Below, in pieces: positions 1 to 64,000 of a DNA stretch of 64,000 bases. Every line of letters begins with the position of its first letter. Positions within the stretch are counted from its first letter, which is position 1. The notes beneath the pieces were generated by a model. It saw only the letters and a program-made list of their open reading frames with translations, was not told the origin of the DNA and did not search any database. The translations under genes were made by a program, and so were the position numbers. Source of the DNA: Oscillospiraceae bacterium (lineage in GTDB: Bacteria; Bacillota; Clostridia; Oscillospirales; Oscillospiraceae); contig JAFTFT010000041.1 of assembly GCA_017458335.1 (NCBI GenBank), forward strand, positions 62,001-126,000, in the 5' to 3' direction.

Positions 1-792
1 CTCCGTGTTGTTGTCCGAAATCTCTGTATTGAGCACCGCAAAGCCGTTGCAGCCGTGCGCATGCAGCAGATTGAATGCGTACCAGTCGGATCCGTGTTCC
101 TTGCTGTAGCCGCAGTGCCGGATTGTCCCGTCCACGAAACGGACGTCCTCACAGTTGAAGGTCTCGATGGCGCCGTAGGTGCAGTCATGGATGACCGTGT
201 TTTCGGCAATGATGGAGAGGCTTTCCGACGCCGTGATGCCGTAGGTACCGCAGCCGTAGAGGTCGCAGTTTTGAACCCGGACTCTGCTGCAGCTGTAGAA
301 GTCCAGGACGCCGCCGGAGCAGTACCCTTCGCCCGGCGTGTGCCCCGCCGTGAGATTGGAAATGTGCAGATCGTCGCAGCTGTCCGCCGCCAGAACATTG
401 GCATAGCGGGGCTCGGTCACGATGCTGCAGCGCTGCGCATCGCTGCCCTCCAGCCAAAGTCCGGCAACGTTCCGGATCACAAGCTGGTATCCGTCCCAGG
501 CGTCCACCCAGTGCCAATATTCTCCCGCACTCACGTCTCCGTAGGTCCGGGCCTGTGTCAGGTTATATTCCCCGTCTTCCAGCTGAACCACGCGGTCCGG
601 CCCGATCGCATCCAGAAGTTCATCCACGGTGCTGACGCGGATAACGGTTTCCGGTCTCGTGCTGTCCTCTCCATCGAGTCCTGCTTCTTCAGCCTGGGCC
701 GCCGGAGCACTCCCGCTCCCGAACCCTGTGATCGCAAGAAGCAGTGCCAGAACCAGTGAGAGCAGAGCCTTGTTTGTTTTTTTCTTCATCAT
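1..792 (-). CDS. secreted parallel beta-helix protein (C-terminus beyond window edge)
   Basis: An open frame runs from an ATG at 792 to the window edge with no stop, giving at least 264 residues. It begins MMKKKTNKALLSLVLALLLA, a Sec signal peptide followed by an Ala/Glu-rich cleavage region. The mature part has short repeated strands with conserved Asn, Cys and Ile positions (for example CDLYGCGTYGI and NTVIHDCTYGAIET), typical of right-handed parallel beta-helix proteins of the pectate-lyase/NosD type. This suggests an exported carbohydrate-binding or polysaccharide-lyase-like protein, but no catalytic residue can be assigned. A GGGCGGG ribosome site lies just upstream; a second ATG at 789 could also be the start. 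The family call is moderate and the substrate unknown. Confidence 0.65.
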   Translation of the reverse strand, partial: MMKKKTNKALLSLVLALLLAITGFGSGSAPAAQAEEAGLDGEDSTRPETVIRVSTVDELLDAIGPDRVVQLEDGEYNLTQARTYGDVSAGEYWHWVDAWDGYQLVIRNVAGLWLEGSDAQRCSIVTEPRYANVLAADSCDDLHISNLTAGHTPGEGYCSGGVLDFYSCSRVRVQNCDLYGCGTYGITASESLSIIAENTVIHDCTYGAIETFNCEDVRFVDGTIRHCGYSKEHGSDWYAFNLLHAHGCNGFAVLNTEISDNNTE

Positions 793-852
793 TTATCCCG
801 CCCTTTCCCTGACAGATGCTTTATCGCTTGATTGTTCTGTCATTCCGGATTC

Positions 853-858
853 AGTATA
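853..858 (-). promoter_or_regulatory. candidate -10 box for the beta-helix gene
   Basis: The minus strand reads TATACT about 60 bases upstream of the beta-helix start. No good -35 box is visible at the right distance, so the promoter is tentative. Confidence 0.35.
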
Positions 859-891
859 GCAGATTCCTCTTGAAAAGAGTCTGAAGAATCC

Positions 892-1830
892 TTAATTCCG
901 TTTCCCCTGCCGGATCCGGTCCCGTTCAAACGCCCGGTTGATTTCATTCAATACCCGCTTTTTGTCTGCGCTCCACCTTGGCGCAATCAGTCTGCGTTTC
1001 GTTCCGTCGCCGGTCAGGCGGTGGACCACCATCTCCTGCGGGATGCTCTCGATGCATTCTTCCAGGATCCGGATGTATGCGTCTAAAGACAGCACTTCAA
1101 ATGCTCCCGCCCGGTACTCTTCCGCCAGCGCCGTCCCCTCCAGCACATGAAGCAGCTGGAACTTGATTCCCTGCACGCCGCTTCTCCCGATGTAGGCCGC
1201 CGTCTGCCGGATCATCTCCGCTGTCTCCCCCGGGAGCCCGATGATCATATGAACAATCACGGAGATGCCCGTAGCCCGCAGCCGCCGAACCGCGTCGTCG
1301 TACACCTCCAGAGAATAGCCGCGCCGGATGGACAAAGCGGTCTTCTCATGGATGGTCTGCAGGCCCAGTTCGATCCAGACCGGCTTCTCTTTATTCAGCT
1401 CTTTGAGCAGAGTGACCACCTCGTCCTCAAGGCAGTCCGGCCGCGTACCGATGGACAAAGCCGCAATGTCCGGGTGCCGGATGGTCTCGGTGTATAAGTT
1501 CCGCAGTCGTTCGATCGGTGCATAGGTTCCGGTGTAACTCTGATAATAGGCGATGAACTTCCTCGCGCCCTTGTCCGCCACCACCGCTTTCGCCATCTCG
1601 ATGGCTTCGGAGACCTTGTCTCCCACCGGGATGGCAAAGTCGCCGCTCCCGCCCGCGCAGAAGGTGCACCCGCCGGTTCCCTTGCTGCCGTCTCTCGTCG
1701 GGCAGGTAAAGCCGCCGTCCAGTGCCAGCTTGTAAACCTTCTCACCGAACTGCTCCCGCAAGAAGCGGTTCAGACTGCGGTAATGCTTGTATGCCTCATT
1801 CTGTTTTATTAGCTCTTTTTCTCTTGTCAT
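892..1830 (-). CDS. TIGR01212-family (YhcC-like) radical SAM protein
   Basis: The N-terminal cluster CPTRDGSKGTGGCTFC (about residues 43-58) is the atypical long-spaced Cys motif of the YhcC/TIGR01212 radical SAM family. It is followed by SAM-binding-like stretches around IELGLQT and IIGLPGET. Members bind a 4Fe-4S cluster and SAM in the cytoplasm; the reaction is not established for this protein. I chose the ATG at 1830 because AGGTGG lies six bases upstream; an upstream GTG at 1863 lacks a ribosome site. The 312-residue length is normal. The gene is monocistronic and divergent from the sigma factor gene. Confidence 0.88.
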   Translation of the reverse strand: MTREKELIKQNEAYKHYRSLNRFLREQFGEKVYKLALDGGFTCPTRDGSKGTGGCTFCAGGSGDFAIPVGDKVSEAIEMAKAVVADKGARKFIAYYQSYTGTYAPIERLRNLYTETIRHPDIAALSIGTRPDCLEDEVVTLLKELNKEKPVWIELGLQTIHEKTALSIRRGYSLEVYDDAVRRLRATGISVIVHMIIGLPGETAEMIRQTAAYIGRSGVQGIKFQLLHVLEGTALAEEYRAGAFEVLSLDAYIRILEECIESIPQEMVVHRLTGDGTKRRLIAPRWSADKKRVLNEINRAFERDRIRQGKRN

Positions 1831-1952
1831 TCGTGCCACCTGTTCATAGTACGATGATACCACAAGTCCGGAGAAGAGGAAAGGATAATTTCGGCCGTAG
1901 GCTTACTATTTTATATTCTCTTTCCCGGGTGAAATTACTCCGAAATTTATAG

Positions 1953-1958
1953 TATAAT
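1953..1958 (+). promoter_or_regulatory. candidate -10 box for the ECF sigma operon
   Basis: TATAAT occurs 77 bases upstream of the sigma factor start in the divergent gap. The matching -35 is poor (GTGAAA-like), which would fit activator or alternative-sigma control, but this is inference. Confidence 0.35.
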
Positions 1959-2034
1959 ACTCCCCGCTTTTGAAACCTTTTCTGTTTTTTGCTGTATATA
2001 AGGGTGAGAGCTCTTACATCGAAGGAGGTACAGT

Positions 2035-2592
2035 ATGGAAGACAAACAGATTGTTGACCTTTACTGGCAGCGTTCCGACCTGGCCATATCGGAAACCGGT
2101 CAGAAGTATGGGAGATACTGCCATACCATTGCCTATAATATCTGCGGGACAGACGAGGATGCGGAAGAGTGTGTCAGCGATACCTGGTTTCGTGCCTGGA
2201 ATCTGATGCCCGATCGTCGCCCGACCATATTATCGGCATTTCTCGGCCGTATCACCAGAAACTTCGCCATTAACCTTATTCAATCAAGAAACAGGATCAA
2301 GCGCGGCGGAGGGGAAGCGGTACTTGCGCTGGATGAGCTGGAGGAGTGTATTCCCGGCGGGACAAATCCGGAGCAGGCTCTGGAAGAAAAAGAGCTTGCA
2401 AAGGCAATCGGAAGATTTGTTTCCGGTCTTCCCAAAACGGAGAAGAAGATCTTCGTCCTGCGATACTGGTATGTCGCATCCATCGATGACATCGCAGAAA
2501 CGCTCGGATTCAGCACAGGGAAAGTCAAAACCAGTCTGTTCCGTACCCGCAAAAAGCTGAAGAACTACCTGGAGGAGGAAGGCTTATGTTAG
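2035..2592 (+). CDS. ECF-type RNA polymerase sigma factor
   Basis: The 185-residue protein has an N-terminal region 2 (about 10-95, including EDAEECVSDTWFRAW) and a C-terminal region 4 helix-turn-helix (about 125-180, SIDDIAETLGFSTGKVKTSL), the two-domain layout of ECF sigma factors. It would direct RNA polymerase to a small regulon in response to an envelope or extracellular signal. The start is fixed by GAAGGAGGT eight bases upstream. The stop overlaps the start of the next gene, whose membrane protein is the probable partner or anti-sigma factor. Confidence 0.92.
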   Translation: MEDKQIVDLYWQRSDLAISETGQKYGRYCHTIAYNICGTDEDAEECVSDTWFRAWNLMPDRRPTILSAFLGRITRNFAINLIQSRNRIKRGGGEAVLALDELEECIPGGTNPEQALEEKELAKAIGRFVSGLPKTEKKIFVLRYWYVASIDDIAETLGFSTGKVKTSLFRTRKKLKNYLEEEGLC

Positions 2593-3920
2593 ACTCGCTG
2601 ACACTTCTGCGCGCGATGAACGGCATTCATGGGGAGGATGTAGTCATGGCCGGAAAGAGTTATTTTGAAAGCAGAAAAACAAGAAACACAAGGAAAATCA
2701 TTCAAATCACATTGCTTGCCGCGGTACTGATCAGCCTGCTCACCGTGGGAGCTTACGCAAGCGGTTTTCTCGGTTTGAGAGCGATCATGATTCCCGAGGC
2801 AAGCATCGAAGTAAGCGAAGCTCCTGCCTCTGTTGCACAATCGCGGGACATACCGGAGGAAACGGGCAGTACAGCACCGGTCTCCACGCCGGAGCCGCAG
2901 GAAGCAGCCGAACAAGCGGCCGGCAATGCGCTCGTCTCCATCACCCAACCGCAGGCGGTACCGGAAGAGCTGGACAGTGCCACAAAAGAGAAGGTAGAGA
3001 ACGCCCGTGCCGCCTGGGGCGAATGGCAAAACTGGCGCAGAACCAGTCCTGACATTCCGCATGAGCCTCAGGCCTTCATGCCTCCGAAAGGCTCGGCCAT
3101 TACGAACTATGAGGACAACGGGGACGGTACTTATACCATTTCGTTCTACGGGAAAGAGGTCCTGGCCATGATGAACGAGCAGCCTGACGGTGAACCGGAT
3201 CTCTCTGCCGCCACCCCGCTTGAAGTCCGAACCGCCACCGCGGAAGAAATGGCAGAGAAAGAACGCTGGATGGAGTACACGAATCTTACCTACGGGGATT
3301 ACGATTTCAACTACGACATTCACAACGAAGCGGAAGCGGCAAAGCTGGAAGAAATCGCCGCGAAGTACCATCTGCGTCTGCGCCGCGGACAGACGCTTCT
3401 CTGGAGCAAAGAGACGACAGAAAAGATGGATGCAGAGTTCAACGCGCAGCACGGGACCAGTCTCCACACCGACACCAGCGATCCGCGCTTTCTCACAGAC
3501 CGCGAGCTTTGTGATCGCATTTCGGCGGCCGGCTGCAGCGGAGACCTTTTCCGGGAAATTCCCTGGGGCTTTGACAAGGTGTATTATTACGACGAGGGGA
3601 CCTTCTGCGTCAGCTATGATCAGGAGCTGTCGGACGGACGACGCGTAAAGTGCTACGGCTACAACTCCATGTACGCGACCCTGTCCAGCGGTCGGGAGGT
3701 CGTCTCTCGGATCACGGATCCGGAGCAGTTTTTGATCAGAACCCATACCGCTCCGGACGGCACAGAGCTGACCATCCTGCAGAAGGAGAACGAAGCCTTC
3801 CTGTATGTCTATCTTCCCAATTCCTTCTTTGAAATGCACATCCAAAGCGATGGTGTTCTGTCTGAGGCCGATGTGGACGCGGTTGCGGACAACCTGAATT
3901 ACAGCGGCATCGGGATCTGA
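2586..3920 (+). CDS. membrane-anchored partner (putative anti-sigma factor) of the ECF sigma factor
   Basis: The gene overlaps the sigma gene by seven bases, so translation is probably coupled. Residues 1-38 are cytoplasmic and basic, a single membrane segment follows (IQITLLAAVLISLLTVGAYA, about 40-60), and about 380 residues lie outside. The outer part starts with a Pro/Glu/Ala-rich linker and then an acidic, Tyr-rich domain without a recognised fold. The topology and position match Clostridia sigma/anti-sigma pairs, so the exterior is likely a sensor. There is no clear ZAS-type zinc motif in the short N-terminus, so the anti-sigma role is inferred from context. Confidence 0.7.
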   Translation: MLDSLTLLRAMNGIHGEDVVMAGKSYFESRKTRNTRKIIQITLLAAVLISLLTVGAYASGFLGLRAIMIPEASIEVSEAPASVAQSRDIPEETGSTAPVSTPEPQEAAEQAAGNALVSITQPQAVPEELDSATKEKVENARAAWGEWQNWRRTSPDIPHEPQAFMPPKGSAITNYEDNGDGTYTISFYGKEVLAMMNEQPDGEPDLSAATPLEVRTATAEEMAEKERWMEYTNLTYGDYDFNYDIHNEAEAAKLEEIAAKYHLRLRRGQTLLWSKETTEKMDAEFNAQHGTSLHTDTSDPRFLTDRELCDRISAAGCSGDLFREIPWGFDKVYYYDEGTFCVSYDQELSDGRRVKCYGYNSMYATLSSGREVVSRITDPEQFLIRTHTAPDGTELTILQKENEAFLYVYLPNSFFEMHIQSDGVLSEADVDAVADNLNYSGIGI

Positions 3921-3928
3921 GCATGCAA

Positions 3929-3961
3929 AGCGGCGGGCCTGCTTTCGGCAGGTCCGCCGCT
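3929..3961 (+). terminator. hairpin terminator after the sigma operon
   Basis: A GC-rich stem (AGCGGCGGGCCTGC with GGCAGGTCCGCCGCT, loop TTTC) follows the anti-sigma stop by a few bases. The T tract is weak. Confidence 0.6.
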
Positions 3962-4035
3962 GTCTGTTCTATGGATTGTTTTCCGTCATTCCGGCTCCCG
4001 GATAAGCGCCCTGCCGGCTCGGGTCCGCCCGGCAG

Positions 4036-4437
4036 TTACTTCTTCTTATGCGTTTTGTTCCGGTTCTGCTGTTTCCAGCGCTGCATGGCCTGCTCTTCTG
4101 CACAGAGTTCCCGGTGCAGACGCCGTGCGGTCCACTTGCGGTTGTGCTCCGTGACCACGGCCTTCAGGCGGACGCTCTGCCCCTCCCTGCGCAGGGTATC
4201 CAGCAGTTCGTGGAACTCCGCCTGAGACAGCGCGTGCATCAGCATCAGTTCATCGGCAAAGGCTTCCCCTTCCGGCTGCGCCGGATTCGCCGCTTCGCCG
4301 CTGAGAAGCGCTTCCAGCGTCTCGCCCTGCCGTTCGGGCGGAATTTCCCGGCACCTCAGACCCATCCGAAGCGCGGTCAGACGGATCGCGGTTTTCTTCT
4401 CCGGATCCTGAATATTAAACAGCAGCAGTTCTCCCAT
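4036..4437 (-). CDS. DUF3783-family small protein
   Basis: The 133-residue soluble protein starts MGELLLFNIQDPEKKTAIRL and contains a central LMLMHALSQAEFHELLDTLR segment, matching the DUF3783 pattern of Clostridia. The C-terminus is strongly basic (ends NRNKTHKKK), suggesting nucleic-acid contact. No function is known for the family. The start is supported by GGAGGAAG nine bases upstream. It lies 27 bases downstream of the MATE gene on the same strand and may be co-transcribed with it. Confidence 0.7.
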   Translation of the reverse strand: MGELLLFNIQDPEKKTAIRLTALRMGLRCREIPPERQGETLEALLSGEAANPAQPEGEAFADELMLMHALSQAEFHELLDTLRREGQSVRLKAVVTEHNRKWTARRLHRELCAEEQAMQRWKQQNRNKTHKKK

Positions 4438-4464
4438 GCTTTCTTCCTCCCCGGTCGACTCCGG

Positions 4465-5841
4465 TCATGCGCCGACGATGTTGGCCTTCCGTTTCCACTT
4501 TCCCGTCCGATACAGCACAAAGGTGATGGTCGCGCCGATGATCCAGGTGATCAGCAGCGAGACATACATCATGGCGCAGTTGCCCTGCGGCAGCTCCGGC
4601 GTCTTGGAGAGGGCCACCAGTCCGTAAGCCAGCGGCACGCGCACAATCACCGTGTTGATGATCGCGATCCACATCGGGGTCACCGTGTCCCCCGCGCCGC
4701 GCATGATACCGGAGAGGCACTGGGTCACCTCCATCGCGATGTATCCGGCAGCCAGAATCTGCATCATTCGATAGCTCAGATCGATCAGCTCCGGCGTTTC
4801 GGTAAAGACCGCCATCAGGCCGCGGCCGAAGAGCAGAATCAGCGCCGTGATCACCGCCGAGACTCCCATGGCGGTCAGGGTTCCCTGTCTTGCTCCCTGC
4901 AGCACCCGGTCCATCTTTCCCGCGCCGATGTTCTGCCCGGCGAAGGTGGTCATCGCGGTGCCCAGCGAAAACGCCGGCAGCATGACGAAGCCGTCGATGC
5001 GCATAACGATGACGTTGGCGGCGATGAACTGTTCCCCGAAGCTGTTGGTCAGCGACTGGACAATGATCATCGACATGGAGAAGATCGCCTGAGTCACGCC
5101 CGAGGGAAGGCCAAGCCGGACAAGAGAGCTGACAAAACGTTTCTCCGGCCAGAGGTATTCCTTCTTCAGCTGAAAGAGATCCGTCATCCGCACAATCTTC
5201 CGCATCGCGAGAACCGCCGAGATCACCTGCGCGATTACGGTCGCCCAGGCCACACCGGGAACCCCCATGCCGAACTTTGCCACAAACACATAGTCCAGCA
5301 CGATGTTCACGCCGGTTGCCACCAGCAGGTAGACCAGCGCCGAGGCCGAGTCGCCGAGGCCGCGCATGACGCCGCTCATGATGTTGTAATATCCGCCGCC
5401 CGCAATGCCGAGGAAGATGATCGTGAGGTACGACCGGCACCAGCCGATAACGCTATCCGGCGTGTTCAGCAGGCGCAGCACCGGCCCCGCCAGCAGGGGT
5501 CCCACAATCATGATGAACAGCGAAGCGACCCCCGTCAGCGTGATGCAGCAGCCGATGGTCTTGGCCAGGTCCTCCTTCATGCCGGCGCCGAAATACTGGG
5601 AAACCATAATGCTCGCGCCCACGGAGATGCCCATGAACAGCACCAGCATCAGATTCAGCAGCGGCCCCGCGCTGCCGACTGCCGCCAGGGCGTTGTCGCC
5701 GACAAAGCGTCCGACGATAATGCTGTCCACCGTATTATACAGCTGCTGGGCAATATTCCCCAGCAGCATCGGGATCGCAAAACGGACGATCTGGGTAACC
5801 GGGTGGCCGGTTCGCATGTCCACGGTCTGAAACAGGTTCAT
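4465..5841 (-). CDS. MATE-family multidrug/metabolite efflux transporter
   Basis: The 458-residue protein has twelve predicted membrane segments arranged as two similar halves. Each half carries the MATE signature: an N-terminal block with PMLLGNIAQQLYNTVDSIIVG and a repeat with EVTQCLSGIMRGAGDTVTP. Such transporters export cationic drugs or metabolites using a sodium or proton gradient. The length is normal. The ribosome site is weak (AGAAGAGA). No regulator is adjacent, so the substrate cannot be inferred. Confidence 0.92.
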   Translation of the reverse strand: MNLFQTVDMRTGHPVTQIVRFAIPMLLGNIAQQLYNTVDSIIVGRFVGDNALAAVGSAGPLLNLMLVLFMGISVGASIMVSQYFGAGMKEDLAKTIGCCITLTGVASLFIMIVGPLLAGPVLRLLNTPDSVIGWCRSYLTIIFLGIAGGGYYNIMSGVMRGLGDSASALVYLLVATGVNIVLDYVFVAKFGMGVPGVAWATVIAQVISAVLAMRKIVRMTDLFQLKKEYLWPEKRFVSSLVRLGLPSGVTQAIFSMSMIIVQSLTNSFGEQFIAANVIVMRIDGFVMLPAFSLGTAMTTFAGQNIGAGKMDRVLQGARQGTLTAMGVSAVITALILLFGRGLMAVFTETPELIDLSYRMMQILAAGYIAMEVTQCLSGIMRGAGDTVTPMWIAIINTVIVRVPLAYGLVALSKTPELPQGNCAMMYVSLLITWIIGATITFVLYRTGKWKRKANIVGA

Positions 5842-5966
5842 AAATCAGTCTCTTCTCTATTGTGTAGTTGTATGATGATAACAGCAAGCGGCCTCTCCGT
5901 CAAGTCCCATGTTGCCCGTTTTCCCTTGTTTCTTCCCCTCAGTCCGGTTTCACAGGACCGTTGGAT

Positions 5967-6722
5967 TCAGAGCAGAATCTCCGCTTCGACGAACTGCCTC
6001 CCCTTCCGGGAATTGCCCCCCAGGCCGCTGATCATTCCTTTCCCTTTGCCGCGCAGCGAGATCACGTCCCCCTCCCCCACCGCGGCGTCCGTTTTCATGC
6101 AGACGCGGTAGTTGAGGCTCACGTTCCCCTCGGTGATCTGTTTGGCACAGGCAGTCCGGGAGAGGTTGAACATCCCCGCGGCCACCGCGTCCAGGCGCAT
6201 GCTCATCACCGAAAAGCTTTTCTTTCTGTATTCCCGTTTCGGGATCGTTACCTTATCCAGAGGTATTTCCTCCGCTTTTACGCTGACTCTTCCGATCCGC
6301 TCCACCGTCAGCAGATGCCCGCAGATTCCCGGCAGGCAGAACACCGTGGTTTCGTCTCCGTCGATCAGGATATCACCGAGGCGGTCTCTCACGATGCCGG
6401 AGGCCAGGAGGGCACCGAGATAATCCCGATGTCCCGGTTCGCCGAAGTAAGCTTTGAAGCGGACAGCCCGGATCAGTCCGGCCCCCCACTCTTTTGGCGC
6501 TTCCTCTTCCGCGTCTTCCTCCGGTAGAAACACCGCGATGCTCCGCTCGCTGTCTTCATAGCCGCCGAAAAAGCACATCCGGGTTCCCCGGTCGGGGTGA
6601 ATCTTTTCCCGCAACAGCATCTGTTCCGCCGGGGTCAGAAACGCGGTGGCGGTCATTCTCCCGCTCCGCTCGCTTCGCCGGCAGAGCTCTTCCGCCCGCT
6701 TCAGCAGTTCGTTCTCTTCCAT
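5967..6722 (-). CDS. YlmH-like S4-domain RNA-binding protein
   Basis: The C-terminal third (about residues 175-245) is an S4 RNA-binding domain (RLDAVAAGMFNLSRTACAKQ, then GEGDVISLRGKGK). The N-terminal two thirds match YlmH, including LTPAEQMLL and a glycine-rich FFGGYEDSER motif. YlmH acts on ribosome-associated RNA and in rescue of stalled nascent chains. In most Firmicutes it sits in the sepF-ylmG-divIVA division cluster; here it stands alone. GGAGGAG upstream supports the start. Confidence 0.85.
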   Translation of the reverse strand: MEENELLKRAEELCRRSERSGRMTATAFLTPAEQMLLREKIHPDRGTRMCFFGGYEDSERSIAVFLPEEDAEEEAPKEWGAGLIRAVRFKAYFGEPGHRDYLGALLASGIVRDRLGDILIDGDETTVFCLPGICGHLLTVERIGRVSVKAEEIPLDKVTIPKREYRKKSFSVMSMRLDAVAAGMFNLSRTACAKQITEGNVSLNYRVCMKTDAAVGEGDVISLRGKGKGMISGLGGNSRKGRQFVEAEILL

Positions 6723-6758
6723 GGTGTCTCCTCCCTGATCCTCCGGAAATCAAAGCGC

Positions 6759-6791
6759 CGGATGAAACGGACGCTTCATCCGTTTCATCCG
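6759..6791. terminator. intergenic inverted repeat
   Basis: A 12-base-pair perfect stem (GGATGAAACGGA with TCCGTTTCATCC) lies between the PAP2 gene and the S4 gene. It has no T tract, so it may stabilise RNA ends rather than terminate efficiently. Confidence 0.45.
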
Positions 6792-6802
6792 GTGAGTAAA
6801 AT

Positions 6803-7510
6803 TCACACGATCTGTTTCCTGACCGCTCCGCTTTTCAGCCGCGGCAGCCAGTAGTCTTTTCCATAGGTGATGATCTCGGCCACCAGGCACATCGGCAGCG
6901 CCCAGAACACGTCCAGCGCCGAATGCTGCTTCACGAAGCATACCGCCAGGCAGATCATCAGCACGACAAAGCTGAGCAGGGCCTTCCAGCCGGCGCCGAG
7001 ATCCCTGTCTTTCAGGGCCACGGAGAGAATTCCCAGCGAGTAGCCCACGTGCAGAGACGGGCAGATTCCCGTGCTGGTGTCAAAGGAGTAGATAAACGCC
7101 ATCAGCGCCGTGAGCACGTTTTCCCGTTCGAAGACCTCCGGCCGCATATCCTGGCGGCTTGGGTAGAGCACGTAACAGGTCATGGCGATGACCTGGGTGA
7201 CAAGGATAAAGATCTGCAGCTTCCGGAACTTCGGCACGTCATAGAAGAAGGTATAGGCCAGCGCCCCGAAGACGAGGGCGTACCAGCCCACATAGAAGAT
7301 CAGGAAGAACTCGTTGAACGGGATCATGTCGTCCAGCGCACAGTGGATCACGTGGCAGGCCTCCCGCGGGATCAGGTTCTCCGTGATAAAATACATGATG
7401 AAGTAAAAGATCCAGCTGCCCAGCAGCTTCACATGCGAAAAGCGGGGCTCGTTCAGCCGGCGCAGGGAGAAGCCGCTGTAATCAACCGGTTTTTTCTTCT
7501 GCTTGCTCAT
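6803..7510 (-). CDS. PAP2-superfamily membrane phosphatase
   Basis: The 235-residue protein has about six membrane segments and the phosphatidic-acid-phosphatase type 2 motifs CPSLHVGYS (Ser152, His154) and KQHSALDV (His196, Asp200). A YPSRQDMRP segment near residue 117 may provide the first motif. It probably dephosphorylates a lipid phosphate, or acts as a phosphatidyl-group transferase, at the membrane. Its start lies inside the end of the upstream acyltransferase gene (29-base overlap), so the two are translationally coupled and probably act on the same lipid. Confidence 0.85.
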   Translation of the reverse strand: MSKQKKKPVDYSGFSLRRLNEPRFSHVKLLGSWIFYFIMYFITENLIPREACHVIHCALDDMIPFNEFFLIFYVGWYALVFGALAYTFFYDVPKFRKLQIFILVTQVIAMTCYVLYPSRQDMRPEVFERENVLTALMAFIYSFDTSTGICPSLHVGYSLGILSVALKDRDLGAGWKALLSFVVLMICLAVCFVKQHSALDVFWALPMCLVAEIITYGKDYWLPRLKSGAVRKQIV

Positions 7511-8282
7511 TTTGATATACCTCGAGAGGAATGTTTTTTCCGTAGTGCCGGGCGGAGATGTTCGGGTACGGGATCACCGTATGCTCCGGGAGCGATACGG
7601 CAATCTCCGTGATGGCATCCATCAGCTCGCCGCAGATCCGCCCGCGCTCGGTCTTGATGTCCGCGTCCGCACGGAAGCGAATCGGTTTCCCATAATACAC
7701 TTTTTTCAGCTTCGGCGCAAGATACATCGGAACGAAATTCAGTTCAGTTCCGGTCTTTTTGTAGTAAAAACGGGCAAGATCGATGAACTTGTCCTGGAAG
7801 CCGTGCACGATGTTGTTGTGCTCGTCGTAGCATTCCGGGAAAATCACCATGCTGTAGCCTTCCTTCAGCTTCTCGATCGATTCCCGATAGGTCGTGATCA
7901 GGCGTGTATCATGGTAGACCGCGATGGTATGGGCGTTGTTGAACACGCAGAGCGCCAGCGGTGTGATCAGATGGCTCAGAATGCGGTAGAACCATCGGGT
8001 CCCTTTCGGCTTCCCGGACCAGAAGTCCCGGTAGGCGTAGGCCGCAACCTCTTCCCGCTTCATCATCTCTCCCGCGCACCAGACATAGTGCCTGACCGGG
8101 GTGTAGAGTTCGCCCATGATCGGGCCGTACATGTGGCTGTGGTTTCCGACGATCACGCACGGTTCATCGGGCAGATTCTCCGTTCCTTCCAGCTGATACT
8201 TCGGGGAGAAGAGCCATACCAGCCATCGGATCACCCGGAAAATCCAAGATGTTTTTTTATCATTCAGCAGTTTCAGATCCAT
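7482..8282 (-). CDS. PlsC-like phospholipid acyltransferase
   Basis: The 266-residue protein carries a glycerolipid acyltransferase fold. The first block is NHSHMYGP, a degenerate form of the HX4D catalytic motif, and a second block around VIFPECYDEHN corresponds to the EGTR-like phosphate-binding region. An N-terminal hydrophobic stretch (WIFRVIRWLVWLF) would tether it to the membrane. It is likely to acylate a lyso-phospholipid or related lipid. The Asp of HX4D is not in its usual place, so the exact reaction is uncertain. AAGGATG supports the start. Confidence 0.78.
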   Translation of the reverse strand: MDLKLLNDKKTSWIFRVIRWLVWLFSPKYQLEGTENLPDEPCVIVGNHSHMYGPIMGELYTPVRHYVWCAGEMMKREEVAAYAYRDFWSGKPKGTRWFYRILSHLITPLALCVFNNAHTIAVYHDTRLITTYRESIEKLKEGYSMVIFPECYDEHNNIVHGFQDKFIDLARFYYKKTGTELNFVPMYLAPKLKKVYYGKPIRFRADADIKTERGRICGELMDAITEIAVSLPEHTVIPYPNISARHYGKNIPLEVYQNEQAEEKTG

Positions 8283-8313
8283 GTTTTCATCCTTCGTTTG
8301 CCAGTAAAGAAAA

Positions 8314-8337
8314 AGCCTGCGGCCGAAACCGCAGGCT
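8314..8337 (-). terminator. intrinsic terminator downstream of nagA
   Basis: On the minus strand the stem AGCCTGCGG/CCGCAGGCT, with loop TTTCGG, is followed by TTTTCTTT. It would end the sialic acid operon before the acyltransferase gene. Confidence 0.75.
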
Positions 8338-8396
8338 GTATTATAATCCCGAAATCGAAACGGAAAATAAACAATCTGTAAATCTGTAGGCTTCTT

Positions 8397-9527
8397 TCAG
8401 CCAAGCCGCTCTCCGCGCAGCCAGACGGCCTTCCGGTTCAGCTCCGCATCACAGACGACAAAGTCAGCCTGTTTGCCCACCGCGATGGAACCGGCCCTGT
8501 CCGCACAGCCCAGCTGTCTGGCCGGGTGAATCGTTGCCGAACGGATGGCCTCGTCCCGCGCGATGCCGAAGCGCACCGCGTTCTGCATACACTGATACAG
8601 CGTCGCCGCCGAGCCCGCGATGGTTCCGTCCTCCAGGCGGGCAATCCCGTCTTTCAGGAAAACATCCTGCCCGCCGAGCGTGTATTGGCCGTCCGGCATG
8701 CCGCAGCAGCGCAGCGCGTCCGAGATCAGGCAGATCCGCTCCGGGAAGAGGCGGAACGCCATCCGTACCGCGCTCGGGTGGACATGCTGTCCGTCGCAGA
8801 TCAGCTCGGCATAGACCTGTTCGCATTCCGAGGCCGCGCCGATGACGCCGGGTTTGCGGTGATGGATCCCGGGCATGGCGTTGTAGAGATGGGTCAGGTG
8901 CGTCGCCCCGGCTTCATAGACCGCCCGGGCTTCCTCATAGCTTGCGTCCGTATGCGCCACCGACACCGTGCAGAGCTTCGAGGCTTTTTCGGTAAACTCC
9001 ACCGCGCCGGGAAGCTCCGGCGCCAGGTCCGCGATCCGGATCAGCCCGTCCGAGGCCTCATAAAGATGCCGGAAGGCCTCCCAGTCGGGGTTTCGCAGAT
9101 AGGCGCCGTTCTGGGCGCCTTTTTTCTTTTCGGAGAAGAAGGGCCCCTCCATGTTGATGCCGAGCAGCGCCGCACAGCCCTCCGGCTTCTCGTCCCGCAG
9201 GCGCTTTGCCGTGAGGTAAGCCGTCTCCAGCACTTCGTAGGGCAGCGTCATCGACGCCGGCGCAAAACCCGTTACGCCGTTCTGCGCCAGATAGCGCGCC
9301 ATTTTCTTCAGCCCTTCATAGTCTCCGTCCGAGAAGTCCGCCCCGGAATTGCCGTGGGTGTGGATGTCGATCAGGCCCGGGATCACATACTGTCCCTGCA
9401 GATCGATGCCGTCCTCCGGTCCCTCTCCCTTCCGGATCTCACGGAAGATGCCGTTCTCAATCGCAAATCCGCCACGGACAAAGCCCTCGTCTTCCAGAAA
9501 TACATTCGCATTCTTGAACTTCATCAT
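8397..9527 (-). CDS. nagA: N-acetylglucosamine-6-phosphate deacetylase
   Basis: NagA removes acetate from GlcNAc-6-phosphate to give glucosamine-6-phosphate. The 376-residue protein has the amidohydrolase-fold landmarks: DIHTHG near residue 54, NMEGPFF with the metal-binding Glu, SVAHTDA and THLYNAM with metal-binding His residues, and ISDAL with the catalytic Asp. GGGAGAA lies six bases before the first of two adjacent ATG codons. It lies behind the NanA gene, after a hairpin, at the end of the ABC operon, consistent with the last cluster-encoded step of sialic acid breakdown; NagB is not in this window. Confidence 0.93.
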   Translation of the reverse strand: MMKFKNANVFLEDEGFVRGGFAIENGIFREIRKGEGPEDGIDLQGQYVIPGLIDIHTHGNSGADFSDGDYEGLKKMARYLAQNGVTGFAPASMTLPYEVLETAYLTAKRLRDEKPEGCAALLGINMEGPFFSEKKKGAQNGAYLRNPDWEAFRHLYEASDGLIRIADLAPELPGAVEFTEKASKLCTVSVAHTDASYEEARAVYEAGATHLTHLYNAMPGIHHRKPGVIGAASECEQVYAELICDGQHVHPSAVRMAFRLFPERICLISDALRCCGMPDGQYTLGGQDVFLKDGIARLEDGTIAGSAATLYQCMQNAVRFGIARDEAIRSATIHPARQLGCADRAGSIAVGKQADFVVCDAELNRKAVWLRGERLG

Positions 9528-9540
9528 GTATTCTCCCTTT

Positions 9541-9570
9541 AAAAAATGGCCTGAAAATCAGGCCATTTTC
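9541..9570 (-). terminator. hairpin between nanA and nagA
   Basis: AAAATGGCCTGA and TCAGGCCATTTTTT form a perfect stem with A and T tracts on both sides, so it can act in either direction. Between two same-strand genes it would reduce nagA transcription relative to nanA. Confidence 0.7.
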
Positions 9571-9591
9571 GTATTTTCCCGTTCTGTCAGA

Positions 9592-10503
9592 TCAGCAGTA
9601 TTTCGCAATCAGTTCCTTGATCTGCGCTGCTGTCTCCTTCGCGATCGGCAGGTCGCTCTCCTGCAGCGGGTAGAGCGGGGCGCGCACGCCGCCGGCGTCC
9701 GGTCCGCCCATCTCGCGGATGATGGCCTTGATCATGGCGTACATGTTGCCCTGACCGGAGCACATCTTATAGATCATCTGGCAGCAGGCGTCCTGAATCT
9801 CTCTCGCCTCGGCGATTTTCCCTTCCCGGGTCAGCGCGAAGATCTTCAGGTACAGTTCCGGCATGGCGGCGTAGGTTCCGCCGATGCCGCCGACGGCTCC
9901 GGCCGCCAGGCCGGAGAGCAGCTGCTCATCCGGGCCGTTGAAGACGATCGCGCCTTCGTCGCGCCACATCTCGATGTCCTGCACGGGCATGGAGGAGTTC
10001 TTCACGCCAATGACCCGCGGGTTCTCCAGCATGGTGCGCAGCAGGCTGCTCGAGAGCGCCACACCCGCCAGCTGCGGAATGTTGTAGATGATGAAGTCGG
10101 TGTTCGGGGCCGCGGACGAAATGTCGTTCCAGTACTTTGCCATCGCCCGGTCCGGCAGATGGAAGTAGATCGGCGGGATCGCCGCGATCGCGTCCACGCC
10201 GAGGCTCTCGGCGTGCGCCGCCAGCTCCATGCTGTCGGCGGTGTTGTTGCAGGCCACATGCGCGATGATCACGATGCGTCCTTTGGCTGCCGCGACGACG
10301 TTCTCGAGGACCAGCTTCCGCTCTGCCACCGACTGATAAATGCACTCACCGGACGAGCCGCCCACATACAGGCCCTGCACTCCTTTGCCGATCAGATACT
10401 CGGTCAGCGCTCTTGTCGCTTCCGCCGATACCGCGCCCGTTTCATCGTAACAGGCATAGAAAGCCGGGAAGATGCCCTGATACTTGTTCAGATTCTCTCT
10501 CAT
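9592..10503 (-). CDS. nanA: N-acetylneuraminate lyase (DapA/NanA family)
   Basis: The enzyme cleaves N-acetylneuraminate to N-acetylmannosamine and pyruvate. Residues 48-53 read GGSSGE (the pyruvate carboxylate-binding loop), Tyr140 lies in FIIYNIP, and the Schiff-base lysine is Lys168 in GVKNSS. The 303-residue length is normal for the family. Substrate assignment over dihydrodipicolinate rests on neighbours NagA, AGE epimerase, RpiR and a sugar ABC transporter. It follows the permease genes after two GC hairpins. Confidence 0.87.
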   Translation of the reverse strand: MRENLNKYQGIFPAFYACYDETGAVSAEATRALTEYLIGKGVQGLYVGGSSGECIYQSVAERKLVLENVVAAAKGRIVIIAHVACNNTADSMELAAHAESLGVDAIAAIPPIYFHLPDRAMAKYWNDISSAAPNTDFIIYNIPQLAGVALSSSLLRTMLENPRVIGVKNSSMPVQDIEMWRDEGAIVFNGPDEQLLSGLAAGAVGGIGGTYAAMPELYLKIFALTREGKIAEAREIQDACCQMIYKMCSGQGNMYAMIKAIIREMGGPDAGGVRAPLYPLQESDLPIAKETAAQIKELIAKYC

Positions 10504-10532
10504 TCGATTCTTTCTCCGTTTTCTGAAGATTA

Positions 10533-10596
10533 AGCCCCGGCAGCGTCACTAGGGATGTCCGGGGCTGTGTTTCTCCCCGCCGCAGGCGGGGAGAAA
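10533..10596 (-). terminator. two consecutive intercistronic hairpins
   Basis: AGCCCCGG/CCGGGGCT (10533-10566) and TTTCTCCCCGCC/GGCGGGGAGAAA with a GCA loop (10570-10596) lie between the permease and nanA genes. They may be attenuators or RNA stabilisers. Confidence 0.5.
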
Positions 10597-10617
10597 GATT
10601 GTTCTCAAGTCTGTACG

Positions 10618-11505
10618 TCAGCCTTTGACCGCGCCCATCGTGATTCCCTTGGTGAAGTACTTCTGGAAGATCAGGAAGACGATGATGATCGGAACCGCCG
10701 CCAGTGCAGCGCCCGCCATGATCAGGCCGTAGTCGGTGGAGTTTTCCGCCTGCATGGTCGCGATGCCGAGGGAAATGGTGAGGTTTGCGTTGCTGGTCAG
10801 CATAATCAGCTGCATGAAGTAGTCGTTCCAGCTGTTGATAAACGTGAAGATGGCAAGCGCCCCGATGCCCGGCTTGATCATGGGCACCACGATGTTCGTA
10901 AAAGTTCTGAACTCGCTGGCGCCGTCGATGCGGGCCGCTTCCAGCATTTCCCCGGGGATGCTCTCCGAAAACTGTTTCATCAGGAACACGCCGAAGGGCC
11001 AGCCGACCGTCGGGAAGATCACGGCCCAGATGTTGTCGTACAGGCCGAGCGCGCTCATCTCACGAATGAGAGGGATCAGGATGACCTGCTTCGGCAGCGC
11101 CATCGCCGCCACGATCAGGCTGAAGATCAGATATCTTCCGATGAAGCGCTTCTTTGCCAGGGCGTATCCCGCCATCGCCGCCGTGATGCAGGTCAGGATC
11201 ATCGCCATAACGGCCATGAACACCGTGTTGACCATCCAGCGGATGGCCGCCGGCACCGTCGGTCCCGTCACGGATCCGAACTGGAACAGCGGGGCGCTCC
11301 GTTTAGAGAAGAGCACCTGGAAGTTTCGCATCGTGAACTCACTGGGCCACCACTGCGGCTTGGGAGAGTTGATGGCGGCAGGGGGCTTCAGCGCGCCGGT
11401 GATGATCCAGTACAGCGGGAAGATGAAGAGGAACGCCAGGATGATCAGGACCACGACCGAGAAGATCTTGTAGCCCATGCTTCTGCCATTGTCTTTACTC
11501 GTCAT
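10618..11505 (-). CDS. carbohydrate ABC transporter permease, MalG type
   Basis: The 295-residue membrane protein has six predicted helices and the ABC-permease EAA loop (EMLEAARIDGASEFRTF) facing the cytoplasm. It belongs to the CUT1 MalG-like group and ends in the MalG-like KGITMGAVKG. It pairs with the MalF-type permease whose stop is 11 bases upstream. No ATPase gene occurs in the island, so a shared MsmK/MalK-type ATPase from elsewhere is presumably used. GAGGTG precedes the start. Confidence 0.92.
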   Translation of the reverse strand: MTSKDNGRSMGYKIFSVVVLIILAFLFIFPLYWIITGALKPPAAINSPKPQWWPSEFTMRNFQVLFSKRSAPLFQFGSVTGPTVPAAIRWMVNTVFMAVMAMILTCITAAMAGYALAKKRFIGRYLIFSLIVAAMALPKQVILIPLIREMSALGLYDNIWAVIFPTVGWPFGVFLMKQFSESIPGEMLEAARIDGASEFRTFTNIVVPMIKPGIGALAIFTFINSWNDYFMQLIMLTSNANLTISLGIATMQAENSTDYGLIMAGAALAAVPIIIVFLIFQKYFTKGITMGAVKG

Positions 11506-11516
11506 TTTCCGTCACC

Positions 11517-12413
11517 TCAGCTTTCTTTTGCCAGGCGGAACTGCAGCGCCGACAGCAGGGCGATAAAGATGGCCAGAACCACGCCCATCGCGTTGCCGTA
11601 GCCAAAGCGGTACAGCTTGAACGCCGTGTAGTAGATGTAGTACATGACGGTCTCTGTCGCGTAGTTCGGTCCGCCGCTGGTCAGCAGCTGGATCAGCGCA
11701 AAGCACTGGAAGGAGTTGATGGTCGTGATGACCAGGATATACAGCGTGGTCGGCATGATCTGCGGCCACTTGATTCGCCAGAAGACCTGCAGATTGGTCG
11801 CGCCGTCCACTTCCGCGGCCTCCACCAGCGTCGAATCCACGTTGGAGAGCGCCGACACATAGAGGACGATAGGCTGGCCGACAGAGGTCGTCAACAGGAT
11901 GATAATGATGCATCCGAGGGCGTATTTCGGATCTCCGAGCCAGTTGATGTTCTTGGAGATGACGCCGGCGCCTTTCAGCAGGTAGTTGAAGATGCCGTAG
12001 TAGTTGTTGTACATCCACTTCCAGACCACCGTGACCGCGACGGATCCGGTGACCACCGGAAGATAGAAGACCACGCGGTAGAAGCTAAGCGCGAACTCCT
12101 TCATCTGATAGATGGCGGATGCAACCCACAGGGAAAAGATGCAAACGACGGGGACGCTGACCAGCACGATGATGAAGGTGTTTCTCAGTGCTTTCAGGAA
12201 GACTTTGTCCTGCCACAGTTCCTTGTAGTTTGCCAGCCCGATGAAGACGTCGGGCGTATTGGCATTCATATTCGCGTCGAAGAAGCTGGTGATCACACAC
12301 ATCACCATCGGCACGACGACGAAGCCAACAAAGAAGACCAGGCTGGGCAGCAGAAACAGATAACCGGAGACGGTCTCTCTGCGCCGCAGTGCCGGGCTCA
12401 TGGTTTGTGTCAT
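11517..12413 (-). CDS. carbohydrate ABC transporter permease, MalF type
   Basis: This 298-residue CUT1 permease has six helices and the EAA loop TLVEAAEVDGATNLQVFWRI. I place the start at the ATG at 12413, with GAGGTG upstream, rather than the GTG at 12422. It forms the membrane pore with the MalG-type partner immediately downstream and receives substrate from the binding protein upstream. The substrate is inferred from neighbours to be sialic acid or a sialylated or amino-sugar oligosaccharide. Confidence 0.92.
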   Translation of the reverse strand: MTQTMSPALRRRETVSGYLFLLPSLVFFVGFVVVPMVMCVITSFFDANMNANTPDVFIGLANYKELWQDKVFLKALRNTFIIVLVSVPVVCIFSLWVASAIYQMKEFALSFYRVVFYLPVVTGSVAVTVVWKWMYNNYYGIFNYLLKGAGVISKNINWLGDPKYALGCIIIILLTTSVGQPIVLYVSALSNVDSTLVEAAEVDGATNLQVFWRIKWPQIMPTTLYILVITTINSFQCFALIQLLTSGGPNYATETVMYYIYYTAFKLYRFGYGNAMGVVLAIFIALLSALQFRLAKES

Positions 12414-12488
12414 TCTCTGCACCTCACATGATGAATCAGTCTGTATGAAGCCGCCGAAGGCCGCTCATACCTGGGATATCGGAGAAAA

Positions 12489-12518
12489 CACCCCCTGCCG
12501 CGCATGCGGCAGGGGGTG
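12489..12518 (-). terminator. attenuating hairpin after the binding-protein gene
   Basis: CACCCCCTGCCGC and GCGGCAGGGGGTG form a 13-base-pair stem with loop GCAT, directly after the binding-protein stop. Such hairpins let the binding protein be made in excess over the permeases. Confidence 0.6.
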
Positions 12519-12560
12519 CGCAGCCCGTTTCAGACTCAGGTTTCGTTCAGGGGGGAGCGA

Positions 12561-13865
12561 TCAGCCTGCGGCTGCGGCGTTGGCCTGGCCGCAGAAGTCG
12601 TTGACCGCCGCGGTGATGGCTTCGACGCTGCCGTCGCTGGAGCCGACCTGCTGGAGCATGTTCCACCATGCGGTACGGGCAGCGGCCCAGCCGGTGGTGA
12701 CCTGATAGTAGTCGCCCAGCATCGGCATCAGCTTGGTGTACTCGTTCATGATCTCGTTGTCAGCCCAGACGGTGGACAGATCCGTGCCCTCGGCAGCGGT
12801 GCGTGCCGCGAAGAAGTTGGAGGCGCGGACGGCTTCAACCGTATGCTCGCTGTCGCACATGTACTTAATGAAGGTCTTGGCCGCTTCGATCTTGGCATCG
12901 TCGCCGTTGTTGAACACGCCGAAGCCCCAGATGCCGCCCTGCAGAGCAGCCACGCCGTCCTGAGATGGGAATGCCATGAAGCCGATCTCATCGCCGCTCA
13001 TGGTGATGCCTGCACCGGTGCCGGCAGAGTTCGGGTTGAGCTGCTGCGCGATGTTCCAGCAGAAGGCCATCTTGAAGATGCCGTTGTAGAAGTTGGCAAT
13101 CTCGTCGCCGCCGACGATGGACGGATCATAGTCGATGCCTTCCGTGTCATAGAGAGCCTTGAGGGCCTCAATGTTCTTCTCGTTATCCCAAGTGTAAGCG
13201 GTGTGCTCTTCATTGGTGAAGGTGCCGCCGTAGAGGTTGTTCACCAGTGCACGGGTGCCCTGGTCGCCGCCCTGGCCGTTGCAGTAGACCGCGCCGACAA
13301 TGCCGTAGGTCTCATTGAGGGCCTTCACAACTTCGAAGAACTGCTCGGTGGTCCAGGTGTGGTTCTCGAGGTCGACAAGATCCTTCACGCCGGCTTCTTC
13401 CAGTGCCTTGACGTTCACGGCCATGCAGTGAGCGGTCATGACCAGCGGATACTCATAGGCGGCGCCGTCGGGAGCGAAGCAGGCCTTGAGGGCAGCAGCG
13501 TTGATTTCGCTCTTGTCGGTGTCGTCAAACATATCGCTGATGTCGACCATGTAGCCGTTGGCGCCCCAGTTGGAGACAAGACGCTCGGGTCCTTCCATAA
13601 TCAGGTCGGGAGCCTGCTTGGCCGTGATGGCGGTGTTGACCTTGTCGTCGCCGTCGGCATAGGTCAGGTACTCAACCGTGACCGCGATGCCGGTCTCTGC
13701 GGTGAAGGCGTCGGTCAGCGCTTTGACCGTGGCTTCATCACCCCAGTTGCCGATGGGGTAGGTCCACAGCGTGATGGACTCGGCCGGCTCCGCAGAAGCG
13801 GATACGGGGACTGCCAGTGCAACGATCATCACCAGCGCCAGCAGAAGTGCGAGTTTCTTTTTCAT
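12561..13865 (-). CDS. extracellular sugar-binding protein of the ABC transporter
   Basis: The 434-residue protein begins MKKKLALLLALVMIVALAVP, then a SASA cleavage site. There is no lipobox cysteine, unusual for a monoderm binding protein. The mature sequence (ESITLWTYPIGNWGDEAT onwards) is a family 1 (MalE-like) solute-binding protein with LTDAFTAETGIAVTVEY and an APDLIMEG hinge segment. A TTGACA/TAAAAT promoter and a leader of about 130 bases precede it. It heads the operon binding protein, MalF, MalG, NanA, NagA. Confidence 0.9.
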   Translation of the reverse strand: MKKKLALLLALVMIVALAVPVSASAEPAESITLWTYPIGNWGDEATVKALTDAFTAETGIAVTVEYLTYADGDDKVNTAITAKQAPDLIMEGPERLVSNWGANGYMVDISDMFDDTDKSEINAAALKACFAPDGAAYEYPLVMTAHCMAVNVKALEEAGVKDLVDLENHTWTTEQFFEVVKALNETYGIVGAVYCNGQGGDQGTRALVNNLYGGTFTNEEHTAYTWDNEKNIEALKALYDTEGIDYDPSIVGGDEIANFYNGIFKMAFCWNIAQQLNPNSAGTGAGITMSGDEIGFMAFPSQDGVAALQGGIWGFGVFNNGDDAKIEAAKTFIKYMCDSEHTVEAVRASNFFAARTAAEGTDLSTVWADNEIMNEYTKLMPMLGDYYQVTTGWAAARTAWWNMLQQVGSSDGSVEAITAAVNDFCGQANAAAAG

Positions 13866-14004
13866 GGGTTTCCTCCTTAAAAATAAAAATTGATACGGTT
13901 TATTATCGCACGCAGCCGCGTGTAATAATCCGGGAGAAGGACGGCCCTTGTCCCCCGAAGGAAACAGAGACCTCTGTGCCCTGATCCGTCCTCTGTTGAT
14001 TCTG

Positions 14005-14033
14005 ATTTTACCTGAGAGTCAGCCGATTGTCAA
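14005..14033 (-). promoter_or_regulatory. promoter of the ABC/nanA/nagA operon
   Basis: On the minus strand TTGACA (14028-14033) and TAAAAT (14005-14010) are separated by exactly 17 bases, about 140 bases upstream of the binding-protein start. The rest of the gap from 13866 to 14173 holds the untranslated leader and the terminator below; I see no gene in it. Confidence 0.8.
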
Positions 14034-14125
14034 TCATAATTTGAAACTTTTTTTCATTTTTCAGGCCTTCTGAAATTTATTTTTACACTTTTCACAAAAA
14101 GCATCTTCTCTTTCTATGCAAAATG

Positions 14126-14160
14126 ACGAAGAGCCTGAAAATAAATTTCAAGCTCTTCGC
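14126..14160 (-). terminator. terminator downstream of the RpiR gene
   Basis: GCGAAGAGCTTGAAA and TTTCAGGCTCTTCGT form a long stem with a short A/T loop just after the RpiR stop, followed by CATTTTG. Confidence 0.65.
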
Positions 14161-14173
14161 TATTTCAGCTTGG

Positions 14174-15037
14174 TTAAAGATGTTTCTCTGCCAGGGCGGA
14201 CGCCACCCGCTCCCGCGCCGCGCTGCAGCGGTCCAGATCCTGCCGGCAGTATTCGGAAAACAGCACGTCCAGCAGGAAAAGCTGGGCAAGCTTGGCCGGG
14301 ACGGAGCTGAGCTGAAGCGGTCCTTCGTTCGAACCGCAGCACAGAACCAGATCTGCATATTCCGCCCCCGGGGATCTCGCAAAGCGGGTCACAAGAATGA
14401 TTTTTGCCCGCTGCTCCCGCGCCACGGCAAGCGCTTCCAGCAGGTCGCGGGTTGCGCCGGAGTAGGAAAAGAAAAGCAGGACATCCCGCTGGCTCAGATT
14501 CGCGGTCGCGATGATCTGCATGTGCGAGTCCTTCACGGGAAAGAACTTTCCGCTCACGGTGGAGAAAAGATGCGCCGCCTCTTCCGCCATCACCATGGAC
14601 CCGCCCTGGCCCATGCACAGGACTTTATCCGCGCCGGAGAGGAGCCGGACCGCGGTGCGGATCTGGTCGGGGTTGATGAGGTTCAGTGTTTCCGTCACCG
14701 CCGCCATGTCCGCGGAATACAGCTTGCGGCACATGTCTTCCAGGCTGTCGGAGAGCTCAATCTGACCGGAGAGATCCTCCGTTCCCGAGCGCTGCCGTGC
14801 GGTGGAATTGGCAATCGCCAGCTTAAAGGCGTTGTACCCCTTGTATCCGAGCCTGCGGCAGAAGCGCGAGATAGTCGCCTCCGCCACGCCGCTCTCTTCC
14901 GCGAGTTCGGCAATGGAGAGGAACTGGCTCTCCCGCGGATGGCGCAGCACATAGTCAGCGGCCTTTTTCTCCGCTGTCGTCAGGTCGTAGTATTCCTCGC
15001 TGATCTTGTCGATGACATTGACACTGCTCAGAGGCAT
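14174..15037 (-). CDS. RpiR/MurR-family transcriptional regulator
   Basis: The 287-residue protein has an N-terminal RpiR helix-turn-helix (about residues 30-60, IAELAEESGVAEATISRFCR) and a C-terminal SIS domain (about 125-250, DKVLCMGQGGSM and LLFFSYSGATRDLLEA) that binds a phosphosugar. In sialic acid loci such regulators sense ManNAc-6-phosphate or GlcNAc-6-phosphate. The gene lies 12 bases after the AGE epimerase gene, probably in one operon, and is well placed to control this operon, the ABC operon and the divergent ROK-like operon. Confidence 0.9.
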   Translation of the reverse strand: MPLSSVNVIDKISEEYYDLTTAEKKAADYVLRHPRESQFLSIAELAEESGVAEATISRFCRRLGYKGYNAFKLAIANSTARQRSGTEDLSGQIELSDSLEDMCRKLYSADMAAVTETLNLINPDQIRTAVRLLSGADKVLCMGQGGSMVMAEEAAHLFSTVSGKFFPVKDSHMQIIATANLSQRDVLLFFSYSGATRDLLEALAVAREQRAKIILVTRFARSPGAEYADLVLCCGSNEGPLQLSSVPAKLAQLFLLDVLFSEYCRQDLDRCSAARERVASALAEKHL

Positions 15038-15049
15038 CCCGCTTCCCCC

Positions 15050-16264
15050 TTACTTCAGTTCCGGAAGCTCTCCCATCATCACGTCCACCATGCTCAGCAT
15101 GCGCGGCAGATGGAAGGGTCCTTTGAAGGTGGAACCCTTGCAGGGCGGCTCTGTCGGCTTTCCGTCACGCCGGAGATAGCCGTACCACTCGCCGTATGCC
15201 GGATCCGAGAAGTAGGTGCGGCAGTAGTCCAGCGTTTTGAAGAACCAGTCGAGGTACTCCGTCTTTCCGGTATCCCGGTAGAGCATCATCGAGGAGATCA
15301 TAATCTCGTCATGCGGCCACCAGAGCTTCATGTCGTGCTCGTAGGCCTCAGGCGGTCTGCCCAGGCAGTCGATGAAGTACAGCAGTCCGCCGTATTCCTT
15401 GTCCCAGCCGGCGTTGATGGCCCGGTTGAAGATGGTCTCGGCTTTTTCCACCAGTTCCCTGTCGCCGGTGCGCTTGGCGTGCTCCAGCAGGAACCAGACG
15501 CCTTCGATATCGTGACCCGGATTGACGATGCGTCCCTCGGTCACGTCCAGACGGGCTTCCCCGTCCGGGCCGACGTTCTCCAGGATGCAGCCCAGGTCGT
15601 CCTTCACATGATAGCGGAAGATGTCCTCCACGCAGGAGGCCGCACGCTCCTCATAGAGCGCCTTCTGCTCCGGGTCGACGCGCATCAGCACCGAGGTCAC
15701 GTTAAGGTAGATCATCGGGATGCCGAAGGCTCTGCCGCTGCGGGTCTCCGGAACGGTCTTGGGGCCGAGGCCGGTGGGATCCGGCATGCCGTGGTTGAGG
15801 TTCCAGTAGAGATCGTAGGCTCTGCGGGCCCGGAGCAGGCATTCCTTCGCCCCCGTAACGCCGTAGTATTCCGCGTTCGCCATCGCGTAGAAGGCCTCGG
15901 AGAAGCAGTACCTTCTCTGACGCAGGGGCTTTCCCTCCGCGGTCACGGTGAAGTACATGCGGTCGCCCGCCTCACGGTTGATGCAGTGGGCCTCCATAAA
16001 GTCCAGGCAGCTCTTCGCCGCCTGCAGCCACTCGTCCTTCACGCCGTAAAGATGGCACAGCCAGGAGAAGATCCAGCCGCAGCGCCCCTGCATCCATACG
16101 CTCTTGTCCGTGGAGAAAACCTTTCCCTCCCGGTCGAGGCAGGTATACACGCCGCCGTTGACGGGGTCCATGCCGTTCTTCAGCCAGAATTCCGTGCAGC
16201 GCTCCAGTTCCTCCCGGATCCAGGCTCTGCTCTCCAGCAGTTTTTTCTTCGTGCTTTCGTCCAT
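15050..16264 (-). CDS. N-acylglucosamine 2-epimerase (AGE) family enzyme
   Basis: The 404-residue protein is an alpha/alpha barrel of the AGE/cellobiose-epimerase superfamily. Motifs include RCGWIFSWL, RYCFSEAFYAMANAEYY, NPGHDIEGVWFLLEHA and KLWWPHDEIMI, with the conserved His residues of the active site. In this setting it most likely interconverts ManNAc and GlcNAc without phosphorylation, as in Bacteroides-type sialic acid catabolism, in place of the usual NanE. Start at ATG 16264 with AAGGAGCGG upstream. Epimerisation of another sugar cannot be excluded. Confidence 0.87.
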   Translation of the reverse strand: MDESTKKKLLESRAWIREELERCTEFWLKNGMDPVNGGVYTCLDREGKVFSTDKSVWMQGRCGWIFSWLCHLYGVKDEWLQAAKSCLDFMEAHCINREAGDRMYFTVTAEGKPLRQRRYCFSEAFYAMANAEYYGVTGAKECLLRARRAYDLYWNLNHGMPDPTGLGPKTVPETRSGRAFGIPMIYLNVTSVLMRVDPEQKALYEERAASCVEDIFRYHVKDDLGCILENVGPDGEARLDVTEGRIVNPGHDIEGVWFLLEHAKRTGDRELVEKAETIFNRAINAGWDKEYGGLLYFIDCLGRPPEAYEHDMKLWWPHDEIMISSMMLYRDTGKTEYLDWFFKTLDYCRTYFSDPAYGEWYGYLRRDGKPTEPPCKGSTFKGPFHLPRMLSMVDVMMGELPELK

Positions 16265-16403
16265 GTTTCTCTTCCGCTCCTTATCAGTAATTATTGTAAC
16301 GTATTACGATGGTTCAGGCATGATTTTATCATGTTTACAGTGTACCAGTAATGAAAGAAAATTTCAACAGAAATATTATCTGAAATTTCCGTTCAAAAAG
16401 AGG

Positions 16404-16432
16404 ATGACAGACTCACAAAGAGATGCTATAAT
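16404..16432 (+). promoter_or_regulatory. promoter of the ROK-like/SGNH/YesL operon
   Basis: ATGACA (16404-16409) and TATAAT (16427-16432) are 17 bases apart. The 5' leader holds a GGGCGGA/TCCGCCC hairpin. A GTAA-TACG-TTAC inverted repeat lies near 16295-16306 on the side facing the epimerase gene and could be a regulator site. Confidence 0.7.
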
Positions 16433-16537
16433 GACCGCATCAGCGCATCTGTCGAACCGCATGGGGCGGAGCCTCTGGTTCCGCCCTGCGGACGGCACTG
16501 CGTCTTCCAATATTATTTCTGAACCGGAGGGATCCTG

Positions 16538-17923
16538 ATGAACCGATACGGAATTGAAGTCAATCTGAAGAACATTCCCGAGCTGGACCCGGATTTTTAC
16601 CCGCTGCAGCGTTTTAACGATGCCTTTCTTGCCGATGCCAAAAAGCCCATCGGTATCGCCGTCGAGCGTGCCGGCGGCCAGATGGCCTCTGTCCGCACGT
16701 TCATCCACGGCACCGCGGAGATGGCGGACGCCGACCGCTATTATATTGAGCGCCTTGTCAAAACCCTTCTCTGGATGAAGGGCGGCTTTCGGGTCCTTGT
16801 CTGCGGAGATGAAGAGATCTGTGCGTATCTGAAGAACGCCTACCGCGAGGGGGGACAGCAGGCTTTTGATGCCGACTTCATGGCCAAGGTCTTTGAGCAT
16901 CCCTTCGAGGTGGTCTCCACCGATCGGCTTCCGGAACCCCATGACGAGCCCAAGGCCATCGGCGGGCATCTGGACGGCTGCAGGATCGGTTTTGACGCCG
17001 GCGGCAGTGACCGCAAAGTCTCCGCCGTTATCGACGGGGAGCCGGTTTATTCCGAGGAGGTCGTCTGGTTCCCGAAGACCACCGCGGATCCGGATTATCA
17101 CTATGACGGCATCGTGGCCGCGCTGAAGTCGGCCGCGTCCCATATGCCGCGCGTCGATGCGGTCGGCGTTTCCTCCGCCGGCATCTATATCAACAACCGC
17201 ACTATGAACGCCTCTCTCTTTCTGAAGGTTCCACAGGAGCTTTATGAAAAGAAGGTCAAGGACATCTATATCCGTGCCATCACCGACACCTTCGGCCCGG
17301 ATATTCCCTTCTCCGTCATCAACGACGGCGATGTTACGGCCCTGGCCGGTGCCATGAGTCTGGAGACCAACAACGTTCTCGGCATCGCCATGGGCACCAG
17401 CGAGGCCGTCGGCTTTGTGGACCGCGAAGGGCGCATCACCGGCTGGCTGAACGAGCTGGCCTTTGTCCCGGTGGACGCCAACCCCGCCGCTATGGAAGAC
17501 GAGTGGAGCGGCGATATCGGCTGCGGCGTGAAGTACTTCTCCCAGGACGGCGTCATCAAGCTGGCCCCCGCCGCCGGGATTGAGCTGGACTCCTCGCTCT
17601 CCCCTGCCGAGAAGCTCAAGGTGGTTCAGAAGCTCATGGAAGCCGACGATCCTCGTGCCGCGGCGGTCTACCGCAGCATCGGCTGCTACCTGGCCCACAC
17701 CCTGTATTACTACAACGCCCTGTATGGCTGTGAGAATCTCCTTCTTCTCGGCCGTGTCATGTCCGGAAAGGGCGGCGATGTTCTGCTCGACACCTGCAAA
17801 GCTGTTCTGGCGGATGAATATCCCGAACTCGCAGCTTCGCTGCGCCTCGCCCTTCCCGATGAAAAGTTCCGCCGTGTCGGCCAGTCCGCCGTTGCAGCCT
17901 CTCTTCCGGAGGTCGTGAAATGA
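16538..17923 (+). CDS. ROK-like sugar kinase/regulator with long N-terminal extension
   Basis: Residues from about 145 onward resemble the ROK/hexokinase-fold ATPase domain: GFDAGGSDRKVSAVIDG is the phosphate 1 loop and VINDGDVTALAGAM carries the catalytic Asp region. The first ~145 residues have no match I recognise. The zinc motif CXCGXXGCXE of true ROK proteins is missing. It may phosphorylate GlcNAc or ManNAc for NagA, which would complete the route, but this is inferred from location. At 461 residues it is about 150 longer than a standard ROK kinase. GGAGGGATCCTG precedes the start. Confidence 0.7.
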   Translation: MNRYGIEVNLKNIPELDPDFYPLQRFNDAFLADAKKPIGIAVERAGGQMASVRTFIHGTAEMADADRYYIERLVKTLLWMKGGFRVLVCGDEEICAYLKNAYREGGQQAFDADFMAKVFEHPFEVVSTDRLPEPHDEPKAIGGHLDGCRIGFDAGGSDRKVSAVIDGEPVYSEEVVWFPKTTADPDYHYDGIVAALKSAASHMPRVDAVGVSSAGIYINNRTMNASLFLKVPQELYEKKVKDIYIRAITDTFGPDIPFSVINDGDVTALAGAMSLETNNVLGIAMGTSEAVGFVDREGRITGWLNELAFVPVDANPAAMEDEWSGDIGCGVKYFSQDGVIKLAPAAGIELDSSLSPAEKLKVVQKLMEADDPRAAAVYRSIGCYLAHTLYYYNALYGCENLLLLGRVMSGKGGDVLLDTCKAVLADEYPELAASLRLALPDEKFRRVGQSAVAASLPEVVK

Positions 17924-18576
17924 AGAAACATATTGTCTGCTTCGGTGACTCCAACACCCACGGCTACTGCGCCGACCCAAGCGACTGTGCCGACGGCGGC
18001 GACCGCTTCAACGAAGATGAGCGCTGGACCTGCCTGCTGCAGAAGGCGCTGGGCGAGGATTATCTTGTCCTCGAAGAGGGGCTTTCCGGCCGGACCTCGG
18101 TCTTCGACGATCCGCTTCATGAATGCATGTCCGGGCTGGACGTCATCTATTCCACCCTCATGAGTCATGAGCCGGTGGATCTGCTGATCCTCATGCTCGG
18201 CACCAACGACACCAAGGAGCGCTTCGGCGTGAGCGCTGCCTGTATCTCCCTCGGGCTGGAGCGCCTGGTCATGAAGGCCAAAACCGTCACGGCCTGGCGG
18301 GACGGTCGGCCCAATATTCTGATCATCTGCCCCCCGCACATCGGCGACGGCCTCTACCTCCGTCCGGAGGGTGACGCCATGGGCTTCGGCTGCCCGGAGA
18401 AGTCCCGGGAACTCGCGAAGTATCTCCGCCCCGTGGCGGAGGCCCAGCACTGTGCCTTTCTCGATGCGGAGGGCGTGGCGGAGTTTAACAGGCTCGACTG
18501 CATGCACCTGACCAGGAAAGGTCACGCCCAGCTGGCCGAAAAGCTTGCCGGGCTGGTTCCCGCCCTTCTCTCCTGA
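17920..18576 (+). CDS. SGNH/GDSL-family esterase
   Basis: The start overlaps the ROK-like stop by four bases (ATGA). The 218-residue cytoplasmic protein has the SGNH blocks: FGDSNTHG (nucleophile Ser), GLSGRTSV (Gly block), LGTNDTK (Asn block) and DCMHLTRKGH (Asp-His pair). It is therefore an acyl-ester hydrolase. In a sialic acid island a sialate O-acetylesterase role is attractive, since host sialic acids are often O-acetylated, but the substrate is not shown by sequence. Confidence 0.85.
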   Translation: MKKHIVCFGDSNTHGYCADPSDCADGGDRFNEDERWTCLLQKALGEDYLVLEEGLSGRTSVFDDPLHECMSGLDVIYSTLMSHEPVDLLILMLGTNDTKERFGVSAACISLGLERLVMKAKTVTAWRDGRPNILIICPPHIGDGLYLRPEGDAMGFGCPEKSRELAKYLRPVAEAQHCAFLDAEGVAEFNRLDCMHLTRKGHAQLAEKLAGLVPALLS

Positions 18577-19190
18577 TGGGCCGCCGCTTCTTTAACCCTG
18601 AGACCGGGATCTGGAAGTTTTTCAGCTGGCTCGGTGAAATCGTCTCCCTGAGTCTGCTCTGGACACTCTGTTCCATTCCGGTCGTCACCCTTGGGGCGGC
18701 CTCCACGGCGCTTTACGATGCGGTCGCCCATAACATGCGCCGCAAAGAATCCGACATGTTTCAGCGCTTCTTCGGCACCTTCCGAAGAGAGCTGAAGCCC
18801 GGCTGCCTTACGACGCTGCTCTGGGGCGCTGTCGCGGGCCTCCTCTTTTTTCTTTACCGCTCGCTTGCCGGCTCCGCCCCCGACGGCCAGGTCGTCACCG
18901 CCTGGAGTGCGGTCTTCCTGCTCCTGCTGTATCTGCTGCTCTGCGTCCTGAGCTGGGTTTTCCCGATTCTCTCGCGTTTCACCTTCGGCTTTGCCGCCCT
19001 GAACCGGACCGCTCTGCGCATCGCCCTCGGCAACATCCTGCGCTCCGCTCTGATGGCGCTGCTGACGGGGCTTGGGATCGCGGCCTTCTCCCAAAACTAT
19101 TTCTTTGTCTTCTTCGTCCCCGGCCTCATCGCCTGGCTCTCCAGTTTCCTGATCGAACCGGTGTTTGAAAAATACAGTGCTCCGGACTGA
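18576..19190 (+). CDS. YesL-like (DUF624) membrane protein
   Basis: The ATG shares a base with the preceding stop (TGATG). The 204-residue protein has four to five hydrophobic segments and the typical DUF624 opening (ETGIWKFFSWLGEIVSLSLL, then LCSIPVVTLGAASTALYD). Proteins of this family sit in many sugar-uptake operons of Firmicutes; their function is unknown. A strong terminator follows 36 bases after the stop. Confidence 0.85.
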   Translation: MGRRFFNPETGIWKFFSWLGEIVSLSLLWTLCSIPVVTLGAASTALYDAVAHNMRRKESDMFQRFFGTFRRELKPGCLTTLLWGAVAGLLFFLYRSLAGSAPDGQVVTAWSAVFLLLLYLLLCVLSWVFPILSRFTFGFAALNRTALRIALGNILRSALMALLTGLGIAAFSQNYFFVFFVPGLIAWLSSFLIEPVFEKYSAPD

Positions 19191-19226
19191 TCGGCGGCTT
19201 CTGTCCATATCATCCGGACATAACAT

Positions 19227-19260
19227 CAGCCCCGTGGGTGAATCACTCACGGGGCTGTTT
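19227..19260 (+). terminator. intrinsic terminator after the YesL-like gene
   Basis: CAGCCCCGTGGGTGA and CTCACGGGGCTG form a strong stem followed by TTTCAG. It separates the sialic acid island from the oppositely oriented pseudogene. Confidence 0.85.
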
Positions 19261-19274
19261 CAGTTGTTAGCTCT

Positions 19275-20402
19275 TTATTCTTCGACTTTCCAAGTATTTC
19301 CGGTATATTCGGGCATAAGGCTTTCCAGAAATCCGTATTTTACTTCATCATTCGGATATCCAAGGGAATAGTAATCCGCATCCTCATCATATTCCTTAAG
19401 GGTCAGATAGCCAGTTTGGTAGAGGAGCGGGACAGGATCTGGATTATCTCCCCGGCAGTCGGACAGTTCTCCTTCTGTCGCAAACAGCTCTTGTGTCGTA
19501 AATCGGCGGATATCGAAGTCGATCTCTCTGAGTCTCCTGACAAGAAAAGTAGGCGTACCGGAACCAAACCAGTAATAACCAAATTTCAGATGGTAGAACG
19601 CATTCAACAAGCTGAACGGATTGTAGACGCTCGGTCCGCCGACATTGAACCGATATCCGTCATAAGTACTTCTCAGTTTCTGCAGGCAGACTGCTGAAGA
19701 AAGCCCGTATTCCTCCGCCAGGCGGGTTATTTCTTCTGAAAAGCTGCTTTTCAGTTCCGCTTCTGTGATTCCGCACATTCCGGCATACTGCTTACTGAAA
19801 GAAATATCATTCAGCTGATTCAGGTCACTGAAAATACTGATCTTGCTGAACTTCGTTACGCCGGTTATGAAGACGAACTGCAGATATGCATCATAGCTTT
19901 TCAATGCACTGAAAAAACCTTTGAATACTGCTTTATTATGCTCCTCAAGCTCTGCGTTTTCCATTGCTTCCAGAAGCGACTTGTCATATTCATCCACCAG
20001 CACGACACAGCGCAATCCGCTTTGTTTTTGCGCTCTGACGAGCAGATGTTGGAATCGGACTGCAAGAGAGGCTTCTCGGTCCGTACATCCATAAACTGTT
20101 TCCCATTCTTTCAGATGCGCGTCAAGAATCCCTTCCAGCGCCCCAGCGCTCTGATAACTGTCCCGGTTGAAATCAAAATAGAAAACAGGATAAGACTTCC
20201 ATGCCTCTGGCTTTCCCTCTTCAAGCCGCTCGATCGAAAGGCCAGAAAAAAGTTCCTTCTTTCCTTCCCAGTATGCCCGCATGGTGGAGAGCAGAAGGCT
20301 TTTTCCAAAACGTCTGGGGCGACTCAGAAAAAATTGGCTTCCTGACTCTTTCAGCTGAAAAATATACTCTGTCTTGTCAACGTAATCCTTTACTTGCGTT
20401 CC
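19275..20402 (-). pseudogene. truncated AAA-ATPase-like / PD-(D/E)XK nuclease family relic
   Basis: The open frame reads DYVDKTEYIFQL then FLSRPRRFGKSLLLST (Walker A-like) and VVLVDEYDKSLL (Walker B-like), the hallmark of the AAA-ATPase-like family with a C-terminal nuclease domain. The frame opens directly after a stop at 20403 and has no ATG, GTG or TTG before MRAYW at 20282, so about 20 N-terminal residues including the start are lost. The C-terminus stops after YPNDEVKYGFLESLMPEYT, where the nuclease domain (about 150-200 residues) should begin. Both ends are missing, so this is a relic. Confidence 0.8.
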
Positions 20403-20414
20403 TCATATTTCTGC

Positions 20415-21821
20415 TCAATCATAAATGCCTTTTCCCAGACAGCACTTTTTATATTTCTTTCCCGAACCGCAGGGACAGGGATCGTTTCTCCCGGGCTTTT
20501 TTGTTTCTCTCACAAACGGAGTATCCCCGATATAGGCGAGGGTCCCTCGCGGCAGTTCTTTTTCCTCTGGGAAGCGCTCATAAAATACTCCACCGCTGTA
20601 ATCCTCTGACAGTCTGGCATATTCTTTTTTGAACTTCTGAAACTGGCCTTCCTGATCTTTAAGAGCGAACAATTCCAGTGTCTCTCCCATTTGATCCACG
20701 AGGAAAGGGTACTCCTGGCGAAGCATCATGGCCATCTGACGGCTTTTTTCGCCTTCCTTCATCAGGCACAGCAGGGTATCCAGAAAGGCGAATCTTTGCA
20801 GCTTCGAATCCTCATAGGTTTCCAGCCTCATGACGGCAAGCTGCAGCCAGAGTGTATCCTTCAGTCTCCGGTCATGTTCTAGTGCACCCAGAAGCAGATT
20901 CCTTCGATATTCGAGAAGGTCCTGGTTGTGATGTGTATTGCGGATTATTTCCGCGGTCTCAAAGAGGCTGTCCATTTCACGATAGACGACGTGCGACATC
21001 AAAACGGAAGGTCTCCTTGCGCAGGCATTCATAAACGGAGTAATCAGTTCTTCCGGATTCCTCTCTTTCAGAAGTCGGCGGCAGCTGCGCAGGAACTGAT
21101 CGTATTCTTTCAGCACGGCAAGCAGGCTGTCCTTCTCGGCCGAAACCTGCATCATGAGAACGGTGTAAAGATAAATCGCCGCATCCAGATTTGTTCTGTC
21201 CCACTTGGTCTTTTCCAGCAGGTCACGACGCAGGTGCTCTGCTTCCTGACTCTGCCCGTTGGCTTGCGCCGCATCGCCATAATTCAGAAGAAAATCAAAG
21301 TCTCTCCACCCGAGCTGATACGCTTTCCGAAACTCCGGAAGCGCCTTTTTGTACCAGCTTCCATCGTGCAGTCCCACTGCCGCAATGGCGTGGGCTTCGG
21401 CAAAATCTGGTTTCAGTTCCGCCAGCTTCTGTGCAGTTTTTGCTGCCTTTCGCGGATTTCCCGCCCGAAGCTGCATCTTGGCCAGATTCAGGAGCAGGAA
21501 GGGATCGTTCGGATCGAACTTCAGCGCCTCTGAGAGGCAGTCCGCTGCAGTCTTTTCATCTCCCTCTTCCAGCAGTCTCCCCGCATGACCGACCCAGAAC
21601 CTGACTGACGGATCTTCCGGAATCGGGAACACCAGCTCATCGACTGCGGGCGGTCCCTCCTTCAGGATCTCATAGGCACGACGAATCCGCTGGAATTTCT
21701 CCGGATCCTTCTCCGGCGGGTACTGCCTCACAAGGCGAAAATATGCTCTCTTGATTTCGTCTTCCCCGGCGCCCGGCTTCAGGCCAAGGACTCCAAAGCT
21801 CTGATCATAATCTCCCTTCAT
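20415..21821 (-). CDS. J-domain, TPR and SEC-C motif protein
   Basis: Residues 1-55 are a J-domain ([20 protein letters not shown], then [15 protein letters not shown]) in which the HPD tripeptide is replaced by PEKDPE, as in a known Clostridia subclass. Residues about 85-260 are helical TPR-like repeats. The last 25 residues are a SEC-C zinc motif, [17 protein letters not shown]. It is likely the client-delivery co-chaperone of the Hsp70 whose gene it overlaps by four bases (ATGA). The missing HPD raises doubt whether it stimulates ATPase activity in the usual way. Confidence 0.85.
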
Positions 21822-23518
21822 CTCTTGTTCCTCGCCTCTTCAAGCAGTTCCCGGAGCCATTCTCCCGCTTCCTCCTCACTGATAGCATCTCCCGTTATCA
21901 GCGCGGTTTTCAGCTCGTCCAATGCTGTCCGGATGTCCTCCTTCAGGTCGTCCGAAACCTCGTCCTCCTTTGTGAGGATTCTCTCTGCCGTCCGGATTGC
22001 CGTCCGCCAGGCCTTTGCTCCTTCGGCTTCCTTCCATTTGCTCAGATCCGGCTCCGCCATGTGCTCTCGGGTCATGTCGATCTCGATGCCCTTCTCCGCT
22101 CCGGTGGAGAGAAGCTTTGCCGACACCTTCAGCATACCGTTCAGATCATAGGAAAAGCTGATGTCCAGTTTTTCCTCCCCGGCCCGTTTCGGCGGAACAT
22201 CCCGTATATGAAACTGCCCCAGCAGATGGTTGTGCGTGGCAATCATGCTCTCGCCCTGATACACTTCGATCAGAATCTCTGTCTGATAATCTCCGCTTGT
22301 ATGATACCGCTCTGTCCTTGTCGTCGGGATCGTCACATTTCTCGGAATCACAACGCTCATGTGATCGCCCCGGCCGTCATCATCGGTACGGACGCCAAGC
22401 GTGTAGGGGTTCACATCCGTCATGATCAGTCCGTCCGACGGATCGATCTCTCCCGAAATCATGGCGGCCTGGATCGCCGCTCCTTCCGCAACCGCGTACT
22501 CCGGATGCACTGCAACGGAGGCGGCTTTCCCAAGATAATCCTGAAGATCTCTGGCAACCATCGGCATTCTTGTCGAGCCTCCGACCAGGATAACCAGATC
22601 GAGTTCCTCATCGGAAATGCCGGCATCCGAAAGGACTCTGTCGATCGGTTCATGGGTGCGCTCCATCAGATCTCCGGTCATCTTCTCAAACTGTTCCCGC
22701 GTAATCGTTTCGTCCAGTTCAACCGGCTTTCCGTTGATTACACAGATTGCCGGAACCAAAATGTGATACGCTTCTGCTTCGCTCAGGCTCATCTTGCACT
22801 TTTCCGCCTCTTCCTTGAGCTGAGCCATGGCACGCCGGTCTTTCCTCAGATTTCTACCATATCTGTCCTGGAAGCGCCGGATCAGATCGTCCATCAGTCT
22901 TTCGTCAAAATCTTTGCCACCCAGCCGGTTATCCCCGCCGGATGCCTTGACCTCCAATACGCCCTCAAACATCTCCAGCAGTGTCACATCAAAAGTTCCG
23001 CCGCCCAGATCATAGACCAGCACATGGCTTTCCTCTTCCATGTGCTCCAGTCCGTAGCTCAGCGCCGCGGCAGTCGGCTCGTTTAGAATCCGCTCTACGG
23101 TAAAGCCCGCCTGCTCCCCGGCAAGAACAGTTTCCCTGCGTTGAATCTCGTTAAAATAGGCTGGGACAGAAATGACCGCCCGCTCGACGTTTTCCCCGAG
23201 GTATTCCGATGCATAGCTTCTTACATAGGAGAGCAGCTTTGCCTGAAGTTCAACCGGTGAGTACCGGGCATTTCCAAGAGAGACCCTTTCACTCGTTCCG
23301 GTCTTTCGTTTCACTTCAATGGCTGTGTTTTCCGGCCGCAGAAGATATTGCGACCGAGCACGATCTCCGATTACCCAATTCCCGCTCTCGTCGATACCGA
23401 CTGCCGACGGGGTGATCACCACGCCGTCCGGATTCAGGATAAGTTTCTTTTCTCCGTTTCGATAAATTGCCGCTTCCGTAGTCGATGTTCCGAGATCAAT
23501 CCCGATAATGGCATTCAT
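21818..23518 (-). CDS. second Hsp70 (DnaK-like) chaperone
   Basis: The start is the ATG at 23518, after CAGGAGG, not the longer upstream frame. The 566-residue protein has an Hsp70 nucleotide-binding domain: [41 protein letters not shown] and [12 protein letters not shown] substrate-binding domain begins near [13 protein letters not shown]. The C-terminal lid is shorter than in DnaK (about 610 residues) and lacks the EEVD-like Gly-rich tail. It is not the housekeeping dnaK locus: partners overlap it on both sides and no CIRCE or HrcA site is present. Confidence 0.93.
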
Positions 23519-24168
23519 CGTATTTCCTCCTGTTTCAGCCCGGTGTCGAATCCTGATTCCGCCGCCATCTTCCGAAAGGCCGAGACTTTCGCCTTTCGGA
23601 GGATTTTGCCCAAATAGGCGTAGCCGTTGGAAAGTACCTCCGCAACCGTGTTTTCCTGCTCTGCGTTCCCTGCATCGCACACATCAATGACTTCATGAAT
23701 GCTGTAATCCACCGGCACGCCGGCATCACCGATCACCTGGAATCCTGCCGGCAGGCTCGCCGAACGCAGCTTATCTTCCGCAAGCCTCAGCTGACGCGAC
23801 CACTCTTCCGATCCGGATTCATCCGCCGCCCTCTTCAGAGCGGAAAGCTGTTCCATGGCCGTCATACAGAGTTGCAGCAGATTGTTTTCACGCTGTGCAG
23901 TCTGTCTGCGTTCCCGTTCCATCGTCTGTGTCAGCGCATCGGACAGTGTTTCGTTCTCTTTTCTCTGTTTTCTCTGCATCTCCTCCCAGCTGTCCAGAAG
24001 ATCTTCAATTGCCATGTCGTGCTGGTTGGCCGCACTGCGGAGTTCTTTGAGATCATCCCTCAGCTCATCCGTATGATGCGCTCCCGCCTGATACCAGGTT
24101 TCCAGAGATGACTCTATCCTTTCGAGACGCTCTGTGATCTGTCGCAGCAGTTTCCTGAATCCAAACAT
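23515..24168 (-). CDS. GrpE-like nucleotide exchange factor
   Basis: The 217-residue protein has a long N-terminal coiled coil (about 1-125) and a C-terminal beta domain reading GFQVIGDAGVPVDYSIHEVI, then NTVAEVLSNGYAYLGKILRKAKV, which matches the GrpE head (HEAV..., TVVEVLQKGY..., VIRPAMV) with substitutions. It would release ADP from the Hsp70 encoded by the next gene, with which it overlaps by four bases. It is the first gene of the three-gene operon. GGAGAGAAG lies seven bases before the start. Confidence 0.82.
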   Translation of the reverse strand: MFGFRKLLRQITERLERIESSLETWYQAGAHHTDELRDDLKELRSAANQHDMAIEDLLDSWEEMQRKQRKENETLSDALTQTMERERRQTAQRENNLLQLCMTAMEQLSALKRAADESGSEEWSRQLRLAEDKLRSASLPAGFQVIGDAGVPVDYSIHEVIDVCDAGNAEQENTVAEVLSNGYAYLGKILRKAKVSAFRKMAAESGFDTGLKQEEIR

Positions 24169-24279
24169 TTATCTTCTCTCCATCAATATGATATCTGATT
24201 TCTGCTCAAGTACCCGGCAGCCCGTACTCAGTTTCCTCCGGGCGCCGGACTCGATTGGTCCTGTTTTTCCGTATGGTAT

Positions 24280-24308
24280 CAGTATAACGAAAAAGTCATC
24301 TGGAATCA
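24280..24308 (-). promoter_or_regulatory. promoter of the GrpE-like/Hsp70/J operon
   Basis: On the minus strand TTGATT (24303-24308) and TATACT (24280-24285) are 17 bases apart, giving a leader of about 105 bases. No CIRCE inverted repeat (TTAGCACTC-N9-GAGTGCTAA) is present, so the operon is probably not under HrcA. Confidence 0.7.
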
Positions 24309-24312
24309 ATAA

Positions 24313-24351
24313 GGAATCTCCCGAATGAGCGCTTGGCTCATCCGGGAGATT
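24313..24351 (-). terminator. terminator of the rpoBC operon
   Basis: A 17-base stem (GAATCTCCCGGATGAGC with GCTCATTCGGGAGATTC, loop CAAGC) follows the rpoC stop by about 50 bases. Confidence 0.75.
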
Positions 24352-24402
24352 CTTTATTCAGGCTTTATTAGACCTTTTCCGATCACATTTGATTGTTCGG
24401 AA

Positions 24403-28142
<3,740 letters not shown>

Positions 28143-28143
<1 letters not shown>

Positions 28144-31100
28144 CACTCATCCTCCTCTGTGTAATCGTCGGAATCATCCCCGCCGAAGTCCAGGTCGGCT
28201 CCCAGCTCGTCCACCGGCACATCGTCGATGGAGTAACCCTCGGAGACGATCTCCTCATCGCTTCCCTGATAGAGCTCCTCGCGGACCTCATCGCTGGGGA
28301 TGTAATCGTCGTCATCGTCGTCCTTCAGCTCGATCTCGTTGCCTTCTTCATCAAGGACGCGGACATCGAGGCAGAGGCTCTGCAGTTCCTTGATCAGGAC
28401 CTTGAAGCTCTCGGGCACACCCGGCTGCGGGATGTTGTTGCCCTTGACGATGGCTTCGTAGGTCTTCACACGGCCGGTGACGTCGTCCGACTTCACCGTC
28501 AGGATCTCCTGCAGCGTGTAGGCAGCGCCGTAAGCTTCCAGCGCCCAAACTTCCATTTCACCGAAACGCTGGCCGCCGAACTGGGCCTTGCCGCCCAGAG
28601 GCTGCTGCGTTACGAGGCTGTAGGGGCCGGTGGAGCGTGCGTGGATCTTATCGTCGACCAGGTGGTGCAGCTTCAGGAAGTAGACCCAGCCGACCGTGAC
28701 GTCGTTGTCGAACTTCTCGCCCGTGCGTCCGTCGTACATGACGCTCTTTCCGTCCTCGCGCAGGCCGGCCTGCTTAAGCGTGTCGCGGATGGTCACCTCA
28801 TTGGCGCCGTTGAAAACCGGCGTCGCGACCTTCCAGCCAAGAGCCTGGGCCGCATAGCCAAGGTGGACCTCCAGGACCTGCCCGATGTTCATACGGGAAG
28901 GAACGCCCAGGGGGTTCAGCACGATGTCCAGCGGCGTGCCGTCGGGCAGATAAGGCATATCCTCACGCGGCAGGATGCGGGAGACGACGCCCTTGTTGCC
29001 GTGGCGTCCGGCCATCTTGTCGCCGACGGAGATCTTGCGCTTCTGTGCGATGTAAACGCGGACAACCTGGTTGACGCCCGGGTTCATCTCGTCACCCGCC
29101 TCGCGGGTAAAGACCTTGACGTCGACGATGATGCCGCTCTCGCCATGAGGCACCTTCAGCGAGGTGTCACGGACTTCTCTGGCCTTCTCACCGAAGATGG
29201 CGCGGAGCAGGCGCTCCTCCGCCGTGAGATCGGTCTCGCCCTTCGGCGTAACCTTGCCGACGAGGATGTCTCCGGCGGTGACTTCGGCGCCGACCATGAT
29301 GATGCCGCGCTCGTCCAGATACTTCAGCGCGTCGTCGCCGACACCGGGGATGTCTCTCGTAATCTCCTCGGGTCCGAGCTTCGTGTCACGCGCGTCGCAT
29401 TCATATTCCTCAACGTGGATTGAGGTGAAGACATCCTCCATCACCAGACGCTCGTTGAGCAGGATGGCGTCTTCGTAGTTGTAGCCTTCCCAGTTCATAT
29501 AGCCGACCAGGATGTTCTTGCCGAGGGAGATCTCGCCGTTGGAGGTGCTCGGTCCGTCCGCCAGCACGTCGCCCTTCAGGACGCGGTCGCCCGTGGAGAC
29601 GATCGGGCGCTGGTTGATGCAGGTGCCCTGGTTGGAGCGGGAGAACTTGATGAGCTTGTAATCCTGGTTTCTGCCGGAGTCATAGCGCACCGTGATGTGC
29701 GTGGAGTCCACGCGCGTCACGACGCCGTCTTCCTCCGCCAGCACGCACACGCCGGAGTCCACCGCGCACTTGTGCTCAATACCCGTGGCAACGATCGGCG
29801 CCTGGGTCGTCAGCAGAGGAACGGCCTGACGCTGCATGTTCGCGCCCATCAGGGCACGGTTGGCGTCGTCGTTCTCCAGGAACGGAATCATGGCCGTCGC
29901 GATGGAGACCATCATCTTCGGGCTCACGTCGATGTAGTCAACGTCTTCGCGGTTGACTTCGATGGTATCGTTGCGGTGACGGCAGGTGACACGCCTGTTC
30001 TTCAGGCAGCCGTTCTCGTCCACCGGTTCGGAGGCCTGGGCAACGACGTACTGGTCTTCCATGTCCGCCGTCATATAGGTGATCTCATCGGTCAGGCGGC
30101 AGGTGCCCTTCTCGACGCGGCGATACGGCGCCACCAGGAAACCGTACTCATTGGCCCGCGCATAGGAAGCGAGGTAGTTGATCAGACCGATGTTCGGGCC
30201 TTCCGGCGTCTCGATCGGGCACAGGCGTCCGTAATGGCTGTAGTGCACGTCTCGCACGTCGAAGCTCGCGCGCTCACGGCTCAGACCGCCAGGGCCCAGG
30301 GCCGACATACGGCGCTTGTGCGTCAGTTCGGAAAGCGGGTTGGTCTGGTCCATGAACTGGCTCAGCGGGGAGGAGCCGAAGAATTCCTTGATCGCCGCGG
30401 TAACCGGGCGGATGTTGATGAGGCTCTGCGGCGTGACGATATCGAGGTCCTGCAGAGTCATGCGCTCGCGGATCACGCGCTCCATTCTGGCAAAGCCAAT
30501 GCGGAACTGGTTCTGAAGCAGTTCGCCGACGCAGCGCACACGGCGGTTGCCCAGATGGTCGATGTCGTCCGGCTCGCCCATGCCGTGGGCGAGGCAGTTG
30601 AGGTAGTTGACAGAGGCGAAGATATCATCGGCAATGATGTGCTTCGGGACCAGCTCATCCATGTGCTCTTTGATCGCGTCCTTCAGCGCGTCGCCGGAGA
30701 ACTGATCCATAAGCTCACGGAGAATGATGCCGCGGACCTTTTCCTTGATGCCGAGTTCGGCCGGGTCGAAGTCCACATAATGGCTCATGTTCACCATGCC
30801 GTTGGAGAAGATGCGGACCTTCTTGCCGTCGATGACGACGTCCATCATCACCACGCCCGCATCGTCGATCTGGCGGGCCTTCTCGCGGGAGATGATCTCG
30901 CCCTCTTCGGCGATGATCTCACCGGTGGCCGGATCGGAAACCGTGCAGCCCAGCTCGTGCCCCACGATACGCGGATACAGGGCGAGCTTCTTGTTGAACT
31001 TGTAACGGCCGACATTGGACAGCTCATAGCGGCGGCGGTCATAGAACAGGCCGTCCAGCAGGGTCTCGGCCGACTCCACCGTGGGAGGATCGCCCGGACG

Positions 31101-31877
31101 CAGCTTGCGGTAGATCTCGATCAGGCACTCGTCTCTGTCTGCGGCGGTGTCCTTGTCGATGGTGGCGAGCATGCGCTCGTCCTCACCGTAGATCTCCTTC
31201 AGGCGCTCGTTGGTCACCGCGCCGACAGTCTTCTCCGCCACACAGCTGAGCCACGTGGAGGGACGGCTCTCGTCATAGGCGCCCATGGCACGCAGGAACC
31301 AGGTGATCGGCAGCTTGCGGTTCTTGTCGATGCGGACATTGAACATGTCGTTGCCGTCGGTCTCATACTCCAGCCACGCGCCGTGATACGGGATCACTGT
31401 GGAGGTGTAGATGTTCAGCATGGACTTGTCCACGTCACGGCCGAAGTACACGCCGGGAGAGCGGACAATCTGTGAGACGATAACGCGTTCGGCGCCGTTG
31501 ATGATAAAGGTGCCGCCGGCGGTCATCACCGGGAAATCGCCCATGAAGATTTCCTGTTCCTTGATCTCTTCCGTCTCTTTGTTGCGCAGGCGGACGCGGA
31601 CCTTCAGGGGGCGGGCATACGTGGCGTCACGTGCCTTGCACTCCTGCTCGGAGTACTTCGGCTCGTCGTTCATGGAATAGTCGATGAAGCTCAGCTCCAG
31701 ATTGCCGGAATAGTCCGTGACGGCATCCACATCCTGGAAGACTTCCTTCAGGCCGGTATTCAGGAACCACTGATAGGAGCTCTTCTGAATCTCCAGCAGG
31801 TTCGGCATGTCCATGATTTCCGGTGTGCGGGCAAAGCTCTTGCGCAGCGTTTTCCCGTAGAGAACATCAGTTGGCAT
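28143..31877 (-). CDS. rpoB: RNA polymerase subunit beta
   Basis: The 1244-residue protein starts [20 protein letters not shown] at 31877 with GGAGAG upstream. The rifampicin region reads [20 protein letters not shown] and continues [11 protein letters not shown], keeping the Asp, His and Ser positions seen in sensitive enzymes. The C-terminus is a long acidic tail containing six consecutive Asp residues and ending DDYTEEDE. Unusually, no rplJ-rplL genes lie upstream; the operon starts at its own promoter about 140 bases before the start. Confidence 0.98.
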
Positions 31878-32018
31878 TGGCACACTCTCCTTATTCAAGA
31901 ACGCCCGGGTAAGTTGAAACATTTTCAATCCCTTGCGTTGATTTTACTCGCTGATCATGCTATACTGAATTCAGGATGGGGCAGGAGGGTTTTCCGCCCC
32001 ACGCATAATGAGCAAGGT

Positions 32019-32048
32019 ATTTTAGCATCGGCGCTTGGCATTTGTCAA
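32019..32048 (-). promoter_or_regulatory. rpoBC promoter
   Basis: TTGACA (32043-32048) and TAAAAT (32019-32024) on the minus strand, spacer 18 bases, leave a leader of roughly 140 bases before rpoB. A palindromic plus-strand hairpin with a T tract (about 32073-32106) lies in the gap to the next divergent gene. Confidence 0.75.
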
Positions 32049-32148
32049 GCCTTTTTTGTTAAATTTCATCCGGCGGGAGTGAGAGCTCCGGCCTTTTTCT
32101 TTTTTGAACGAATTCCGGGTTGATCTCCGGAAGTTCTTTGAGGGTTTT

Positions 32149-33387
32149 ATGACTGTTTCAAAAGACTTTATCTGTGTGATCATTGTCCTGATCCTGGAGG
32201 GCCTGCTGGGTCTGGGGCTTCTGTACCGCTCCGGCGTGCTGAAGAGCCGTCTGTCCTGGTTTGTCAGTGTTTTGCTCCTCGCCCTTGCCCTCGGGCTTCG
32301 CGCGTTGCTCTTCGACTATGAGACGCTGGATTATCTCAACTTTCTCTCCCGCTGGGTGGAGTTCTTCCGGGAGCACGGCGGTTTTTCCGCCATGCGCTAT
32401 CCCATCGGGAACTATAACATTCCTTATTTGTATTTCCTTGCGCTCTTCTCCCTGCTGCCCATGGATGACCTCTATCTCATCAAGCTTCTCAGTACGCTCT
32501 CGGACGTACTGCTGGCCTGGAGTGTTCTTCTGCTCTGCAGCCGCTTCACCAAAAGCCGTCCCCGTCTGCTGGCAGCCTTCTTCACCACACTGTTCCTCCC
32601 CACCGTCTTTCTCAACAGCGCCGTCTGGGGCCAGTGTGACAGTCTCTATGTCGCCCCGCTTCTGCTCGGGATCTGGTGCGCCCTGTCCGGGCGTCCCGTG
32701 ACTTCGATGATTCTCGCTGCCGTCGCCTTCGGCTTCAAGCTGCAGGCTGTGTTCATTCTTCCGGTTTATGCCGTCTTTCTGATGTGCGGTAAGCTGAACT
32801 GGAAACATCTTTTTGTCTTCCCCGCGAGCTATCTGGTTCTGGTTCTGCCCGCGGTATGCCTGGGGCGCCCGCCCTGGGAGACCGTCACCCTCTACTTCGG
32901 CCAGACCGGCAGCATCGGCAGCGGCCTCAACTACAATTCTCCTTCCGTTTTCTCGGTTTTTACCCAGATCAAAAATCAGAAGGCCGCGGCTGCCGTTGCC
33001 ATTATTCTTGCCTTTTTCTATATGCTGAACCTGCTGGCCGTCGCCTTTGCGAATCGGAAGAAGCTGAACGACCGGGCGATTCTCGCCTTGTGTCTTCTCT
33101 TTGCCATCGGAATTCCCTTCCTGCTCCCGCATATGCACGAACGATATTTCTACGGAGCGGACATTCTGTCTCTGGTTCTGGCCTTCTCCGTGCCCGTGTA
33201 TTTTCCCGCTGCTCTCCTTGTCCAGTTTGCTTCTCTGCTGGGATACCACGCCTACCTGAAGATGCGCTATCTCCTGCTTATGAACTACGGCGCCGCTGCC
33301 CTGATCGCCGCCTTTGCCCTCGCGCTGGTCTGTTTTGTCAGTTCCCTGCGCACAGGCCTTCCGAAAAGCCGCAAGCGAAAATCTTGA
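32149..33387 (+). CDS. polytopic GT-C-like glycosyltransferase
   Basis: The protein of about 412 residues has ten or more membrane segments. The signature VWGQCDSLYVAPLLLGIW and the following GFKLQAVFILPVYAVFL match the mannosyltransferase/DUF2029 group of GT-C membrane enzymes, which use a polyprenyl-phosphate sugar. A LNYNSPSVFSVF motif also fits. I chose the ATG at 32149 (GAGGG five bases upstream) over the TTG at 32104. It is monocistronic and divergent from rpoB. The acceptor is unknown. Confidence 0.72.
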   Translation: MTVSKDFICVIIVLILEGLLGLGLLYRSGVLKSRLSWFVSVLLLALALGLRALLFDYETLDYLNFLSRWVEFFREHGGFSAMRYPIGNYNIPYLYFLALFSLLPMDDLYLIKLLSTLSDVLLAWSVLLLCSRFTKSRPRLLAAFFTTLFLPTVFLNSAVWGQCDSLYVAPLLLGIWCALSGRPVTSMILAAVAFGFKLQAVFILPVYAVFLMCGKLNWKHLFVFPASYLVLVLPAVCLGRPPWETVTLYFGQTGSIGSGLNYNSPSVFSVFTQIKNQKAAAAVAIILAFFYMLNLLAVAFANRKKLNDRAILALCLLFAIGIPFLLPHMHERYFYGADILSLVLAFSVPVYFPAALLVQFASLLGYHAYLKMRYLLLMNYGAAALIAAFALALVCFVSSLRTGLPKSRKRKS

Positions 33388-33397
33388 AAATTCCTTC

Positions 33398-33426
33398 TTG
33401 ACAAGCGCCCCTCTCATGTGTATAAT
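33398..33426 (+). promoter_or_regulatory. promoter of the tRNA-Leu gene
   Basis: TTGACA (33398-33403) and TATAAT (33421-33426) are perfect consensus boxes with a 17-base spacer, 22 bases before the tRNA. Confidence 0.9.
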
Positions 33427-33448
33427 TGCTTTTGCCTTCAGGGCAGAT

Positions 33449-33533
33449 GCGAGAGTGCTGGAATAGGTAGACAGGCACGTTTGAGGTGCGTGTGTCAACC
33501 GACGTGTGAGTTCAAGTCTCATCTCTCGCACCA
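33449..33533 (+). tRNA. tRNA-Leu (anticodon GAG)
   Basis: The 85-base sequence folds with acceptor stem GCGAGAG/CTCTCGC, a D arm around TGGAATAGGTAGACA, anticodon stem CACGT/GCGTG with loop TTGAGGT (anticodon GAG), a class II variable arm, T loop TTCAAGT and an encoded CCA end. Confidence 0.95.
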
Positions 33534-33535
33534 AA

Positions 33536-33570
33536 GAACTCTGATCTTCTTTGATCAGAGTTCTTTTTTT
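33536..33570 (+). terminator. terminator of the tRNA-Leu gene
   Basis: AGAACTCTGATC and GATCAGAGTTCT form a perfect 12-base-pair stem followed by seven T residues. Confidence 0.93.
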
Positions 33571-33638
33571 ACCCTGTCCCCTCTGCCTTGTCCGGGCGCC
33601 CCGGTCTGTCCCGGAAGAGCCACCCGGGATCAAGGCAC

Positions 33639-33667
33639 TTGACAAACCTGTCAGACCAGCATAAAAT
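33639..33667 (+). promoter_or_regulatory. promoter of the VWA-domain gene
   Basis: TTGACA (33639-33644) and TAAAAT (33662-33667) with a 17-base spacer precede a leader of about 77 bases. Confidence 0.78.
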
Positions 33668-33750
33668 TTCAGCAAATACGTTCATGAAAAACATCCGCAT
33701 TCCCGGATAAAACCTGATCCGGTTCAATCTGCTCTATTATCTACACCGTT

Positions 33751-35325
33751 ATGAATCAGACAATAACCGACCTGCAGAAAAGACGCGCCGACAATCTCAT
33801 ATGGAACTGTGCAAAAGACTATTCCTTTGCGCCGGACTTCAAAGCCTACGACAGCGACGGCAATGTGGATCTCTACTGGAACATCATCTACGGTTCCGCA
33901 AGACGCCACTTTGAGTATGAGAAGCTCGAGAGGCTGTTTGCCATGCTCGACAGGTACCGGAATTCCGATGTCTATGAGGCCATCTTCTGGGACGCGCTGG
34001 AGCCCGTGCTGTTTGAGACGGAGCTCTCCGGCCGCCCTGTTCTGGCGGCCATGCGCCCCGAGCCCGCAGGGACCGGGTTGAAGTTCGATGCCGATATGAC
34101 GACGGATGAGATTGTGGAGACGGCAAGGAAGTTCTTCTTCGAACAGTTTGGGCTCTGCGGCGACGGGAAAATCCGCCTGAAGCATCGTCTGTCCCGCCTC
34201 AGAAGGCTCTCGGTCGACAGCTTCCTGCAGCGCGGCCGGATCGTCATTCACGAAAAGGACCTGTATCACGGCCAAGCGGACCCCTGGACATACAACGACA
34301 CGATCAGCACCAAGCTGACCGTGTCTGAATTACGTGACTTTCTGGAGACGAAGTTCGGCAAGTCCATCTATCCGCCGGAGCGCATTGCCCAGCTGGAGAA
34401 GCAGCTCTGCACCGGGAACCACCGCTTCACCCATCTCTTCTATACAATGGGTGAGATCTGTGAACTCCACGGCGTCTACAACACTTTTGAAATGCACCAG
34501 AGAAAGCGTCAGGAGGAGCTGATCGCCGCTAACCGCGCTTATTATCAGAAGGACCTGCTCCGGCACCGGCTTCAGATCTCCCGGCTCAGCACCAGCATCA
34601 TGAATTCCGTCCTTCTGCACATGCAGCCGGCGCCGATCAAAGCCAATTCAGGCCGGCTCAATCCGGCTCTCGCCTGGAGAGCCGCCACGCTGGACGACGA
34701 GCGTGTCTTCACCCGAACTGAAAACGCCAATGCCGGCGAGATGAGCGTGGATATTCTTCTGGACGCGTCACACTCTCAGATCACCCGGGCGGCCCAAATC
34801 TCCTCTCAGGCCTACATTATCGCCGAAGCGCTGAAGCGCTGTCATGTTCCCTGCCGGGTAATGAGCTTCTGCTCCATGAGTGGCTTTACCATCCTGCGCC
34901 TGTTCAACGACTACTCCTCCGCTGACAGCCGCGGTATCTTCGATTATTACACCGAAGGCTGCAACCGTGACGGGCTTGCCGTCCGCGCGGCAGGAAACTT
35001 GATGTCCCGGACTTCATATGAGCATAAGATGCTCATCGTGCTCTCGGACGTGAAGCCCCTCGATATCGCCAAAATCCGGAAGGATGAGCGGGATGTCGGG
35101 GCCGCCTACGACGGGCTCCGGGCGCTCACCGATACAGCTCACGAGGTGCGCCGCCTGCGGGCGGACGGTATCTCAGTGATCTGTATTTTTACCGGGGAAG
35201 ATGTGGACTTGCCTTCGGCCAGAATGGTATACGGGCAGGACTTTGTCCGCATCCGCGATTTCTCTTGTTTTGCCGATACCGTCGGAAAGCTGATCATCGA
35301 CCAGATGAAACGCTATTCCACGTAG
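33751..35325 (+). CDS. VWA-domain protein (NorD/CobT-like)
   Basis: The C-terminal 200 residues form a von Willebrand factor A domain with a MIDAS metal site: DILLDASHSQ (Asp near residue 337) and LIVLSDVKPLD. The N-terminal part is helical. The layout resembles NorD/CobT/CbbO proteins, which work with a MoxR-type AAA ATPase to activate metalloenzymes; no such ATPase is next to it. The 524-residue length suits this group. No convincing Shine-Dalgarno precedes the ATG. The 3' end overlaps the convergent Rrf2 gene by 13 bases. Confidence 0.78.
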   Translation: MNQTITDLQKRRADNLIWNCAKDYSFAPDFKAYDSDGNVDLYWNIIYGSARRHFEYEKLERLFAMLDRYRNSDVYEAIFWDALEPVLFETELSGRPVLAAMRPEPAGTGLKFDADMTTDEIVETARKFFFEQFGLCGDGKIRLKHRLSRLRRLSVDSFLQRGRIVIHEKDLYHGQADPWTYNDTISTKLTVSELRDFLETKFGKSIYPPERIAQLEKQLCTGNHRFTHLFYTMGEICELHGVYNTFEMHQRKRQEELIAANRAYYQKDLLRHRLQISRLSTSIMNSVLLHMQPAPIKANSGRLNPALAWRAATLDDERVFTRTENANAGEMSVDILLDASHSQITRAAQISSQAYIIAEALKRCHVPCRVMSFCSMSGFTILRLFNDYSSADSRGIFDYYTEGCNRDGLAVRAAGNLMSRTSYEHKMLIVLSDVKPLDIAKIRKDERDVGAAYDGLRALTDTAHEVRRLRADGISVICIFTGEDVDLPSARMVYGQDFVRIRDFSCFADTVGKLIIDQMKRYST

Positions 35326-35735
35326 TCCTTTTCCTGTTTCATCAGATCCTTTACGGTAAATCGGCTCAGATAGTCCTTGACAACCTCGTTCAATCCGTTC
35401 CACAGCGGGAGGGTCTGGCAGACCGCTGTCCGTGCACAGGGCTTTGCCCGTTCCTCCAGGCAGGCCACCGGTACCAGCGTCCCTTCCATGGCGGACAGCA
35501 CATCATAGGCCACGATCTCCTCTGCCGGCCGGCTGAGCCTGTAGCCGCCGCCCTTGCCGCGCAGGCCCTCGATAAAATCGCATTTCACCAGTGTGCTGAC
35601 GATGCTCTCCAGATACTTCTCTGAGATTTCCTGCCGGTCCGCGCTCTCCTTCAGCGGGACATAACCGTCGCCCTGATGCTCCGCGATGTCGGTAAGAATC
35701 CTCAGCGCATATCTGCCCTTGGTGGAAATCATCAT
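35313..35735 (-). CDS. Rrf2-family (IscR-like) transcriptional regulator
   Basis: The 140-residue protein has an N-terminal winged helix (STKGRYALRILTDIAEH; then EISEKYLESIVSTLVKCDFI) and the three cysteines Cys92, Cys100 and Cys106 (ACLEERAKPCARTAVC) that ligate an iron-sulfur cluster in IscR-type members. It probably senses iron-sulfur status, redox or nitric oxide. GGAGGAAC precedes two adjacent ATGs. It is convergent with the VWA gene. It has its own promoter, and no isc/suf or cysteine genes are adjacent. Confidence 0.92.
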   Translation of the reverse strand: MMISTKGRYALRILTDIAEHQGDGYVPLKESADRQEISEKYLESIVSTLVKCDFIEGLRGKGGGYRLSRPAEEIVAYDVLSAMEGTLVPVACLEERAKPCARTAVCQTLPLWNGLNEVVKDYLSRFTVKDLMKQEKDYVE

Positions 35736-35767
35736 AAAAGAGTTCCTCCGTTTTCTCGTTTTTTCCT

Positions 35768-35796
35768 ATTATACCGCGTGTTTGGTAGGTTTTCAA
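35768..35796 (-). promoter_or_regulatory. promoter of the Rrf2 gene
   Basis: TTGAAA (35791-35796) and TATAAT (35768-35773) with a 17-base spacer. A CCTA...TAGG dyad spanning the spacer and the end of the -10 box is a possible self-regulatory site. Confidence 0.78.
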
Positions 35797-35829
35797 GCCA
35801 ATTATGCGTTTCTTTCCTTGCAATCCCCA

Positions 35830-35858
35830 TTGAAGAACCGTGAAAATCGTGTTACAAT
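35830..35858 (+). promoter_or_regulatory. promoter of the cytidylate-kinase-like gene
   Basis: TTGAAG (35830-35835) and TACAAT (35853-35858), spacer 17 bases, about 45 bases upstream of the start. Confidence 0.72.
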
Positions 35859-35903
35859 ACAGTCTAGTTTTGTGCTTCGCGAACACAACAGGAGGGATCA
35901 GCT

Positions 35904-36500
35904 ATGATTATTACCATCAGCAGAGAATACGGCGCCGGCGGGCATTCCATCGGCAAAAGCGTTGCGGAGGAGCTCGGCATTGAGTTCTATGATCGGGATA
36001 TTATCAAAGCCACCGTCGCAGAGAGCGGCCTGGAAACGCCGGAAGTCGAGCGTGTGGAAGAAGAGATTACCCGTACCGGGATTCTTCTGCGCATGATCGC
36101 TCCCGCTGCCTACGTGGATCAGCAGGATACGGTCCGCACCATCGAGCAGCATGTGATTGTGAATCTGGCGATGAAGGGTCCCTGCGTGATTCTCGGCCGC
36201 TGTGCGGATGAAATCATGGCCAAAGCCAACATCCCCAGTCTGAATGTATTCCTTTACGCCAGCGACATCCATCGCGCCGCGCGGATCGGCAAGCTGATCG
36301 GCAGCACAAATCCAACAGAAATCCAGAAGAAAATGCAGAAGACCGACGCGGCCCGGCGCACCTATTATGAACAGTTCACCGGGAAGCACTGGGGCGAAAG
36401 CCGGAATTATACGCTCTCCCTGGATACGGGCTTCCTGGGATATGACACCTGTGTCAAGCTGATCTGCGAAGCAGCGCGCCGGGCCGACGCCTTTGCATAA
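35904..36500 (+). CDS. cytidylate-kinase-like family protein
   Basis: The 198-residue protein begins MIITISREYGAGGHSIGKSV, a P-loop of the cytidylate-kinase-like (CMK-like) family common in Clostridia, followed by the YDRDII nucleoside-monophosphate region and GPCVILGRCADEI. It should be a small nucleotide or metabolite kinase, but it lacks the full CMP-binding domain of Cmk, so the phosphoryl acceptor is not known. AGGAGGGATCAGCT precedes the ATG. Confidence 0.88.
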   Translation: MIITISREYGAGGHSIGKSVAEELGIEFYDRDIIKATVAESGLETPEVERVEEEITRTGILLRMIAPAAYVDQQDTVRTIEQHVIVNLAMKGPCVILGRCADEIMAKANIPSLNVFLYASDIHRAARIGKLIGSTNPTEIQKKMQKTDAARRTYYEQFTGKHWGESRNYTLSLDTGFLGYDTCVKLICEAARRADAFA

Positions 36501-36536
36501 CCCCTGGCCCGCAGCATTCTTTCTATATATGTGTTG

Positions 36537-36580
36537 AAAAGGCACAGAAGCGGAACAATAAGTTCTCTTCTGTGCCTTTT
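36537..36580. terminator. shared bidirectional terminator (kinase-like gene and ridA)
   Basis: AAAAGGCACAGAAG and CTTCTGTGCCTTTT are perfect arms with A and T tracts, lying between two convergent genes. Confidence 0.85.
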
Positions 36581-36647
36581 GATCTTGTGATATGGTTTTC
36601 GCTCCGTTTCCGCCGCAGCGGAGCCGGGCTGTCGTCCGGGATCAGTC

Positions 36648-37022
36648 TCAGTCTGCCAGGGTAACCGTCTCGATCTCGCAGAGAACCTGCTTGGGCAGTT
36701 CCTTCACCGCCACGCAGGAGCGGGCCGGCTTGCTGACAAAGTACTTTGCATAAACCGCGTTGAATGCGGCAAAGTCCTTCATATCCGCGAGGAAGCAGGT
36801 CGTTTTCACTACTTTGGAAAAGTCGGTTCCTGCCGCTTCCAGAAGCGCGCCGATGTTCTTGCAGCACTGCTCGGCCTGGGTTTCGATGTCGGTGCCGACA
36901 ACCTCACCGGTGGCGGGGTCAAGGGCAACCTGGCCGGAGGTGAAGAGAAGTCCGTTCACGCAGTAAGCCTGGGAGTAGGGGCCGATCGCGGCGGGCGCTT
37001 TGTCTGTCGAAATAATCTTCAT
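36648..37022 (-). CDS. ridA: RidA-family enamine/imine deaminase
   Basis: The 124-residue protein shows the RidA pattern: APAAIGPYSQAYCVNGLLFTSG, LDPATGEVV, then ARSCVAVKELPK with the conserved Arg and the terminal CEIETVTL. It hydrolyses reactive 2-aminoacrylate-type enamines released by PLP enzymes. Length and all the conserved blocks are normal. It is monocistronic, with a convergent terminator downstream. Confidence 0.95.
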   Translation of the reverse strand: MKIISTDKAPAAIGPYSQAYCVNGLLFTSGQVALDPATGEVVGTDIETQAEQCCKNIGALLEAAGTDFSKVVKTTCFLADMKDFAAFNAVYAKYFVSKPARSCVAVKELPKQVLCEIETVTLAD

Positions 37023-37128
37023 GGTTCGAATACGCTTCCTTTCTTGTTTTGGTATCGTGACCTTACTCTATCACGAAATGCCGGATCTGTAAACTGAAAT
37101 CTTATGATGACCGGCCTCTTATAGGCAT

Positions 37129-37154
37129 AAAAAAGCCGCCTCTTTCGGCGGTCT
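37129..37154 (-). terminator. small terminator upstream of ridA
   Basis: On the minus strand ACCGCC and GGCGGC form a stem (loop GAAAGA) followed by TTTTTTAT. It lies downstream of the candidate RNA at 37182-37465. Confidence 0.65.
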
Positions 37155-37181
37155 TCCCAAACACACATTAAAAAATGGCAC

Positions 37182-37243
37182 AAAAAAAGAAGTAAGCCCT
37201 GACTGCAGCTTCAATCGCTCAACACAATCAGGGCCTACTTCTC
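37182..37243 (-). terminator. strong terminator of an unassigned minus-strand transcript
   Basis: On the minus strand AGAAGTAGGCCCTGATTG and CAGTCAGGGCTTACTTCT pair around a loop of about 19 bases and are followed by seven T residues. No annotated gene ends here. Confidence 0.85.
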
Positions 37244-37465
37244 TGAATTCTTAATATCTAACATCTTTTAACCTCTCTTTCTTTAAGATCAAATGCACCG
37301 CTGTGCCATTCACGGAATCCTCTCTCTAACATTTTAACTGCGCGTCACGCAAATCTCATAGGTGAGATATCCTCTTTGTCGGAGCGTTCCCTGAGATGAT
37401 CCTCAGCGGCACTCACCCGGTCCCACTTTCCGGGGAGCTTGGAGATTTTTCCTCCTTTGTTTTCT
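37182..37465 (-). ncRNA. candidate structured RNA or small-protein transcript (unrecognised)
   Basis: A promoter (37472-37500) and a strong terminator (37182-37243) bracket about 285 bases in the 666-base gap between ridA and proB. The RNA would contain CCCGG/CCGGG, CTGAG/CTCAG and ATCTCA/TGAGAT hairpins. A 24-codon frame (starts MLERGFREWHS, stop overlaps another ATG) lies before the terminator without a Shine-Dalgarno site. I recognise no riboswitch, 6S, SRP, tmRNA or RNase P element. Confidence 0.4.
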
Positions 37466-37471
37466 GGCATT

Positions 37472-37500
37472 ATCATACAGGAAATTCCCGAAAAAAACAA
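37472..37500 (-). promoter_or_regulatory. candidate promoter of the unassigned transcript
   Basis: Minus-strand TTGTTT (37495-37500) and TATGAT (37472-37477), spacer 17 bases, with a TG extension before the -10. Confidence 0.5.
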
Positions 37501-37615
37501 GATCGCATTCTGTACAAAAATCACAACTTCATTTTGTGCGTTTTGCCGGGAATCAGCCATTTTACATGAGTTTTTTGAACTTTTTTCCTTCGTTTTGCTT
37601 CTTCTGAGCACAATC

Positions 37616-37644
37616 TTGACCGATTCGATCTTTTATAGTAAACT
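37616..37644 (+). promoter_or_regulatory. proBA promoter
   Basis: TTGACC (37616-37621) and TAAACT (37639-37644), 17 bases apart, lie about 45 bases before the proB start. Confidence 0.6.
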
Positions 37645-37688
37645 GTCTTCAGCACACTGCTGTGACAGAATGTTTGGAGATGATAGCA

Positions 37689-38462
37689 TTGAGAATCGTG
37701 GTAAAGGTCGGTACCTCTACCCTCACCCATGCCACCGGGCGCATGGATATCCGCCATGTCGAAACCCTCTGCAAGGTCCTCAGCGATATAAAAAACGCAG
37801 GTCACGAGGTCGTTCTGGTCTCCTCGGGTGCCATCGGTATGGGCGTCGGGAAACTGAACCTCACACAGCGCCCCTCCGATATGCCCACCAAGCAGGCGGC
37901 TGCGGCAGTCGGCCAGTGCGAGCTCATGTATGTCTACGACAAACTCTTCGCCTCCTACAATCACACCGTTGCCCAGATTCTGCTGACCGGGGAAGATCTC
38001 CGGGACGACGTGAGGCACCGGAACTTTGCCAACACCCTGCAGCGCCTTCTGGAGCTGGGTGCCTTGCCTGTCATCAATGAGAACGACACCGTCTCCACGG
38101 ATGAGATTGCCGTAGGCGACAACGACACCCTCGGTGCACTGGTCGCCGTGAGTGTGAAGGCAGATCTTCTGATCGTTCTCTCCGACATCGACGGGCTCTA
38201 TACCGCCGATCCCCGCCATGACCCGTCAGCCAGGCTGATCCCGGAGGTAAGAGAAATCACCCCGGAGATGGATGCGGGCGCAGGCGGCGGAGGAACCGCG
38301 CTCTCCACCGGCGGGATGCATACCAAGCTGATTGCCGCCCGCATCTGCATGGACGCCGGAACCGACATGGTCATACTCAACGGTTCCCGGCCTGCGCTTC
38401 TCTATGACATACTGGACGGGCAGGCCGTCGGAACACGCTTTATCGGGAGGAAAAACACATGA
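37689..38462 (+). CDS. proB: glutamate 5-kinase
   Basis: ProB phosphorylates glutamate as the first step of proline synthesis. The protein of about 257 residues has the amino-acid-kinase signatures VVKVGTSTLTHATGRMD, VLVSSGAIGMGVG and PVINENDTVSTDEI, then GTGGMHTK-like GGTALSTGGMHTKL. It lacks the C-terminal PUA domain, as many Firmicutes do. I prefer the TTG at 37689 (GGAG nine bases upstream, giving MRIVVKVG); the ATG at 37680 has its GGAG too close. The stop overlaps proA by four bases. Confidence 0.94.
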   Translation: MRIVVKVGTSTLTHATGRMDIRHVETLCKVLSDIKNAGHEVVLVSSGAIGMGVGKLNLTQRPSDMPTKQAAAAVGQCELMYVYDKLFASYNHTVAQILLTGEDLRDDVRHRNFANTLQRLLELGALPVINENDTVSTDEIAVGDNDTLGALVAVSVKADLLIVLSDIDGLYTADPRHDPSARLIPEVREITPEMDAGAGGGGTALSTGGMHTKLIAARICMDAGTDMVILNGSRPALLYDILDGQAVGTRFIGRKNT

Positions 38463-39715
38463 GAAAAACACATGACATTCTGCTCGAAACCAGAGCCGCG
38501 CTGCCGGCTCTGACCGCATCCAGCGCGCGGAAGAACGCCGCGCTCCTGGCAATCGCCGAGCGCCTGCTCACCGAGCAGGAAGAGATTCTCGCCGCGAACC
38601 GCGAAGACATCGAAGCCTCCCGTGACCGCTACGGCGAGGTGATGATCGACCGGCTCACCCTGACGCCGGAACGCATCGCCGGCATGGCCCAGGGCGTCCG
38701 CGAGGTCGCCGCGCTGCCCGATCCGGAGGGCAAGGTTCTTCGGCGCGTGGAGCGTCCCAACGGTCTTGTGATTGAAAAGACCTCCGTTCCCCTCGGCGTC
38801 ATCGCCATCATCTATGAGAGCCGGCCAAACGTCACTTCCGACGCCGCCGTGCTCGCGCTGAAATCCGGCAACGCCGTCATTCTTCGCGGCGGACGTGAGG
38901 CGTTCCGCTCCAACGCGGCGATTGTCCGCGCCATACACCACGGTCTGGAGGACGCGGGACTTCCCTCCGCCCTGGTGGGCTTTGTGGAGGACACCGACCA
39001 TGCCAGCGCCGAAGAGCTCATGACCTCCGTCGGCCTGATCGATCTTCTGATCCCACGCGGCGGAGCCGGTCTGATCCGCCGCTGCACCGAACAGGCCAAA
39101 GTGCCCTGTATCCAGACCGGCACCGGCATCTGCCACATCTTCGTCGACGCCTCCGCCGATCAGGAAAAGGCCCTGAACATCATCGAGAACGCCAAGACCA
39201 GCCGCCCCTCCGTCTGCAACGCGGAAGAGGTTCTTCTGGTTCACCGGGACATCGCTCCGGTCTTTCTGCCGAAACTGCAGGCCCGCCTGGTCGGGGAGCG
39301 CGAGGCACGTGGTCTGGTACCAGTGGAGCTGCGGCTGGATCCGAGGGCTGCGGCCATCATTCCGGGTACGCCCGCCGAGGAGACGGATTTTGACCGGGAG
39401 TTTCTCGATTACATCCTGGCCGTCGCCGTGGTGGACAGCACCGACGACGCCATCGCCCACATCGCCCGCCATTCCACCGGCCACAGCGATGCCATCCTCA
39501 CGCAGGATGACGAGAGCGCCGCAAAATTCACTGCTCTGGTCGACTCTGCCGCGGTCTATGTGAATGCCTCCACCCGATTCACCGACGGCGGAGAGTTCGG
39601 GCTCGGATGCGAAATGGGCATCTCCACCCAGAAGCTCCATGCCCGCGGTCCGATGGGCCTGGAAGAGCTCAACACCTATAAATATGTCATCCGCGGGAAC
39701 GGGCAGACCCGCTGA
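38459..39715 (+). CDS. proA: gamma-glutamyl phosphate reductase
   Basis: ProA reduces glutamyl-5-phosphate to glutamate-5-semialdehyde with NADPH. The 418-residue protein has the aldehyde-dehydrogenase-like fold; the catalytic cysteine is in SRPSVCNAEEVLL and the C-terminus GPMGLEELNTYKYVIRGNGQ is diagnostic. Its ATG overlaps the proB stop (ATGA). A palindrome of GAAAGCGCCGC follows the stop. Confidence 0.97.
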   Translation: MRKTHDILLETRAALPALTASSARKNAALLAIAERLLTEQEEILAANREDIEASRDRYGEVMIDRLTLTPERIAGMAQGVREVAALPDPEGKVLRRVERPNGLVIEKTSVPLGVIAIIYESRPNVTSDAAVLALKSGNAVILRGGREAFRSNAAIVRAIHHGLEDAGLPSALVGFVEDTDHASAEELMTSVGLIDLLIPRGGAGLIRRCTEQAKVPCIQTGTGICHIFVDASADQEKALNIIENAKTSRPSVCNAEEVLLVHRDIAPVFLPKLQARLVGEREARGLVPVELRLDPRAAAIIPGTPAEETDFDREFLDYILAVAVVDSTDDAIAHIARHSTGHSDAILTQDDESAAKFTALVDSAAVYVNASTRFTDGGEFGLGCEMGISTQKLHARGPMGLEELNTYKYVIRGNGQTR

Positions 39716-39736
39716 GGCTCCCCTCTTTCCGCATTT

Positions 39737-39770
39737 GAAAGCGCCGCAGGCAGGTCCCCGCGGCGCTTTC
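39737..39770 (+). terminator. hairpin after proA
   Basis: GAAAGCGCCGC and GCGGCGCTTTC form a perfect stem. The T tract is absent, so efficiency is uncertain. Confidence 0.6.
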
Positions 39771-39850
39771 AATATGAACAAATATACACCGCGGAACTCA
39801 GCCGTGCATGTGTAATAATACAAAATTGCAGGAAATTATACCGTTCCTGC

Positions 39851-39879
39851 TTGCATTTTTCATTTCTGCATGCTATAGT
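39851..39879 (+). promoter_or_regulatory. promoter of the glycine riboswitch/AGCS unit
   Basis: TTGCAT (39851-39856) and TATAGT (39874-39879), spacer 17 bases, start transcription just before the riboswitch. Confidence 0.7.
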
Positions 39880-39934
39880 ACATTTACAATTCAATACCAA
39901 AGATACTTTCGGGATCCTGTCGGAAACCGGAAGT

Positions 39935-40016
39935 GGAGGAACTCTGGAGATCTCGTTGAATCGGGAGCCGAAGGTGCAAGGCGAAAGCCGAATCTCTCAG
40001 GCAAAAGGACAGAGCG
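39935..40016 (+). promoter_or_regulatory. glycine riboswitch (single aptamer)
   Basis: The sequence contains the core GGAACTCTGGAGA, then GCCGAAGGTGCAAGGC and AATCTCTCAGGCAAAAGGACAGAG, the conserved glycine aptamer elements. Only one complete aptamer is seen; the flanking GGAAGTCTGATGATGCAGCC region may be a degenerate ghost partner. It lies upstream of a sodium:alanine/glycine symporter gene and an intrinsic terminator, so it controls readthrough according to glycine. Whether glycine turns the gene on or off cannot be read from sequence alone. Confidence 0.93.
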
Positions 40017-40066
40017 GAAGTCTGATGATGCAGCCGGGTGATGGTTGCACTTGAGGCGTTTTTCCG

Positions 40067-40095
40067 GAGTTGCTCGTTGGAGCAGCTCTTTTTTT
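40067..40095 (+). terminator. riboswitch expression-platform terminator
   Basis: GAGTTGCTC and GAGCAGCTC form a stem (loop GTTG) followed by seven T residues, about 40 bases upstream of the symporter start. Confidence 0.85.
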
Positions 40096-40135
40096 ATTCG
40101 GGTTGAATTGAATTTTGGGAAAAGGACAGAACACG

Positions 40136-41539
40136 ATGAGCAATTTTGTTTCCACCATTGAGAGCGTCAACGGAGCGCTCAACAGCTTTGCCTGGGGTCC
40201 TCTGATGCTTCTGCTGCTGGTCGGCACCGGCATCTACCTCACGATCAAGGTCAATTGGCTGCAGGTCACCCATTTCGGCCGGATTCTCAAAAACACTGTC
40301 GGCACGCTCTTCAAGAAGCAGGACTCCAAAGATCACGGCGCCAACATCTCCCCCTTCCAGGCCGTGACCACGGCGCTGGCCGGCACCGTCGGCACAGGAA
40401 ACATTGCGGGTGTCACCGGCGCCATCTTTACCGGCGGCGCGGGTGCTGTCTTCTGGATGTGGGTCGCCGCCTTCTTCGGCATGATCACGAAATATGCCGA
40501 GATTCTTCTCGCCATGAAGTACCGCATCAAGGATGAAAACGGCGTCTACCACGGCGGTCCCATGTATTATATCGAAAACGGCATCGGAAAGAACTGGAAG
40601 TGGCTCGCCGTCATCTTCTGTCTGCTCGGCGGCTTCGCCTCTTTCGGCATCGGCAACATCGCCCAGAGCAGCGAGATTTCCGGTGCGCTCACCGACCTGT
40701 TCAAGCTTCCTCCTCTCGCTTCCGGTATCCTGATTGCCGTGGTCGTGGCCCTCGTCACCCTCGGCGGCATCAAGCGCATCGGCAAGGTCACTTCCCTGCT
40801 GGTTCCTTTCATGTCCATCTTCTACATTGTCGCCGGCATCATTCTGATCCTCATGCGCATCACACACATCCCTGCCGTCTTCGGACAGATTTTTGCGGGC
40901 GCCTTCTCCTTCAAGAGCGTCGGCGGCGGTCTTTTCGGCTATACCATCATGATGGCCATGAAGCAGGGCTTTGCCCGCGGCGTCTTCTCCAACGAGGCCG
41001 GTCTCGGCTCCGCCCCCATTGCCCATGCCGCTTCCTCTACGGAGGAACCCTGCGAGCAGGCTATCTGGGGTGTGTTTGAGGTCTTCATCGACACCATTGT
41101 CATCTGCTCCATCACGGCCTTCGCCGTGCTGCTCTCCGGCATTCTGGACGCGGAAGGCGGCCTCTCCGCCTACGCCTCCAAGGGTGCGGCGGCCGCGGCA
41201 GCCTTCAACACCATTCTTCCCGGCACCCTCGGCGGCAAGATCATCGAGCTCAGCCTTCTCTTCTTCGCCCTTTCCACGATCCTCTCCTGGGCCTACTACG
41301 GTGAGAACTGCTGGGGTTACCTCACGAAGAACAACAAGACCTTCATCCTCGTTTACAAGATCATCTTCGCTCTGGTCTGCATCGTCGGCGCCATGGGCTC
41401 CGGCACCCTGATGTGGGACATTGCCGACACGCTGAACGGCCTCATGGCCATCCCCAACCTGATTGCCCTGCTGATGCTCTCCGGTGTTGTCGCGAAGGTC
41501 ACCAAAGACTACTTCTCGAAAAACATGCTGAAAAAGTAA
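40136..41539 (+). CDS. AGCS-family sodium:alanine/glycine symporter
   Basis: The 467-residue membrane protein has the AGCS features: GTVGTGNIAGVTGAIFTGGAG near residue 83, TKYAEILLAMKYR, and NEAGLGSAPIAHAAS in the second half. It imports alanine or glycine with sodium. I place the start at the ATG at 40136, with AAAGGA upstream, rather than the TTG at 40115. The glycine riboswitch directly upstream supports glycine as a regulator and probable substrate. Confidence 0.95.
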   Translation: MSNFVSTIESVNGALNSFAWGPLMLLLLVGTGIYLTIKVNWLQVTHFGRILKNTVGTLFKKQDSKDHGANISPFQAVTTALAGTVGTGNIAGVTGAIFTGGAGAVFWMWVAAFFGMITKYAEILLAMKYRIKDENGVYHGGPMYYIENGIGKNWKWLAVIFCLLGGFASFGIGNIAQSSEISGALTDLFKLPPLASGILIAVVVALVTLGGIKRIGKVTSLLVPFMSIFYIVAGIILILMRITHIPAVFGQIFAGAFSFKSVGGGLFGYTIMMAMKQGFARGVFSNEAGLGSAPIAHAASSTEEPCEQAIWGVFEVFIDTIVICSITAFAVLLSGILDAEGGLSAYASKGAAAAAAFNTILPGTLGGKIIELSLLFFALSTILSWAYYGENCWGYLTKNNKTFILVYKIIFALVCIVGAMGSGTLMWDIADTLNGLMAIPNLIALLMLSGVVAKVTKDYFSKNMLKK

Positions 41540-41627
41540 GCTTCCTGTTTTCGGACGATGCTGCGGCGTTCTTCCTCTCTCGCCGCAGCAGCTCCGGCCG
41601 GCAAGCTTCTTTTGGATCCCGTCTGCA

Positions 41628-41671
41628 AAGATCCGCACCGGATTTCATCTGTGCGGATCTTTCTCTTATTT
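41628..41671 (+). terminator. terminator after the symporter gene
   Basis: AGATCCGCAC and GTGCGGATCT form a stem, followed by a TTCTCTTATTTTT tract. A second GC stem (41560-41589) lies just upstream. Confidence 0.8.
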
Positions 41672-41685
41672 TTCCCGATTTCCTC

Positions 41686-41714
41686 TTGCACTTTTCTATG
41701 AATTCGGCTAAACT
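41686..41714 (+). promoter_or_regulatory. promoter of the FAH-family gene
   Basis: TTGCAC (41686-41691) and TAAACT (41709-41714) with a 17-base spacer, 35 bases before the start. Confidence 0.6.
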
Positions 41715-41749
41715 GTCTGCCGTAAAAAATGATTCAGAGGTGACATGAA

Positions 41750-42592
41750 TTGAAACTTGCCAACATCAAGACCGTCAGCGGAACTCATCTCGCCGCCGAG
41801 ACCGAACGCGGTGTCGTCGATCTCACGGCTGCCGGCTGCCCGCTCTCTCTTCAGGATCTGATCTGCGGCGCCGACCGCAGTGCCGCGGTACGGCTCGCCG
41901 CGGATGAAAGCCTTCCCGTCGTGGAGGCGACCGTATTTGAAAATGTCGTGAATCCCATCGGAAAGCTTCTCTGTGTGGGCTTCAACTATAAGTCCCACAC
42001 CCTGGCCACGGGCTTTGAGCTGCCGAAGTATCCGAATCTCTTCTCCAAGTTCGACAACGCCCTGGTCCCCCACGAGGCCGAGGTTGAGCTCCCGCCCTGG
42101 GAAGTCAGCTACGACTATGAAGCCGAACTCGTCATCGTCATGGGCAAAACAGCCTGGGGCGTCAGCGAGGATGAGGCGATGAACTGTGTGTTCGGTTACA
42201 CCTGCGGGGACGATCTGAGCTGCCGTGACAGCCAGATGCGCAGCGGCCAGTGGCTGATCGGCAAGACCATGCCCGGCTTCGGTCCCTGCGGCCCCTTCAT
42301 CGTGACCGCCGACAGCTTCGATCCCTTCTCCCCGAAGCAGATCCGCAGCTATGTCAACGGCGAGCTCCGTCAGGACGGTCTCACCACTCAGATGATCTTC
42401 AACTGCGCCCAGATCATCAGCTACGCCTCCAAGTATGTCCGCCTTGAGCCGGGCGACCTGATCTTCACCGGCACCCCCAGCGGTGTCGCTCTGGAGAAAA
42501 AGGATGCCGATACCAAGAAGTGGCTCAAGGCAGGCGATGTCGTCGATATCGAGATCGAAGGCATCGGCACCCTCCGCAACACCATGAAATAA
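41750..42592 (+). CDS. fumarylacetoacetate hydrolase (FAH) family enzyme
   Basis: The 280-residue protein has the FAH fold, with KLLCVGFNYKSH, the metal-binding DYEAELVIVMGK (Glu pair), CGDDLSCRD and TGTPSGV. Related enzymes hydrolyse acylpyruvates or decarboxylate oxaloacetate, so the substrate is unclear. The start is a TTG at 41750 with AGAGGTG seven bases upstream; the nearby ATG at 41745 is out of frame and meets a stop after two codons. It is monocistronic. Confidence 0.86.
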   Translation: MKLANIKTVSGTHLAAETERGVVDLTAAGCPLSLQDLICGADRSAAVRLAADESLPVVEATVFENVVNPIGKLLCVGFNYKSHTLATGFELPKYPNLFSKFDNALVPHEAEVELPPWEVSYDYEAELVIVMGKTAWGVSEDEAMNCVFGYTCGDDLSCRDSQMRSGQWLIGKTMPGFGPCGPFIVTADSFDPFSPKQIRSYVNGELRQDGLTTQMIFNCAQIISYASKYVRLEPGDLIFTGTPSGVALEKKDADTKKWLKAGDVVDIEIEGIGTLRNTMK

Positions 42593-42620
42593 GCGCTTCT
42601 CTGAAACGCAGAAAACAGTT

Positions 42621-42667
42621 CAGGCCCGTTGGAGCATCGTTTAGATGTCCCAACGGGCCTGTTTTGT
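42621..42667. terminator. shared terminator between convergent genes
   Basis: CAGGCCCGTTGG and CCAACGGGCCTG pair around an ATC/GAT-containing loop and are followed on the plus strand by TTTTGTT. It serves the FAH gene and the S26 gene. Confidence 0.8.
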
Positions 42668-43134
42668 TAACGCTTATTTTTCCTTCGAAGCAGGCGTTTG
42701 AGCAGTGGCAGGAGACCCAGCTTCCGGGCGATTCCCACCGCAAGCCCCCGGCATCGGGCCCGAAGGGCACGGAGGGGATAAATGGCATTCCAGAAGCGGA
42801 CATAGCACCGGTAGCCCCGGTCGGTCACGGAATACTTCTTCCCCTTTCGTTGAAACGCCGTCAGCACGCCGAGGACAGCGCTGTCCGGCACAGTCTCCAG
42901 GGCATAGGTGTTATCGCCCCGAATCAGATAATGGTCGCTTTTTACCCGAATCACCCGGTGCAGCACGTAGCTTGTTCCCCGACGGTACAGCGCCACGTCG
43001 TATTTCTTCAGCCGCGAAGCGGGAACCTCGATCACCACGAGGTCCCTGTTCTGCCGCAGCATGGGCTCCATGCTCACGCCGCGGGTCCGGTATACCAGTC
43101 TTCCGTCCTCTTGAAGCAGCTTCTCAAAGGTCAT
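42667..43134 (-). CDS. S24/S26-family signal-peptidase-like protein
   Basis: The protein of about 155 residues contains RTRGVSMEPMLRQNRDLVVI (catalytic Ser21 in SMEP), KKYDVALYRRG, YVLHRVIRV and the LIRGDN box of signal-peptidase-like S26 proteins. A clear catalytic Lys is not where it is expected. The C-terminus is a hydrophobic, basic helix rather than an N-terminal membrane anchor. I place the start at ATG 43134 with GGAG upstream, not the TTG at 43146. It lies in the decayed modification cluster with a PqqD-like relic. Confidence 0.78.
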   Translation of the reverse strand: MTFEKLLQEDGRLVYRTRGVSMEPMLRQNRDLVVIEVPASRLKKYDVALYRRGTSYVLHRVIRVKSDHYLIRGDNTYALETVPDSAVLGVLTAFQRKGKKYSVTDRGYRCYVRFWNAIYPLRALRARCRGLAVGIARKLGLLPLLKRLLRRKNKR

Positions 43135-43169
43135 GCGATTCTCCAAAGCACTCTTTCCGTAAAATTAAA

Positions 43170-43198
43170 CAGGCAGGATTCTTCTCAGAACCTGCCTG
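43170..43198 (-). terminator. hairpin after the PqqD-like relic
   Basis: CAGGCAGG and CCTGCCTG pair around an 11-13-base loop, and the minus-strand sequence TTTAATTTT follows. Confidence 0.65.
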
Positions 43199-43235
43199 AC
43201 ATTATAGCTGATGGGGAGGAATCTGAAAAGAGCTT

Positions 43236-43498
43236 TTATTCCTCCAGCGCATGGATTCCCCAAAGGGTATTTATGATTTCCGCCACGTCGGCGGCGATGG
43301 TCTCTCCGTGGGCGTCGTACCTGGCCGCCATGGCGGCCACTATAGCGTCCAAGGTAGTTTTCTCTTTCCGGCAGACCACATAGAAAGCCACTGTCTCATT
43401 GCTGTGGACAATGCCGTTGAAAGCTTCGCCGCCCATCGACACCAGGAACTGTGTTCCGTCAACACCTGGGTGATCAGGTCGGATTTGAATCTCTTCGC
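43236..43498 (-). pseudogene. PqqD-like peptide-modification chaperone relic
   Basis: The intact 3' part (from MGGEAFNGIVHSNETVAF) matches the PqqD fold: GIVHSNETVAF, LDAIVAAMAARYD and ADVAEIINTL. Upstream the same reading is preserved in a different frame (KRFKSDLITQV), ending just before 43466, where one missing base would join it to VDGTQFLVSM. The expected start codon position at 43496-43498 reads GCG, although a strong GGAGGAAGGAG ribosome site lies correctly upstream. A lost start and a one-base frameshift indicate a pseudogene. Confidence 0.72.
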
Positions 43499-43527
43499 TC
43501 TGCTCCTTCCTCCATTACTTTATAAAA

Positions 43528-44541
43528 TCAATCAAACATTCTCTCCTTCTCGTTTCTCATTCCGGAATACAGTTTATCCATATAACCACTTATATGCATA
43601 ACAAGCGAATTCCTGAAGAGTGAAGCAGTACAAATCATTTTGCATAATAGCGAGTAGTTTCCTCGAATAACCTGCCAAAAATGCTTCTTTGAAAACTCCT
43701 GCATTTCAGTTGCAACGGCAGCTGCCTCTTTCTTTTCTGCTTTTGAAAAAGAAATATACTTTCGCCACATTTTTCCTGTGACCATCAAACAGGACGGCAA
43801 TAACTTATCTTGATAATCAACCAATTCTTCGTATTTCTTATAATAGGCCATCCAGGCATCAACGATGTTATCAAACGATCCTGTATGAGAAATACTGCTT
43901 TTCCGCATTCGAAAATGAAAGAATGTTTCCGGCAAGACAACAATAATACCATTTCTTTTGGCTATTGTTTTCATTATCTTCCATGTTGTTGCCACATCTT
44001 CGTAATTATGGCCATCTGGAAATCTGATATCTCGAAAACATTCTCTGCGATATAGCTTGTTCCACATCACATCGCCGAAGAGACCGTTCACAAAAGCCGT
44101 AAGTATATCCTGCTCATAAAAAACCTGATCCTGCCTTTCATTATTCTGGGATGTTCGGGACTGTCCGATATATTCCGTGCTTCTCATGCCTACCACTATA
44201 TCAGCATTCAACTGTACTGAAGCATTCAACAACTCCTCCATGGTATTTAACTCTATCCAGTCATCACTGTCAATGTAAGAAATATAGTCTCCTTTCGCGT
44301 ATTCTAATCCAAGATTTCTTGCTGATGCAAGTCCCCGGTTTTCCGAATGGAAAACCACAACGCGGCTGTCCTTTTCCCCGTAAGTATTGCAGATTTGGGA
44401 GCAGCCGTCCGTGGAGCCGTCATCTACTAGGATGATTTCCAGATTCTGGTAGGTTTGTGCCAGGATGCTGTCCAAGCATTGAACCAAATATGACTCCACG
44501 TTATAAACCGGTACAATGACGCTGATCAAGCTGTTTTTCAC
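43528..44541 (-). CDS. family 2 glycosyltransferase
   Basis: The 337-residue protein has an N-terminal GT-A domain: LISVIVPVYNVESYL, ILVDDGSTDGCSQIC, RGLASARNLGLEYAKGDY, then YIDSDDWIE with the nucleotide-sugar/metal DXD-type motif. The C-terminal region (from about residue 230) is variable and contains two hydrophobic stretches. The start is a GTG at 44541 with AGGAGG about 12 bases upstream. The gene is clearly AT-richer than its neighbours, suggesting horizontal transfer. The substrate is unknown; cell-surface polysaccharide is likely. Confidence 0.85.
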   Translation of the reverse strand: MKNSLISVIVPVYNVESYLVQCLDSILAQTYQNLEIILVDDGSTDGCSQICNTYGEKDSRVVVFHSENRGLASARNLGLEYAKGDYISYIDSDDWIELNTMEELLNASVQLNADIVVGMRSTEYIGQSRTSQNNERQDQVFYEQDILTAFVNGLFGDVMWNKLYRRECFRDIRFPDGHNYEDVATTWKIMKTIAKRNGIIVVLPETFFHFRMRKSSISHTGSFDNIVDAWMAYYKKYEELVDYQDKLLPSCLMVTGKMWRKYISFSKAEKKEAAAVATEMQEFSKKHFWQVIRGNYSLLCKMICTASLFRNSLVMHISGYMDKLYSGMRNEKERMFD

Positions 44542-44609
44542 CCCAGTCGCTCACCTCCTGAACCCTCTTTCCCGTTAATATTTTGCAGTGTTCTATCTTT
44601 TGACGGAGC

Positions 44610-44867
44610 TCAGCAGATTGAATTCTCTCCTCTTTGTTCGCAATCTCTTTTTTCTTGGAATCTCCCTCTCCGATGCGGCGGGATTCCCTCTGCCCTGTCC
44701 ATCCGGTCGAAGTCCCCCTGCATCCGCAGCAGATCCTCTTCTCCGGGCGCAACGGTGAAAAGCGGCTCTTTCTCCGTCAGATACTCTCGCAGGAAGGTTA
44801 TATTCTCTTGATACCGGCATCGGATCTCAACCGGTACACCGGCCAGCTCCACGCTGAATATTTCCAC
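44610..44867 (-). pseudogene. fragment resembling an HprK-like kinase N-terminus
   Basis: A GTG start at 44867 with an excellent GGGAGGAG ribosome site opens an 85-codon frame, MEIFSVELAGVPVEIRCRYQ onward. The segment TEKEPLFTVAPGEEDLLRM and AEGIPPHRR resembles the N-terminus of HPr-kinase-like proteins that accompany PqqD, S26 peptidase and glycosyltransferase genes in Clostridia. The frame then loses this character and stops at 44610, before any P-loop; ELRQKIEHCKI in another frame may be the continuation. I treat it as a broken fragment; it could be a genuine small protein. Confidence 0.45.
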
Positions 44868-44940
44868 TTTTTCTCCTCCCGGGGTGCAGGAACACTTCCC
44901 GCCTCATCTCTTATGAAAGCTTCTTTGAAGTGCTTCCATA

Positions 44941-45647
44941 TTATTTCTTATGAAATACAATGACTCTGTCATTCACAAGTTCATAATACGAGGCTCCAAC
45001 GCCGGTTTCGTCCAGATAGATCCGAAACAGGACAAACACAGTGTTCTCATTGTCGACGCCATAGTATTTTCCCTGTTCGTTTCCGGTGGAATATGGAATA
45101 ATCGCCGTGTGTTCGTCCATCTCCTCCCGTGCCATCTTATAGACATAGAACTCGTCGCTGCCCTGCATGTCCTCTCCGAGGTATCGATCAGCGCTGCCCG
45201 ACATCATGGAATCAAATACAGTGCAGACGCCGTTCAGCATCGGGCGGGCATGCAGCACCGCATTGAAATAATGTGCTTTTCGGGTTACAGCATGGTTGAC
45301 ACCGTATACCACCACGAAATCTTCATCGCTCTTCAATTCAAACTCAGGTGAAATCAGATAGGCCGCATCATGGACATCTCCGTTGGCGTTGACATCGTTG
45401 GTATAGGCTGTGAGCCCGTCTATGATGCCGATCTCCGTCGTCAGTTCTTCATAATCATATTCTTCCGAGTATTCCGCAAGAATTGAACTTCGGATCGCAT
45501 CCAGATTCTCGGTGCAAGACCCGACCTGAGCCGCTTCGTGAATTCCTGTTCCACGCGGCGTCAGCGGCTGAACCTTGCAAAGGAGCTGCCTGCAAGAAGC
45601 GACAGAAGCAGCATTACGAGCAGCAGAGATATCCGTCCTTTTCTCAT
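44941..45647 (-). pseudogene. internally deleted copy of the adjacent secreted-protein gene
   Basis: The 5' end keeps a ribosome site (GGAGGAAAC) and a signal peptide (MRKGRISLLLVMLLLSLLAG), then after SSFARFSR meets TGA. From there a different frame reads PRGTGIHEAA and continues to VNDRVIVFHKK, closely matching the last third of the 514-residue protein encoded upstream. About 300 residues are deleted and the junction is out of frame. It is a tandem duplicate gone to decay; the 131-codon frame at 44941-45336 is only its tail. Confidence 0.88.
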
Positions 45648-45657
45648 GTTTCCTCCT

Positions 45658-47202
45658 TCATCTCTTATGGAACACAATCACCCGGTCATAGATCACTTCA
45701 TAATACGACGCGCCCGTTCCGGTATCCTCCAGATACGAACGAAACGCCACCAGAACAGGATTCCCGTTGTCAACACCGTAGAATTTCCCCTGCTCGTTGC
45801 CCGTGGAATAAGGGATCAGCGCGGTGCACTCGTCCGACTGGGTTCGGGCCATTTTATAGACATAGTATTTATCTGCATCTTCGTAACGCTGATCCAGCCA
45901 GGCGGCCGCGCTTCCCTGATAGAGAGAGTCATAAATACTGGTGATTCCGTTCAGCATGGGCTTGGCGTACAGAACCGCGTTGGAATAAATCCCTTTCCCT
46001 GCCGCCGTATGATTGACTCCGTAGACAACGATGAAATCCTCGTCGCTTTCCAGAGTGAATTCCGGTGTCATCAGATACATGGCATCGCGGTTGTCGCCCT
46101 TGGCATTGAAATCCGTAAAATACGCGGTCAGGCCCTCGGGTACGGCAATTTCGCACGCGAGCTCCTCATAGTCATACTCCTCCCCATATTTCTCCAGAAC
46201 GGCTTTCCGGATAGCATCCAGTGTTCCTTCGGGATCCTTGAGGCCGGCGGCCTCGTGGACACCGGTTCCGCGTGGAATAACCGTTTCATTCTGATAGGGA
46301 TTCTCCGGGATGGCTTCTCTCGGCGTTACACGATAGACTGTGGACCGCTCTGAAATATGGTCCAGATAATCCCGGTAGTCATTCGGATCTGCTGCCTGTG
46401 AAATCCTCTGGAGGAACGAGAAAGTATCGGCGCCCTTCTCCAGTCCCATCCTGTAAATCTCTGCGGGAATTGGCATGACATTGATCATTTCCTCTCCGAA
46501 GCCTGCTGCCTGCAGGTTTTCGATGACCTGTTCGGCAATCGTACCGTTTGCACTGATTACGATCACGGTCTCGGTGCCGTATTCACTGTCGCCGCTGTGC
46601 CGGATGTTGGTCATGTTGAGAGAATTGCCTATGGAGCCAAAAATCGGGTGATACAAACCGGAATCCTCATTTCCGACAGAAAACATACCGGGCTTACCCT
46701 GATAAATCTTCCCTGGCTTATCCTCCGTAAACATAATGTAGTTGATAAAGGAATAGTACTTGCATTCCTGCGGAAGCGGAGTAATCAAAACGATCGCCTC
46801 GTCCTGCCGAAGCTTATATTCCCAGCCCCCAGGGGCAAAATATGGGTTGGCCGGATCGTTTACCACCGCCGGATCGTCGTATGCCGAGGCCATCTCGTCC
46901 GGCCACCCTCGTGCTTCAGAACCCAGAGATGTATTCTGATCTGGAGCCGCCGGAAGGCTAAACACCACATAGGCGGACCCTGCGTTGTTGCCGAAACAGC
47001 TCATGAGTTTTCCTTCCGAAGCCAGCTTGACGGTATCCAGTTCCCGGAACAGGCCCTGCTGGACATAAAAGCCGCTCTCTTCCAGATTGCTGCGAAGCGT
47101 CTGCGTCCTGTCGCCCTCTTCCGCCGCGGCAGAGACAGCTCCAAGCATGAGAATCAGAAGCATACCGGCGGCAAAAGAAAGCCATTTCTGTGTCCGTTTC
47201 AT
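45658..47202 (-). CDS. secreted protein of unrecognised family
   Basis: The start is the ATG at 47202 (AAAGGAGAAG upstream), giving 514 residues with signal peptide MKRTQKWLSFAAGMLLILML and a SAAAEEGD cleavage region. I do not recognise the family. Features include PLPQECKYYSFINYIMFTED, IPRGTGVHEAAGLKDPEG, and a C-terminal block with DEDFIVVYGVNH, ALIPYSTGNEQGKFYGVD and YDRVIVFHK, shared with the neighbouring pseudogene. It lies 49 bases downstream of the alkylsulfatase gene, so the two are probably co-transcribed and exported together. There is no membrane anchor or cell-wall sorting signal. Confidence 0.8.
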   Translation of the reverse strand: MKRTQKWLSFAAGMLLILMLGAVSAAAEEGDRTQTLRSNLEESGFYVQQGLFRELDTVKLASEGKLMSCFGNNAGSAYVVFSLPAAPDQNTSLGSEARGWPDEMASAYDDPAVVNDPANPYFAPGGWEYKLRQDEAIVLITPLPQECKYYSFINYIMFTEDKPGKIYQGKPGMFSVGNEDSGLYHPIFGSIGNSLNMTNIRHSGDSEYGTETVIVISANGTIAEQVIENLQAAGFGEEMINVMPIPAEIYRMGLEKGADTFSFLQRISQAADPNDYRDYLDHISERSTVYRVTPREAIPENPYQNETVIPRGTGVHEAAGLKDPEGTLDAIRKAVLEKYGEEYDYEELACEIAVPEGLTAYFTDFNAKGDNRDAMYLMTPEFTLESDEDFIVVYGVNHTAAGKGIYSNAVLYAKPMLNGITSIYDSLYQGSAAAWLDQRYEDADKYYVYKMARTQSDECTALIPYSTGNEQGKFYGVDNGNPVLVAFRSYLEDTGTGASYYEVIYDRVIVFHKR

Positions 47203-47251
47203 TTTCTTCTCCTTTTCCGTACCATCTGTTCCGATCATGAATATTGTGCCG

Positions 47252-49228
47252 TCAGGGCTCGATAATGTTGAAGCCGAAATTATACGCGGTCATATACTTG
47301 ACCAGTCTGACGGGGACCGTCCCGTCTCCCTCCGGTTTCAGTGCCCCGAACACATCCTGGTTTCCCATCATCATGCCCATCAGCTGGAGACGGGTGCAGT
47401 TGAGGGTACAGTCTGCGGTCTCATCGCTCTCCCCTTCATATACCAGCAGGACGCCGTTTCTGCGTTTGACAAAGTACTGCTCTCCGGTGTCCAGGATCAG
47501 ATTCAGAGACAGATCGTCGTCCTGTGCGGCAAGGGCGTCGGTGGCGATGTCGATGAAGTCAAGGATCATGTCTCCGGTCATCGCCTGGCGGACATCGGAG
47601 CCGCCTCCTGCCGTTTTGGCGTGCTCAGCCTGATTCCCCAGCCGCAGTTCCAGCGCCCCTGTCAGATAGGCGTTGCGCCATGTTCCGCTCTCTGCCTGAT
47701 AGCCAAGCTGTTCCAGCGCGTCGGCACAAAGGTCGCGCGCCTCCCGGTTGCCCGGATCGGCAAATATCAGCTCTTTCATAACCTGCGCGACCCACTGATA
47801 TTCTCCGTTTTCATAATCTCTTTTGGCCAGTTCCAGCACCCTGTCCACATCGCCAAGGTACTCTACCCATTTTTTTGCTGTATCTTCGGGCGTCAGGGGG
47901 TTCAGATTCACGGGGTTTGCGTCGTACCAGCCCATATAGCGCTGATAGACCGCTTTGATGTTGTGGCTGAGCGTGCCGTAATACTGGCGGGTATACCAGA
48001 CCCGGTTCAGCGCGTCAGGGAGCTCCAGCGTACGGCTGATCTCTGCCGGGGTATATCCGAGGTTGATGTAATGCAGAGTCTGGTCATTGATGTACTTATA
48101 CACGGCGGCCGTGTTTTCCATATAGGTCTTGATGTTTGCGGTGTCCCAGTGCGGCCAGTTATGGCTCTGGAAAACCACGTCCGTCTCGTCGCCGAAGCGC
48201 TGTTCCGCCGCAAGGATATAATGCGCCCAGGCAGCGGCGTCCCTTACCTGCGCCCCTCGCAGGGTATAGAGGTTATGCATGGTCCCGGTGCAGTTTTCCG
48301 CAAGCCACAGTCCGCGATACTTCGGGAAATAGGCGTTCATCTCCGCAGGCGCTTCCGTTCCCGGGGTGAGCTGGAATTGTATTTCCAGTCCATCGATGAC
48401 GATGGTCTCGTCCGTTGCGATCTCATAAGTCGGGGCAATCAGGCCTGTGTTTCCGATACTCTGCCCGAGTCCGATGCCGATGGACATTTTTCCGGTCTCA
48501 CCGGGTTCCAGCAGTACGCCATACTGATACATGGCCCGGCGGCTCATCGCGGCGTTGCAGTAGATATTCTCTGATACCGCGTGCTCCAGGAAGCCCTCCG
48601 GAGCCAGCACAACCACCTTGCCGGAAGCGAGCTGCTCCGCCAGCGTCAGAGCGGGGTCTGCCGCGTCCTCCCGCTTGATCAGGCCAAGGATGCCTCCGTA
48701 ATGGTCGATGTGGCTGTGGCTGTAGAGCACCGCCTTGATATCCAGTTCTCCAAAATGCTTCTCCATCAAGGCTTTGGCCGCCTGCATGTCCTGCGTGCAC
48801 ATCAGCACGTCGAAGACGATCCAGCCGTTGTCGGTGCGGATGAAGGTCGCGTTGGCCATGTCGTAGCCGCGCACCTGATAGATGCCGTCACAGACCTCGA
48901 AGAGGCCAGCATAAGAGTTGTACTGCGTATTGCGCCAGAGACTCGGGTTGACAGTGTCCGGCGCGGTTTCCAGCTCGTTGACGAAGCTGTAATCCGCCAC
49001 GTTCCAGACCACGTTGCCGGCTTCGTCATAGATGATCAGACTTTCCGGCGCTTCGATCAAGCCTTGAAGCGCGTTTTCCTTCTCGGATTCGTCGCTGAAA
49101 TCCAGTGTGTCATACCAGCTTCGGTTGGCTTCCGCGGTATAGTCGGTCGCCGGCCTGCTCTCCGCGAAGGCGGCGCAGGGTATCATGATCATCAGCAAAA
49201 CCAGTGCGAGAGAAAACAGTTTTTTCAT
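47252..49228 (-). CDS. secreted alkyl/aryl-sulfatase (metallo-beta-lactamase fold)
   Basis: The 658-residue protein begins with a signal peptide (MKKLFSLALVLLMIMIPCAA, cut near AFAES). The metal-binding loop is SHSHIDHYGG (His171, His173, Asp175, His176), with further ligands in WLAENCTGTMHNLY and VFQSHNWPHW. This arrangement, a following helical dimerisation domain and an SCP2-like C-terminal domain match SdsA1/BDS1 alkylsulfatases that cleave sulfate esters such as alkyl sulfates. It would act outside the membrane. A perfect promoter with a palindromic operator-like site precedes it. Confidence 0.9.
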   Translation of the reverse strand: MKKLFSLALVLLMIMIPCAAFAESRPATDYTAEANRSWYDTLDFSDESEKENALQGLIEAPESLIIYDEAGNVVWNVADYSFVNELETAPDTVNPSLWRNTQYNSYAGLFEVCDGIYQVRGYDMANATFIRTDNGWIVFDVLMCTQDMQAAKALMEKHFGELDIKAVLYSHSHIDHYGGILGLIKREDAADPALTLAEQLASGKVVVLAPEGFLEHAVSENIYCNAAMSRRAMYQYGVLLEPGETGKMSIGIGLGQSIGNTGLIAPTYEIATDETIVIDGLEIQFQLTPGTEAPAEMNAYFPKYRGLWLAENCTGTMHNLYTLRGAQVRDAAAWAHYILAAEQRFGDETDVVFQSHNWPHWDTANIKTYMENTAAVYKYINDQTLHYINLGYTPAEISRTLELPDALNRVWYTRQYYGTLSHNIKAVYQRYMGWYDANPVNLNPLTPEDTAKKWVEYLGDVDRVLELAKRDYENGEYQWVAQVMKELIFADPGNREARDLCADALEQLGYQAESGTWRNAYLTGALELRLGNQAEHAKTAGGGSDVRQAMTGDMILDFIDIATDALAAQDDDLSLNLILDTGEQYFVKRRNGVLLVYEGESDETADCTLNCTRLQLMGMMMGNQDVFGALKPEGDGTVPVRLVKYMTAYNFGFNIIEP

Positions 49229-49291
49229 GTGGTTCCTCCTTCATATGATGTTGTGAAGCGTATCTGTATGTTGTTCGGATCGACCGCCAAT

Positions 49292-49310
49292 ATGAGACTT
49301 ATAATCTCAT
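49292..49310. promoter_or_regulatory. candidate operator of the alkylsulfatase operon
   Basis: ATGAGA-CTTATAA-TCTCAT is a 6-7-6 inverted repeat located at the predicted transcription start, immediately downstream of the minus-strand -10 box. Its size and position suit a TetR-type repressor. Confidence 0.6.
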
Positions 49311-49314
49311 TTTA

Positions 49315-49343
49315 ATTATATGGACTCCGGACCTCTCTGTCAA
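49315..49343 (-). promoter_or_regulatory. promoter of the alkylsulfatase operon
   Basis: Perfect TTGACA (49338-49343) and TATAAT (49315-49320) with a 17-base spacer on the minus strand. Confidence 0.88.
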
Positions 49344-49363
49344 GAGAAGATCTGCAGATGCAC

Positions 49364-49392
49364 TTGACAGGCTCTGCAAACGCCGATATACT
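49364..49392 (+). promoter_or_regulatory. promoter of the MobA-like gene
   Basis: TTGACA (49364-49369) and TATACT (49387-49392), spacer 17 bases. It is back-to-back with the alkylsulfatase promoter, whose -35 box lies 20 bases away. Confidence 0.8.
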
Positions 49393-49426
49393 TCAGGAAA
49401 ACAGAGCTTGAATCACAAGAAGGGGC

Positions 49427-50011
49427 ATGCTCACGATGAAGGCAGAAAACATATCAGGTATCGTGCTGGCCGGGGGCTTCAGCCGGCGGATGGGAACGGA
49501 TAAGGCAGAGCTGACGCTCGGGGGTCTGACCCTCCTGGAACTACAAGTCCGGAAGCTCCGGCAGATCGGGATTACGGACATCATGGTCTCCGGCTATGGC
49601 AAGCCAATGGAAGGCGCCCGCGCCATTGAAGATATCTATCCCCACAAGGGGCCGATGAGCGGGATCCACGCCTGTCTGAAGGCGGCCAAAACGGAAGCCT
49701 GCCTCGTGGTGAGCGTGGATGTACCGTTGTTTCCCGCCGAATGGCTGGAAAAGCTCGTTCAGGCGCATGACGGCCCTGTGACGATGCTGTGTTACGGCAA
49801 CGAGGTTGAACCGCTTCTGGCCGTTTATGATACCCAGCTGGCCTCGCGGGCTGAAGAACTGATTCTCTCCGGGAACTGGTCCGTACGGAGCCTGTTCGCC
49901 GGTTTGGAAGTAAAGAAACTGGAATACACCGGAGATCCGGACTTCCTTTTAAACTGCAATACGCCGGAAGACTTTGAAAAAGCGAAAACGCTTTTTCAGC
50001 GTGTAAACTGA
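49427..50011 (+). CDS. MobA-like molybdenum cofactor guanylyltransferase
   Basis: The 194-residue nucleotidyltransferase has the MobA signature VLAGGFSRRMGTDKAEL near the N-terminus, GPMSGIHACL, and the metal-binding VVSVDVPLF. It would attach GMP to molybdopterin. The C-terminal NCNTPEDFEKA is also typical. No other molybdenum-cofactor or molybdoenzyme genes lie here, so the location gives no support. ATG 49427 or 49436 could be the start. A strong terminator follows. Confidence 0.87.
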   Translation: MLTMKAENISGIVLAGGFSRRMGTDKAELTLGGLTLLELQVRKLRQIGITDIMVSGYGKPMEGARAIEDIYPHKGPMSGIHACLKAAKTEACLVVSVDVPLFPAEWLEKLVQAHDGPVTMLCYGNEVEPLLAVYDTQLASRAEELILSGNWSVRSLFAGLEVKKLEYTGDPDFLLNCNTPEDFEKAKTLFQRVN

Positions 50012-50013
50012 CT

Positions 50014-50064
50014 AAAACGCGGAAGCAGGGGCGCCCCTTTGGGGCACCCCTGCTTCCGCGTTTT
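50014..50064. terminator. shared terminator between mobA-like and TetR genes
   Basis: AAAACGCGGAAGCAGGGG and CCCCTGCTTCCGCGTTTT are perfect arms with tracts on both sides. Confidence 0.92.
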
Positions 50065-50087
50065 GGTTTATCTGTTTCTATACTCTT

Positions 50088-50738
50088 TCAGCCGTTCACA
50101 CAATAATGTGACAACAGCAGATCTTTCAGCATCATGAGCTCATTCTCCGGATCCGCGCCGGATTCCGGCACATAGACCAGGCCCACGGCATAGCGCGTAA
50201 CAGCCGCCAGCATGATGTGAAAGGATCCGGAAAACATCTCGACCTCCGGAATATCGCTCCGAAGCGTGCCGTCTTTCTGCCCCTTTTCATACAGAGTATG
50301 AAAAAGCTGCCCCAGATTGTCCACCATACGCATATAGGGCTGCTTCTGTTCCGCCGAGCCGTCCGCACTTCGCAGATAGCTGTTGAAGTCATAGTTAAAG
50401 CGGAGCAGATCGCCATGGTTGCGGTAGAGATCGAGAAAACCGTCCATGAAAAAGCGCAGATACTCTGCACCGCTCATCTCTTCTATCTCTTCCTGTGTCA
50501 GGAGCGCTCCATGACTTCGGATATACTCGTTCCACGTCCAGGTACCGATCGCCACCACCAGGTCCAGCTTGGTGGGGTAATAGCGGTAAACCGTCGCCCG
50601 TCCGACGCCGCTGGCCTCTGCCACCTCCGGCATGGTGACGCCCTCAATGCTCTTTTCGGAAAAGAGGCGGTACGCCTCCTCCAGAATCCTTTGCTGCCGC
50701 TCTATCTTCCAGGCTTTCCCACCGGTATAATCGTACAC
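50088..50738 (-). CDS. TetR-family transcriptional regulator
   Basis: Residues about 10-60 form a TetR helix-turn-helix (RILEEAYRLFSEKSIEGVTM, then EVAEASGVGRATVYRYYPTK). The C-terminal 150 residues are a helical ligand domain. I place the start at the GTG at 50738 (GGAG eight bases upstream), giving 216 residues, because the longer frame overlaps DUF4867 by 88 bases. It ends the minus arm of the sulfoquinovose cluster. It may control that cluster or the nearby alkylsulfatase promoter. Confidence 0.87.
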   Translation of the reverse strand: MYDYTGGKAWKIERQQRILEEAYRLFSEKSIEGVTMPEVAEASGVGRATVYRYYPTKLDLVVAIGTWTWNEYIRSHGALLTQEEIEEMSGAEYLRFFMDGFLDLYRNHGDLLRFNYDFNSYLRSADGSAEQKQPYMRMVDNLGQLFHTLYEKGQKDGTLRSDIPEVEMFSGSFHIMLAAVTRYAVGLVYVPESGADPENELMMLKDLLLSHYCVNG

Positions 50739-50755
50739 GCTCTGATCTCCAGGCG

Positions 50756-51424
50756 TCAGATCTTGAGCGCCAGGTTCTCGCCGGAGATGCCGACGAAGGC
50801 GCCGTTCTTCTGCTGGGGGGAATCGGGGTGGCAGGTCAGCCACTTGTTGCGCATCCAGAGCATCTTCTCCTCGCCCTCGGCGGAAGTGTTCACGGACGGC
50901 AGCGCCTCGTTGGTCCCCTTCTCAAGGATCACCAGGCAGCGGAAGCCGTCATCGGAGATGCGGCAGGGCGCAAAGTGCAGCACCAGCGGGAAGATCTCTA
51001 CCAGCACGCCCGCCGGCAGGTAGAAGCCGACGACATCCGCGCTGTCAAGTTTCCCGTCGTCCAGCTGCTCCGGCAGAGCCAGCAGCAGCACCAGACCGGT
51101 GGTGGTAAAGTTGACTTCACTGCACTTGTGATACTCCATGGCGTTGAGCTTGTACCCGCGGCCGTTGCAGAAGCCCGCTTCGATGGGCATGTCGCCGAAG
51201 ACGACGCGCTTCATGTCCTGCATGAGTGCAACCTCTTCGAGGACCGGAACGGAAGCCTGATAGCAGTTTCCTTCCGCGGGAATGGCACAGGTGTCCAGGG
51301 CCTTGGCAAGCTCAGCGGTCTCACCGGCAAGAACTCTGCCATAACGTTTAAACTCCGGATCGGTGACGCTGTAGAGCGGCAGGCCCGGATTCTTCTTCCG
51401 AAGCATTTCCAACATGGTATCCAT
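50756..51424 (-). CDS. DUF4867-family protein, probable cupin-type sugar enzyme
   Basis: The 222-residue protein matches DUF4867: PEFKRYGRVLAG, PIEAGFCNGRGYKLNAMEYH then KCSEVNFTTTGLVLLLALPE, and LVLHFAPCRI. The EYHKCSE and LHF segments place His and Glu residues as in a cupin metal site. Family members occur in sugar operons but have no established reaction known to me. Its start overlaps the ROK stop by one base (TAATG), tying it to the sulfoquinovose cluster; a mutarotase or isomerase step is plausible. Confidence 0.75.
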   Translation of the reverse strand: MDTMLEMLRKKNPGLPLYSVTDPEFKRYGRVLAGETAELAKALDTCAIPAEGNCYQASVPVLEEVALMQDMKRVVFGDMPIEAGFCNGRGYKLNAMEYHKCSEVNFTTTGLVLLLALPEQLDDGKLDSADVVGFYLPAGVLVEIFPLVLHFAPCRISDDGFRCLVILEKGTNEALPSVNTSAEGEEKMLWMRNKWLTCHPDSPQQKNGAFVGISGENLALKI

Positions 51425-52644
51425 TAGCGTATTCCTCCGTTGTCAATAAAGTTCTGAACCGCAAGCAGGCAGGCCGCACGGTCTTCCAGCTGCTGGTTGA
51501 ATTTGCTTTTCTCAATGACGACGTCGTGACGGGCGTCCACGCCCTCCTGCAGTTCGCTGATCAGGCGGGAGAGATAGTAGGAATCCTCAAACAGGCTGCC
51601 GTAGAGCACGATCTTTCCCGGATCGACCAGGTAGATCGCCGCTTTGATGGCGGTTCCCAGCGCCTGAATGGCGCGGTCCACAATTTCGGACGCCCCCTGG
51701 TCCCCGTTGCTTGCCGCCGCGAAAACGTCAAACACACTCAGACTCTCGGTGTCCCGGTCCCGGTACTTTCGCCAGAGCAGGGGCGTCTTTTCCTCCGAAA
51801 GCATCGCGATGGCATCTTCCCGGATCGATCCCGGCGACGCGATGGTCTCCAGGCATCCGCTCTTTCCGCAGTGACAGGGCTTTCCACCCCGGCGAATCAC
51901 CGGGATATGGCCGATCTCGGCGCACTGGGCGGTCACGCCGTGCCAGATCTTTCCGTCGATGGAGAGCGCCGCGCCGATGCCGTAGCCGCAGCGGATAAAT
52001 AGCTGCGAGCCCGTTGTCTCGTCCTGTGAGACAAACATCTGCGCCGCAAAAAGCGAACGGACGTTATTCTCCATCACGGTATGAAAGCCTGTCAGCTCTT
52101 CAAATTTCTCGCGGAGGGGATAATCCGTCTCCGCCAGCGCGCCGAAGCTGTTGCGCACGATCCGCCCGTCTTCCGAGGTGATGCCTCTCACCGCGACGCC
52201 GAGCCCGATCACGATCTCCCGCCGGATTCCGTTGTCTTCCATCAGCTGCAGCAGTCTCGCGGAGAGCCGTTCGGCGGTCGCTTCCGCCGGCGCTCTGGTT
52301 TCCAGCGGGACTTCCTCTGTGAAAATCACACGGCCGTCCAGCCAGACACCCGAAAGGATTGCCTGGCGAAGGTTGATCAGAACGCCGAGGCCGCAGGCAA
52401 CTTCCGCGTTGAGGTCGATCAGGATCTCCCTCCGGCCGGCATTGCTGCTGCTGAGCATCTCGCCTTCCATCAGCAGGCCGTCCGTGATCATCTCACCGAC
52501 GATCTTGGTGATGGCCGCCGGCGTCAGGTGCATGTTCTCCGCGAGGCGTTTGCGCGACATGGCGCCCTTCTCATGGAGAATCCGCAGCGCCGCGCTCCGG
52601 TTGCTGCGCTTCACGCTCATTAAGTTGTCGCCTTGATACGACAT
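51424..52644 (-). CDS. ROK-family transcriptional repressor (NagC/XylR type)
   Basis: The N-terminal winged helix (SAALRILHEKGAMSRKRLAE, then HLTPAAITKIVGEMI) binds DNA. The rest is a ROK domain with CHCGKSGCLETIASP, the zinc site of the family, and GYGIGAALSIDG. The 406-residue length is normal. Within the cluster it is the likely sulfoquinovose- or sulfofructose-responsive regulator of both divergent arms. A second ATG at 52620 is an alternative start. Confidence 0.9.
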   Translation of the reverse strand: MSYQGDNLMSVKRSNRSAALRILHEKGAMSRKRLAENMHLTPAAITKIVGEMITDGLLMEGEMLSSSNAGRREILIDLNAEVACGLGVLINLRQAILSGVWLDGRVIFTEEVPLETRAPAEATAERLSARLLQLMEDNGIRREIVIGLGVAVRGITSEDGRIVRNSFGALAETDYPLREKFEELTGFHTVMENNVRSLFAAQMFVSQDETTGSQLFIRCGYGIGAALSIDGKIWHGVTAQCAEIGHIPVIRRGGKPCHCGKSGCLETIASPGSIREDAIAMLSEEKTPLLWRKYRDRDTESLSVFDVFAAASNGDQGASEIVDRAIQALGTAIKAAIYLVDPGKIVLYGSLFEDSYYLSRLISELQEGVDARHDVVIEKSKFNQQLEDRAACLLAVQNFIDNGGIR

Positions 52645-52666
52645 AGGTACTCTCTTTCATGAACTC

Positions 52667-52687
52667 TTCCGCCCCTCCGGGGCGGAA
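52667..52687 (-). terminator. intercistronic hairpin upstream of the ROK gene
   Basis: TTCCGCCCC and GGGGCGGAA pair around TCC. An ATGCC-N7-GGCAT inverted repeat lies close by at 52701-52717. Confidence 0.45.
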
Positions 52688-52739
52688 AAGAAAAGATGAT
52701 ATGCCTTGACACGGCATAGGTTCTCTCGTTGGTTTGGGG

Positions 52740-53654
52740 TCAGGATTCTCTCGCCGGTCTGCCGCTGTGGTTGATGCGTCCGCGCTGCAGAATCACCGCC
52801 GCGCCCGCCAGCACCACCAGAATGCCCAGCAGCTTCTTGACCGTCAGATCCTCGTTCAGGAAGAACACGCCGATAAAGCAGCTCAGCACCGGCATCAGCA
52901 GCAGGTACAGCTTGACCAGCCAGACTTCGAAATGCTTGAGGTTGCGGTAGTAGAAGAAATAGATTCCCGTCTGGGCAAGCCCGCCCAGCGCCACCAGCCA
53001 CCAGAAGCCGCTTCCCATGTTCTGGGGGATATGGAACTCTCCGTGCAGCGCTGCGCTGCAGCCGAAGAGGATCAGCACCACGGCGTTGTTGTAATAGGAG
53101 ATCATGTCCGCGTCCTCGTGATACTTCTCCTGCGCCGCCTTGATGATGAAGGCGTTGGCGCTGACGCAGGCCGCCGACAGCAGGAAGTAGAGGTCCGTCA
53201 CATGAAGGGTCATTCCGCCGAAGTCCACCCCCAGCACCAGCAGCACGCCGCCGAGCATGATGGCCGTGCCGAGCCAGTCGGAGATGTAAAGCTTCTTGTG
53301 ATACAGGATCACCGTGGCAAGATTCACCATCAGCACGTCGGTCTTCAGCAGGGCCGTACCGGTGCTCAGAGAACCTCCGGCATAGCCGAGGTTTGCAAAC
53401 AGATCCAGAAGGAAGCCGAACACACCGATCAGAACCAGGATCCGAACCGCTTTCCCCTGATGAAAAAGCCGGCTGAAGTTCTTGTCCGCCAGAAGCTGCA
53501 CCGTCAGGAACGCCAGCGCCGCCGTGCGCAGGAGAAATCCGGCCATTCTGGCCGAGCCGGTGGCATCGACCACGATCTTGCTGACCGCGTAGTAGATCGA
53601 CCAGGACACCACCATCCCGATCACCATCAGGGTATATTTCAGGTCTTCCTTCAT
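52740..53654 (-). CDS. EamA/DMT-family transporter, candidate isethionate exporter
   Basis: The 304-residue protein starts at ATG 53654 (GGAAG upstream) and has ten hydrophobic segments in two EamA repeats (for example LMVIGMVVSWSIYYAVSKIV and LLMPVLSCFIGVFFLNEDLT). DMT proteins export small metabolites. It sits between the alcohol dehydrogenase and repressor genes of the sulfo-transketolase cluster. The sulfonate end product, isethionate, must leave the cell and no other exporter is present, so this is the best candidate. Substrate is inference. Confidence 0.85.
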   Translation of the reverse strand: MKEDLKYTLMVIGMVVSWSIYYAVSKIVVDATGSARMAGFLLRTAALAFLTVQLLADKNFSRLFHQGKAVRILVLIGVFGFLLDLFANLGYAGGSLSTGTALLKTDVLMVNLATVILYHKKLYISDWLGTAIMLGGVLLVLGVDFGGMTLHVTDLYFLLSAACVSANAFIIKAAQEKYHEDADMISYYNNAVVLILFGCSAALHGEFHIPQNMGSGFWWLVALGGLAQTGIYFFYYRNLKHFEVWLVKLYLLLMPVLSCFIGVFFLNEDLTVKKLLGILVVLAGAAVILQRGRINHSGRPARES

Positions 53655-53674
53655 GGCTGTACTTCCTTTATCAG

Positions 53675-53700
53675 GTTTCCCGCCCTTTCGGGCGGGAAAC
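53675..53700 (-). terminator. intercistronic hairpin upstream of the EamA gene
   Basis: GTTTCCCGCCC and GGGCGGGAAAC pair around TTTC. Confidence 0.5.
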
Positions 53701-53783
53701 AATGCATTCGACTATGATTGTGTTGCGACTCTATCAGGCAGGTTTCCCTATGATCTCGCGCAGGGTCTTCCCGTCTGTTTATC

Positions 53784-53810
53784 ACTCTCCCGCCCGCAGG
53801 GCGGGAGAGT
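53784..53810 (-). terminator. intercistronic hairpin after the alcohol dehydrogenase gene
   Basis: ACTCTCCCGCCC and GGGCGGGAGAGT pair around GCA, just after the dehydrogenase stop. Confidence 0.55.
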
Positions 53811-53820
53811 CATTTTTCTC

Positions 53821-54918
53821 TCAGGCGAGCTTCTCGAACATCTCGCGCAGGGCCTTTTCGTCCATATGCACGGGATTGTTGTTCATCAGGCCGTGTACCG
53901 CACAGTCATGGGCAAGCTTGTCGAGGTTGACCTCGCCCAGATCGCTGAGGCGGCTGCGGAGTCCGGCGAGCTTCTTGAGGGCCGCGATGCGCTGGGCCAG
54001 CTCTTCCGTGCCGGAGAGGCCAACTCTGCGGCAGAGGAGCTCCAGACGCTCGTCCGCGTTGATGCGCACGAAGCTGTCCAGGGTAAAGGCGCAGGCTTCG
54101 CCGTGAGGCAGATGATAGTCCTCAGAGAGAGGATAGCTGCAGGCGTGGCAGCCGGCGGTCTTCGGCAGCGCGAAGCTCAGTCCGCCAAGCAGCGAGGCAT
54201 AGGCCATATTGGCACGGGCTTCCATGTTGCCGCCGTCGGTGTAGGCCGTCTCGAGATTCTCGAGAATGGTGCGGACGGCTTCCACTGCCATGAGGTCGGA
54301 GATCGGCTGATGGTTCTTGCTCCAGTAGCCTTCCAGCGCGTGGGCCATGGCATCCAGACCGGTGTTCATGGTCGTGCGGGGCGGGACGGTGGAGCTCAGC
54401 ACGGGGTCGACGATGGCCACCTTGGGCATGAAGACCGGGTTGTTGATGGTCTTCTTCTCGGTCTCGTGGCTGATGACGGAGACCTGAGTCACTTCGCTGC
54501 CGGTTCCGGCCGTGGTCGGGACCGCGATGATGGTCAGGCGCTCTGCCGGGAAGGGCTTCTCCCCGTGATAGTATTCGATGGCTTCACCGTCGCCCAGGGC
54601 GATGGCCGCGGCAAACTTCGCCGTGTCGATGGCGCTGCCGCCGCCAATGCCGATGACGGCGTCGGCCTTGGTCTCGCGGGCCAGACGGGTGGTCTCAATC
54701 ACGCCGGAGAGCTGGGGGTTCTGCTCCACGCCGCCGAAGACGGCAACGATGCGGCTGTCCTTCTCCTGCATCTCCTTCGCCGTCGGAGCAAAGTGCTTCC
54801 CGCAGGCGATCACGCAGCGCTCCACGCCGAGCTCTTCGAGCACTTCACCGAGCTTTGCAAACTTTCCCTCGCCGAAGTAGATCTTGACCGGCTGGGAATA
54901 GACAAACTCATGCGCCAT
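53821..54918 (-). CDS. sqwF: iron-type alcohol dehydrogenase, probable sulfoacetaldehyde reductase
   Basis: The 365-residue group III alcohol dehydrogenase has the nucleotide loop IGGGSAIDTAK and PTTAGTGSEVT, and metal ligands Asp189, His193 (GLDAMAHALEGYW), His258 and His272 (GCHACSYPL, PHGEAC). In the published sulfo-transketolase route (recalled as SqwF) such an enzyme reduces sulfoacetaldehyde to isethionate, recycling NADH. The start (ATG 54918, GAGGCG upstream) lies inside the end of the isomerase gene, an 11-base overlap. Substrate assignment rests on the cluster. Confidence 0.83.
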   Translation of the reverse strand: MAHEFVYSQPVKIYFGEGKFAKLGEVLEELGVERCVIACGKHFAPTAKEMQEKDSRIVAVFGGVEQNPQLSGVIETTRLARETKADAVIGIGGGSAIDTAKFAAAIALGDGEAIEYYHGEKPFPAERLTIIAVPTTAGTGSEVTQVSVISHETEKKTINNPVFMPKVAIVDPVLSSTVPPRTTMNTGLDAMAHALEGYWSKNHQPISDLMAVEAVRTILENLETAYTDGGNMEARANMAYASLLGGLSFALPKTAGCHACSYPLSEDYHLPHGEACAFTLDSFVRINADERLELLCRRVGLSGTEELAQRIAALKKLAGLRSRLSDLGEVNLDKLAHDCAVHGLMNNNPVHMDEKALREMFEKLA

Positions 54919-55384
54919 AGATGTTCGCCTCAATCTCGTTGACCTTGGCCGCGAACTTGTGCATGTTGGCAGCGCGCCAGTCTTCCAGATCCTGGCACCA
55001 GTCGGTGGCGAGGAAGGTCTTGACCATCTCGACGGCCATTTCCGGTCCGACAATCCATCCGCCCATGCACAGGACGTTTGCGTTGTTGATGGCGCGGGCC
55101 ATCTTGGCGGAGTAGACGCCTTCGCAGGCAACGGCGTAGACGCCCTTGTACTTGTTTGCAACAACGGACATGCCGGCGCCGGTGCCGCAGATCAGGACGG
55201 CCTTGTCATAGGTACCGTTCTGAACCAGGGGAGCAACCTCGCTCGCAACCTGATAATAGGGGTGAACCTGCTCGAGATCGGTGGTGCCGAGATCGTCGAA
55301 CTCAACGCCTGCTTCAGTCAGATAGGCCTTGATGGCTTCTTTTGCGGAAAAACCGGACTTGTCGCTGCCGATTGCAATTTTCAT
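54908..55384 (-). CDS. sqwI: RpiB/LacB-family isomerase, probable 4-deoxy-4-sulfoerythrose isomerase
   Basis: The 158-residue protein starts at ATG 55384 (GAGGAG upstream). It has the RpiB fold with GSDKSGFSAKEAIK (where RpiB usually has GSDHAGF) and catalytic Cys67 in ICGTGAGMSVVANK, then MGGWIVGPEMA. In the sulfo-transketolase route an RpiB-like SqwI converts sulfoerythrose to sulfoerythrulose so that transketolase can act a second time. A ribose-5-phosphate isomerase role remains possible, but split-transketolase and sulfoquinovosidase neighbours favour the sulfonate role. Confidence 0.8.
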   Translation of the reverse strand: MKIAIGSDKSGFSAKEAIKAYLTEAGVEFDDLGTTDLEQVHPYYQVASEVAPLVQNGTYDKAVLICGTGAGMSVVANKYKGVYAVACEGVYSAKMARAINNANVLCMGGWIVGPEMAVEMVKTFLATDWCQDLEDWRAANMHKFAAKVNEIEANIYGA

Positions 55385-55425
55385 GATGTGAAACTCCTCA
55401 TTCATTATAATAATAAGTTAATAAG

Positions 55426-55450
55426 AATCCCGCCCCGCAGGGGCGGGATT
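55426..55450 (-). terminator. intercistronic hairpin after the transketolase subunit gene
   Basis: AATCCCGCCCC and GGGGCGGGATT pair around GCA between the transketolase and isomerase genes. Confidence 0.55.
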
Positions 55451-55462
55451 TGGATGATTGAA

Positions 55463-56386
55463 TTACTTCAGGGTAACTGCCTTTTTGGCGCTGGCGACGA
55501 TGTTCTCGACCGTAAGGCCGGTGACTTCGCGCAGATACGGCAGCTTGCCGACTTCGCCGAAGTGATCCTGAACGCCGACGGCGACCACGGGGATCTTCTC
55601 CATGGCGAGGGCTTCGAGAACGGCGGACTGCAGGCCGCCGATGACGTTGTGGTTCTCCACGGTCAGGACCGCGCCGGTCTTGCGGGCGGAAGCCACAACG
55701 GCGCCCTTGTCGATGGGCTTAATGGTGTGGATGTTGATGATCTCGGCGTCAATGCCTTCCTCGGCGAGCTTCTTGGAAGCTTCGATGACATCGGCGGTCA
55801 GCATGCCGGTGACGAAGATCGTGAGATCCTTGCCCTCTTTGATGGTGTCGGCCTTGAAGAGGTCGAACTTGTAGCCTTCGTCGAAGACCTTCGGCAGCTC
55901 CTTGCGGAACAGGCGGACATAGACCGGTCCGTCGTACTCGTTCAGGACGGGCATGGCGGCGCGGAGCTGAACCTCATCAACCGGCTCAAAGATAACGACG
56001 CCGGGGATGGAGCGGACAACGCCGATGTCTTCCATGCTCATGTGGGTACCGCCGTTGAGCTCGGCCGCAATGCCGGGGTCGGTGCCGACGATCTTCACGT
56101 TGCGCTTGGCATAGGAGATGGAAATCGCGATCTGATCGCAGATGCGGCGGGTGGCAAACGGAGTGAAGCTCTCGATCCAGGGCTTGAAGCCATAGCTGGA
56201 GAGGCCGGCCGCGATGGAGGCCATATCCTGCTCGGCAACGCCGCAGTCAAAGCTCTGCTCGGGGAACTTGGCGCGCAGGCCCAGCGTGCCGCTGGCTTTT
56301 CCAAGGTCCGCGTCAAGAATGACGACGTGCTTGTCTTTTTCCATCATTTCCGCGAGGCACGCGGCATAAACAGCTCTCATTTCCAT
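55463..56386 (-). CDS. transketolase C-terminal subunit (sulfo-transketolase)
   Basis: The 307-residue protein covers the pyrimidine-binding and C-terminal domains of transketolase. Glu52 in GVAEQDMASIAAGL is the TPP-activating glutamate. TDPGIAAELNGGTHMSMEDI and VENHNVIGGLQSAV are conserved. It works only with the N-terminal subunit encoded four bases upstream. In the cluster it is expected to move two-carbon units from sulfofructose and sulfoerythrulose to glyceraldehyde 3-phosphate (SqwGH in the literature as I recall). Confidence 0.9.
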   Translation of the reverse strand: MEMRAVYAACLAEMMEKDKHVVILDADLGKASGTLGLRAKFPEQSFDCGVAEQDMASIAAGLSSYGFKPWIESFTPFATRRICDQIAISISYAKRNVKIVGTDPGIAAELNGGTHMSMEDIGVVRSIPGVVIFEPVDEVQLRAAMPVLNEYDGPVYVRLFRKELPKVFDEGYKFDLFKADTIKEGKDLTIFVTGMLTADVIEASKKLAEEGIDAEIINIHTIKPIDKGAVVASARKTGAVLTVENHNVIGGLQSAVLEALAMEKIPVVAVGVQDHFGEVGKLPYLREVTGLTVENIVASAKKAVTLK

Positions 56387-56389
56387 GGA

Positions 56390-57217
56390 TTAGTCCTCCC
56401 CTCTGATTTCACGAATGGCCGCTTCGGCCTGCTCTTCGCTGACCGGGCAGTTGTGGTTGCCGGAGCCCATGTCTTCGATCCACTTGACGCCGCAGCCCTT
56501 CAGGGTGTTCAGGATGATCATGGTGGGCTTTCCGCTGTCGCGGCCGAGCTTGGCATGCTCAACAGCCTGCTCAACCTGCTCCACGTCGTTGCCGTCTTCC
56601 ACGTCGATGACGTTCCAGCCGAACGCGGCCCATTTCTCGGCCAGCGGGGCGATGTCATTGACCTCGGCGACGGTGCCGTCGATCTGCTGCTTGTTGTAAT
56701 CGGTAAAGGCAATCAGGTTGTCCAGCTTCTTCGCCGCAGCGAACATGGCTGCTTCCCAGATCTGGCCTTCCTGGCTCTCGCCGTCGCCGATCATGGTGTA
56801 GATCGTTGCGCCGTCCTTCTCGAGCTTGGAGCCCAGCGCCACGCCGACTGCGCAGCTGAAGCCCTGGCCGAGGGAACCGGTGGTCATGTCGATGCCGGTG
56901 GTGCGGTTCATATCGCAGTGGGAGGGAAGATTGGTGCCGCCCTGGTTCAGGGTGAGCAGTTCCTTCTTGTCAAAGTAGCCGCGGTTGGCCAGCGTCGCAT
57001 AGACGGCCGGGCCGGCGTGGCCCTTGGAGCAGATAAAGCGGTCGCGGCCTTCCATCTTCGGGTTGGCCGGGTCGATGTTCATTTCTTTAAAATACAGGAC
57101 AGCAAGCGCTTCCACAACGGACAGGCAGCCGCCGATGTGGCCGACACCCAGGTGTCCGATGCAGGTCATGATATCACAGCGGATATCTTTGCAGACTTCT
57201 TTCAGATCGTAGCTCAA
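56390..57217 (-). CDS. transketolase N-terminal subunit (sulfo-transketolase)
   Basis: The 275-residue protein is the TPP-binding half: GHLGVGHIGGCLSVVEAL, ICSKGHAGPAVY, GSLGQGFSCAVG and the TPP/magnesium motif GDGESQEGQIWEA with Asn175 in DYNKQQIDG. It opens the minus operon behind a consensus promoter, with AGGAGGAGG upstream. Split transketolases are common in Clostridia; assignment to sulfosugar substrates comes from linkage to the isomerases and sulfoquinovosidase. Confidence 0.9.
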   Translation of the reverse strand: MSYDLKEVCKDIRCDIMTCIGHLGVGHIGGCLSVVEALAVLYFKEMNIDPANPKMEGRDRFICSKGHAGPAVYATLANRGYFDKKELLTLNQGGTNLPSHCDMNRTTGIDMTTGSLGQGFSCAVGVALGSKLEKDGATIYTMIGDGESQEGQIWEAAMFAAAKKLDNLIAFTDYNKQQIDGTVAEVNDIAPLAEKWAAFGWNVIDVEDGNDVEQVEQAVEHAKLGRDSGKPTMIILNTLKGCGVKWIEDMGSGNHNCPVSEEQAEAAIREIRGED

Positions 57218-57314
57218 TGGAATTTCCTCCTCCTTGATGTTTCATCACAAATGATTCGATGATTCAGGAAACGCTGTCGAAGCAGAATTTGATTAAAGCT
57301 TCTAAGCAATTCAG

Positions 57315-57343
57315 AGTGTACCGCCTTTTGTCGGTTTTGTCAA
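57315..57343 (-). promoter_or_regulatory. promoter of the minus arm (transketolase operon)
   Basis: Minus-strand TTGACA (57338-57343) and TACACT (57315-57320) with a 17-base spacer; leader about 90 bases. Confidence 0.82.
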
Positions 57344-57397
57344 TAGGTATTTTGGATTTTTCTGAAAATGCTTTTTCATCATTTCCAAAAATAAAGC

Positions 57398-57426
57398 TTG
57401 ACAGTTTCGTCCGGAGAAGCTATGAT
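57398..57426 (+). promoter_or_regulatory. promoter of the plus arm (SQ isomerase operon)
   Basis: TTGACA (57398-57403) and TATGAT (57421-57426) with a 17-base spacer. The 54 bases between the two divergent -35 boxes are AT-rich and could hold shared operator sites, but I see no convincing palindrome. Confidence 0.85.
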
Positions 57427-57463
57427 ACTTCACAGCGTTAAACAATTTTAGGAGGTATTTTTC

Positions 57464-58801
57464 ATGAGCTTCTGTTCTGTCTATATCCCGGTGGGTGTCC
57501 CCACCTATCATCTGGAAACCGCTCAGGATCATTTTGAGCGCTCCTGCGCCATGCTGCGCGGGGTGGATCCCGACTTCGTCTGCCCGGACGAGATGCTGCT
57601 CACGCTCGACAAGCTGCGCGCCTATCTCGACGGTCTGAATCCGGACCTGATCGTGTTCCAGAATCTGACCTTTGCCAATGCCGCCTATATGGCCGAAGTG
57701 CTGCGCCGCTATAACTGCCCGATGCTGCTCTGGACGCTGCGCGAGCCCGTCATTGACGGCGGACGCCTCCGTCTGAACTCTCTGACCGGTGCCTATTCTG
57801 CCGCCAACACCCTCGCCGCCTTTGACGGCCGCGCCTTCAACTGGTGCTTCGGCGCCCCCGAGGAGGAGTCCGTTGTCTCCGCCGTGAAGGCCACCGTGGA
57901 AGCCGCCAAGGTCAAGAAGGCCATGCGCAGCCTGACCATGTCCGCCATCGGCCATACGCCCCAGGGCTTCGGTTTCGGCCGTGCGCTGGACAGCGAGCTG
58001 ATGAACACCTTCGGCGTGGAGCTTGAGTCCATCGAGGCCCGCGAGCTCATCGACATGGCCAAGACCTATACGGACGAAGAGTGCGCCGCATATCTGCGTG
58101 ACACCGAAAGCTGCACCTGCGGCCTGGACAAGACTCCGGAGCACAACCGGAATGATCACGCCCGCCTGCTCAAGGCTTATCGGGACTATGTCCGGACGCA
58201 TCACATCGGCGCTCTGGCTTCCCGCTGCTGGCCCGACTTCTTCACTTCCTTCGGTACGCCGGTCTGCACCGTGCTCAGCATGCTGAACGACGAGGGCGTC
58301 GCTGCCGCCTGCGAGGCCGATATCTACGGCGCGCTCTCCATGTGGATCGGCATGCAGCTGTCGAAGGAACCCGTCTTCTTCGGTGATCCGGTTGCGCTGG
58401 ACGAAGAAGAGAGTTCCATCACCTACTGGCACTGCGGCGCCGCCGCCTGCAGTCTCGCCCGCAAGGACACCGGCGCCGTCGTCGGCGTACATCCCAACCG
58501 CAAGATCGGCCCCGCCATGGACTTTGGCTGCGAAGCCTTCCCCGAGGCCACGATCTTCCGCATCGGCCGCAAGCCCGACGGCAGCTTCCGCTTCTTTGTC
58601 GCGGAGGGTTCCGTTCTCGATAAGCCGAAGCAGTTCATCGGCACGTCCATCGTGGTCAAGACCGACCGCAACAGCAAAGAGGTTGTCGAGGACAGCATCC
58701 GCTCCGGCTTCGAGCCGCACTTTGCCGTCATCAAGGGCCATCACGCCGAGACCCTGAAGGTTCTGGCCGAGATGTTCGGTTTTGAAGTCTGCAAGTATTG
58801 A
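57464..58801 (+). CDS. sqvD: sulfoquinovose isomerase (L-fucose isomerase superfamily)
   Basis: The 445-residue protein has the fucose/arabinose-isomerase superfamily layout, including PDLIVFQNLTFANAAYMAEV, ASRCWPDFFTSFGTPVCTVL then LNDEGVAAACEADIYGALSM with the metal-site glutamate/aspartate region, and ITYWHCGAAACSLA. In the sulfo-transketolase pathway a member of this superfamily, SqvD, converts SQ to 6-deoxy-6-sulfofructose. Its pairing with the GH31 sulfoquinovosidase gene next door and its divergent promoter support this. AGGAGGTATTTTTC precedes the ATG. The exact sugar remains inferred. Confidence 0.82.
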   Translation: MSFCSVYIPVGVPTYHLETAQDHFERSCAMLRGVDPDFVCPDEMLLTLDKLRAYLDGLNPDLIVFQNLTFANAAYMAEVLRRYNCPMLLWTLREPVIDGGRLRLNSLTGAYSAANTLAAFDGRAFNWCFGAPEEESVVSAVKATVEAAKVKKAMRSLTMSAIGHTPQGFGFGRALDSELMNTFGVELESIEARELIDMAKTYTDEECAAYLRDTESCTCGLDKTPEHNRNDHARLLKAYRDYVRTHHIGALASRCWPDFFTSFGTPVCTVLSMLNDEGVAAACEADIYGALSMWIGMQLSKEPVFFGDPVALDEEESSITYWHCGAAACSLARKDTGAVVGVHPNRKIGPAMDFGCEAFPEATIFRIGRKPDGSFRFFVAEGSVLDKPKQFIGTSIVVKTDRNSKEVVEDSIRSGFEPHFAVIKGHHAETLKVLAEMFGFEVCKY

Positions 58802-58815
58802 TTTGATGTTCCGGC

Positions 58816-58840
58816 CGCTCTCCCCTCTCGCGGGAGAGCG
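58816..58840 (+). terminator. intercistronic hairpin between SQ isomerase and sulfoquinovosidase genes
   Basis: CGCTCTCCC and GGGAGAGCG pair around a short CTCTCGC loop; no T tract. Confidence 0.5.
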
Positions 58841-58873
58841 TTCCAATATCACCTCTGGAAAAGGGAGCCTTTT

Positions 58874-60886
58874 ATGAAACTGATCAACAATCTTTCCGAC
58901 TGGCGTCTGGAGCGTCACGGTGAAACCCTTCTGCGCTCCTCAGGGGCCTTCCCCATGATTTTCGTCGGCTGTGGGCAGGAGTCCGTCGACATGTACCGCG
59001 GCAACTTCAAGATCGAGGACTATGTCATCGAACGCCGCGCGCTTTCACTTACCGCCCTGCATGAGCAGTCTGACGGCGCCGTGCTGGAATTCGGCGATGA
59101 CCTTACGGTGCATGTGACCTTAGAAGGCGACTGCGCCGTGCTGCGCTTTACACAGAAGAACCCGGACATCAACCGCGTCTGGTTCCGCGTCCCCGCCCAG
59201 AAGGACGAATGCTGCTGGGGCTGCGGCGAGCAGATGTCTTACTTCAATCTGCGCGGGCGCCACTTCCCCCTCTGGACCTCGGAGCCGGGTGTCGGGCGCG
59301 ACAAGACCACCTATGTGACCTGGCGTTCGGATGTGGAGAACAAGGCCGGCGGCGATTATTACAACACCAACTTCCCCCAGCCCACCTATGTCTCCAGCCG
59401 GCACTACTACCTGCATGCCGACACCACGGCCTATGCGGATTTCGACTTTCGGCATGAGGATTTCCACGAGCTGCAGTTCTGGGAGGTTCCCGCTTCCATC
59501 CGTGTCGAGGCCGCGGATACCTTCCTTAACCTTTTGAAGAAGGAGACGGCCTTCTTTGGTCGCCAGCCTGAGCTTCCCGACTGGATCTACAACGGGCTCA
59601 TCATCGGTGTGCAGGGTGGAAGCGAGCGCTCCTTCGGCCTGCTGGAAAATACCCTGCGGCATAACATCAAGGTCTCCGGCGTCTGGTGCCAGGACTGGTG
59701 CGGCAAGCGCGTCACTTCCTTCGGCAAGCGCCTGCAGTGGGACTGGCATTTTCATCCGGAGATGTACCCGGATCTCCCTGTCGAGATTGAAAAGCTTCAC
59801 GCCAAGGGAATCAAGTTCCTGGGCTACGTCAATCCCTACCTGGTGGAAGACGGCATGCTTTATCAGAAAGGTCTGGAAGCGGATGTCTTTGCCCGCCGGA
59901 GCGACGGCAGCGTCTATCTGGTTGACTTCGGCGAATTCAACTGCGGCGTCATCGACCTGACGGATCCCAAAGCCTTTAACTGGTTCAAGGACGAAGTCAT
60001 CAAAAAGTACAGCCTGGACATCGGGATCGACGGCTGGATGGCGGACTTCGGCGAATATCTGCCCACGGACGACATTGTTCTGCACAGCGGAAAGAGCCCC
60101 ATGATCGAGCACAACCACTGGCCCGCGCTCTGGGCCAAGTGCAACTACGACGCCGTCTCCGAAGCCGGAAAGCTCGGCGAAGTGGTCTATTTCATGCGCG
60201 CCGGCTTTACCGGCAGCCAGAAGTTCTGCACCCTGCTCTGGGCCGGGGATCAGAGCGTTGACTTCTCGCGCCACGACGGCCTCTGCACGGTCATCAGCGC
60301 CGCGCTGAGCGCCGGTATGAGCGGCTGCGGCCTGACCCACAGCGACATCGGCGGCTATACCAGTCTCTTCGACAATACCCGCACCAAGGAAGTCTTCCTC
60401 CGCTGGGCCGAGATGGCGGCCTTTACCCCGGTCATGCGCACCCACGAAGGCAACCGTCCGGACACCAATTTCCAGTACTATGACGACGAGGACTGCATGA
60501 ACCGCCTGGCCCGCCTGGTCGATATCTACACTTCTCTCGCTCCCATGCTGAAGGAGCTGGTCAAAGAGAACCACGAGAGCGGTATCCCGGTGCAGCGTCC
60601 CCTTTTCCTCCATCACGAAGATGATCCCCGCTGCTACACGGAGCAGTTCGAGTATCTGCTGGGCGAAGACGTTCTGGTCGCGCCGGTCTGGCAGGCTGAA
60701 CAGACGGAGCGCAGCGTCTATCTCCCCGAGGGCGAGTGGATTCATCTCTGGACCGGAAACTCTTATGGTCAGGGCGATCATACCGTCCCGGCTTCTCTGG
60801 GAGACACACCCGTGTTCTACCGGAAGGGCTCCCGCTGGGCAAGCCTGATGGAGGACATCCGCGCCCGTTTTACGCAACAGCATTAA
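58874..60886 (+). CDS. GH31 sulfoquinovosidase
   Basis: The 670-residue enzyme hydrolyses alpha-sulfoquinovosides such as SQ-glycerol. The catalytic nucleophile is Asp391 in GWMADFGEYLPTD and the acid/base is Asp459 in LWAGDQSVDFS, both in the same sequence contexts as E. coli YihQ. The sulfonate-recognition stretch reads WCQDWCGKRVTSFGKRLQWDW; Gln273, Arg286 and Trp289 align with YihQ Gln288, Arg301 and Trp304, the diagnostic residues. There is no signal peptide, so the glycoside must be imported first. AAGGGAG lies upstream. Confidence 0.95.
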   Translation: MKLINNLSDWRLERHGETLLRSSGAFPMIFVGCGQESVDMYRGNFKIEDYVIERRALSLTALHEQSDGAVLEFGDDLTVHVTLEGDCAVLRFTQKNPDINRVWFRVPAQKDECCWGCGEQMSYFNLRGRHFPLWTSEPGVGRDKTTYVTWRSDVENKAGGDYYNTNFPQPTYVSSRHYYLHADTTAYADFDFRHEDFHELQFWEVPASIRVEAADTFLNLLKKETAFFGRQPELPDWIYNGLIIGVQGGSERSFGLLENTLRHNIKVSGVWCQDWCGKRVTSFGKRLQWDWHFHPEMYPDLPVEIEKLHAKGIKFLGYVNPYLVEDGMLYQKGLEADVFARRSDGSVYLVDFGEFNCGVIDLTDPKAFNWFKDEVIKKYSLDIGIDGWMADFGEYLPTDDIVLHSGKSPMIEHNHWPALWAKCNYDAVSEAGKLGEVVYFMRAGFTGSQKFCTLLWAGDQSVDFSRHDGLCTVISAALSAGMSGCGLTHSDIGGYTSLFDNTRTKEVFLRWAEMAAFTPVMRTHEGNRPDTNFQYYDDEDCMNRLARLVDIYTSLAPMLKELVKENHESGIPVQRPLFLHHEDDPRCYTEQFEYLLGEDVLVAPVWQAEQTERSVYLPEGEWIHLWTGNSYGQGDHTVPASLGDTPVFYRKGSRWASLMEDIRARFTQQH

Positions 60887-60945
60887 GTTTCGTTTTTGTG
60901 CAATCTATCCAATTTCTTTTCTTCTCTTTAGGCACATTCGCACAA

Positions 60946-60974
60946 TTGACAAACAGTTTGCACGAGAGTAAAAT
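60946..60974 (+). promoter_or_regulatory. internal promoter of the TTT transporter genes
   Basis: TTGACA (60946-60951) and TAAAAT (60969-60974), spacer 17 bases. The leader carries an AT-rich repeat (61001-61028, ATTAATTAAT on both sides of a CGATTG core) that may be an operator. Confidence 0.75.
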
Positions 60975-61102
60975 GATACCATTGAATTGTTTAAAGCTGT
61001 TTATTAATTAATTCGATTGATTAATTAATCGGCTGCATCTTCTTCCCCCTGTGATTAAGGCATCTGCCTTGTCAAATATATTTTTCCATTAGGAGGAACC
61101 AA

Positions 61103-62122
61103 ATGAAAAACCTGAAGCGCGTTCTCCCCATGCTGCTGGTTCTGGTCATGGTCTTTGCCCTGGCTGCCGGCACAACCGCTTTCGCCGCCGGCGAGACGGT
61201 TAAGATCATCTGCCCCTACGGCGCAGGCGGTGTTGCGGACCTGGTTACCCGTGAGTATGCCAAGGCTGCCAACAATGTTCAGTCCGACTACAACTTCATC
61301 GTTGAGAACCTGACCGGCGGTGACGGTTTCGTCGCCAACGCCACCTTCTCCGAGGAAGATCCCAGCACCATGGATCTGCTCGTCATGGGCTACGGCGTCT
61401 GCTACAGAGTCGACGCTGCTGCCAAGTATGACACCGAAGAAGTCGATTTCGATCTGACCAAGAACGTCCCCTTCTGCACCATCGATGACCGTACCTGGAT
61501 CATGTTCGGCGCACCCGGCACCACCCTCGCTGATGTCCTTGCCAAGGCCAAGGACGGCGGCATCAAGATGTCCGGCGGCAACCCCCTGTCCGACCCGCAC
61601 CTGGCTCTCGGCACCCTGATCCTCGCCGAGGGCGGCAAGGTTCAGCCCATCCCCTATGACGGCGGTGCTGAGCAGAAGAAGGGCCTGACCGATGGTGAAG
61701 TCGACGTCTTCGTCGGCGGCTCCCCGGTTACCAAGGCTGACGTGGAAGCCGGAACCCTCGTTCCGCTGCTTGCCTTCTCTGACAAGCCCTTCGAAGGCTT
61801 CGTCGGCCCCGACGGCAATGCCATTTCCGTTCCATGCATCTGCGGTGAGGGCAAGGCTCCCGAGCTGAATGCCGACAACGACTACAGCGCCAGCATTCTC
61901 GCCGGCGGCGGCGGTCTCGCCACCCACGAAGGCTGCGATCCTGCTTTCCGCGATGCCATGACCGAGATCGCCAAGCAGGTCTGGGCGGATGAAGAGTTCT
62001 CCGGCTGGGTTGAAGACTCCCTGCTCAACAACTTCCAGAAGTACGGTGACGACGCGGTCAGCTTCTACACCGAAGCCCGCGAGAAGGCCATGAACGCCTA
62101 CGCCATCCTCTTCGGCGAGTAA
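61103..62122 (+). CDS. TctC-family solute-binding protein of a TTT transporter
   Basis: The 339-residue protein has a signal peptide (MKNLKRVLPMLLVLVMVFAL, cut near AFAAG) and the TctC (Bug) fold: KIICPYGAGGVADLVTREYA, VENLTGGDGFVANA and LTDGEVDVFVGGSPV. There is no lipobox cysteine. TctC proteins capture carboxylates and related anions for TctAB. Its place directly behind the sulfoquinovosidase gene suggests sulfoquinovose, SQ-glycerol or another sulfonate as ligand. AGGAGGAACCAA precedes the start. Confidence 0.9.
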   Translation: MKNLKRVLPMLLVLVMVFALAAGTTAFAAGETVKIICPYGAGGVADLVTREYAKAANNVQSDYNFIVENLTGGDGFVANATFSEEDPSTMDLLVMGYGVCYRVDAAAKYDTEEVDFDLTKNVPFCTIDDRTWIMFGAPGTTLADVLAKAKDGGIKMSGGNPLSDPHLALGTLILAEGGKVQPIPYDGGAEQKKGLTDGEVDVFVGGSPVTKADVEAGTLVPLLAFSDKPFEGFVGPDGNAISVPCICGEGKAPELNADNDYSASILAGGGGLATHEGCDPAFRDAMTEIAKQVWADEEFSGWVEDSLLNNFQKYGDDAVSFYTEAREKAMNAYAILFGE

Positions 62123-62149
62123 TACGCAACACGAAACACCAGCTCATAT

Positions 62150-62188
62150 GGCTGATGGGCTGAAAAATGCCCATCAGCCCCTTTTTTC
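62150..62188 (+). terminator. attenuating terminator between tctC and tctB
   Basis: GGCTGATGGGC and GCCCATCAGCC form a perfect 11-base stem followed by CCTTTTTT. Partial termination would favour binding-protein synthesis. Confidence 0.85.
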
Positions 62189-62240
62189 CGTAAAAACCCC
62201 GTTAAGATGCTTGCTCCCGGGAGAGAGAGAAAGGATTCCC

Positions 62241-62705
62241 ATGAAAATCAAGATTAAAACCAATTTGGTTTCGGGTATTCTCATGGCTCTGTTCAGCGGA
62301 TATATGTTGTATGTCATGCCGAAGCAGGTCAAGGTACCCGCCTATGATTCCGGTGCGCCAAGTCCCCGGATCATCCCCGGCATTTGTCTTATTGTCATTC
62401 TGATCTGCTCGGTCGTTCTGATCATTGAGAGTCTGATCTTTAAGAAGGAAAAGATCGTCGAGTTCGACTGGAACAATGAGAAGCCTGCCATCCTTCTGAT
62501 CGCCATTCTCTGCATCTATGTTTTCCTGATCATCAAAATCGGCTTCGTCCTGGCTTCTGCCATCACCTTTACCGTTGTTCTTTTTTACTGCGGAGAGCGC
62601 AAACCCTTTATTTACATCTTTACCATCGCTTTGGCCGTTGGTATTTACTTCCTGTTTACCAAGGTGTTTCACGTCTCCCTGCCTGCCGGGCTTCTGCCGT
62701 TTTAA
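62241..62705 (+). CDS. TctB-family small membrane subunit of a TTT transporter
   Basis: The 154-residue protein starts at ATG 62241 (GAAAGGATT upstream) and has four membrane segments: LVSGILMALFSGYMLYV, IIPGICLIVILICSVVLIIE, ILLIAILCIYVFLIIKIGFV and YIFTIALAVGIYFLFTKVF. The IIPG motif in the first loop is typical of TctB. It pairs with TctA encoded 12 bases downstream. Confidence 0.85.
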   Translation: MKIKIKTNLVSGILMALFSGYMLYVMPKQVKVPAYDSGAPSPRIIPGICLIVILICSVVLIIESLIFKKEKIVEFDWNNEKPAILLIAILCIYVFLIIKIGFVLASAITFTVVLFYCGERKPFIYIFTIALAVGIYFLFTKVFHVSLPAGLLPF

Positions 62706-62717
62706 GGAGGAGAACGT

Positions 62718-64000
62718 ATGGATTTTACAATGATTACACAGGCTGCCGTGCAGACCTTCACGTTATATAACATCGCTTTGATTTTCGGAGGCCTCCTGAT
62801 CGGCATGGTCATCGGCTGCATCCCCGGCCTGAGCGTTACGCTCGGTATCATCCTGATGCTTCCGTTGACTTATAACATGGAGGATGCGGCTTCCGCCATT
62901 ATCCTGATGCTGGCGGTTTACGTCGGCGGCATGTACGGCGGCTCCATCTCCGCCATCACGCTGAACACCCCCGGCACCAACTCCGCCATTGCCACGACCT
63001 TTGACGGCTATCCCCTTGCCCGGAAAGGCAAGGTCAAAAAGGCCCTGGACGTATCCCTCTTCGCTTCCACCTTTGGCGGTCTCTTCTCGGCGCTGCTGCT
63101 TCTGCTTTGCGCCCAGCTCATCACCAAGGCCGTATCGAAGTTCACTTCGGTCGAGTATTTCGCCCTCGGCATCATGGGCATCTCGCTGATCGCCGGCGTC
63201 TCCGGCGAGAGCCTGCCGAAGGCCCTGATCTCCGGTATGCTGGGTCTTCTGATGGCCTGCATCGGAAAAGACTCGGTCACCGGCGTCAGCCGCTATGCTT
63301 TCGGTTCGAACGTTCTGCGTTACGGTATCAACATTCTGCCCGCCATGATCGCCCTGATCGCTCTGATGCAGGTCGTCGACAAGCTGCGGGAGTTCCGGAT
63401 CTCCGGCGGCAAGATCAAGGACGCCAATAAGATCGACAATGACGGCATGACCGGGCCGGAGACCAAGAGCATCCTGCCCGCCTGCTTCAAGTCCTCCGCC
63501 ATCGCCTCCATTCTCGGCGCGATGCCCGGCGTCGGCGGCGGTGTGGCCCAGTTCATGTGCTACAACGAAGTCCGTCGTTCCTCCAAGCATCCGGAAGAAT
63601 TCGGCAAGGGCTGCCTCGAGGGCATCGCTGCGGCTGAGTCCTCCAACAACGCGGTCGTCGGCTCTGCCATGATCCCGCTGCTGACCCTCGGCATTCCGGG
63701 CGACGGCGTCACCGCGCTGCTGCTGGGCGCTTTCATGCTTCACGGCATCACCCCCGGCCCCACGATGTTCACCAAGCAGGGCGTCATGGCCTATACGATC
63801 ATCCTGGGCTGCCTGGTTGCCAACATCTTCCTCTTCCCCATCGGAAAAGCGCTGACCCGTGCGGTGGCCAAGGTCATCCAGGTCCGCTACACCTACCTCG
63901 CCTGCGCGATCATCATGTTCTGCTTCGCCGGCGCGTTTGCAGCCTCCGGCCACGTGAAGGAACTGATTCTGACCGCCGCCATCCTGATTCTGAGCTACGT
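62718..64000 (+). CDS. TctA-family large membrane subunit of a TTT transporter (3' end beyond window)
   Basis: The frame opens at ATG 62718 (AAGGAGGAG upstream) and stays open to the window edge, 427 codons of an expected roughly 500. TctA signatures are present: GMVIGCIPGLSVTLGIILML, VGGMYGGSISAITLNTPGTN (with the PGTP-like glycine loop), AMPGVGGGVAQFM and MIPLLTLGIPGDGVTALLLG. It forms the ion-coupled channel of the transporter. The partial 3' end is due only to the window boundary. Confidence 0.95.
   Translation, partial: MDFTMITQAAVQTFTLYNIALIFGGLLIGMVIGCIPGLSVTLGIILMLPLTYNMEDAASAIILMLAVYVGGMYGGSISAITLNTPGTNSAIATTFDGYPLARKGKVKKALDVSLFASTFGGLFSALLLLLCAQLITKAVSKFTSVEYFALGIMGISLIAGVSGESLPKALISGMLGLLMACIGKDSVTGVSRYAFGSNVLRYGINILPAMIALIALMQVVDKLREFRISGGKIKDANKIDNDGMTGPETKSILPACFKSSAIASILGAMPGVGGGVAQFMCYNEVRRSSKHPEEFGKGCLEGIAAAESSNNAVVGSAMIPLLTLGIPGDGVTALLLGAFMLHGITPGPTMFTKQGVMAYTIILGCLVANIFLFPIGKALTRAVAKVIQVRYTYLACAIIMFCFAGAFAASGHVKELILTAAILILSY

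Follow-up and report, generated by a model that had tools for sequence, protein, structure and literature searches.

The window analysed here, a stretch of 64,000 nucleotides of an Oscillospiraceae genome, very probably carries between 50756 and 64000 a divergent gene cluster of the sulfoglycolytic transketolase (sulfo-TK) type, leading from sulfoquinovose (SQ) to isethionate. Its genes and sites are the following:

50756..51424, minus strand, DUF4867 cupin (SqvB/SftX), candidate sulfosugar mutarotase or ring-opener as proposed for this family; PF16161, 226.9 bits
51424..52644, minus strand, ROK-family repressor that may act at the operator; PF00480, 131.3 bits, with a MarR-type HTH
52740..53654, minus strand, EamA/DMT permease, possibly the exporter of isethionate (SqwE role); PF00892
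53821..54918, minus strand, metal alcohol dehydrogenase, putative sulfoacetaldehyde reductase (SqwF role); best solved match 6JKO
54908..55405, minus strand, RpiB-like isomerase (SqwI role); PF02502, 148.9 bits
55463..56386, minus strand, transketolase C-terminal half (SqwH role), with residue changes
56390..57217, minus strand, transketolase N-terminal ThDP-binding half (SqwG role); PF00456, 168.3 bits
57315..57343, minus strand, promoter-like site of the catabolic operon; TTGACA-17-TACACT, 10 of 12
57398..57426, plus strand, promoter-like site of the isomerase and GH31 genes; TTGACA-17-TATGAT, 11 of 12
57432..57445, minus strand, operator-like site TTGTTTAACGCTGT
57464..58801, plus strand, sulfoquinovose isomerase (SqvD/SftI role); NF048012, 382 bits, cut-off 700
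58874..60886, plus strand, predicted GH31 sulfoquinovosidase (YihQ/SftG type); PRK10426, 953 bits, cut-off 553
60946..60974, plus strand, promoter-like site of tctCBA; TTGACA-17-TAAAAT, 11 of 12
60987..61000, plus strand, operator-like site TTGTTTAAAGCTGT before tctC
61103..62122, plus strand, TctC-like solute-binding protein; PF03401, 24.7 bits, below the cut-off of 27
62241..62705, plus strand, TctB small membrane subunit (an ATG at 62148 is also possible); PF07331, 69.5 bits, above cut-off
62718..64000, plus strand, continuing to 64406 past the window, TctA large membrane subunit; PF01970, 425.8 bits, above cut-off

The original prediction let the cluster start at 50088; the divergent arrangement holds from 50756, and the TetR gene at 50088-50738 probably lies outside, since among the matches listed it had none in the other 80 loci, and it was discarded as the regulator. 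The GH31 enzyme, fucose-isomerase-like enzyme, split transketolase, RpiB-like isomerase and alcohol dehydrogenase that had been named were all recovered by gene calls and profile matches, while DUF4867, ROK, EamA and TctCBA had gone unmentioned. Conservation of the layout was studied in 49 loci (the window and those 48 of 80 fetched loci with at least eight genes called upstream of the isomerase), using a codon-scored gene caller which missed SqvD in L065, L077 and L080, so that these three were excluded from the per-locus counts. Both transketolase halves and RpiB lie on the strand opposite to the isomerase in 45 of the 49 loci, the dehydrogenase in 42, the EamA gene in 40, the ROK gene, upstream of SqvD, in 34 and DUF4867 in 30. 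Gene sets conserved in this way over 49 loci indicate that the arrangement is not due to chance. For SqvB/SftX the role is a proposal, and the authors report that they detected no mutarotation activity (PMC9594981, PMC11968277). A drug/metabolite permease was likewise suggested as exporter in Faecalicatena (PMC11659671).

The GH31 enzyme had been predicted to be a sulfoquinovosidase, and comparison with solved proteins argues for this assignment: its top match among solved structures is 6PNR (1111.7 bits), the SftG of E. rectale, reported as a demonstrated sulfoquinovosidase (PMC11968277). The sulfonate-binding residues Gln273, Arg286 and Trp289 align with Gln288, Arg301 and Trp304 of E. coli YihQ, exactly as they had been numbered, the two catalytic residues D391 and D459 with D405 and D472, and Q247 and Y495 with Q262 and Y508, so that all seven residues are kept. 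In many loci that share this core, the GH31 stands next to a GPH symporter and has Gln in place of the sulfonate-binding Arg301. The one enzyme of this Gln301 type that was scanned scored above the PRK10426 cut-off, and the literature searched contained nothing attributable to such enzymes.

The isomerase matches a single NCBIfam model, that of the sulfoquinovose isomerase SftI, and its 382 bits lie below the curated cut-off for membership in this equivalog; it is also recognized by PF02952 (37.0 bits, cut-off 29.3) and is the divergent neighbor of the transketolase. Published isomerases of the sulfo-TK type are likewise far from SftI, the Faecalicatena enzyme sharing 32% with that of SOS1 (PMC11659671). 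Within the genus, a strong relative of the isomerase occurs in 66 of 102 genomes, and the isomerases from loci with Arg-type and with Gln-type GH31 are 65-93% identical to that of the window.

The two enzymes expected to handle the carbon skeleton differ from their ordinary counterparts at defined positions. The N-terminal half of the transketolase starts with TTG, preceded by AGGAGGAGG. In the C-terminal half, all 63 core copies have Asp and Asn at the positions of human TK His416 and Asp424; the pair is retained in three further clusters at 45-48% identity and is absent from four transketolase-like paralogues. The cluster enzyme is distinct from the housekeeping one, with 37% identity to its best own paralogues. 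In the RpiB-like isomerase, the sole RpiB-family match found in the genome, His10 is replaced by Lys and His99 by Ile in 57 of 57 copies. Because these changes are absent from the ordinary forms compared, both enzymes appear to be specialized, and the ring-opening His may not be needed by RpiB as a substrate without a 4-OH cannot cyclise. We did not count the transketolase tree as evidence: the own paralogues stand on very long branches, and its seven rows labelled 'other' consist of two core genes placed by a distance rule (L065, L074), three second copies (L040, L041, L047) and two own paralogues.

For the dehydrogenase, 6JKO scored 260 bits against 152.8 for the next solved structure. This structure is the sulfoacetaldehyde reductase BkTauF (PMC6616044), and F249, T254 and Y262 of the cluster enzyme correspond to F252, T257 and F265 of TauF, the sulfoacetaldehyde-reductase pocket being kept; the protein lies under every NCBIfam cut-off listed. 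No SqwD/SqwKL sulfoacetate branch was found among the cluster genes scanned.

Altogether, the SftG-like GH31, the isomerase of the SftI family, the BkTauF-like dehydrogenase and the altered transketolase and RpiB residues bear out the sulfo-TK reading proposed at the outset. Gene families, residue signatures, synteny, the shared site and linkage are read from the sequence, and from them we infer every substrate, the direction of transport and the identity of the regulator. An anaerobic Oscillospiraceae-like host would thus ferment SQ by the following scenario. The sulfoquinovosidase would release SQ from SQ-glycosides and the fucose-isomerase-type enzyme would convert it to 6-deoxy-6-sulfofructose, from which the dedicated split transketolase would transfer a two-carbon unit to glyceraldehyde-3-phosphate, leaving 4-deoxy-4-sulfoerythrose. 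The RpiB-type enzyme would turn the latter into the ketose, a second cut by the same transketolase would yield sulfoacetaldehyde, and the dehydrogenase would reduce it to isethionate, which would leave the cell probably via the EamA permease. TctCBA would be the probable importer of SQ or its glycosides, standing in for the ABC importer that close relatives have, and the ROK protein, as the likeliest regulator, would bind at the divergent promoter and before tctCBA.

Two other readings of the catabolic genes have to be weighed. The first takes the transketolase and RpiB for ordinary enzymes of the pentose-phosphate pathway, with SQ cleaved by another enzyme (sulfo-TAL or sulfo-EMP2). It is very improbable, even if the best solved matches of the two proteins are an ordinary split transketolase (6YAJ) and an ordinary RpiB, with no chain named SqwGH or SqwI among those matches. 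The altered residues are invariant in all core copies and missing from the transketolase-like paralogues compared, and neither a sugar kinase nor an aldolase occurs among the cluster genes scanned. In addition, a transaldolase search of the genome gave 0 of 1, with controls detected in 10 of 14 (the MAG is 84% complete), and at this completeness the absence led us to reject a sulfo-TAL branch in the genome. It is also very unlikely that the cluster degrades the glycoside of another 6-substituted sugar. The many same-core loci with a Gln301-type GH31 beside a GPH symporter would fit such a substrate, but the GH31 of the window has the complete set of sulfoquinovosidase residues, the isomerases of both kinds of locus are close to that of the window, and the dehydrogenase retains the reductase pocket.

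The predicted pathway resembles systems already described. In Clostridium sp. MSTE9, the sulfo-TK pathway comprises sqvD, sqwGH, sqwI, sqwF and sqwE (Liu et al. 2021, as related in PMC9594981, PMC12890257 and PMC11659671); the enzyme families and the predicted product isethionate are the same, whereas an ABC permease gene is numbered beside the MSTE9 cluster (PMC11659671) and TctCBA follows the glycosidase in the window. The sulfo-TK clusters of rumen Candidatus Limivicinus, Caproiciproducens and Neosphaerochaeta (PMC13219744) share habitat and pathway genes with ours. There, the legend of the cluster figure names YihQ and DUF4867 (SftX), the pathway was transcribed in Ca. Limivicinus and isethionate was measured in microcosms, but SmoE and SmoFGH are given as transporters, and the article text searched contains neither 'tripartite tricarboxylate' nor 'EamA'. 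The bifurcated sulfo-TK/sulfo-TAL system of Faecalicatena (PMC11659671) has in common the split transketolase, SqwI, the reductase, the DMT permease and a candidate SQ mutarotase, and differs by its transaldolases and ABC importer. Since rumen bacteria with sulfo-TK are published (PMC13219744), the pathway is already known, and the part that would be new is TctCBA as its probable importer.

The tctCBA genes form one operon in the order C-B-A, from 61103 to 64406, directly 3' of the GH31 gene; the complete TctA reading frame, 562 aa, was seen on L083. TctC proteins of this type are uncommon: within the genus, 5 of 102 genomes have one, as do 3 of 300 genomes sampled from the family. In all eight loci examined, from three genera, a YihQ-type GH31 immediately precedes TctC. 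An aldose 1-epimerase gene comes after TctCBA. Tried as a YihR-type SQ mutarotase, it was rejected, its profile scores being of the GalM type: 304 bits with TIGR02636 (cut-off 397.65), 284 with PRK11055 (cut-off 240) and just 19 with PRK15172, which we take to be YihR.

The two operator-like sites are the only matches to TTNNTTAAMGCTGT in the 2.95 Mb genome. A score trained on core-promoter sites detected the site before SqvD in 19 of the 28 loci of the Arg type, a count which includes part of its training set, so that the importer counts alone are independent: 15 of 15 before the ABC binding protein of relatives, compared with 6 of 495 other genes and 20 of 950 shuffles, and 4 of 4 before TctC in the same run (5 of 8 TctC loci overall). 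The site was absent before tctC in the distant loci L100, L108 and L109, among them two from other genera in which it was specifically sought, and in L100 also from the region upstream of SqvD. One of 49 EamA genes carries it as well. For the GPH symporter the score gave 0 of 33, and no common palindrome was seen upstream.

The GH31 linkage and the operator-like site common to the core promoter together make it somewhat probable, judging from genomic context, that TctCBA imports SQ or an SQ-glycoside and replaces the ABC importer of close relatives. The competing explanation, that TctCBA is a bystander or takes up another acid co-occurring with SQ (sulfolactate or some other sulfonate, or a carboxylate), SQ entering by an unlinked transporter, is possible yet clearly less likely; import of another acid merely under the common regulator is conceivable. 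Known substrates of tripartite tricarboxylate transporters (TTT) are mostly carboxylates, and the rarity of the TctC type and the missing site in the three distant loci fit the competing explanation. So does SlcHFG, a TTT for sulfolactate (PMC5812351). Against it stand the position of TctC immediately 3' of a YihQ-type GH31 in all eight TctC loci and, in the five close loci, the operator shared with the core promoter and with the ABC importer of relatives, as well as a reported Vibrio TTT for acidic oligosaccharides (alginate) (PMC13390454). The family of TctCBA thus includes one carrier of a sulfonate and one of an acidic sugar oligomer, neither tied to SQ uptake in the parts of these texts consulted; no link between a TTT and SQ uptake was found in the literature searched. 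Import by TctCBA remains our preferred reading, and we lean, with about the same moderate confidence, towards a broader one: TctCBA would import SQ or sulfoquinovosyl-glycerol within a swappable module of glycosidase and importer under one operator, in which either ABC or TctCBA accompanies an Arg-type sulfoquinovosidase, while a third module of GPH symporter and Gln301 GH31 would serve the same core in related bacteria, its GH31 perhaps being a new kind of sulfoquinovosidase.

The predicted gut origin can be refined from the record titles of relatives, and the host is most likely a bacterium from the ruminant gut. Both isethionate excretion and cross-feeding are reported from rumen microcosms that have this pathway (PMC13219744) and would be expected of this organism too. 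Desulfonation of isethionate by the host itself was considered and set aside: its single PFL-like glycyl radical enzyme is closest to glycerol dehydratase and HplG (matches with E<=1e-100). If confirmed, import by TctCBA would bring a further transporter family into sulfoglycolysis and extend the range of cargo known for that family. If the Gln301-type GH31s are not sulfoquinovosidases, surveys of yihQ by family membership could miscount them. Finally, the Asp/Asn signature of the transketolase and the Lys/Ile signature of RpiB may separate dedicated sulfo-TK enzymes from housekeeping ones in metagenomes.

At the right end of the window, in a 2.95 Mb metagenome-assembled genome that is 84% complete, lies a divergent gene cluster. 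The original prediction of a sulfoglycolytic transketolase (sulfo-TK) cluster, for the conversion of sulfoquinovose (SQ) to isethionate, was borne out, all the gene families it named being present, with both arms:

Minus arm, from the centre outward: transketolase N half, transketolase C half, RpiB-family isomerase, metal alcohol dehydrogenase, EamA permease, ROK repressor, DUF4867 protein.
Plus arm, in order: fucose-isomerase-type enzyme (SqvD), GH31, TctC, TctB, TctA (extending beyond the window end).
Left of the cluster, window 47252-49228 (-): alkyl-sulfatase-type protein of the metallo-beta-lactamase fold, having Alkyl_sulf_dimr and Alkyl_sulf_C domains and a signal-like start, possibly a second sulfur-ester function.

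The arms are separated by a gap of 246 bp with back-to-back promoter-like sites; the promoter scan alone is weak evidence, since it returned 8 sites in 14 kb where shuffled sequence would be expected to give 4.5. A GalM-type aldose 1-epimerase gene is found 3' of tctA, just beyond the window on the same contig (L083:2515-3555, +) and in a related locus (L060:7689-8729). DUF4867 and this PF01263 epimerase, both in the cluster, are candidate mutarotases.

The sulfo-TK interpretation is supported. In the window GH31, seven key residues all align with their E. coli YihQ counterparts, among them the predicted sulfonate-binding set and catalytic Asp residues. Against the PDB it scored 1111.7 bits with 6PNR, the E. 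rectale sulfoquinovosidase SftG, for which activity and an inhibitor complex are published, and YihQ Asp405 is catalytic (PMC11968277). The sole NCBIfam match of the isomerase is the sulfoquinovose isomerase SftI (382 bits, cut-off 700), and a PDB search with the window isomerase gave no match at E 0.001. Within the genus, 91/102 genomes have some isomerase match and 66/102 a strong one (best E <=1e-170).

The split transketolase was aligned with the human and C. hydrogenoformans enzymes at the human Ser345, His416 and Asp424 positions, presumably substrate contacts. Across the loci, each of the 63 minus-strand copies has Asp at His416 and Asn at Asp424, with Ala (59) or Ser (4) at Ser345. The window's genome has five other transketolase-like matches, all at most 37% identical, and the two paralogues tested read S/H/D and A/N/E. 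The transketolases of three further clusters (L100, L114, L115; 45-48% identity) read A/D/N, and paralogues from the same genomes (L116, L117; 36-40%) read H/D. A second split transketolase (42-50% to the window's) occurs near the cluster in L040, L041 and L047, on the plus strand at the locus start; it shares the Asp/Asn signature and adjoins a malic-enzyme-like gene, so named from inspecting the sequence. For the RpiB-like isomerase, in E. coli numbering and with His99 the presumed ring-opening residue, all 57 copies have Lys at His10 and Ile at His99 and keep the Cys66 and Thr68 positions; the reference chain was 2VVR, which has Asn at 99, whereas the other E. coli chain, 1NN4, has His. Because 4-deoxy-4-sulfoerythrose lacks the 4-hydroxyl and cannot form a furanose, the loss of His99 would be expected from the pathway.

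The best solved match of the dehydrogenase is 6JKO (260 bits; next 152.8), the sulfoacetaldehyde reductase BkTauF, whose T257A and F265A mutants are inactive and whose F252A mutant keeps about 28% activity (PMC6616044). With an offset of 5 between chain and paper numbering, set by the metal-binding His pair, F252, T257 and F265 correspond to Phe249, Thr254 and Tyr262; at least 95% of 49 copies keep the Phe and the Thr, and Tyr occurs at position 265 in a number of homologues (PMC6616044). The BkTauF metal ligand Gln196 is replaced by His193, as in other family members. The enzyme falls below every NCBIfam cut-off (175.5 vs 700 for the sulfoacetaldehyde reductase SarD model), consistent with the 28% identity between BkTauF and SarD (PMC6616044).

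Relatives were taken as the best 80 of 99 confirmed loci from a scan of named genome contigs, and every host-naming title among them points to ruminants. Gene calling recovered SqvD in 77 of the 80 loci, making 78 with the window. Core gene order is conserved; the variable part is the uptake side: ABC-type only in 20, GPH symporter only in 28, TctCBA (tripartite tricarboxylate transporter) in 4, ABC-type plus GPH in 6 and none recognised in 20, of which 4 have contigs no longer than about 6 kb. The ABC label is generous: a binding protein or permease is present in 16/26, the remainder having only a DUF624/MusI-like companion gene.

Adjoining the same core is a clade of YihQ-like GH31 enzymes, 33-41% identical to that of the window, in which Gln replaces the sulfonate-binding Arg301 and Phe replaces Tyr508, for example:

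L048:13607-15520 (-): GH31 with Gln at the Arg301 position.

Among 68 aligned copies, 37 are Gln-type, 30 Arg-type and 1 unreadable. Gln-type loci carry a GPH symporter in 28 cases (mixed loci included), ABC-type alone in none and no recognised importer in 6; Arg-type loci carry ABC-type or TctCBA in 22, GPH alone in none and no recognised importer in 4. The Gln-type enzymes may act on another substrate or bind SQ in a novel mode. Seven loci titled Mogibacterium or uncultured Clostridiales (L076-L082) combine a SqvD-like isomerase (65-66%) with a Gln-type GH31; no core transketolase gene was matched in their fetched flanks, and the best N-half matches across these genomes reach 47-48%.

An operator-like site joins importer and core. 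The motif TTNNTTAAMGCTGT has exactly two genome-wide matches, one within the divergent promoter and the other ahead of tctC (reversed control pattern, 1). When upstream regions were scored with a weight matrix built from 13 core-promoter sites (threshold 12 bits, 250 bp upstream), the site preceded the gene for the ABC binding protein in 15/15 loci and that for TctC in 4/4, and was not found upstream of permeases, TctB, TctA, DUF624, GH31 or GPH genes; elsewhere it preceded 1/49 EamA genes and 6/495 other genes, and 20/950 shuffled importer regions reached 12 bits. Before SqvD it occurs in 19/28 Arg-type loci and 29/77 overall, counts that are partly circular given the training on core-promoter sites; Gln-type core promoters mostly lack it (1/30 before SqvD). 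In several ABC loci, overlapping matches on both strands form a 21-bp palindrome, TTAATTAAC-N3-GTTAATTAA. Adding L099 (12.7 bits) and L100, L108 and L109, where no site was found before tctC (in L100 also none upstream of SqvD), the site precedes tctC in 5/8 loci overall.

TctC relatives occur in 5/102 genomes of the genus and in 3/300 drawn from the family, two of these three in other genera; those two genomes also carry SqvD (64-65%) and a transketolase with the Asp/Asn signature. A GH31 (68-100% to the window's) lies directly 5' of TctC in 8/8 loci (window, L009, L010, L060, L099, L100, L108, L109), the L099 contig holding only its C-terminal part; in L100, L108 and L109 DUF4867 precedes a GH31 with the full residue set. 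The window TctC (61103-62122) has a signal-like start without a lipobox-like Cys, where its L100 relative aligns an ACG motif.

Tripartite tricarboxylate transporters are known for sulfolactate (PMC5812351) and alginate oligosaccharides (PMC13390454). In the literature searched, with bioRxiv and most subscription papers outside its scope, sulfoquinovose and 'tripartite tricarboxylate' co-occur only in PMC10507020, which mentions sulfoquinovose in a reference only and has the transporter as a putative importer of sulfolactate. The sulfo-TK pathway and its rumen occurrence are already published, isethionate formation and sqwG, sqwH and sqwI transcription being reported for rumen Ca. Limivicinus, Caproiciproducens and Sphaerochaetaceae (PMC13219744). 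The pathway in the window is a further member of an already known type; what sets it apart is the proposed importer swap and the operator shared with the core, TctCBA probably being the importer of SQ or its glycosides.
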